The position numbers and the translations under genes were made by a program. Shown one piece after another: positions 1 through 31,241 of a stretch of 31,241 nt of DNA (its first letter is position 1; every line of letters begins with the position of its first letter). The notes beneath the pieces were generated by a model. The model did not search any database and was not told where the DNA came from. It saw only the letters and a list, made by a program, of their open reading frames with translations. The DNA is from a virus, in the IMG/VR virus record IMGVR_UViG_3300033144_001014, positions 1 through 31,241 of that record. One strand, given 5' to 3'.

Positions 1-112
1 GATACTTACCTATACCAGGTTGTGGCTTGTCAGTTATTTTAGAATAATCTTCATTAACATAAGCTACTCCTTTACCTTCTCTTATTTTTCTAGCTTTTCT
101 TTTTTTACCCAT
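1..112 (-). CDS. Small basic protein, C-terminus cut by left window edge
   Basis: An open reading frame starts at the ATG at 112-110 and stays open to base 2, giving at least 37 residues. It begins MGKKRKARKIREGKG and continues with VAYVNEDYSKITDKPQPGIG. The first 15 residues are very rich in lysine and arginine. The start lies two bases after the TAG stop of the preceding gene, the spacing seen throughout this gene array, which supports it as real despite its size. I do not recognise the family. It is the third consecutive tiny basic protein here. Its length and stop codon lie outside the window. Confidence 0.6.
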   Translation of the reverse strand, partial: MGKKRKARKIREGKGVAYVNEDYSKITDKPQPGIGKY

Positions 113-114
113 AG

Positions 115-375
115 CTACTTCTCTTTATTAGCATTGCAAAACTTTCTAGCAGCTTCAACACTTCCAAAACCCCATTTTTTTAAAGCTCTAGCTTTTCTAG
201 TTGGTTCACCATTAGGTTTTTTCATAGGTCCTTTCATGCCTGCAAACCTACAAGCGAAAGATATTCTACGCTTACCTTTTCCACTGGTTTGCCTTTTACC
301 TAGAACTCCACCAGTTTCTTTAGTATATTTAGCTCGCATTTTGCGATTTGATTTTTCATAACTAGCATCGTCCAT
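115..375 (-). CDS. Small highly basic protein (86 aa) with SFACRFAGMKGPM motif
   Basis: The product is 86 residues, about 29 percent lysine or arginine. The central stretch SFACRFAGMKGPMKKPNGEP is followed by TRKARALKKWGFGS and a C-terminal AARKFC. From memory, small phage proteins with an SFCARM-x-GMKGPM signature are widespread in marine phages, and this appears to be a divergent member; their function is not established to my knowledge. Two cysteines (in FACR and KFC) frame the conserved part. The start ATG shares its A with the TAA of the upstream 41-residue gene (TAATG), implying translational coupling. The charge would suit nucleic-acid binding or a minor virion role, but that is inference. 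Confidence 0.75.
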   Translation of the reverse strand: MDDASYEKSNRKMRAKYTKETGGVLGKRQTSGKGKRRISFACRFAGMKGPMKKPNGEPTRKARALKKWGFGSVEAARKFCNANKEK

Positions 376-500
376 TACTTTTTCTTTTTACCTATCTTAA
401 CACAATTGTTGACCTTTCGGCCACCTTTCATTTTCATGCCTTGCTTTTCATATCCTCTCCAGCATGCTTTCTTTTTTCTACCTGTTTTTGCCTTTGCCAT
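375..500 (-). CDS. Tiny basic protein (41 aa) with CWRGYEKQGMKMKGGRKV motif
   Basis: This short gene reads ATG at 500-498 to TAA at 377-375 and encodes 41 residues. It starts MAKAKTGRKKKA, has the core CWRGYEKQGMKMKGGRKV, then NNC, and ends in a lysine run. Seventeen of 41 residues are lysine or arginine. The CW-x-GY-x-GMKMK-GRKV-NC pattern is one I recall from small uncharacterised marine phage proteins and protein tails. The two cysteines could bind metal or form a disulfide, but one pair is weak evidence. It is tightly packed: 3 bases after the upstream stop, and overlapping the downstream start by one base. Function is unknown. Confidence 0.7.
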   Translation of the reverse strand: MAKAKTGRKKKACWRGYEKQGMKMKGGRKVNNCVKIGKKKK

Positions 501-503
501 AAA

Positions 504-782
504 TTATTTATCCTTTTTACTGTTTAGTTTACCATCAACCTCTCTACACCAGTAAAGTATTTCATCTACTTTTTCTTCTAGTTCATTTATATGTTCAGTT
601 TGCCATTGTTGTTTAAGATCATATTCAATTCTATCTATTACAGCTGGAGGTAAATTTTTTGCTTTTTCAATATCAGATTGTAAAGTATAATACATACCAA
701 CAAACGTTGCTGTTAAAACTACGATCTTAATTATTCCTTTTAAATCTAGTTTCACTTCGGTTTGATCACTTATTTTCGTCAT
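504..782 (-). CDS. Single-pass membrane protein (92 aa), holin candidate
   Basis: The protein has a short polar N-terminus, one strongly hydrophobic segment at about residues 16-34 (GIIKIVVLTATFVGMYYTL), then a charged helical region with heptad-like leucines and acidic residues (LEEKVDEILYW) and a lysine-rich end. This layout suits an inner-membrane protein with a coiled-coil tail. Its ATG overlaps the TGA of the giant gene (ATGA, 779-782), implying coupled translation. A holin or other lysis role is possible because of size, topology and position at the end of the structural module, but no endolysin is visible here. It could instead assist DNA ejection with the giant protein. Confidence 0.7.
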   Translation of the reverse strand: MTKISDQTEVKLDLKGIIKIVVLTATFVGMYYTLQSDIEKAKNLPPAVIDRIEYDLKQQWQTEHINELEEKVDEILYWCREVDGKLNSKKDK

Positions 783-3700
783 TTCTCCATTAACTCTAAT
801 AATTTTTTAACTCTATCCTCCTCATATTTTAAGGCTCGTATTTGTTTCTTACTTAAACCTAAACTATCTAACATTTCTACTTGTCTAGGTTTATTAAGTT
901 TTGTATAATCCAACGAGTCTAATTGGTATTGGCTATATCTCATTGGGCTTCTTTTAGTAGGTCCATCTCCTAATTCTGTAGTATGAATGTCTCCTGTTTT
1001 CTCTTGTAACTCAAGAATTTTTTCTGCTCTAGATTTTTTATCTTTTAAACTACTGATTTCTTGTTCATTTAATCCATGTTTCTTTAATATATCCACTTGT
1101 TGAGCTTTAGTATATAAATTAGGATTAGTTGATTTTTTATCTTCGTCTCTTTGTTCTGTAGTTTGTAGTTGCCATTTAGGCCAACCAGCAGCCATAGCTA
1201 TTCTCATCCACATAGCATTCTGATCGTCTCCCGCGTCTCTTAAGTTTTCTACTTTTTGTAATAGTCTATCTAATGGAATATTAGTAGTAGCAGAAAATAC
1301 TTTAGCAAAAGATTCATATGCTGGGTTATCTAAACTAAACCCTTTATCTATCATTGATTGTCTTCCTGATTTACTATCAAAAGGTCTTCCTGCACTTTTA
1401 ATCTTTTTCAACTTACTTTTTATAGCAGGTGAAAACTCTAATAACGTTTCCCATGCATCTGAATATTCCGGTCTATCTCTTCCACTTCTTTCATGTATAT
1501 CTAACAATAGATTTTTAACTACTGAAACTGTCATACCAGCAAAACCAATACCTCTAAGTATACTATCTACTCCTCCGTTTAATACATCCATGGTTTTATT
1601 TTCTACATCTTCATCTGATGAATCTCCAAAACCTAAAGCAAATGCTCCTTGCTGCATTACATTAAACCATAAGTTCTGCATAACACCATAGTAAAGTATT
1701 CTTCCTATTTTTTCTTTAGCACTACCTCTACCATTTATTAAATCTTTAAAATCAGCTTTTTGAATCCTAGCGTATTGCATAGGAGTGTTAACAAACTGTA
1801 GTAATATTCTACCTAAGTCGCTAGACTGTTGTTGTGATATTTTACTTGGATCAGAAGACTGTTGAGATTTTTCTGATATCTCTATAAACTCTTCCCATGT
1901 TTTAGCTTTTGCTTCTGCTTCACTCATACCTTGTTTTTTAACAAGATCGTTTATTCTGTTTCTAAACCATGTTGCTCCACCAGACGCAATAGCAAAGCTG
2001 TCAGCAAATCTAGTAGGTGCATAACCTTTTTCTAGAATATAAGCTACAGCGGCTTTAGCTTTATTAGTAGATGTAGAAGCTGCATCAGCTATTTCAGATT
2101 CACTTATGTTTATTTTTAAACCATTTCTTCTATCTAAAAGATATTTAGAGTTCATTATCTCCATGAAATCTTTCCAATATTGAGGTTGATTAGCAAAAGC
2201 TTTACCTGCTTTTATAGGGTTATTAAAGCCCATATTAATAAAGTTAGTAGCAGAAATTGTTTGAAGTATAGCTGATCTACTATTTAAGAACATAATAGCA
2301 CCTTGAGCATTGTTTATATAATCCAGTACTCTATCACTTAGTCTATTACCACTTTCAATTCTGTTTTTACCAGATTTCATTCTAGCTAAAGAGTTTTCTA
2401 AAGCTTCTCTATATTTAGGACCATACGCAGCTTCTAGTTTATTTAAATTCTTTTTAGAAAATATAACATCAACATTGTTATTCCACTCTTGTAAATATTT
2501 ACTTCTCTTAGTTGTATTTAATATATCTATCAAATCAGTTGTTATAGTTCCTGCTAACCAACTACTACCAGGTTTATTATAACCATCTCCTTTTGTTAAT
2601 TGCAGAATAGACTCTGCAAACACTCTAAGATCAGGTTCAGCATCTATAATTTTAGTTAGTTCAACTAGATCTGTTTTAGATAGTCCAGGTATTTCATGAC
2701 CTGCTTTATTCCATAAATAAGTTCTAACAGCTTGTTCTTTTGTGAAACCAGACTTAGTTTTTTCTCTTAAGTTTTTTGGAACATCTAGCTCAGCTTTTAA
2801 AGCTTTAAAATCACTCATCATATTTACTCTATCAGCCCTCATGCTTTGTGTAGCTCGGGAATAAGGTTTGTATAATGTTTCATTATAAAACTCTCTTTGT
2901 TGTTCTCCTAATTTTCCTTTTCCTAAAGTGTAATCCATTAGCCCTGAGAAATCTTCTGCTGATGGTGGTAACCAGAATTTTCTTTTTTGATTCTCCTTAC
3001 CTCTAATCTTAGCTTTAGCATCGGAAAATTCTTTTTGCCATTCAATACCTGTTTTATTCTCTATTATTTGATTAAACATTTTATCCATTACTTCTGAACT
3101 TCTATTTAATCTAGCTTGTTGAACTTGTGACTTAACATCAATAGGTTCTAAAGCTTCTTTAACAGCTTTAACATTAGCCATATGATCATCAGCAAAGTAA
3201 AAATCATTATAACCTTCTGCTGCTTTTTCAACTAACCATTCAGCTTTAGCTGCGCCTGTAGAATTACCTAACCCTTTAATGTTCTCTAAAGGAATATCAA
3301 TACCCATTTCTTTTAAGAAAGTATGAATAGCTTTAGCAGATTCTTGAGATCTAGCAGTTAATATAAACATGTCTCTTTCTCCTGGAGCTTCTTTCATCTT
3401 TTTCATTAAGTCGAACAACGGTCCTTTTTTACCTTCAACTACTTTATTGAAGTCAGAAAAATCCATTTTCCAACCTTCATTAACTAAACGTTCTCCTTCT
3501 TTAGCAAACTCCTCTGCTGTAAGAATTTTCTTTTCTCCACCTTTAGTAGCAAACACTTTACTATTTGTTCTAGCAACAGTATCATCAAAGTCAAACACTC
3601 TAGCTTTCTTAACAACAGGATTTATTTCTCTTCCAACATTTAAAGCTTTATCACTAGTTTTAGTTACTTCTATAAGCTCTTGTTTAGTTTTTCCTTTAGA

Positions 3701-6700
3701 TATTTCTTTATATCCTTCAATAATATTATCAACAACTTTTCTGTCTGCGGCTTTTACTTTTTCGTTTCTAGCTATTTTAGCAGCTGTTTCATGTGCTTTA
3801 CCATACTTAGCTGCATCTATGTCTCCTCCACTTTCTATAAACTTTTTAGCATCAACCATAGCTCTAGCTCTTGGATCTCCAAATGTAGCATAAGTATAAC
3901 CTCTATCATATCTTTCTCCACCTGGTACGACTTCAAAAGCATTAGGGTTGTCTACTTTATTATAGTCTTCTAGCATTTTATCAAAAGAGTTTTTATCTCC
4001 TTTAGTTCTACTTGTTTCAACTATAGCAGTTTCATAACTTTCTAAAGCTTTCATTATTTCAGCTCTACCAGTTTCACTTAATTTATTTCCTTCCCAATAA
4101 GTTTCATTCTTCATTAAAGTGGCTAATTCTCTTAACATGCTATCCGCAGCTCTTTTGTGCTCAATAGTCATGTCTTTTAATTTATCACCTTTAAAAGGAA
4201 TCATTATATCTCCTAATCCAGCAGCAGCTCTTATACCACCACTCATTGTACTATTAAGTTGGTTGATCAATAAGAAGCCTACCTCTGAATCTAACTTTCC
4301 TCTACGCATTTCTCTAAATACATATTCCATTTCATCTACTACAGATTCCTTGAATTCGTCAGCAACTCTTTTTCTATTAGTAAGATCTTCTGAAAGTTCT
4401 TTAAATTTCTCTGGATTAGCTTCAGCCCATTTTTTACCACCCATCTCAGCAGCTTCCATCATCCATGTATTATACTTCTTAACTGATTTAGGATCTTGAG
4501 AAGCTTTATCTCCTTTTACTTTCTCGCCATTGATTTTTAAATTCCCAAAGTCTCCTTTTTTATTTATAGTCCACTCAACTTTTACTCCTTCACTATTTTT
4601 AGTCTTACCAATAATTCCAGACTTAATTGTTACTCCATCTTTTCCTTTAGTAGTTTTTACGTTTTTAGCTAATGATTCGAACACTTGCCCTTTTGCTCCC
4701 CATACTTGCAATCTATGTCCTTCTTTATGACCAGCTGAAGTTAAATGATCTAATTTTCTATTGTAAATTCTTTCTATTATTTTTGCTTTTTCTTCTACAG
4801 TTTTACCTTTATTAATTTCTTCTATTAAATGTTTCTTACCTGCAGCTTGACCATCTTTATATCTAGTTTTTAATAGTTCTGTAGCATTCGTCTTAGTACC
4901 CATTATTGTTTCTTGTAGTTTACCAAGCGCTTGTTCAGCGTAAGCTGTTTTATCTAATGTTCTTTCTAATTCAAAGTCTTTTACTTTTTGTTCAATAGAT
5001 TTAATAGCTTCAACCTCTTTATCTACAACTTTAGCTTCTTTTACAATTCTACTTTTTTCTGCTTGATGACCTTTTCCTACTTTCTTAGCTATGCTAGCAG
5101 TTTCTCTAGCCATAGCGTCGATAAGTTTAGAATCAAACTTAAAACCTTCGAATTCAAAATCACTTAAAGCTTCTTGAAAAGCTTTTTTCCAAACGTTAGC
5201 TTTGCCCATAGTATAGGCATCCCAACCACTATATTCTTCTTTGTTTATTTTAGCTGTAGTTTCTTCTATGATCAAAGGCATTCTTTCTTTAAGCGCAACT
5301 GAAATAGCATCTCTAAGCTCAAGCTCTTTAGTTGGATCTTCAAAGTTTTTAGCACTGAATTCTCTAACATCTTTTGCTAATGTAGAAGATTTTCTAAAGT
5401 TACTTATCTCAATCTCTTGCTGTATCTTTTGAGTTACATCTGTAGCATCCAAATCTTTTGTTTTAAAAGCTTTACCAAACTCTTCTATGATACCACCTTG
5501 AGCTAGTAATTCTTTCATGTGAGACATGTAATCATCTCTTCTTAGATCAAACTCTTTTTTAGTTATTTCATTTCTATCATACTCTAATCTAGTCTGTTCA
5601 AAATCTTTTTCTACTTTATCTAACTCATATTCTATTTCATTCTTTTGTTCTACAGCTTCAATTAATTTTTTAGTACCATAACTATCTCCTAATTGGTAAG
5701 CTAAAGCATTTTTCTTTGTTGATATTCTCCCTACTTCAGTTAATTGATTAACAAATTTACTAATGTCAGCTTCAGTTATATTCTCTTTAACCTTAATAGC
5801 GTCCGGACCTGATGTCCATCTTTTGTCTCTTCCAGTACTACCTGAATACTTATTACTCTCAACTAACCAAGGAAAGTTTTTAGATAAATAACCTATAGGA
5901 ACATTCTTAACAATACCTGGGAAATTTTTACTAAGCCAAGTTTTATATTCAGCCTTATTCTTACCCATGCTTTTCTTAATAGCTTTCTCTGCTTTAGGAC
6001 CAAATTGTTGTTTAAATTCCCTTAAGAAAGGAGAGATAGTTTGATTAGGACCTTTAGGCGCGTTCATTTTTTCTACTAATGTAGGAAAGTCTAAAGACTT
6101 TATTTCTCTATTAAGATCAGCAATAGATGTTTCATTAAGACTTAATTGTCTCGCTGTTTGACCAGAGGTTTGTCTTTTATAAACTTCAGTACTAGCTTCT
6201 GCAGCGGTTATATCAAATCCTTTAGATTCTTTCATTTGATCTAGAGACTTAGTTGTTTCAAATATTCCCATGTCTCCAGAAATATTTAAAGCTTTATAAT
6301 GCAAGAAACTATTTATATAAGCAAAAAATCCTTTAGCTCCACTTTTAGTTTGTTTAGCTTCGCTAAAGCCTTTAACCAATTGAGACATCTCACTATAAAC
6401 ACTTTGCACGTAGTTAGCATCCATTTTTTTCGTCCAACCTTTTTCAAATCTGTCACGAGGTAAATGTGCTGCAATTAAATTATCTAGTAATCCATCTTGC
6501 TCCATTTCGGTTAAAGCTTTTTTCCAACCACCTTCTGCCCAGTCAGCTGCATTCTCTTTGTAAAGTTGAATCATCGCTGGCTCAGCATCTTTTATACTAG
6601 CCTTGTTTACTACCGCATCTACTTCACCGCTTTTATTAAGCTCCCATTTTTGATACTCTTCAATAGCCTTGTTAGCAACTTTACTTAATTTTTTTAACTG

Positions 6701-9700
6701 TCTTCCTTCTGCTTTTGCAAAGTTTAATAAAAAGTTTTTAGTTCCTTCAGCTGTGGTTAAATCAAAATCTTTAAACTCTGTATCTTTGTTTATAACTTCG
6801 TTTAGTTTACTTTTAATATTATTCCAAGGTCTCTTACCATCTTTAGTAATAAATTCATCTAACTTACCTTCTTTAACCATTTCAGCCCAAATAGTTATCC
6901 ATTCACTTCCCACGTATTTGCTATTGCCTTTAACATCTCCATGTTTCATTACAGCTTCTTTTACCAGATCATATTCTCCAGTATCTTTTAATAAGTCTAT
7001 AAAATCTTTAACAAAACCTTTGTTTTCACCTACTTGTTTCTCTACTAATGGATGAACTAGCTCGTGAAATAAAGTAGCTTTCTTAGTATTAGTTAATTTA
7101 AAACTTTGTCCTTCAGCGAGCATTGGTTTACTTCTTTCAAATCCTTTTCCAAAGTCCGCTTGTGCAGTTCTAGCTTTAACAGGTTCTGTAACGATATAGG
7201 TTTTAGCACTTTTACCATCTTTACTTTTAACGGTTACTTCGGCTCCATATACAGTTTCATTTATGTCAACATTAGATTTATCAGCTTTAATGTCAACTTT
7301 ATCTCCTTCCATCTTCTCTTTACCTGCTAGCAACTCATTGATAGTTTGATCTACTGTTTTCCCTTCTTTAACTTCTATATATTCAGGCTTGGTTATATTT
7401 TTCTTAAGAGCTCTTTCACCTTCTACTATAGCAGCTTCGTTTTCTTTTAAAGCTAGTTTTTCTTTTTCATATAATTCTAATTGCTCTGCTTTAATATTTT
7501 CACTTTCTATATCTAAAGTAGTTTTGTTTATTTGACCTTTTTTGTAAGCTTCTTTTAAACCTTCTAATCTAGAATTTAGTTCATATCCTTCTGATTGTAA
7601 TTTAAAAAACTTCCTTTGTTCTTTACTTCCAGGTTTAAACTTATATCTTTCATTTACTTTAGCTAAATTCTCACACCATTCTAAATACTCCTTAGCTTTA
7701 AACTGATCCATACCTGTGGATTCCATTATGTCTAAAACCATTCTATCTCTTCCGCCTTGAGTAACCTCCATACGAGCTATATTACCTAGATTAACTTGAC
7801 CCATTAAACCGCTGTCTTGACCAGCTCTTAATTGGTTTATAATCTCGTTGTATGTTCCTGCTAAAGTCCCTTTCCCAAAAATTCTATTCTCTGTATCTAT
7901 TTTTTCTCTTTGAATATTATCTACTTGTTCTTTTATTTTTAAGAAATCACTTAATTGATTTAAGTTAGTGATCGCGGCAAGTTTCTGATTTTTATCTAAA
8001 GATTTATCTGCTTTTATTTCTTGAATTCTTTTTTCTCTAGCTAAGTTAATTTCTCCTTCAGTCCAAGAACTTTGCCATGGGTTTTTATCACTATAGTTTT
8101 TAATCTTTCTTAAATGTCCATTAAACATTTCCGCTACTTGATTAAACTTTTTAGTTCCAGCGCTTTGACCTAAGTTCTTAACGTTAGAAGATAAAACATC
8201 GTAGCCCATTTTAATATCTTTCAATCCAGTACGTGTGCCCATAACAAGCATAGCTCCATAAGTTTCAATTAAAGAATCTGCATCTAAAGCATGATCCCAC
8301 CATTCTTTCCACGTTAATTCCTCATTAAATACATCTGCTAAAGTACTTGTTAATTCACCAGCTTTTATAGTAGCTGTACCAATGCCAGCTTGCAACATTT
8401 TTTTAGGCACATAACTAGCAAGAGCTAATGGTTGACCTAGAAGTAAAGGATTGTTTTTAATTATTCGTTGAGTACCTGTCCACTTTTGAGCTAATGGAGA
8501 ACCTTGAGCTGCTTTGGTTATCATTCGCTGATTAAAACCTCTATTAACTTTTGCTAATCGTCCTATCCCCAGTCTAGCTGCAGTTGCACCAAAAGCAAAA
8601 CTCCATACAGGCATTCTTTCTCTACCCCATAAATGACTTCCTAATTGGTTAGAACCTTCTAGTATCATAGCCTCATGCAACATAGCTTTACTCCATCCAC
8701 CCATTATTGTGGCAGTTTTTCTACCAACTCCTAGACCTCTATAGATCTGAGTCATTTTTCTCCCAATATTAGCTAATGCTATCTCACTACCTAAACCAAC
8801 AGTTGCAACTTCTATAAGAGCTGTTTCTATTGCCATAATAGCAAAAGTAGGAACTTGTCTTCCGATATTATAAAAATTTGAAACGTTATCAAGTTTTTTA
8901 TCTAGTTCTTGTTGTAATGTATTTGTCTCGTATCTTTCACCAGTCTCTTCATCTACCTCTGTTGTCCACTCAACTTTTACACCTAAATCTGCTATAGCTG
9001 AGTTAACAAATTCTTGCTGTAGCATGTCATTACTTAAGTCATAATCAGTTTTACCTACAGCTTCTTCCCATCCATCTTTAATACCTTCTACTACTCTATC
9101 TGCGGCTTGTGCTCTATAGCCTTGCCCTTTTTCATTTACTCCAAAAAACCCAGTTGTAATTCTAGCTTTTTTGTTTTCTAAAGAAAGAATAGGATCATAA
9201 TTAAGTAAGTATACTTCAGATAAAGCTTTAACAGTATTTAAAGTTTTATTATATTTCTTTGCAAAATCAGTACCGTTATGTATAGGAACTAATGTAGGTA
9301 GTTCTATTAAACCGGTCTCTTCATATTTTGCTAGGATTCTGTCAAATTCTTCAACTTGTTCTTTAGTACTTTTACCGAATAATTCTCCTACAGTGTCTAA
9401 GTATCCTATGCTACCAGTACCATAAGTTATACCAAATAAGCTCATACCAGCTTTGGAAGGATCTACTCCCATAGCTATATTTTTCATGTCTAATACAATT
9501 TGCAGTTGATATTTTTCTAACGCTGCTTGTATTTTAGAACTAGCAAAAACACCTGAAGTTAAATCTTGTTTAAGAGTTTGAATCCTCTCCATTTCTGCGT
9601 TTTGCTCTGGAGTTAAATCTTCTTCAGAAGGCCTAAGCATTTGACCGGTAGAAACATCAATTATTGGTGTGGCTTTGTTAGGATCTAATCTTCTAGAGAT

Positions 9701-11872
9701 AATATCTTTCCAAAGCTCTGGTAAGCTATCTAATTGTTTTTGAATTTCCCCTCCTACAACTTCTTGTTCAGCTTGATCAATAGCCTCTTGTTGAGTAACA
9801 CCACCTGCTTCAAATATTTCTTGAGCTCTAGATTTCCATGCTTCAGTTTTTTCATCTAACAAACTATTCATTTTCATGTTAACCTGTGCCATGTCTAAAG
9901 CATCTTGTTCAGTCCATTCTTGATCTGAGCTACCTATTTGTTTAAGTGAGCTGTTAAAAGTAGATTTTTCTTTTAAAACTTCTACTTGCTCCATTATTCT
10001 AATATCTATATCTACAGCATCTTCAGGTAAAGCAGCGGTTACATTCTCTACTAATTTTTCGCTAGCAGAAACTTGATACATGTTTAAAGTTTCTCCTTGT
10101 AGCATTTCCCAAGCAGCAGCACCATCTGCTGTTTTATTAAAATAAAAATCCATTAGGGGCTGCATGTTTCTTATAGATGCCCATAGATTATCATTAAAGT
10201 TTACTCCATCACCGTTTTTATAGTAATCATAAGCTTTCATCCATTGTTCTTTCCCATCATTATACATCTCTACTGCTTCTTCCCATTCCTCTAATGTACC
10301 TCCATTTATAAACTTTTTATTACCCCAAGCTTGTTGAGCATATCGTAAGTTTTCTTTAGCTTCACCAAGATTGTTCATGAATTTTGAAGGTGCCCAAGCT
10401 CCTCCATTTTCGTTAACTAATTCTTGAGCTGCTTTTACACTAGAGCTATGATACTGTACATCAGCAGATTGCCATAGATCCTCCAGCGAGTTCTTAAAAA
10501 ACCATGGACTTGTGTTTTCCCATATGTTTGTTGATGTAGGATTCCAATATTGAGTAAGAGAACTTTCACTATAAGGATTTGACATAAATATAGTAAAATC
10601 TTCACCATAAGGTCCAGCCCATCCTGCTACATTATCCCAGGCTTTTGTTTGCGGATTAAGTTCTTCAATTGCGTTTACATTTATTGAAGGAATAGTTTTA
10701 AAAGCTCGTGAACCATTAGGGTTAAATTGTTTATTGCTTTCAAAAGCATTTACAAATTTTTCCTGCATTTCTAAAGTCATACCATTCCACGCTGCTAATA
10801 ATTGTTCTTGACTCACTGATAATCCTTGGTTTTGACTCTGCATGAACTTTAAAAAGTTAGGATTAAATTTAATTGTGTCGTAACCTGTATGTTTAGCAAG
10901 TTGATTATACATATAAGATTTACGTAAACCACTTTCTTTCTCTTCTTTCTTTAATAAGTTTGCAGCATTAATGTCATACTCAATCTTCTTCTGGTGATTT
11001 ACGTAGTTTGTAGCAGATATTTCTGCTTCTACTAATGCAGCTGTGCCTTCAAGTCTTTCGTTGGAAGGTAGTTCTACTAATTCTCCTGTTCTAGTATTTA
11101 AACCATATTGACCTGATTTTAATTTACTTAAAGCCTCTTCACTAGCATCATCATCCATATAAGACCCTCCATACCTATACCACTGCTCCATACCAAACGC
11201 TCCATTACGAGTAAACGCATTTCCACTTAATCCATCAATAAGACCTTTGTGTCTTTTGTATGATATAAATGGAGCTACTGTTTGTAATTTCTTTCTTTTA
11301 GTGATATTAGTAGCTGCCCATTCTCCTAAGTCTTCAGCACTAGAACCCCATATTGAAGATCCATCAGGAAAAGTTCCTTTACCAACTAACTGCTCATTTG
11401 TTTTACCTCCATGTTTAGATAAAATCAATTTTGTATTGTCTATCCACTTCAAACCTCTTTTCTCTGCATTCGATTTAGCTTGAAAATGTCTTTGCTCTTG
11501 GGCCATATCCTTAAGCAATGGATTATCACTCTTAAATGCAGCCAATAAGTCTTCATTAGTTTTAAATTTCTTCCAAGAAGGTTGATCAGGTACCGGCTTT
11601 TCGATTGACGTACCGTTAGGATTATCATTACTCTTTACATTAGTTTTATTACCATGTACGGTATTCCAATAACTCTCTACAGTTTTATAATCATTTAAAC
11701 TTTTTAACTTCCTAAATTTAGACTGCTTAAATGTTTGACTAAAAAATTTATCATCTTCCAGCATGTCTTTAGTCCATGATTCTTGATCGTAATTATTTAC
11801 ATATGATGGATCATAAGCAATAATCTCACTCCAAAGAGAGGATAAAATATCTGGTGAAACTGTTTCTGGCAT
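779..11872 (-). CDS. Giant multidomain virion protein (3697 aa) with zincin and HAD motifs
   Basis: A single uninterrupted frame of 3697 codons. Visible regions: a long N-terminal part (1 to about 1000) without a recognised domain; a hydrophobic and glycine-rich stretch at about 1005-1230; charged helical segments; a metallopeptidase-type HELVH at 1603-1607 with glutamates at 1657 and 1664 as possible third zinc ligands; a HAD-phosphatase region with DFDDT at 2761-2765, T2839, K2876 and D2895/D2896; a following KFWLPPSAEDFSGLM segment; hydrophobic segments near 3397-3415 and 3437-3457; and two C-terminal helical repeats (3587-3625 and 3659-3697). The HAD-PSAEDF part resembles giant proteins of uncultured marine phages that I recall. 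Size, position after the small internal protein and mixed enzymatic content suit a polyvalent protein carried in the head and ejected with DNA, comparable in position to T7 gp16. I see no lytic transglycosylase or RNA polymerase motif. Ejection is inferred. Confidence 0.9.
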   Translation of the reverse strand: MPETVSPDILSSLWSEIIAYDPSYVNNYDQESWTKDMLEDDKFFSQTFKQSKFRKLKSLNDYKTVESYWNTVHGNKTNVKSNDNPNGTSIEKPVPDQPSWKKFKTNEDLLAAFKSDNPLLKDMAQEQRHFQAKSNAEKRGLKWIDNTKLILSKHGGKTNEQLVGKGTFPDGSSIWGSSAEDLGEWAATNITKRKKLQTVAPFISYKRHKGLIDGLSGNAFTRNGAFGMEQWYRYGGSYMDDDASEEALSKLKSGQYGLNTRTGELVELPSNERLEGTAALVEAEISATNYVNHQKKIEYDINAANLLKKEEKESGLRKSYMYNQLAKHTGYDTIKFNPNFLKFMQSQNQGLSVSQEQLLAAWNGMTLEMQEKFVNAFESNKQFNPNGSRAFKTIPSINVNAIEELNPQTKAWDNVAGWAGPYGEDFTIFMSNPYSESSLTQYWNPTSTNIWENTSPWFFKNSLEDLWQSADVQYHSSSVKAAQELVNENGGAWAPSKFMNNLGEAKENLRYAQQAWGNKKFINGGTLEEWEEAVEMYNDGKEQWMKAYDYYKNGDGVNFNDNLWASIRNMQPLMDFYFNKTADGAAAWEMLQGETLNMYQVSASEKLVENVTAALPEDAVDIDIRIMEQVEVLKEKSTFNSSLKQIGSSDQEWTEQDALDMAQVNMKMNSLLDEKTEAWKSRAQEIFEAGGVTQQEAIDQAEQEVVGGEIQKQLDSLPELWKDIISRRLDPNKATPIIDVSTGQMLRPSEEDLTPEQNAEMERIQTLKQDLTSGVFASSKIQAALEKYQLQIVLDMKNIAMGVDPSKAGMSLFGITYGTGSIGYLDTVGELFGKSTKEQVEEFDRILAKYEETGLIELPTLVPIHNGTDFAKKYNKTLNTVKALSEVYLLNYDPILSLENKKARITTGFFGVNEKGQGYRAQAADRVVEGIKDGWEEAVGKTDYDLSNDMLQQEFVNSAIADLGVKVEWTTEVDEETGERYETNTLQQELDKKLDNVSNFYNIGRQVPTFAIMAIETALIEVATVGLGSEIALANIGRKMTQIYRGLGVGRKTATIMGGWSKAMLHEAMILEGSNQLGSHLWGRERMPVWSFAFGATAARLGIGRLAKVNRGFNQRMITKAAQGSPLAQKWTGTQRIIKNNPLLLGQPLALASYVPKKMLQAGIGTATIKAGELTSTLADVFNEELTWKEWWDHALDADSLIETYGAMLVMGTRTGLKDIKMGYDVLSSNVKNLGQSAGTKKFNQVAEMFNGHLRKIKNYSDKNPWQSSWTEGEINLAREKRIQEIKADKSLDKNQKLAAITNLNQLSDFLKIKEQVDNIQREKIDTENRIFGKGTLAGTYNEIINQLRAGQDSGLMGQVNLGNIARMEVTQGGRDRMVLDIMESTGMDQFKAKEYLEWCENLAKVNERYKFKPGSKEQRKFFKLQSEGYELNSRLEGLKEAYKKGQINKTTLDIESENIKAEQLELYEKEKLALKENEAAIVEGERALKKNITKPEYIEVKEGKTVDQTINELLAGKEKMEGDKVDIKADKSNVDINETVYGAEVTVKSKDGKSAKTYIVTEPVKARTAQADFGKGFERSKPMLAEGQSFKLTNTKKATLFHELVHPLVEKQVGENKGFVKDFIDLLKDTGEYDLVKEAVMKHGDVKGNSKYVGSEWITIWAEMVKEGKLDEFITKDGKRPWNNIKSKLNEVINKDTEFKDFDLTTAEGTKNFLLNFAKAEGRQLKKLSKVANKAIEEYQKWELNKSGEVDAVVNKASIKDAEPAMIQLYKENAADWAEGGWKKALTEMEQDGLLDNLIAAHLPRDRFEKGWTKKMDANYVQSVYSEMSQLVKGFSEAKQTKSGAKGFFAYINSFLHYKALNISGDMGIFETTKSLDQMKESKGFDITAAEASTEVYKRQTSGQTARQLSLNETSIADLNREIKSLDFPTLVEKMNAPKGPNQTISPFLREFKQQFGPKAEKAIKKSMGKNKAEYKTWLSKNFPGIVKNVPIGYLSKNFPWLVESNKYSGSTGRDKRWTSGPDAIKVKENITEADISKFVNQLTEVGRISTKKNALAYQLGDSYGTKKLIEAVEQKNEIEYELDKVEKDFEQTRLEYDRNEITKKEFDLRRDDYMSHMKELLAQGGIIEEFGKAFKTKDLDATDVTQKIQQEIEISNFRKSSTLAKDVREFSAKNFEDPTKELELRDAISVALKERMPLIIEETTAKINKEEYSGWDAYTMGKANVWKKAFQEALSDFEFEGFKFDSKLIDAMARETASIAKKVGKGHQAEKSRIVKEAKVVDKEVEAIKSIEQKVKDFELERTLDKTAYAEQALGKLQETIMGTKTNATELLKTRYKDGQAAGKKHLIEEINKGKTVEEKAKIIERIYNRKLDHLTSAGHKEGHRLQVWGAKGQVFESLAKNVKTTKGKDGVTIKSGIIGKTKNSEGVKVEWTINKKGDFGNLKINGEKVKGDKASQDPKSVKKYNTWMMEAAEMGGKKWAEANPEKFKELSEDLTNRKRVADEFKESVVDEMEYVFREMRRGKLDSEVGFLLINQLNSTMSGGIRAAAGLGDIMIPFKGDKLKDMTIEHKRAADSMLRELATLMKNETYWEGNKLSETGRAEIMKALESYETAIVETSRTKGDKNSFDKMLEDYNKVDNPNAFEVVPGGERYDRGYTYATFGDPRARAMVDAKKFIESGGDIDAAKYGKAHETAAKIARNEKVKAADRKVVDNIIEGYKEISKGKTKQELIEVTKTSDKALNVGREINPVVKKARVFDFDDTVARTNSKVFATKGGEKKILTAEEFAKEGERLVNEGWKMDFSDFNKVVEGKKGPLFDLMKKMKEAPGERDMFILTARSQESAKAIHTFLKEMGIDIPLENIKGLGNSTGAAKAEWLVEKAAEGYNDFYFADDHMANVKAVKEALEPIDVKSQVQQARLNRSSEVMDKMFNQIIENKTGIEWQKEFSDAKAKIRGKENQKRKFWLPPSAEDFSGLMDYTLGKGKLGEQQREFYNETLYKPYSRATQSMRADRVNMMSDFKALKAELDVPKNLREKTKSGFTKEQAVRTYLWNKAGHEIPGLSKTDLVELTKIIDAEPDLRVFAESILQLTKGDGYNKPGSSWLAGTITTDLIDILNTTKRSKYLQEWNNNVDVIFSKKNLNKLEAAYGPKYREALENSLARMKSGKNRIESGNRLSDRVLDYINNAQGAIMFLNSRSAILQTISATNFINMGFNNPIKAGKAFANQPQYWKDFMEIMNSKYLLDRRNGLKINISESEIADAASTSTNKAKAAVAYILEKGYAPTRFADSFAIASGGATWFRNRINDLVKKQGMSEAEAKAKTWEEFIEISEKSQQSSDPSKISQQQSSDLGRILLQFVNTPMQYARIQKADFKDLINGRGSAKEKIGRILYYGVMQNLWFNVMQQGAFALGFGDSSDEDVENKTMDVLNGGVDSILRGIGFAGMTVSVVKNLLLDIHERSGRDRPEYSDAWETLLEFSPAIKSKLKKIKSAGRPFDSKSGRQSMIDKGFSLDNPAYESFAKVFSATTNIPLDRLLQKVENLRDAGDDQNAMWMRIAMAAGWPKWQLQTTEQRDEDKKSTNPNLYTKAQQVDILKKHGLNEQEISSLKDKKSRAEKILELQEKTGDIHTTELGDGPTKRSPMRYSQYQLDSLDYTKLNKPRQVEMLDSLGLSKKQIRALKYEEDRVKKLLELMEK
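782..1114 (-). repeat. Tandem ~39-residue helical repeat at the C-terminus of the giant protein
   Basis: Residues 3587-3625 and 3659-3697 align without gaps with 16 of 39 identities. Shared positions include a K-x-x-QV-x-x-L start, a central GL, then I-x-x-LK, a single R, and the ending LEL-x-EK. The linker between them is 33 residues. The pattern of a short helix, a GL turn and a second helix recalls SAP or helix-extension-helix units, which often bind DNA, but I cannot confirm that. The second copy is the last thing encoded before the stop codon. Confidence 0.6.
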
Positions 11873-11886
11873 TTAATATTTTTTAA

Positions 11887-13257
11887 TTATTTGTAAGGAA
11901 CATTTGTAGCTGCTGACGCTGGGTTACCTGAATCTGGCTTAACGCTTTCTTGATATGGATTCGGGTTCAAGGTTAATGCTCTATTCTTTAAAATAGTTCT
12001 TAATTCAGCTTTTAATTCTTTTGCTGTCTTTTGACCAAAATCATAATCTTCTTGCATCCATCCGGATAAATCACTTTCTAAAGTTTCCGATGCTAGAAAA
12101 GCCTCGAATAATTCATTTCCTGCTTCACTATCTAATAAAGCTTCTAGTTGTTGTTCATTGTTCCATGATTGAGCTCCTGGTTTAGCGCTAGCTCCTACTA
12201 CCGTTGACGATCCATCTGCACCTGTAAAAGGAGCGACAGTCATTTCACTACCGTCAGCTGTTGGTTGTACTCTTTGCAATCCTTTACCATGTGTAGAAAA
12301 CCATTGATTATACGCTTGATCAAAATCCTTTTGAAGTGATTGTAAATCTCCCACTGTTTGAAAAAATGTAGAGCTGTTACCATTTTTAAATTTTTTACCA
12401 ATATCACTAGCGTTAACAACACCTATATCATTAACATGATTGTAACTTATTTCACCAGTTTTTGGATCTGTTGTATACATGCTATTATTGGGATCTGCCA
12501 TCCATTCGGTTACATACTTTAACCGTTCTTCAGGGCTTATTCTACTATCGCCATCTAAATCATACGTGTCTGGAACATCTCCTGGTGCTATACTTTTATC
12601 CATAGGTATAAAGTTCCAATCTCCATTAGGATCTTCAGTAACAATTAAGTTTATTTCATCATCTTGTAGTTTGTCGAAAAGTATTTGCATTTGAGGATTA
12701 GAACTACTTAATATAGAATTACTTCTACCATCTTTTGGGGCGTTATAATACTCTTCAGCAGCAGCTGTAAAGTATGTTATAGTCTCATGTAACGACGTTA
12801 CTCTACCTAAACTACTTCCTATTAAATCTTGTATTTGTTGTTCAGTCATGTCATCAGCTCCAGGGCCACTTAGTTTCTGCGCTAACTCTTCTCCAATCTT
12901 ACTTAACTGTGCTGTAATTTGATTATTGAAAGCTAATAGTTCTGTTTCTTGAGCAGTAGCTCCTCCACCAATCGTGGTGTTTCCTTTCTGACCAGACTTA
13001 GCACCTTTCTTACCAAAAGTCTTACCCATGGCACTGTTCATTTTTTCTAAGTCTGATTTAGTTTGTTGATATTCAGACCAGAAATTAGTTGATTTAACAT
13101 CTCTTTTCTCTTGCCTTCCTTTTTTCAATGCCGCAATTTGATTCTTTCTTTTTGCTGCGTACTCTAAAAAACTATTCGGATTACTTCTTTGTCTACTGCC
13201 TTGTGCAGCGCGTGCGTCAGCTGCAGTGAAATATGCAGCAGGATTTTCATAGCTCAT
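11887..13257 (-). CDS. Probable internal virion protein (456 aa) with an EF-hand loop
   Basis: A soluble protein of 456 residues between the small internal protein and the giant gene, 10 and 14 bases from its neighbours. The N-terminal 90 residues are basic and repeat-poor; residues 101-170 look helical; residues 233-244 read DLDGDSRISPEE, which matches a canonical calcium-binding EF-hand loop at every ligand position (D1, D3, D5, E12, with hydrophobic I at 8). The C-terminal third is acidic and helical, ending in a proline/asparagine-rich tail. Position suggests a core or ejection protein like T7 gp15, but I see no sequence evidence for that identity. Calcium binding is inferred from the loop. 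Confidence 0.85.
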   Translation of the reverse strand: MSYENPAAYFTAADARAAQGSRQRSNPNSFLEYAAKRKNQIAALKKGRQEKRDVKSTNFWSEYQQTKSDLEKMNSAMGKTFGKKGAKSGQKGNTTIGGGATAQETELLAFNNQITAQLSKIGEELAQKLSGPGADDMTEQQIQDLIGSSLGRVTSLHETITYFTAAAEEYYNAPKDGRSNSILSSSNPQMQILFDKLQDDEINLIVTEDPNGDWNFIPMDKSIAPGDVPDTYDLDGDSRISPEERLKYVTEWMADPNNSMYTTDPKTGEISYNHVNDIGVVNASDIGKKFKNGNSSTFFQTVGDLQSLQKDFDQAYNQWFSTHGKGLQRVQPTADGSEMTVAPFTGADGSSTVVGASAKPGAQSWNNEQQLEALLDSEAGNELFEAFLASETLESDLSGWMQEDYDFGQKTAKELKAELRTILKNRALTLNPNPYQESVKPDSGNPASAATNVPYK

Positions 13258-13267
13258 AATTTATTTT

Positions 13268-14005
13268 TTATCCTTCTTTAAACTTACCATAATTTTTAAA
13301 AGCATCAGCCATGTTCCAATCGTCATTCCCTGCTGTTCCAAGTGCGAAGGCTTGTGTACCAGCATCAGCAAAGTCACCAATAGCTTGAGCAGTTTGTTGT
13401 TGAGCCATTTGTTCGTAAGCTACACCTGCTTGCATTGCTCTTTCTTCTAATCCACTTAATCTATTTAGTTTTGTCACATCTCTAACCTCTTGTCTATCCC
13501 ATGCAGAAACTTCTTCTGCTAAAGCTGTAGTTTCTAAATCTCTTATAGTTTGCTGTCTTTTAGCCTCTCCAGCAGCTCTAAGCTTTTGATTTTCTACTTC
13601 TTGCACTTCTATACTCGCAGATACTTCCGCTTTACTAGAAGCCGCCATTTGAGCAAGAGCAGTAGCATTACCAGCTCCTTCACCCATTGCTGCTATAGTA
13701 TCTAAAGTATTTGCTAAAGCTTTGTCTGTTTCAGCTACTTGCATGTCATAAGATTGCATAGCTACTCCTAAGTTAGCTGCTTCATTAAATACTTGTCCTT
13801 TTAAAGCTCTAATATTATCAGCTTGGTTAATAACTGGTTGACGTTGTTGTTCGAACCTTTCCATTTGCTGTCTTAACCTTCTTGCTTTCGCTTTTTCTAA
13901 CCTACCAGCTTTGTTGTTCTTGCTTCCTTGTACTGCCGCAGTTGTTCCACCTGCAACAGCCCCAACAATTCCAACAATCGCTCCTGTTATTGCTATAGTG
14001 CTCAT
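13268..14005 (-). CDS. Small internal virion / ejection protein (245 aa), T7 gp14-like in layout
   Basis: The N-terminus (about residues 4-26) is a hydrophobic glycine/alanine helix (IAITGAIVGIVGAVAGG), followed by a basic patch (KARRLRQQMERFEQQRQ) and then almost entirely alanine- and glutamine-rich helix to the end. This architecture, at this place in the order, is typical of the small pore-forming internal proteins of podoviruses such as T7 gp14 or P22 gp7. Such proteins are packaged in the head and ejected to help build the channel across the envelope. The ATG overlaps the stop of the cupin gene by four bases (ATGA), so the two are probably translationally coupled. The family call is from architecture and context, not residue-level homology. 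Confidence 0.75.
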   Translation of the reverse strand: MSTIAITGAIVGIVGAVAGGTTAAVQGSKNNKAGRLEKAKARRLRQQMERFEQQRQPVINQADNIRALKGQVFNEAANLGVAMQSYDMQVAETDKALANTLDTIAAMGEGAGNATALAQMAASSKAEVSASIEVQEVENQKLRAAGEAKRQQTIRDLETTALAEEVSAWDRQEVRDVTKLNRLSGLEERAMQAGVAYEQMAQQQTAQAIGDFADAGTQAFALGTAGNDDWNMADAFKNYGKFKEG

Positions 14006-14613
14006 AGTAATTTTTTAAGTTTTTGAATTAATTTAACATCTTCTAAAGCTACTCTAGGATCGTTAAAATCTTCTGCTGTAATTAAATCTTCCATTTCTTC
14101 TATACTTCTTCCACGAGTTGCGTGAACAGTTACAAACACACAAGGTTCGTGAGTATAAATAAATCTTTTTGTTCCGGGTTTAGTAGTTCCATAGTGAGGT
14201 GCAGTAATATTCTCTATTCCATCATGAGTAAGAATAGACATTTCTCCTTCCATTAAGAAATAAAAATGTTCTTCAGCATGTATTTTAGTTACTATCAGCT
14301 CATTAGGAGGGTTATATATTTCTCTTAAATATAATCCATCAGCTGTTAATTCTTTTAATGGATTATCTTTTCTTATTTCTTTAGTTTCATCAGTGAAATT
14401 ATCTTGCTTTAATAACTGTTCTTGAACTTCTTTAGCTTTTTTTCTAAACGCGTTTCTTCTTCTTATTTCACAACCAATTTCCCAAGCTTCTTCTACGTCA
14501 AAAGTATGTTTAATACCCATTAACTCAGTTTTTTCATAAAACTGTTTTATAAAATCTTCTTTTGATAATGGGTTAGTTTTTATTTGATTTTGTATTTTTT
14601 CTACTATATTCAT
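14002..14613 (-). CDS. Cupin-fold protein (203 aa) within the tail/ejection cluster
   Basis: The N-terminal half is charged and helical (EIRRRNAFRKKAKEVQEQLL). Residues about 100-168 form a cupin-like beta barrel: motif 1 is HAEEHFYFLMEGE at 112-124 and motif 2 surrounds TTKPGTKRF at 143-151. The metal site looks non-classical: the usual HxH is H112-A-E114, and the histidine normally found after PG in motif 2 is replaced by R150, although H116, H140 and H155 are nearby. It may therefore be a structural or divergent metal-binding cupin rather than a dioxygenase. It starts five bases after the 640-residue tail gene and overlaps the internal protein gene, so it is embedded in the virion gene array. 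Its function is unknown. Confidence 0.8.
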   Translation of the reverse strand: MNIVEKIQNQIKTNPLSKEDFIKQFYEKTELMGIKHTFDVEEAWEIGCEIRRRNAFRKKAKEVQEQLLKQDNFTDETKEIRKDNPLKELTADGLYLREIYNPPNELIVTKIHAEEHFYFLMEGEMSILTHDGIENITAPHYGTTKPGTKRFIYTHEPCVFVTVHATRGRSIEEMEDLITAEDFNDPRVALEDVKLIQKLKKLL

Positions 14614-14618
14614 TTAAT

Positions 14619-16541
14619 TTAATTTGAAGATAACACAAAGTTTGATGCTGTGCTAAATATTTCTTTTCTTCCACCTGGATCTGTAGTTTTATCTACGCTT
14701 AATGTTACTGTAGCTACATACCCTTTTATTCCAGTCATTAGAGTTCCTAAGCTACTTCCATCAGCTGCTGTAGGATAATTTATAGCTGAACCAAATAACA
14801 CTTCGTTGTATCTTGGTTTAACATTACCACTAACAATGTCTGCTACGTATTGATTTTCTTTTCTAACAAAACCTGCATTATTAGGCATTCCACTTTCATC
14901 TATATAAAAACCTTCATCATAACTTAATACAGGTTGAGAGATGTCTCTAAAATGAACAGAGTTGGTATATGTAGGTGGTTGTATATTCCAAGTTCCATCA
15001 GGATCAAACTCAGTCCAATCTGATACTATAGTCACAGCTTCCCATCCATTACTACCCTCATATTCTATAGTTTTAAAATTTTTAACTACAGTGGGAGAAG
15101 GGTTAAATATAAAAGTTATATTAGAATCAGCAGGTGTAGCATCTCCATAAAACTTCCCATAATTTTTATTATATGGAGCTGTTGAAGATTCGTAGTAATG
15201 TTGATACACTCCACAGTTATAAAAACTGTAGTAGTTATTTTTTAAACTGTCTAAAAATAAAGGTCTATAACTATAAAAACTTACCCAACCTTGTACTGTT
15301 TCATCAAAGTTTAAAGTATAATAGTTTCCTTCTTCTTCTAATGAATTGGGAACTTGCTGTAATGATATTACATAATTTTGATTATGTATATCCCATCCAC
15401 CAACTATTCTTGGTTTTTTATATATACTAAAAAAGACACTTGCCTCATCACCAGAAAAATCATAAGGAGTGTTAATAGTTATAACACCTCCTACTACGTT
15501 TGTTACGGATACATTAGTGGTTTTTATTTCACCAGTATTTAAAATAAAAGTAACTAAACTTCCAGGTGGTATATTACAAGGTTTTGCTCCTTCTGTTTCA
15601 ATTTCAAATGTTAAATCAGTTTCATCGTCATAATCTAAAAAAGTATAAGAAGATGTCCCTACTAAAGAAAAGTTGTCACCAATGAAGTTTAAGTTATCTC
15701 TAAACCAGTCAGTCATTCCATATGCAGAAATTTCTGTAATTCCATCCATTGATAACCTACATACTACTCCTCTATCCCTATCTGTGAAATATTTTCTATA
15801 TCCAAATTGAGCAAACGATTCTCCGTTTTTACTAATACCATATTCTCCTGCAAAAGGATTCAATTGCCCGAAAAACTTAATTGATCCAGTATCTTGTGAA
15901 CCTTGATTTCCAGAATATAAAGCGTTTTTATTTATTAATATCTTGCTAACTTTAGCTTCTTGAAAAACATGCAATAGAGTATTTTCTATATACAGGTGTT
16001 GTATACTACCGTTTCTTTGTTCTAGATCTTTTTCAATATCATTAGCTACAGAGAACACATTAGTTTCATTATAACCACTTCTAGTGTTTAATATACCAGA
16101 ATGTATTAAGCTCCAATTTCTATCTTGTCCTACTGGATTGTCATCTACTGTATAAGCTCTTACTCCTAATGATAATCTTGAATTATTAAAACCTCCTTTA
16201 TATACACTTTCTTCAACATACCAATGTTGAGCAGAATAAAACAGGTTTGCTAATCCAGCAGGTACTTCACCTCCAGCTCCTTGCATTGTACCAGGAGTTC
16301 TAGTTGTTTGTGAAAAAGCATTGTACCACGGAAAATCGGGATATTGAATAGACAGTCCAGTTTGAGGATTGATATAACGTGGTTCCCACGGTAAACCAGG
16401 CCATTGACCAATTCCAGCCGCAATTTGTTTTTGAGTTAAATCTCCTTTCCATTCATCTTCCCCAGGCTCTAAACTAATGCTAGGGCAAACTTTTTTTAAC
16501 CAGAAACTGTTAAAGTATTTTATTTGTACATTAATTGCCAT
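14619..16541 (-). CDS. Tail protein (640 aa), beta-propeller-like
   Basis: The protein opens MAINVQIKYFNSFWLKKV. The segment from about residue 100 to 300 has conserved-looking stretches (NNSRLSLGVRAY; HSGILNTRSG; NGSIQHLYIENT; GEYGISKNGESFA; YFTDRDRGVVCRLSMDGI; YGMTDWFRDNL). From memory these match an uncharacterised structural family common in uncultured marine phages. The repeated turns of YFTDRDRG and CRLSMDG look like propeller blades, as in nozzle or muzzle proteins of short tails. The second half is rich in tyrosine, asparagine and serine, as in beta-rich fibre or tip proteins. It lies directly after the 1415-residue tail gene, suggesting the two products form one tail assembly. A receptor-binding role is possible but unproven. 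Confidence 0.8.
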   Translation of the reverse strand: MAINVQIKYFNSFWLKKVCPSISLEPGEDEWKGDLTQKQIAAGIGQWPGLPWEPRYINPQTGLSIQYPDFPWYNAFSQTTRTPGTMQGAGGEVPAGLANLFYSAQHWYVEESVYKGGFNNSRLSLGVRAYTVDDNPVGQDRNWSLIHSGILNTRSGYNETNVFSVANDIEKDLEQRNGSIQHLYIENTLLHVFQEAKVSKILINKNALYSGNQGSQDTGSIKFFGQLNPFAGEYGISKNGESFAQFGYRKYFTDRDRGVVCRLSMDGITEISAYGMTDWFRDNLNFIGDNFSLVGTSSYTFLDYDDETDLTFEIETEGAKPCNIPPGSLVTFILNTGEIKTTNVSVTNVVGGVITINTPYDFSGDEASVFFSIYKKPRIVGGWDIHNQNYVISLQQVPNSLEEEGNYYTLNFDETVQGWVSFYSYRPLFLDSLKNNYYSFYNCGVYQHYYESSTAPYNKNYGKFYGDATPADSNITFIFNPSPTVVKNFKTIEYEGSNGWEAVTIVSDWTEFDPDGTWNIQPPTYTNSVHFRDISQPVLSYDEGFYIDESGMPNNAGFVRKENQYVADIVSGNVKPRYNEVLFGSAINYPTAADGSSLGTLMTGIKGYVATVTLSVDKTTDPGGRKEIFSTASNFVLSSN

Positions 16542-16562
16542 AATATATAATCACTTAGTTTT

Positions 16563-19500
16563 TTATGATGTTACAGTTATTTCCGTAGTACAGGTATCAG
16601 TAAGTCCACCATCATCTAAGACTTCTACTTCTAAAGTATATGTTCCTAACGGTATATCTTGTTGGAAGAAAACTTGTATTAGGTAAGGTTGTACTAAAGA
16701 GTACGTCCAAGTATTAGGTCCAGAAGGAATAGTAAGTCCAGTTGAAACGTCTGTTATTCTAGCTCTTTCTCCAGTACCATAATCTTTCCATGTTATGCCA
16801 CAATATAAGTTTGGATTCGTCATTATAGTTCCATTACTAGCAGAACTATTATAAACACCCCATGGCCCCGGACCTGATCCTGATTTACTAAAGCTATATG
16901 GAAGTGGACAACTCGCTATTTTAGGAGATTTATTTAATAATGTATAAGGACCTAATACTACTTCGGTATAAATAAAACTACCATCTACAGGATAAGTAGG
17001 AGAAGGTGATTTAACAGTTATGAAAAATTCAAATGTCAAAGCTTCACCATTACAATAAGCAAAAAATGCGTTTGTGTTTAATTTATAGTGACCACTAGTT
17101 CCATCAGGTACAAGGCTAAATCTAGAAGAAACATCAACAGTACCGGAAAGAACTTGAGTTAGTGTCATGGTAACAGGTCCTGGCATAGTACTATTATCTA
17201 TTATAGTACCCGCTGATGAAAAAGCACCTATAGGTGGATCACTAAACTCTCCAAATATATTAGTTCCTATATCAAACTCTTCGTTTTGTTGATAACTTAA
17301 ACCTCCAGATGGCACTCTACCTAATCTTACTGGTGTAAACTCATCTCCATTTGTAATTTGAAAATTTAATTCACTTAATAATCCACTAGAACTAGTCTCC
17401 CAATATATATCTAATTTAGATTCTAAAGCTTTAGTTTCTAAAATAGCAAGTTCAGGTTCCATTAAACCTGGCCATTCTTCTTTATCTATTGTTAGTTTAA
17501 CTTCTCCATTACCATCACCAGCACCTGTTATTTTAACATCAACTTGGTATGGGTAAAAATTTTGTGGAGAGACAAATCCTTTGACTCCATTTTGTCCTTC
17601 AGTATTTGAAACATTTATACCACCATCAATTAATTCTCCATATGAAGAGTCATCAGAACTAAAATTACCAGATGCAATGTCTTTAACTCCTTCAATATTA
17701 AACAAAATACCTTGCCCAGCTTCTCCTGTTTTATCATAAGGGGCTGGATGAGTGCTGGAATTTGGTTGTACTTTACCACCTACGTTTCTACTTTTAGGAA
17801 CGTATTCGTCTCCTGTAGATCCTGCAATAACACATGTATCACATACAGAGTAAGTAATTAAACCTGCGTCAGGTGAAGGTCCATATCTACCAAAATATCT
17901 TAATTCATTATCAACACAACCAGAGTTTAAAGCTTGTAAAGTAGGAGCAATATTAATTTTAGCTATTAAAGGATTATTTTCCCAGCTATAGAATACAGGA
18001 GCAGTATTATATGGTGGTACAGCAGATGGATCCCATAAGCCTAATTCTTGCCCTGTACCTATTGTAACCGCTGTGGAATACTGCTGATCAGGATACCACT
18101 GAGTTTGAATCATATCTGTATAAGTAGTAGTAGGATCCATAATAATAGAAGAATTTATAACTCTTGGAGATAAAGAAACCAATGCATTATTTATTTGACT
18201 TCCAGAATCGAGTTGAAGTTCTCTATCTCTTTGTTTTAGTAAAGTCTCAGCTTCTTGTTCATAAGGGTTGACTGTGAATGCTTCTCCCGTTGTATCTACA
18301 AATTCATAATAACTCGGATCATCTTTTACAGATGGTCTACCACTTCTAAATAAATTTTGAGTAGGTCCTACTAAACTTAAATCTCTAGGTATTTTATTAA
18401 TGTTATCTCCAATTAAAGCAAAATGAGCAGTTGGTAAAGAAGGTGTTGCACCTACAAAGTGCCTGTTGTCACTCCACCCAGCATTAGGACCTTCACCATC
18501 TATAAAACCATTTAAAATACCAGGCGTATAAACATTGTAATAATCATTTTCTGGTTGTTTTACAACAGCTGTCCAAGAATACCATCCTAAAGGATTAGGT
18601 TTTTGTAAATTAAGTAATTTAAAACTAGCGTTATTATCTCCACCAGGAATATTAATTATATCTCCTTGTTCATAATTATACCCAACATCTGTAATTGCTA
18701 TTTGATCAATTGGTCCAGGTACTCCTGTAGTACTTTGAATTAATAAATTTAAACCAGTTCCTGATCCTTGACCTGCAAAAGTACCAGGTATAAAAGCTGT
18801 AGGAGCATAACCAGTTCCCTTACTTATCCATTCTATAGCGTCTGGATCAATCCAACCTTGCCCAACATACATTCCTGGTGTACCAGCCTGACTATTAAAC
18901 GTAGAGGTAATAGGACTAATAAAAGTATAATTTATAGCATCACCTGCCCAAGTGCTAGTTGGACCCGTGGCTGACCATGGTCCAAGCAAATTATTTTCAG
19001 TAGCTGGTCCAAAAAGTGTTCCATTATAATTAGAAAAGGTGTTATTAGACGTAGGAAAAGTTGCAGGATCTCCAGCTACAGAACATCCCTTTTGAAGACC
19101 TTGTTTAAATTCATGATAAAAGGTTGACGCATCGTCATTGCTTAGTATTACTGATGATTTTCTTCCATATCTATCTGACAAAACTATTCCACCTTGATAA
19201 CTTCTGTTTTGTTTTAAAGTGTGATTTTGATATTCTTTTCTTAAATTTTCAATATTTTCTCCATCTTTTTGAGAAGCACTAACAACATAGTCTATAGTAG
19301 AAGGTGGAGTTGGTTTATCAAAAAAGTTTCCATATATAACTCTATTTTCTGCGAACTCTTGAGTTAAAGCTCTTACAGGTACTTTATCATAAACTCTTAA
19401 TAAATCCTTATTTGGAAGAGATTTATAAGGAGCTTCACTTTTGTATTTATATTGGAAAAATTTACTATTTAGTAAACCTTCCGTATCAGCTTCTTTTGCT

Positions 19501-20810
19501 ATAATAGTTTGAGCAACTCTTAAAGTTTGTTCATTAGATTGTTTATAGATAATATCAATTTCCCTAATATGCATTCTATCAACGCTTGTAGCCCACGTCT
19601 CATAAGGAGATGGTAACATTACATCTACTTCATTGATTTTGTTTTTTGCAAACTCTACCTCAGTAGAGGAATATGTATTTGCTTCATCATCTTTTTCAAA
19701 AGTAACAGCACCTGAAGCGCTTACTTTTATATCTTTAATAAAATATCCATCTTGCTCTGGAATAAAAGCTGCTTGAGTAAAAGGAGATATTAAAGAATAT
19801 TCTCCATCATCAAACTTAAATCTATAAGCAAATCTTATAAACTTATCTTTCATGAAGTTTTTATCCCCATCCCAACTAGGATCATAATTAGGGTTTTGCG
19901 CAACACCATCAGGTAGTAAACTAGTAGTTCTATCATACATGCTACTAACCCAATCTGTAACTATATTTATAGTAGCTTGAAGTCCACCTGCTGGATTAAC
20001 TATACTCAACTGGCCAGATTCATAATTCACCCCAAGGTCTATTATTCTTAAACCTGTAGTTGCTGGATCGTCTGTTATTGGTTGTATTTCTCCGCTTGGT
20101 CCTACACTATTAACGACTTGTACTCTTAAACCTGTACCAGGATTAGGAGGTAATAAAGGTCCTTGAGTTTCATAAATTTGACCAACTACATAATTTTCTC
20201 CCGCGTTAACTAAGTTAAATTGAACAATCTCTTTTTTTATAAACAAAGGACTTTCAAAAGGGTAATACTTAGATACTGTAATTTGATCTTCATTGTTATA
20301 GTACCCTGAAACAAGAGCACTATTTGTATTTATTTTTCTAGGTTGATTTCTGTTATCTGTCCAATATAAGTATTGTTCTATTACATTTACTCCTGTTATT
20401 TCATGAGTCTTAGAAAAGTTTAAAAAAGAACCTTCTACAAGTTTGGTAGTTAGTTCAGTTTTTAAGTTATATTCAAATATACCACATTTAGCGCTAGTAG
20501 GAGCAAATTCTGAAAGTTGATCAGTCGATGTATCAGAAAAGTTTGTTGTAAAAACAAAGATACGATCGTTTATAAAATCCATAAAATAACCTATAACCTC
20601 TTCACCACAGCAATCAGGTACATCTCCACCAATAGTGAATTGTTTTAATAAAGCATTTCCTAAAACATTCTCTAAGGCTCCTACATCATCTCCTTCAGAT
20701 CTACTTATCATGACGTTTTGAGCGTCTCTATATTCTCCTATGGGAACTAATCTTTGTTCAAGATCCTTGTTCATTCGGGATCTTAGAAAGTTATTTCTAG
20801 CTTCTGGCAT
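16563..20810 (-). CDS. Large tail / stabilization-type protein (1415 aa)
   Basis: The N-terminus (RNNFLRSRMNKDLEQRLVPI followed by GEYRDAQNV and EGDDVGALENVLGN) matches a pattern I recall from so-called stabilization or muzzle proteins of crAss-like and marine short-tailed phages. A further hallmark, YLYWTDNRNQPRKIN, lies within the first 200 residues. Two glycine-rich modules with a G-x-x-Y-x-x-G signature lie at about 195-285 and 659-738; related sequence occurs in the 201-residue head protein. The C-terminus looks immunoglobulin-like (TLEVEVLDDGGLTDTC). It is probably a tail nozzle or hub protein extending from the connector. The gene is three bases after the tail-tube gene. The exact structural role is inferred from context. 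Confidence 0.8.
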   Translation of the reverse strand: MPEARNNFLRSRMNKDLEQRLVPIGEYRDAQNVMISRSEGDDVGALENVLGNALLKQFTIGGDVPDCCGEEVIGYFMDFINDRIFVFTTNFSDTSTDQLSEFAPTSAKCGIFEYNLKTELTTKLVEGSFLNFSKTHEITGVNVIEQYLYWTDNRNQPRKINTNSALVSGYYNNEDQITVSKYYPFESPLFIKKEIVQFNLVNAGENYVVGQIYETQGPLLPPNPGTGLRVQVVNSVGPSGEIQPITDDPATTGLRIIDLGVNYESGQLSIVNPAGGLQATINIVTDWVSSMYDRTTSLLPDGVAQNPNYDPSWDGDKNFMKDKFIRFAYRFKFDDGEYSLISPFTQAAFIPEQDGYFIKDIKVSASGAVTFEKDDEANTYSSTEVEFAKNKINEVDVMLPSPYETWATSVDRMHIREIDIIYKQSNEQTLRVAQTIIAKEADTEGLLNSKFFQYKYKSEAPYKSLPNKDLLRVYDKVPVRALTQEFAENRVIYGNFFDKPTPPSTIDYVVSASQKDGENIENLRKEYQNHTLKQNRSYQGGIVLSDRYGRKSSVILSNDDASTFYHEFKQGLQKGCSVAGDPATFPTSNNTFSNYNGTLFGPATENNLLGPWSATGPTSTWAGDAINYTFISPITSTFNSQAGTPGMYVGQGWIDPDAIEWISKGTGYAPTAFIPGTFAGQGSGTGLNLLIQSTTGVPGPIDQIAITDVGYNYEQGDIINIPGGDNNASFKLLNLQKPNPLGWYSWTAVVKQPENDYYNVYTPGILNGFIDGEGPNAGWSDNRHFVGATPSLPTAHFALIGDNINKIPRDLSLVGPTQNLFRSGRPSVKDDPSYYEFVDTTGEAFTVNPYEQEAETLLKQRDRELQLDSGSQINNALVSLSPRVINSSIIMDPTTTYTDMIQTQWYPDQQYSTAVTIGTGQELGLWDPSAVPPYNTAPVFYSWENNPLIAKINIAPTLQALNSGCVDNELRYFGRYGPSPDAGLITYSVCDTCVIAGSTGDEYVPKSRNVGGKVQPNSSTHPAPYDKTGEAGQGILFNIEGVKDIASGNFSSDDSSYGELIDGGINVSNTEGQNGVKGFVSPQNFYPYQVDVKITGAGDGNGEVKLTIDKEEWPGLMEPELAILETKALESKLDIYWETSSSGLLSELNFQITNGDEFTPVRLGRVPSGGLSYQQNEEFDIGTNIFGEFSDPPIGAFSSAGTIIDNSTMPGPVTMTLTQVLSGTVDVSSRFSLVPDGTSGHYKLNTNAFFAYCNGEALTFEFFITVKSPSPTYPVDGSFIYTEVVLGPYTLLNKSPKIASCPLPYSFSKSGSGPGPWGVYNSSASNGTIMTNPNLYCGITWKDYGTGERARITDVSTGLTIPSGPNTWTYSLVQPYLIQVFFQQDIPLGTYTLEVEVLDDGGLTDTCTTEITVTS

Positions 20811-20813
20811 ATT

Positions 20814-22019
20814 TTAATGTTTAATCCACTTAGACTTACCTCTCATTAATTGAGTAAATTCTTCTAGTTTTATATTTGATAATCTTATTTTAGCATTACG
20901 TAACGCTGCAGATCTACTATTTTTATATCTTCTTACTACATATTCTGGCATTCCTTTATTTATAGATAATATAGCATGAGCTATATGCATATATAAAGCT
21001 TCTTCCACAAATTTCGGAACTTTCATATCTTGAGAATAAGCTAACCCATCAGATATGTATTCTAAAATAATTAACTGACCTGTAAGATTGCTAGAAAAAG
21101 AAAATTTCCCAGTACGTCTATCTATAGTATACCAACCATTTTGTTGTGTTATTTCCGGTTGTAATCCATATCTTTCACCATAAAACAATTTCCAATATTG
21201 CCAATCATATACTCCTAATTGATTAATATTCCATTCTCCAACTAGATTATTTTGATTGAACTTTTTCCACTTTTGTTCTGTAAAAGATTGTTGAGCTAAT
21301 AAGTTACTTTCGTATCCTGGATAACCATCTTGGGTAGGTATACCGTCACTATCTTGTATTGGAAGTTCTGTAGGATCTGAGGTTAAGTTAGGTTCTGCAG
21401 GATATATTATTCTTTTTACACCCGCATCATCTACCCAACTAACCTTAACGTAGTTTACATAGTCCTGAGGAATAGGGACAGATAAACTTGGTGGTACAGT
21501 TAATTCTTGAGATTTAATACTTCTAAGAGTATCATAACTAAATTCTTGTAATCCTCTTTTTGCATGAAACATTACATCACTTCTCTTTGCGCGTTCGATA
21601 AGTTTTTGTTCTCCAACATAAGCAAATAAGAAGTTATCTATAACATCTCCTAGTTTTATATATTCATAACTACCATAATTATCTTGTAATGCCCATTCTC
21701 TTAATTGAACATAAAAATTACCATCATAATTACCATTTATAGTTATTTCACTGTTTTCAGGATTAGATATATAAATTAAGTTTTCAGGAATTTTAGCATA
21801 AGTAGTAGGAGTAGCAATTGGAGCATAGTATACATCAAAGTTTATGTAAGGATTTCCAGATACATTACCTAATGCATCATATCCACTTACAGCTGCTGTT
21901 TCTAAATTCCATCCACTAATAACTACAGGATTACCTATAAGAGCAGGAAACGCTTGTTGTCCAGCATAGTATTGAGCATTTGTTTCGGTTATTAAACCAC
22001 CATTAGGATAAGTTGCCAT
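20814..22019 (-). CDS. Tail tubular / connector ring protein (401 aa)
   Basis: After an N-terminal beta-rich domain of about 120 residues, the core (GDVIDNFLFAYVGEQKLI; HAKRGLQEFSYDTLRSIKSQ; VPIPQDYVNYVKVSWVDDAG) and the C-terminal IRLSNIKLEEFTQLMRGKSK with terminal WIKH follow a pattern I recall from connector or tail-tubular proteins of crAss-like and marine podoviruses, comparable in role to T7 gp11 or P22 gp4. Such proteins form a ring below the portal and hold the tail nozzle. The location, between the adaptor-like gene and the large tail protein, fits. The leader is A-rich with no Shine-Dalgarno sequence. Which ring it forms cannot be decided from sequence alone. Confidence 0.8.
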   Translation of the reverse strand: MATYPNGGLITETNAQYYAGQQAFPALIGNPVVISGWNLETAAVSGYDALGNVSGNPYINFDVYYAPIATPTTYAKIPENLIYISNPENSEITINGNYDGNFYVQLREWALQDNYGSYEYIKLGDVIDNFLFAYVGEQKLIERAKRSDVMFHAKRGLQEFSYDTLRSIKSQELTVPPSLSVPIPQDYVNYVKVSWVDDAGVKRIIYPAEPNLTSDPTELPIQDSDGIPTQDGYPGYESNLLAQQSFTEQKWKKFNQNNLVGEWNINQLGVYDWQYWKLFYGERYGLQPEITQQNGWYTIDRRTGKFSFSSNLTGQLIILEYISDGLAYSQDMKVPKFVEEALYMHIAHAILSINKGMPEYVVRRYKNSRSAALRNAKIRLSNIKLEEFTQLMRGKSKWIKH

Positions 22020-22025
22020 ATTTTT

Positions 22026-22760
22026 TTATTTTTTCTCAATAGCTTCTTCCATTTGCATTGCTTGGGAAGCTGCTTGGACTATACTAGGATCACGAATTAT
22101 GATACCAGCATACATTAATATTTGAATTACTAATTCAGTTTGATCTTGATCGGATATTTCAAAGTTAACAGAAGTACCTGGAGGCGTTGGATAAACAGTT
22201 CCTCCTGAAGGAGCATCTGGATCTTCCCAAACGTATTGACCTTGAGTACCAATAGTAAAAGCCCATATAGGATCAATAGGTTTTCTAACGTAATAACAGT
22301 GAAGATCTGCTTCAGGAAGAGTAGGATAAACTTGCAATACATTTCCTCTTCTAGTAAACATAGGTAAGTCTACTGTTGGTTGAGTCAATGGAGATCTAAC
22401 AGCTTTGTAATATTGGTGTTGCGTAGACTCTTCACATTCTATAATTCTCCCTCCATTAGGTTGATATTGCATGGTTCCAAACCTATGAAGATCACTTGGC
22501 AATAGATAACCAGCTTGTAATACAGCTGTAGTTTCAAATTCAGAAATTCTTTCTTCTACCACTTTAACTCTATCTGCGAGCTCGGTACTTAATCTTGGTG
22601 CTCTTAAGTACTGGTTAAGATCTTCGAAGTATTTTTCAAAAATCTCTAATTGTACCTGTCTAGCTACACTATTAAATTCCGCTGGTGTCATATAACCTCG
22701 TTGTTCCTTATTCAATATGAACAATACGGTTTGATATACATCGTTTACGTTTACAGCCAT
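22026..22760 (-). CDS. Head-tail adaptor / ring protein (244 aa)
   Basis: The N-terminus VNDVYQTVLFILNKEQRGYM followed by TPAEFNSVARQVQLEIFEKYF is helical and resembles an adaptor family I recall from crAss-like and marine phages. The middle is beta-rich and the C-terminus again helical (QTELVIQILMYAGIIIRDPS). It is probably a ring in the connector between portal and tail tube. It is followed after five bases by the tail-tubular gene. Upstream is a strong intrinsic terminator only 12 bases before the start codon, so its transcript must come from read-through or from a start very close to the gene. Confidence 0.75.
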   Translation of the reverse strand: MAVNVNDVYQTVLFILNKEQRGYMTPAEFNSVARQVQLEIFEKYFEDLNQYLRAPRLSTELADRVKVVEERISEFETTAVLQAGYLLPSDLHRFGTMQYQPNGGRIIECEESTQHQYYKAVRSPLTQPTVDLPMFTRRGNVLQVYPTLPEADLHCYYVRKPIDPIWAFTIGTQGQYVWEDPDAPSGGTVYPTPPGTSVNFEISDQDQTELVIQILMYAGIIIRDPSIVQAASQAMQMEEAIEKK

Positions 22761-22772
22761 TTATTATGTTTT

Positions 22773-22802
22773 AAAAAAAAAGGCGGCGAAAAGTGCCGCC
22801 TT
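22773..22802 (-). terminator. Intrinsic terminator after the 247-aa gene
   Basis: On the minus strand an 8-bp perfect stem (AAGGCGGC pairing with GCCGCCTT, window 22780-22787 and 22795-22802) encloses a 7-base loop and runs directly into a T tract of about nine bases (22773-22781). The GC-rich stem stands out in AT-rich DNA. It lies 15 bases past the stop of the 247-residue gene and just ahead of the adaptor gene, so it probably acts as an attenuator inside the array. Confidence 0.9.
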
Positions 22803-22817
22803 AATTATAATCACTTG

Positions 22818-23561
22818 TTATTTGAGTTTTTTCTCTATAGATTTATAGACCTCAACTCCTTCATCTGTTTTTAGCCATGCAGCAAAAGCAGAATATGGAT
22901 TTTCTTCGAATGGGACCGTCATTAGCTTCTTACCATTACTTCCCCATTTAAATGTTCTTTGATCTTGCGATAGTTTTATAATATTCGCTTCCGCAGCTTT
23001 TATTGAAAAGTTTCTTAAAGTTACATTATCATCAGTACATAACTCCATAAATAAAGATGGATTCTTTTTAGCAAAAATCATTAAATCTCTTTTTATCTCC
23101 TTAGAAGATAAGCTTGATACTTTAGAACCTTGCTCAACTCGTAATACCGCTTCCGCTTGATCTACTTCTAGATTTCTTGCTACATTTAATGCTTCTAGTT
23201 CCATTTCAATTTCTAGCAATTCGTCTTTCGCTTGAACTACTGCATCATATTCTTCGTATAAAGTGCCTTTATGAGGGTGATATAATGAAAGTAATTCTTG
23301 TAAATTTCTTTTTGTTTTTGGAACAAATAAACTTCCGTTTTCAAAAATAATATGCTCTAAAGTTACTGGGCCATTTTGTTCATCTACAAAAACTGACTTT
23401 TGATTAGTCGCGTATCTTAATTCTCTTTGATAACCTTGTTCTTCGTCATACCACATTAATGGATGTCTACCAGTATGTCTTGATCCTAACTTAAAAGTTA
23501 TAGGTTCCATTTTGTTTGTTAGATAGTAATGTCTATCTTTATATTCTAATTTTTCGTTCAT
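22818..23561 (-). CDS. Unassigned virion-associated protein (247 aa)
   Basis: The N-terminal third is beta-rich (PITFKLGSRHTGRHPLMWYD; RELRYATNQKSVFVDEQNG; FENGSLFVPKTKRNLQELL) and ends with YHPHKGTLYEEYD; the middle is an acidic helix (KDELLEIEMELEALNV), and the C-terminal part is mixed and basic-ended. The VFVDEQ-x-G plus LQELL-x-x-YHP pattern seems familiar from marine phage contigs, but I cannot name a function. It stands alone between two intrinsic terminators, unlike every other gene here, so its expression level is probably set separately. Head completion, decoration or regulation of assembly are all possible. It has no membrane segment or signal peptide. Confidence 0.75.
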   Translation of the reverse strand: MNEKLEYKDRHYYLTNKMEPITFKLGSRHTGRHPLMWYDEEQGYQRELRYATNQKSVFVDEQNGPVTLEHIIFENGSLFVPKTKRNLQELLSLYHPHKGTLYEEYDAVVQAKDELLEIEMELEALNVARNLEVDQAEAVLRVEQGSKVSSLSSKEIKRDLMIFAKKNPSLFMELCTDDNVTLRNFSIKAAEANIIKLSQDQRTFKWGSNGKKLMTVPFEENPYSAFAAWLKTDEGVEVYKSIEKKLK

Positions 23562-23583
23562 AATATAATATAATATAATAATT
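23562..23583 (-). promoter_or_regulatory. AT-only pentamer-repeat leader before the 247-aa gene
   Basis: The 22 bases between the terminator and the ATG contain only A and T and consist of tandem ATATT-type pentamers ending in ATTATG. The same leader with one pentamer fewer precedes the scaffold gene. There is no Shine-Dalgarno sequence. It is probably an unstructured ribosome loading region of the Bacteroidota kind; a promoter role for the TATATT repeats is possible but the space is very short. Confidence 0.5.
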
Positions 23584-23612
23584 AAAAAAAGACCCCGCCG
23601 AAGCGGGATCTT
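23584..23612 (-). terminator. Intrinsic terminator after the putative decoration genes
   Basis: On the minus strand the stem GATCCCGC / GCGGGGTC (window 23591-23598 and 23603-23610, one G-U wobble) closes a TTCG tetraloop flanked by C and G, the unusually stable cUUCGg loop, extended by AA-TT pairs and followed by a T run (23584-23590). It begins a few bases after the stop of the 201-residue gene and ends 22 bases before the next start. Confidence 0.92.
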
Positions 23613-23618
23613 ATTATT

Positions 23619-24224
23619 TTAAGATGATAACTTCACATCATAACACGTCACACCTTCAGGTAACACCAATACTGGGTTACGGTGAGGAGCTTGCATTGCT
23701 TGTTTCATAGCTATATTAACAGCTATAAGAATTGCTTCTGCATTATCAGTTGTTCCACCATTAAGTGAAAGTCTCCAATATGTGTTTTTATCTGGTTGTA
23801 TCTGTCTCATGTCTACTGCACCCGCAGCAGAATCAGCTAATTGCACAAATAATGCGTAATCAACTGGTACTAAAGCTTGAGCTTCAGAATCTGGAGTAAC
23901 AAGAGCTGCAGAGTCTAACGTTAAAGTTAGATCTCCAGTAAATACTACTCCATCTCCAGTCAATGATACTTCATCACCCACTGCATAACCATCACCACCT
24001 ACGGTAATAGTTACAGTGACTGCTTCTGCACCAGTTCCTTGACCAGTTACAGTAACTGTAGCTTTAGCGCCTGAACCTGATCCTGTAGAAGAAACTACAT
24101 CAAGAGCAGCAGTAGTGCCATCGGCATCTATTGTTGCACCTGTTTCGTCCCATCCAGCTAGAACAGCTTCAGCTAATGGTAATCCACCTTCGGTAGATAG
24201 ATTTACTATAAATTGATTTGCCAT
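23619..24224 (-). CDS. Putative head decoration / fibre protein (201 aa) with inserted beta module
   Basis: The protein is acidic, very rich in alanine, threonine, valine and glycine. Residues about 43-92 form a glycine-rich beta module (STGSGSGAKATVTVTGQGTG, then GGDGYAVGDEVSLTGDG) of a type I recall from structural proteins of many marine phages; similar signatures occur twice in the 1415-residue tail protein. The C-terminal part (AMKQAMQAPHRNPVLVLPEG) resembles the C-terminus of the neighbouring 102-residue protein. Position next to the major capsid gene and before a strong terminator suggests an abundant capsid surface protein. The role is inferred. Confidence 0.75.
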   Translation of the reverse strand: MANQFIVNLSTEGGLPLAEAVLAGWDETGATIDADGTTAALDVVSSTGSGSGAKATVTVTGQGTGAEAVTVTITVGGDGYAVGDEVSLTGDGVVFTGDLTLTLDSAALVTPDSEAQALVPVDYALFVQLADSAAGAVDMRQIQPDKNTYWRLSLNGGTTDNAEAILIAVNIAMKQAMQAPHRNPVLVLPEGVTCYDVKLSS

Positions 24225-24236
24225 AATTTCTAGTTT

Positions 24237-24545
24237 TTAAGGATAAGATTCGCTGCTAACTGCCATTGAGTCAACTGTCGCGTCTAAAGCAGACGGTAAT
24301 TCAAAAAGAGTTTTAGACCCTGGAGCCTGTTGTGCTCTTTTCGCTAAAAGCTCTAATGCAGCAGCGTCATCATCTGTTACATCTTCACTCATATCTATGG
24401 TAACTGCCCACACTTCAGCGGCTGAATCTCCTGGAGTATTATAGTAGCAAATAGCATTAGTACCGCTTTTTTCTACTCTAAAAACTCCATCAACATTCAA
24501 ACTAAGTGTGCCAGTTCCATACTTCATTTCTATCAAACTTGCCAT
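24237..24545 (-). CDS. Small putative capsid decoration protein (102 aa)
   Basis: This 102-residue protein lies 33 bases after the major capsid gene and 12 bases before the 201-residue gene. It is beta-rich at the N-terminus (GTLSLNVDGVFRVEKSG), acidic in the middle (DMSEDVTDDDAAALELL) and ends with AKRAQQAPGSKTLFELPSAL. The QAP-x4-LFELP segment resembles the C-terminus of the next gene product (QAP-x4-VLVLP), so the two may be paralogues. Size, acidity and location suit a head decoration or cement protein. I do not recognise a named family. Confidence 0.7.
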   Translation of the reverse strand: MASLIEMKYGTGTLSLNVDGVFRVEKSGTNAICYYNTPGDSAAEVWAVTIDMSEDVTDDDAAALELLAKRAQQAPGSKTLFELPSALDATVDSMAVSSESYP

Positions 24546-24578
24546 AATTTTGTAGTTTAAAAAGTTAATAATTATAAA

Positions 24579-26060
24579 TTATATAGTCGATTTAAACAAT
24601 ACAAAGTTATTAGCAGCTTGAGTAACTAGACATCTTTCAGATAGGAAGTTAACTTGCATAGCATCCAAATCAGATGTATATGCGCCTCCAACTGAACCAG
24701 TAATCCATGATTTATATCTTCTATCGTCAGCTTCAGAAGCTCTATATCTTACATGTAAGAAAGGTCTTCTAATATTAGATCCAAGAATTTGATCATATAC
24801 GGTTGTTGTACCAGCAGGAACCATAACACCATCGATGTCTTTTATTAATCCCCTAGTAGTAGCATCATTTAGATATTTCCAGTCTGTTTTGTAGAAGTCA
24901 TAAGAACCTCTTCTAAAACCAGCAAAACCAAAGTTCAATGCCATTTCAGCTTCATTGTCAAATAAACCATAAGAAGCAGCTTGAGTAGAAGCATAACCTC
25001 CACCAGCTTGTGCAGCGATCATATCATCGAAATCTAGAGCAGTAGCTCTGTTTAAGAATAACATGTTCTCTTCAATAGCACCTTGCTTATCTAAGTGTTT
25101 TAGTATTTGATCAAAATCACCTAATGCACCAGCTCCAGGAGCAGCAGCACCAGCGAAATCATTCCAAATATTACCTCTATCTTCAATAGCTGCAAACATA
25201 CCTTGCGTACCTTGAGGATTAGCATTAGCATCATATACTACTCCACCACCTGTATAAGGAGGGTTTGGAGTTGTATTGAACCCAATAGCACCAGAACCAC
25301 CTTCAGCTATTTCACCTTCAACCATTGACATCTCCATGTAATCTTCAAATCTCAATCTTGTTTCAGCTTCAGATTTTAAATACCAGAAATATCCAGCAGA
25401 TCCATCTTCAGCAGCGATTTCAATCCAGCCAATTTGTGCTGTATCAGAACCAGAAACTTCGAAGAAGTCTTTAAGGATAATAGGCTTGTTAGAGTAAGTT
25501 TCAGGAACTGGCTCAATAGATTGTCTCATTCCAGACGAACCTTTAGAAAATTCAGAACCATAAACAAACATCTTAATGTCAGTTGTTCCTAAACCAGCAA
25601 CAGCTCCTAAATCCAAAGCAGTGTAAGGTAAAGCAGTAACAGTTGTAGCGGTAACTTGAGATATGATACATTTTACTGTAACTAATCCATTAGAAACTAC
25701 TACTGTTTGGTTAATTCTAACAGAGTTGTTAGCACCACCTGGTAAAGTAATTTCACCATTTGCAGCATCAGTGATTTCGCAACCATCATAAGCGATGTGC
25801 AACCTGTTTTGTTCAGACCAAATTACTTGATCAGATGTCATTGGCATTTCAGCGCCAACCATTCTTAAGAAACCTCCTAAAGTTCGGTTTCCATATCTCT
25901 CTACCTCTTGTTCATACAATTCTGGTAGGTATTGTTGTCCCCACTGATCAAAACCTGCATCATGAAAATTGATGTAGTTATCAGGCATTGTCATTTTCTG
26001 GGGCATCGGTGTTATCGATGCTGGAAAAGCTCCATTAGGAGCGTTGTTTACAAATCCCAT
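24579..26060 (-). CDS. Major capsid protein (493 aa), HK97-fold type
   Basis: Located after portal and scaffold genes, with a length of 493 residues, close to the capsid proteins of crAss-like phages. The N-terminal arm (NYINFHDAGFDQWGQQYLPE) is followed by an E-loop-like region, a long central domain, and a C-terminal run (YKTDWKYLNDATTRGL; VPAGTTTVYDQILGSNIRRP; HVRYRASEADDRRYKSWITG; FLSERCLVTQAANNF) that recalls capsid proteins of crAss-like and marine phages. The protein forms the icosahedral shell. No signal or protease-type maturation site is evident. The start is preceded by an extreme A-rich leader, which fits strong translation. Confidence 0.88.
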   Translation of the reverse strand: MGFVNNAPNGAFPASITPMPQKMTMPDNYINFHDAGFDQWGQQYLPELYEQEVERYGNRTLGGFLRMVGAEMPMTSDQVIWSEQNRLHIAYDGCEITDAANGEITLPGGANNSVRINQTVVVSNGLVTVKCIISQVTATTVTALPYTALDLGAVAGLGTTDIKMFVYGSEFSKGSSGMRQSIEPVPETYSNKPIILKDFFEVSGSDTAQIGWIEIAAEDGSAGYFWYLKSEAETRLRFEDYMEMSMVEGEIAEGGSGAIGFNTTPNPPYTGGGVVYDANANPQGTQGMFAAIEDRGNIWNDFAGAAAPGAGALGDFDQILKHLDKQGAIEENMLFLNRATALDFDDMIAAQAGGGYASTQAASYGLFDNEAEMALNFGFAGFRRGSYDFYKTDWKYLNDATTRGLIKDIDGVMVPAGTTTVYDQILGSNIRRPFLHVRYRASEADDRRYKSWITGSVGGAYTSDLDAMQVNFLSERCLVTQAANNFVLFKSTI

Positions 26061-26078
26061 TTTTTTTCGTTTTTTGTT
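26061..26078 (-). promoter_or_regulatory. A-rich translation leader of the major capsid gene
   Basis: On the minus strand the 18 bases before the capsid ATG are almost all A, with single C and G interruptions and no Shine-Dalgarno match. In Bacteroidota, adenine enrichment just upstream of the start favours initiation, so this leader probably supports the high output expected for a capsid protein. The role is inferred from base composition. Confidence 0.5.
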
Positions 26079-27263
26079 TTATTTTTTCTTTATTTTCAAT
26101 CTTGAACTATCATCACCACTAATAGCTCTAACTTTATATCCGTTAACGAACATCTCGCCAGGTTGCTTATTAGTAATTTCTGTACTTATGTTATTAGACT
26201 TTGCAGTTATACTTTTAACAGCATCAGCTTTACCTTGTTCATAAAAATGACGTGCTAAGTTATCTGCGTTTCGAGCAGCATATAAAGCTTTATGATATCC
26301 TTGGATATCTGTAACTTCACCTTCTTCATTTTGAAACTTCTGTATGAAGTTGGTGAGATTTGCTTGTTTATCTGCTGTATCTTGTACATTATTGATGTTG
26401 TAGTTAAAAGCTTTTTCACCTACCTTGAATTCAAAACCTTTGAAATCGTTGAAAAAATCTTTTGTACCTTTCTCAAATGTACTTCTTCTAGAGTTTAATA
26501 CCTCTTGTTCTTGATTGTACATGTTGTAAAAGTCGATAGCTTTTTGTTGATCTGGAGTAGTGTTCGATTTCAACTTGATCTCGTCATAATATTTACTCTT
26601 TACATCGTTTAAAAACTTATCTGCTTTTGCAAGTTCTTCTTTTAAGACAATTTTCTTTTGTGTTATTTGTCTGTCACTATCCTCTTCTTCATCCCACGCA
26701 AACTGCTCTTCCATATGAAATGTTATTTCCGAGTTGGATAAATAAGGTTTAGTTGTTTTATAATATTCTCTTAGTTTTTGTTCGTTATTATACTTACTAT
26801 AATCTCTATTTAAACGAACATAATCTTCTAATGTACCACCTGTGTCTTTCATAAAACTAACTAACTTGTCTATATTTTCAGGTAGTTGTTTTTCTGCTAC
26901 TACAGGTTCTGGTTTTTTAATTTCTTTTTTTGGAGTGACTGGCTCAGGAGTTTTAGGAGTAATTTCCTCTATAACAGGTTTTTCTTCTTTTACTTCTTCT
27001 TTTTCTTGACCTTGTTCGGCAGGTTGTTTGGATTCAACGTGTGTTTCTCCCATCGTTCCGCCATCTGTGGATTTTGCATCCACATCCACTTTCTCTGTGC
27101 TTTGCTCTTGAACGGCATTTTCTTCTTTTTTATTTAAATCAACTTTTGTAGTTTCTTCTTTTTTATCAACCAGTTTCTTTGGTCTACCTGGTTTTCTTTT
27201 CATTTTAAATTCCCCTTCTTCAGGAACTTTTTCAGTAACATCTTTTACTTTTTCTTCTGACAT
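26079..27263 (-). CDS. Scaffolding-type protein (394 aa) with AT-hook-like motif
   Basis: It sits between portal and major capsid genes, the usual place of the scaffold. Residues 1 to about 130 are low-complexity and rich in lysine, glutamate, proline and threonine, probably disordered; within it KRKPGRPKK (22-30) is a textbook AT-hook core. From about 130 the protein is helical (LEDYVRLNRDYSKYNNEQKL; QKKIVLKEELAKADKFL), ending with a basic tail (SSRLKIKKK), the usual capsid-binding end of scaffolds. No protease is encoded nearby and no serine protease motif is visible within. The scaffold role is inferred from position and composition. Confidence 0.75.
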   Translation of the reverse strand: MSEEKVKDVTEKVPEEGEFKMKRKPGRPKKLVDKKEETTKVDLNKKEENAVQEQSTEKVDVDAKSTDGGTMGETHVESKQPAEQGQEKEEVKEEKPVIEEITPKTPEPVTPKKEIKKPEPVVAEKQLPENIDKLVSFMKDTGGTLEDYVRLNRDYSKYNNEQKLREYYKTTKPYLSNSEITFHMEEQFAWDEEEDSDRQITQKKIVLKEELAKADKFLNDVKSKYYDEIKLKSNTTPDQQKAIDFYNMYNQEQEVLNSRRSTFEKGTKDFFNDFKGFEFKVGEKAFNYNINNVQDTADKQANLTNFIQKFQNEEGEVTDIQGYHKALYAARNADNLARHFYEQGKADAVKSITAKSNNISTEITNKQPGEMFVNGYKVRAISGDDSSRLKIKKK

Positions 27264-27280
27264 AATATAATATAATAATT
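27264..27280 (-). promoter_or_regulatory. AT-only pentamer-repeat leader before the scaffold gene
   Basis: Seventeen A/T-only bases ending in ATTATATTATG on the minus strand. They match the leader of the 247-residue gene except for one missing pentamer. The leader lacks a Shine-Dalgarno sequence and lies 6 bases after the portal stop codon. Confidence 0.5.
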
Positions 27281-27286
27281 AGTAAT

Positions 27287-29695
27287 TTAAACAAGTCCAC
27301 TCACACCTAGATCACCCATGACATCATTTCCACTTGATTCAAAGTTTATAGGCATTCCATCTTGTTGTCTTTGTTGTATCATTTCACTTTGTTGAGTAGC
27401 TTGGATTTGTGTTCTTTTATCCTTTCTATCTTCAATTTCATTTATCTTTTGTTGTTCACCAGCCGCTGTTCCCTGTGCTAGCTGCATGTTATATTTAAAT
27501 TCTTGCTCCATTAAACCTGACTTAATTTGACCTTCTCTTTCTAATCTTTGAATTTCAAATTGAGACTTTGCTTGTTCGAAAGCAACTTGACTTTCTAATA
27601 AAGCTTGCTGTTTCTGCGCTTCATACATCGCTGCTTTCTCTGCAGTTTCTTGATTAGCTTTAGCTTGCGCTTGAATATTCTGTTGCTGGAGTTGCTCTTC
27701 TCTTTGTTGTTTTTCTCTCCTTCTTTTCTTTAATAACGTATTAGCTAATTTAAGGTTTTTAACTTCTCTAATATCTATAGCATCTTCTAAGTCAATACCT
27801 CCAGTTTTTAAAGCTATTTGTATGTTTTGTTCTAGTTCTTGTTTTTCTACGTCATCAGGTTCTAATTCTATAAATATACCAAAATCGTGAATATTTAATT
27901 TAGCGAGTTCATCTAATGTACCTACGTTAAAGTGAGTAATACTATTTTGTAAAGCTCTTCTTGTTAAAGGAAACTTTAAAGATTGAGCTATTTTGTTAGA
28001 AATATTTTCACAAGTTTTTAGTGTTAAATATAAACTAGCTTGCAGTATATGTCTTGTTGCTGTATTAGAATTAGCTGCTGCTAATTTTTGTAAACCTACT
28101 AACGAGTTTGGATCTGGAGTACTTCCATCTCTCGCCTCGTTTAGACCGGTAGTGTCCCTAATCATTTGTAGGTAATATTGGTATGTTTGAATTAATGATT
28201 GTATTTTAGCACCACCACTTGAACTTTGTAATTCTTGTATAGGAACTTTACCTCTGTTCAGTTCACCATCTTGAGTTAAACTTCTTCCTACAATACTACC
28301 TGTTTGGAAATACATGTTTAAAGCTTCTGCTGGGTTATAGTTAGTACCATTACCTAAATCAACTTCTGCTAGACCATCCATGTCTAAGAATATACCATCA
28401 GGAACCGTTCTAGATATCACCTGTTGCATTTTAAGATGAGTTAACTGTATCATATCAGCAAAACCTGTTATACGCGATACAAGTGATTCTATGCGTCCCT
28501 TATACATTCTAGGAGCACATATCTGATAACTCATGTTAACCCTGGTAGTATCTGCATCTGGTCTTGTCATGTTTTCAGCCATTCCCCAAGATAACATATT
28601 CTCAAAACCAAGAATTTTAGCTCCACTATACAATACTTCTATAGTTCTAGAAGCTCTTTCAAAGTTTGGGTTTTCAGGTGGTAAAAATGTATCTTCTTTT
28701 TCTAAAGCTTTTATTAAACCGTTTTCTGTTTGTTTAATTTTAAAAACTTGATCTACAAAAGTTTTCCACTCAAAAAATAATACTTGAACTGTATTCTCGT
28801 CCCATCTACCATTCCAGCCTCTAACATACTCTGAATTACCTTTATATTTTTCTATTTTTTCAATTTCTTCTGGGCCTAAATAAGGAAATTTCTTTTTCAA
28901 TTGTGGTATAGTTAAATTTTTAACTTCACCAACATAATATAAATCTTGAAAGTTAGGATCTTCTGTATAAGACCAAACCATATAAGCTGGATCTACATAA
29001 TCTAATGTAATACCTTCTGCCTTGTTCCATTCTGTTTTTACTGCAGCTATACCTAAAACTGTTAAGTCGTAGTTTAACCTTTTTCTAACTAAATGATATT
29101 TATTTTGATCTAGCACTTGTTGTATAACTTCTTCCTCTGCTATTTCTATAGATTGCTTATAATCTAACTGCATGTGCATTGGTAAATCATCTAAGTTTTC
29201 AGGAGTATTTTTAGATGGAGAGAAATTCCTTAAATCAGTTGTTGGAAATAATTCTTTAACCTTTTCGTAGTAGTCTCTTAATGCTATATCTTCTACAATC
29301 TTTTGAGCGTACTTAGTTCTCTTTTGTCTAGAGTGAGGATCTTGAGCTAATGTCTTTATATCATAACTTCTTTGAGACATTCCGTTAACTACTATATCAA
29401 CAAACTTAGGTATAACAGGAACTGGTTTCCAATCTAAGTTTAGATATGATAAATCTCCATTTATAGCTAATTCATCTTTATATTTCTGAACTGGTTGTTC
29501 AGCTCTAGCATATAATCTAAGATTATGAAAATAAGTGTAGTTAGTTAAAAACCTATAACCAACACCTCTATAATTTCTAAACCATTCAGACTCGACAGCT
29601 CTACCAACCGCTAATCCATATTCGTATGTATTTTTTTCTGCAACAGGTACTACCTGATCCGGAAAGATACTATTACTGTTTGTATAAATCTGCAT
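27287..29695 (-). CDS. Portal protein (802 aa)
   Basis: The gene follows the terminase directly, its ATG adjoining the terminase stop. The core shows portal-like stretches recalling crAss-like and marine phages (NYDLTVLGIAAVKTEWNKAE is followed within 20 residues by DYVDPAYMVWSYTEDPNFQD; then YYVGEVKNLTIPQLKKKFP). The later part includes an RDTTGLNEARDGSTPDPNSL segment, typical of the portal stem and crown region, and from about residue 655 to 765 a long glutamine/glutamate-rich coiled coil. The product forms the dodecameric ring at one capsid vertex through which DNA is packaged and ejected, and is the docking site for terminase and the connector. Length is normal for this group. Confidence 0.9.
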   Translation of the reverse strand: MQIYTNSNSIFPDQVVPVAEKNTYEYGLAVGRAVESEWFRNYRGVGYRFLTNYTYFHNLRLYARAEQPVQKYKDELAINGDLSYLNLDWKPVPVIPKFVDIVVNGMSQRSYDIKTLAQDPHSRQKRTKYAQKIVEDIALRDYYEKVKELFPTTDLRNFSPSKNTPENLDDLPMHMQLDYKQSIEIAEEEVIQQVLDQNKYHLVRKRLNYDLTVLGIAAVKTEWNKAEGITLDYVDPAYMVWSYTEDPNFQDLYYVGEVKNLTIPQLKKKFPYLGPEEIEKIEKYKGNSEYVRGWNGRWDENTVQVLFFEWKTFVDQVFKIKQTENGLIKALEKEDTFLPPENPNFERASRTIEVLYSGAKILGFENMLSWGMAENMTRPDADTTRVNMSYQICAPRMYKGRIESLVSRITGFADMIQLTHLKMQQVISRTVPDGIFLDMDGLAEVDLGNGTNYNPAEALNMYFQTGSIVGRSLTQDGELNRGKVPIQELQSSSGGAKIQSLIQTYQYYLQMIRDTTGLNEARDGSTPDPNSLVGLQKLAAANSNTATRHILQASLYLTLKTCENISNKIAQSLKFPLTRRALQNSITHFNVGTLDELAKLNIHDFGIFIELEPDDVEKQELEQNIQIALKTGGIDLEDAIDIREVKNLKLANTLLKKRRREKQQREEQLQQQNIQAQAKANQETAEKAAMYEAQKQQALLESQVAFEQAKSQFEIQRLEREGQIKSGLMEQEFKYNMQLAQGTAAGEQQKINEIEDRKDKRTQIQATQQSEMIQQRQQDGMPINFESSGNDVMGDLGVSGLV

Positions 29696-31241
29696 TTACT
29701 TATTAATTTTTGAAGACATTCCACTGTTATCGTAAGTTTTAATACCTAAGCTAATAGGTTTTTGGGACCTTGGTGGAACTGGTCTATATCTATTTTTATT
29801 GCAAGCCATAATCGCTAATCCTGAACTGATCGAAGCATCGTGCTTTGTTCTGTTGTTGATATTGAAAATTGCCCAATCTTCTAAAGTTCTTTGAAAATAC
29901 ATGTCACCATGTTCACTTTGTATTAAACCTACGTAATCGGTAATATAAGATTCAATTGCAGCTGCATGAGCCTGCTTAATGTCTTCGCTAGAATTAGGTA
30001 TTCCACCAACTTCTCTTTCAGCGGTAGATAACTTATTCCAAATCTTATCTGGACGATTCATACTAAAACCTCTATAGCCTCTTCTTTTCAAATGGTAGAG
30101 AAGTCTTGGTTTGTTATTTTCTACTAATATAGGCATTCCGTAAAAATGGCAAGCCATTAAAACATCTTCAAAAAACATTTCTGCTGTTTGTGGTCTAGCT
30201 ATATATTCTAAAAAAAAGTGATTAGGTGGAGCATCTTCCATTGAAAACTTAGTTAATCCGTGAAGTGATCCTTTAGACCCTTTACCGTCGACAGTGCCAC
30301 TAATATCATAAGAATCACAACCAAATGCTCCGATATGATCGTTTCCAGGGTATTTAATTCCATTTTTTATTATAACATTATTTTGTAAGTTTCTGGGAGG
30401 TATCCATGAAACAAAGAATCTCCCATTTTTATTGGGAATAAATATAACGTTAGAATCTCTAAAATCATTCTCCCATTGAAAATTTCCTTGTGTTATATTT
30501 TTATGATTATCTATATAATCGTTGTAATCTATTTGCTCGTAAATCTTTTGTAAGTTAAATAAACTATCTTTTGCCTCATCTCTAAACGCGTGTTGTTCGC
30601 TTCTTGGAAATTGCCTATAATATTCATTTAAACTATCAGGATCATCTTTTAATCCTTCTACTTCGTTTTCCCAATGTTGTATTACACCTATATCTATTTG
30701 ATTACCATCTATACCTATTACTGGTTCTGTTGGGTTATCAAATACAGGAAAACCATACTTATCAATAAAACCTTCATAATTCCATTCCATTGGAATAAAT
30801 AAAGAATATAAACCTTCTTTAGTCTGACCGTTTTTATTACGTTTCAAAACATCAGACCCATAAAATATATCTTTAAAATTTCTTCCTCCTTTATCTAAAG
30901 CGTTACTGGTAGATCCCATCATACACTTACCTACTATTCTTCTTCCTAGTCTTAAACAAGTTTTAGTTACTTTCCAGTTGTTCTTAATGTTATCTGGTCT
31001 TTCCCACTTACCACTTTCATCATGAGCTAATATCTTTAATTTTTCACCATCATAAGAGTTGTCTCCTGTATTTTTCCAATCAATCGTAGTATCTAAACCT
31101 TCTAACTCTCTTAGCTCGTCATTTATTTCTAATTTACGTCTAGTAAGTTTTGAAGCTGGGACTCTATATGCCAGTTCGGTCTTAGGACGATCCATACCAT
31201 CCTGGATCGGCTTGAAGAAAAACGGATAGTTAACGGATATC
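29696..31241 (-). CDS. terL: Terminase large subunit, N-terminus cut by right window edge
   Basis: The reading frame is open from the TAA at 29698-29696 to the window edge: the codons upstream of the internal ATG at 31195 (ending FFFKPIQDG) continue without a stop. The true start and the Walker A motif therefore lie outside. Visible parts, numbered from that ATG: ILAHDESGKW with the Walker B acidic pair D59/E60; the coupling motif GKCMMGSTSN; and the C-terminal RNase H-like nuclease, with acidic residues in FGCDSYD (D294) and near the end in HDASISSG (D453). The enzyme packages DNA into the procapsid through the portal and cuts concatemers. It is the first gene of the visible array. Confidence 0.9.
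   Translation of the reverse strand, partial: ISVNYPFFFKPIQDGMDRPKTELAYRVPASKLTRRKLEINDELRELEGLDTTIDWKNTGDNSYDGEKLKILAHDESGKWERPDNIKNNWKVTKTCLRLGRRIVGKCMMGSTSNALDKGGRNFKDIFYGSDVLKRNKNGQTKEGLYSLFIPMEWNYEGFIDKYGFPVFDNPTEPVIGIDGNQIDIGVIQHWENEVEGLKDDPDSLNEYYRQFPRSEQHAFRDEAKDSLFNLQKIYEQIDYNDYIDNHKNITQGNFQWENDFRDSNVIFIPNKNGRFFVSWIPPRNLQNNVIIKNGIKYPGNDHIGAFGCDSYDISGTVDGKGSKGSLHGLTKFSMEDAPPNHFFLEYIARPQTAEMFFEDVLMACHFYGMPILVENNKPRLLYHLKRRGYRGFSMNRPDKIWNKLSTAEREVGGIPNSSEDIKQAHAAAIESYITDYVGLIQSEHGDMYFQRTLEDWAIFNINNRTKHDASISSGLAIMACNKNRYRPVPPRSQKPISLGIKTYDNSGMSSKINK

Follow-up and report, generated by a model that had tools for sequence, protein, structure and literature searches.

The giant gene that closes the late operon of the marine viral DNA analysed here encodes most probably a phage-type polyvalent ejection protein. 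Sequence comparison with its relatives identifies the 3697-residue product as a recombining carrier-plus-payload protein, in which the C-terminal third is constant and the N-terminal two thirds appear to be exchanged wholesale by recombination. The whole stretch of 31,241 bases, called the window below, is IMG/VR record IMGVR_UViG_3300033144_001014; end repeats are absent, and the window is a metagenomic genome fragment. Its main genes are all encoded on the minus strand. Terminase and portal come first, followed by a 394-aa gene, the capsid gene and connector-like genes; next are two muzzle-like genes, one fibre-like gene, the gp14-like gene, a 456-aa gene and finally the giant, which is thus the last gene of a portal-capsid-muzzle-gp14-like late operon. 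The 394-aa gene between portal and capsid is scaffold-like, as judged by its position. The genes used in the following are:

29696..31195, minus strand: terminase large subunit (phrog_6681), its 5' end lost at the window edge
27287..29695, minus strand: portal (phrog_6547, E 8.8e-144)
24579..26060, minus strand: major-capsid-like virion protein (phrog_13704, E 2.9e-95)
16563..20810 and 14619..16541, minus strand: two crassvirus-muzzle-like tail genes (Pfam crAss_MUZ and crAss_MUZ_C)
13268..14005, minus strand: gp14-like ejection protein gene, homologue of phi40:1 gp099
11887..13257, minus strand: 456-aa gene between the gp14-like gene and the giant, lineage-variable, with homologues in 13 loci only
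779..11872, minus strand: giant gene P0001, one ATG-started frame of 3697 residues with no internal stop

The portal is 39-50% identical to the portals of MW202828, Maribacter phage Panino and Flavobacterium elemo phages, and further portal relatives were found in Cellulophaga and Tenacibaculum phages. The window phage is accordingly related, by its sequence, to flavobacterial podoviruses, and because its portal relatives sit in flavobacterial phages, the host is probably a flavobacterium. Two small genes lie close to the central ones. A 203-aa gene at 14002-14613 matches PHROGs short tail fibre/adhesin families and occurs in just 14 of the loci that were read, and a 92-aa gene at 504-782, with one hydrophobic stretch and homologues in 19 loci, overlaps the stop codon of the giant by 4 bases. 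The initial annotation had placed an EF-hand protein ahead of the giant; an EF-hand-like DLDGDSRISPEE loop can indeed be recognised by eye in the 456-aa gene, but the Pfam search of its product gave no EF-hand match.

The description of a single 3697-residue gene filling over one third of the window proved exact (779-11872, minus strand, 35.5%), and the predicted protein has a mass of 417 kDa. The selection that the initial annotation had read from so long a frame in AT-rich DNA was also borne out. Local GC within the gene is 0.32-0.35, and dN/dS, calculated in the same frame for close pairs of relatives, was 0.09-0.24 for the N-terminal part and 0.06-0.13 for the C-terminal part. The frame is a real gene under purifying selection as judged from these sequences, because selection is seen in the close pairs and because complete relatives exist: 78 complete giants measure 2331-3675 aa, and one more, L109 from record G021, reaches 4686 aa. 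This longest giant carries about 850 residues (~3122-3973) between its HAD domain and its C-terminal module, in which no Pfam domain was found. The hydrophobic regions ascribed to the protein come down to one clear Kyte-Doolittle peak at residues 1010-1028 (mean 1.69), followed by residues 3441-3459 (1.36), and the overall hydrophobicity is modest.

Searches with the giant by itself returned little. No domain passed in the Pfam search, and tblastn of the N-terminal 2791 residues against annotated phages gave no match at 0.01; matches of the C-terminal 1001 residues were limited to Gundel_1 and a single record of an uncultured jumbo phage. BLASTP against the giants at the same place in MW202828 (L001:741-12320) and Panino (L002:8229-13718) showed no convincing match, and these two join only via the family network. 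They are annotated as 'reticulocyte binding/rhoptry protein' and 'tRNA methyltransferase', which is probably misleading. Record G008 (50058 bases) holds two giants, L104 and L105, on opposite strands and each preceded by a gp14-like gene, which points to a genuine duplication or else to an assembly chimera. In the search of genome contigs, phage-type giants were also found on two MAG contigs (L207 and L208), labelled Caldiserica and Woesearchaeota, which are probably phage contigs binned into those MAGs. The regions of the window giant, as defined by all analyses together, are the following:

7295..11872, minus strand: variable N-terminal part, residues 1-1526, found in just 0-14 of 81 relatives, with the hydrophobic peak at nt 8789-8845
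6773..7285, minus strand: predicted zincin metallopeptidase domain, residues ~1530-1700, with HELVH at nt 7052-7066 and Glu1657 at nt 6902-6904
6281..6508, minus strand: sigma-70 region-2-like domain, residues ~1789-1864, from hhalign with controls, Pfam in relatives and a PDB profile search
3098..3619, minus strand: predicted HAD phosphatase of the T4 Pnkp 3'-phosphatase type, residues ~2752-2925, from motifs, profiles and fold
1133..3163, minus strand: constant C-terminal module, mostly helical, residues ~2904-3580, from the alignment of relatives and a structure model
782..1099, minus strand: a pair of short helical repeats at the C-terminus (residues 3592-3622 and 3664-3694) with a linker

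The last ~800 residues of the giant have matches in at least 579 IMG/VR loci, of which 80 with the C-terminal module were read, and the C-terminal tail region matches 36 proteins. Residues 2720-3570 are common to about 67-81 of 81 relatives, whereas just 0-15 show recognisable similarity to the first 2600 residues. Since the relatives were found by their C-terminus, its universality is by construction; the contrast within pairs of giants is not. Between L194 and G037, and between L194 and L205, the C-modules are ~90% identical, yet N-terminal homology is undetectable. L130 and L129 share 94% in the C-terminal part and 49% in the N-terminal part, and L130 and L128 share 85% and 95%, respectively. 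With both parts under purifying selection in close pairs, replacement explains the missing N-terminal similarity of the ~90% pairs better than decay does. When 19 unrelated N-terminal parts were surveyed with Pfam and PHROGs, a kinase was the sole domain found. Another payload difference is a DUF3293 domain (E 1e-12) in the giant of a Flavobacterium elemo phage (L122:3-11006), unseen in the others. The model of the C-module, compared with BFVD, matched C-terminal pieces of entries named PolyVal ADP-ribosyltransferase and large polyvalent protein, with E 1e-4 to 1e-6, 10-15% identity and low TM-scores of 0.3-0.4. At the level of these models the module resembles the C-termini of phage proteins annotated as polyvalent, and some of the named matches may be driven by helical content. 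A PDB sequence search with a profile of the HAD domain and C-module gave no match.

Packaging of the giant was approached through its neighbours and a cultured relative. In 59 of 60 loci the giant is preceded by a gp14-like gene, which has homologues in Cellulophaga phage phi40:1 (gp099, E 3.5e-29) and in four other cultured phages (Gundel, elemo, Panino and phi46:3). The T7-gp14-like gene noticed ahead of the giant therefore belongs to a conserved family, but its kinship with T7 gp14 was not detected by sequence: the family profile A6 returned no gp14 chain from the PDB, and position, size and an N-terminal hydrophobic stretch fit. Virion mass spectrometry in a cultured relative, proposed as a check in the initial annotation, is on record for phi40:1, in which gp099, gp100 and gp101 are annotated structural with the note 'experimental MS/MS proteomics analysis'. 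gp101 is the giant at the same place, being the final gene of the same late operon with the gp14-like homologue gp099 two genes upstream. It matched L137, a giant with the C-module, by BLAST, with E 2.9e-12 before and 4e-6 after masking and reversed decoys no better than 1.1-1.2, and in iterated profiles its residues 83-688 were matched by 35 proteins of the set. With phmmer under default filters gp101 found phi46:3 gp120 only, and BLAST and iterated profiles recovered the rest with clean decoys. Gene 74 of Tenacibaculum phage Gundel_1, annotated structural, combines a gp101-type N-terminal part and the C-module in one protein. The gp101 homology concerns the N-terminal part of other giants; because that segment is absent from the window giant, the case for its packaging is built on module homology and synteny. 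From these we infer that the window giant is very probably packed in the virion and sent into the bacterium.

The peptidase-like and phosphatase-like motifs noticed in the giant were both recovered, as HELVH at residues 1603-1607 and the HAD motif DFDDT at residues 2761-2765. An iterated profile seeded with residues 1580-1800 recruited 91 giants, with reversed decoys staying above E 0.03. H1603, E1604, H1607 and E1657 are kept in 90-91 of the 91, while hardly any other column reaches 70%. The same H, E, H and E columns were obtained from two MAFFT alignments, one of them made on whole unrelated N-terminal parts, and HExxH is present in 84 of 87 giants against a shuffled mean of 0.48. In an AlphaFold2 model of moderate quality (pTM 0.36), three strands and a helix are followed by the HExxH helix and then a helix beginning at the Glu; this strand and helix order is that described for polyvalent zincins (PMC5512222). 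Foldseek with this moderate model returned nothing under 0.001, a second structure search listed no zincin row, and a PDB sequence search with the zincin and middle profile gave only weak unrelated matches. These negative fold searches leave room for a zincin. The zincin active site is complete and conserved amid otherwise variable sequence and marks a predicted peptidase.

In the HAD domain, motifs I-IV are intact, with D2761 and D2763 (I, DxD), T2839 (II), K2876 (III), and D2895 and D2896 (IV, DD). The domain matched phrog_415, polynucleotide kinase, at E 1.8e-5, and TIGR01664, DNA 3'-phosphatase, was matched in 6 of 54 relatives (best 2.2e-5). Structure alignment with the T4 Pnkp phosphatase gave Z 11.6 and rmsd 2.6 over 123 aligned residues; the fold list is led by 5uj0 (Z 11.6), 4xrp (Z 11.4) and 1ltq (Z 10.8), which are T4 Pnkp and Pnkp1 structures, with Nir2 next at 10.3. 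Three independent pointers from sequence and model thus agree on a predicted Pnkp-type 3'-phosphatase. In four related proteins a P-loop kinase of the AAA_33/zeta type, with GGPGSGKS, is nested in the HAD domain just after motif I (L131, residues ~2412-2583; L132, ~2411-2582; and the two giants of record G008, L104, ~2425-2600, and L105, ~2179-2354). As read from these sequences, the nested kinase restores a kinase-phosphatase pair in nested form. The likeness to T4 Pnkp thus covers the phosphatase fold and, in these four proteins, the P-loop kinase; unlike T4 Pnkp, where the kinase precedes the phosphatase, the window giant has the phosphatase only and the kinase of its relatives sits in the phosphatase cap.

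The middle of the protein, where the initial annotation could name no domain, turned out to hold a sigma-70 region-2-like domain. It is a divergent domain right behind the zincin, present in ~80 giants with the motif FDPE..n..fsgYIns.L..r. Because a full-length sigma HMM was noisy on the giants, the assignment is based on profile-profile comparison of region 2 with a profile of 19 sigma factors, taken from E. coli, from phages and from a small number of environmental genomes. The hhalign probability was 78.7% for the window reference (1789-1864), 92.3% for L183 and 91.4% for L192. This short segment could instead be a generic helical hairpin unrelated to sigma factors, a reading that we consider a serious one although somewhat less probable than kinship. 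The match spans only 44-84 columns, the alignments show other residues at the polymerase contacts of region 2.2 (LIQEG), the Gln, Glu and Gly not being kept, and a search for the region 4 helix-turn-helix with PF04545 matched stand-alone ~250-aa proteins only and none of the giants. Against a generic hairpin, the scores of 33-40 stand far above those of 29 control windows (at most 14.8) and of column shuffles of the related alignment (at most 11.4). Moreover, sigma factors make up 8 of the 11 PDB sequences found at E up to 10 with the family profile (best 0.028), and Sigma70_r2 is the commonest Pfam match among relatives (3 of 51, best 4.6e-4). Whole-record searches gave Sigma70_r2 in two unrelated giants (E 6.8e-6 and 1.9e-5), both short of the curated cut-off, and sigma factors also turn up repeatedly, though weakly (Z 3-5), when this part is aligned by structure. 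Homology of the giant domain to sigma-70 region 2 is therefore likely from the sequence comparisons, and an action on host transcription is a weaker suggestion. Stand-alone ~250-aa sigma-70-like genes occur in four phages that also encode a giant (L211-L214, in G067, G050, G042 and G052), and possibly serve later transcription.

The conservation of the active sites also bears on what kind of virion protein the giant is. It could be mainly a mechanical ejectosome protein, an analogue of T7 gp16 or P22 gp16 forming a trans-envelope channel, with its enzyme domains as relics. The operon place behind a gp14-like gene, the long helical C-module and the moderately hydrophobic stretches would suit such a protein, but the zincin and HAD catalytic residues are kept in almost all relatives while the surrounding sequence is lost, and the payload regions are exchanged, which would not be expected of a channel component that has fixed partners; we regard this reading as unlikely. 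Quite unlikely, too, is a zincin that serves as a virion-assembly protease, trimming the giant or capsid proteins before packaging, in a giant without a role inside the host. P1 DdrB, which is shortened to about 76 kDa by cleavage before it is packaged and for which a virion-assembly protease has been proposed (PMC5512222), provides a precedent, and the peptidase is near-universal in the giant family; this would nevertheless leave the conserved HAD phosphatase and the nested kinase unexplained. A virion RNA polymerase of the kind carried by N4 and crAss-like phages would match the giant size, the late-operon place, the crassvirus-like muzzle genes and the peptidase fusion of N4 vRNAP, but was rejected as highly improbable, the giant having neither a DxDxD-type motif nor a Pfam or PHROGs polymerase family.

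A polyvalent protein packed in the capsid and injected with the DNA, as the initial annotation had proposed, is thus the best reading, favoured by synteny, the gp101 homology, the conserved active sites and the likeness of the C-module. The internal virion proteins of T7 are ordered gp14-gp15-gp16, and behind its gp14-like gene the giant would sit where podoviruses encode their third internal virion protein, the position of the T7 gp16 and P22 gp16 ejection proteins. It is about three times as long as T7 gp16, with peptidase and phosphatase where the T7 gp16/P22 gp16 type has a transglycosylase. Since the 456-aa gene is lineage-variable, two of the three putative ejection proteins would be swapped. 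As a polyvalent ejection protein, the giant would be held in the particle near the portal by the C-module, which would also take it through the tail. In the cell, the zincin may cut its own chain or host proteins and so free parts of the giant once it has entered, in line with proposals made for polyvalent proteins, and the freed parts would act ahead of phage gene expression. The Pnkp-type 3'-phosphatase could heal cut ends, for example of tRNA or DNA broken by host defence, and the sigma-region-2-like domain might, more tentatively, engage the host RNA polymerase. The full scheme, in which a self-cleaving virion protein brings in a sigma-region-2 module that seizes host RNA polymerase before phage expression, is possible but doubtful. 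If true, a virion sigma-like factor would be the counterpart of the whole-polymerase delivery of N4 and crAss-like phages, on a constant carrier with exchanged payload.

The closest known systems are the phage-type polyvalent proteins (Iyer et al. 2017, PMC5512222), which the giant resembles in being very large, multidomain and virion-side, in its late-operon place and in having a zincin as hub. It shares with them at least two disparate domains (zincin and HAD of the 3'-phosphatase type) with several unrelated activities, a zincin-like HExxH helix with a Glu in the next helix and, by fold at low TM-score, the uncharacterised C-terminal domain of large polyvalent proteins. Unlike them, its C-terminus is constant, its N-terminal part is swapped wholesale and no Pfam domain passes. 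A carrier/payload organisation at such scale, a Pnkp phosphatase with nested kinase and sigma region 2 were absent from the searched text of PMC5512222, and no virion sigma-like factor was found in the part of the literature that our search covered. phi40:1 gp101 (KC821612; Pervagoviridae) is alike in its operon place after gp099 and gp100 and is an MS/MS virion protein; it differs in its length of 1691 aa and in having no detectable zincin, HAD or C-module, while the window giant lacks the gp101 N-domain. The N4 virion RNA polymerase, a giant injected virion protein with a zincin beside a transcription module, is a parallel, but in the window giant a sigma-region-2-like domain, not a polymerase, adjoins the peptidase. 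By description, not direct comparison, the giant is also like the phiCrAss001 cargo proteins gp45-gp50, which are large and helical and are expected to be partly unfolded on their way through the tail, and the window encodes related muzzle proteins; unlike gp45-gp50, the giant has no RNA polymerase signature (PMC10172136). The role suggested for the C-module in packaging and exit may be compared with phiCrAss001 gp45, whose C-terminal part is portal-bound and for which an N-to-C exit has been proposed (PMC10172136).

What is new is the design of a constant C-terminal and a swapped N-terminal part, together with a sigma-70 region-2 match beside the peptidase (probability 79-92%, far above controls). 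A large and almost unannotated group of marine phage genes, with the module in at least 579 IMG/VR loci, is thereby tied to one testable idea, that of exchangeable N-terminal cargo on a C-terminal delivery module that stays fixed. Cultured relatives are named for packaging tests and catalytic residues for mutation, and in some phages a sigma-like domain and an enzyme healing nucleic-acid ends may be injected along with the DNA.
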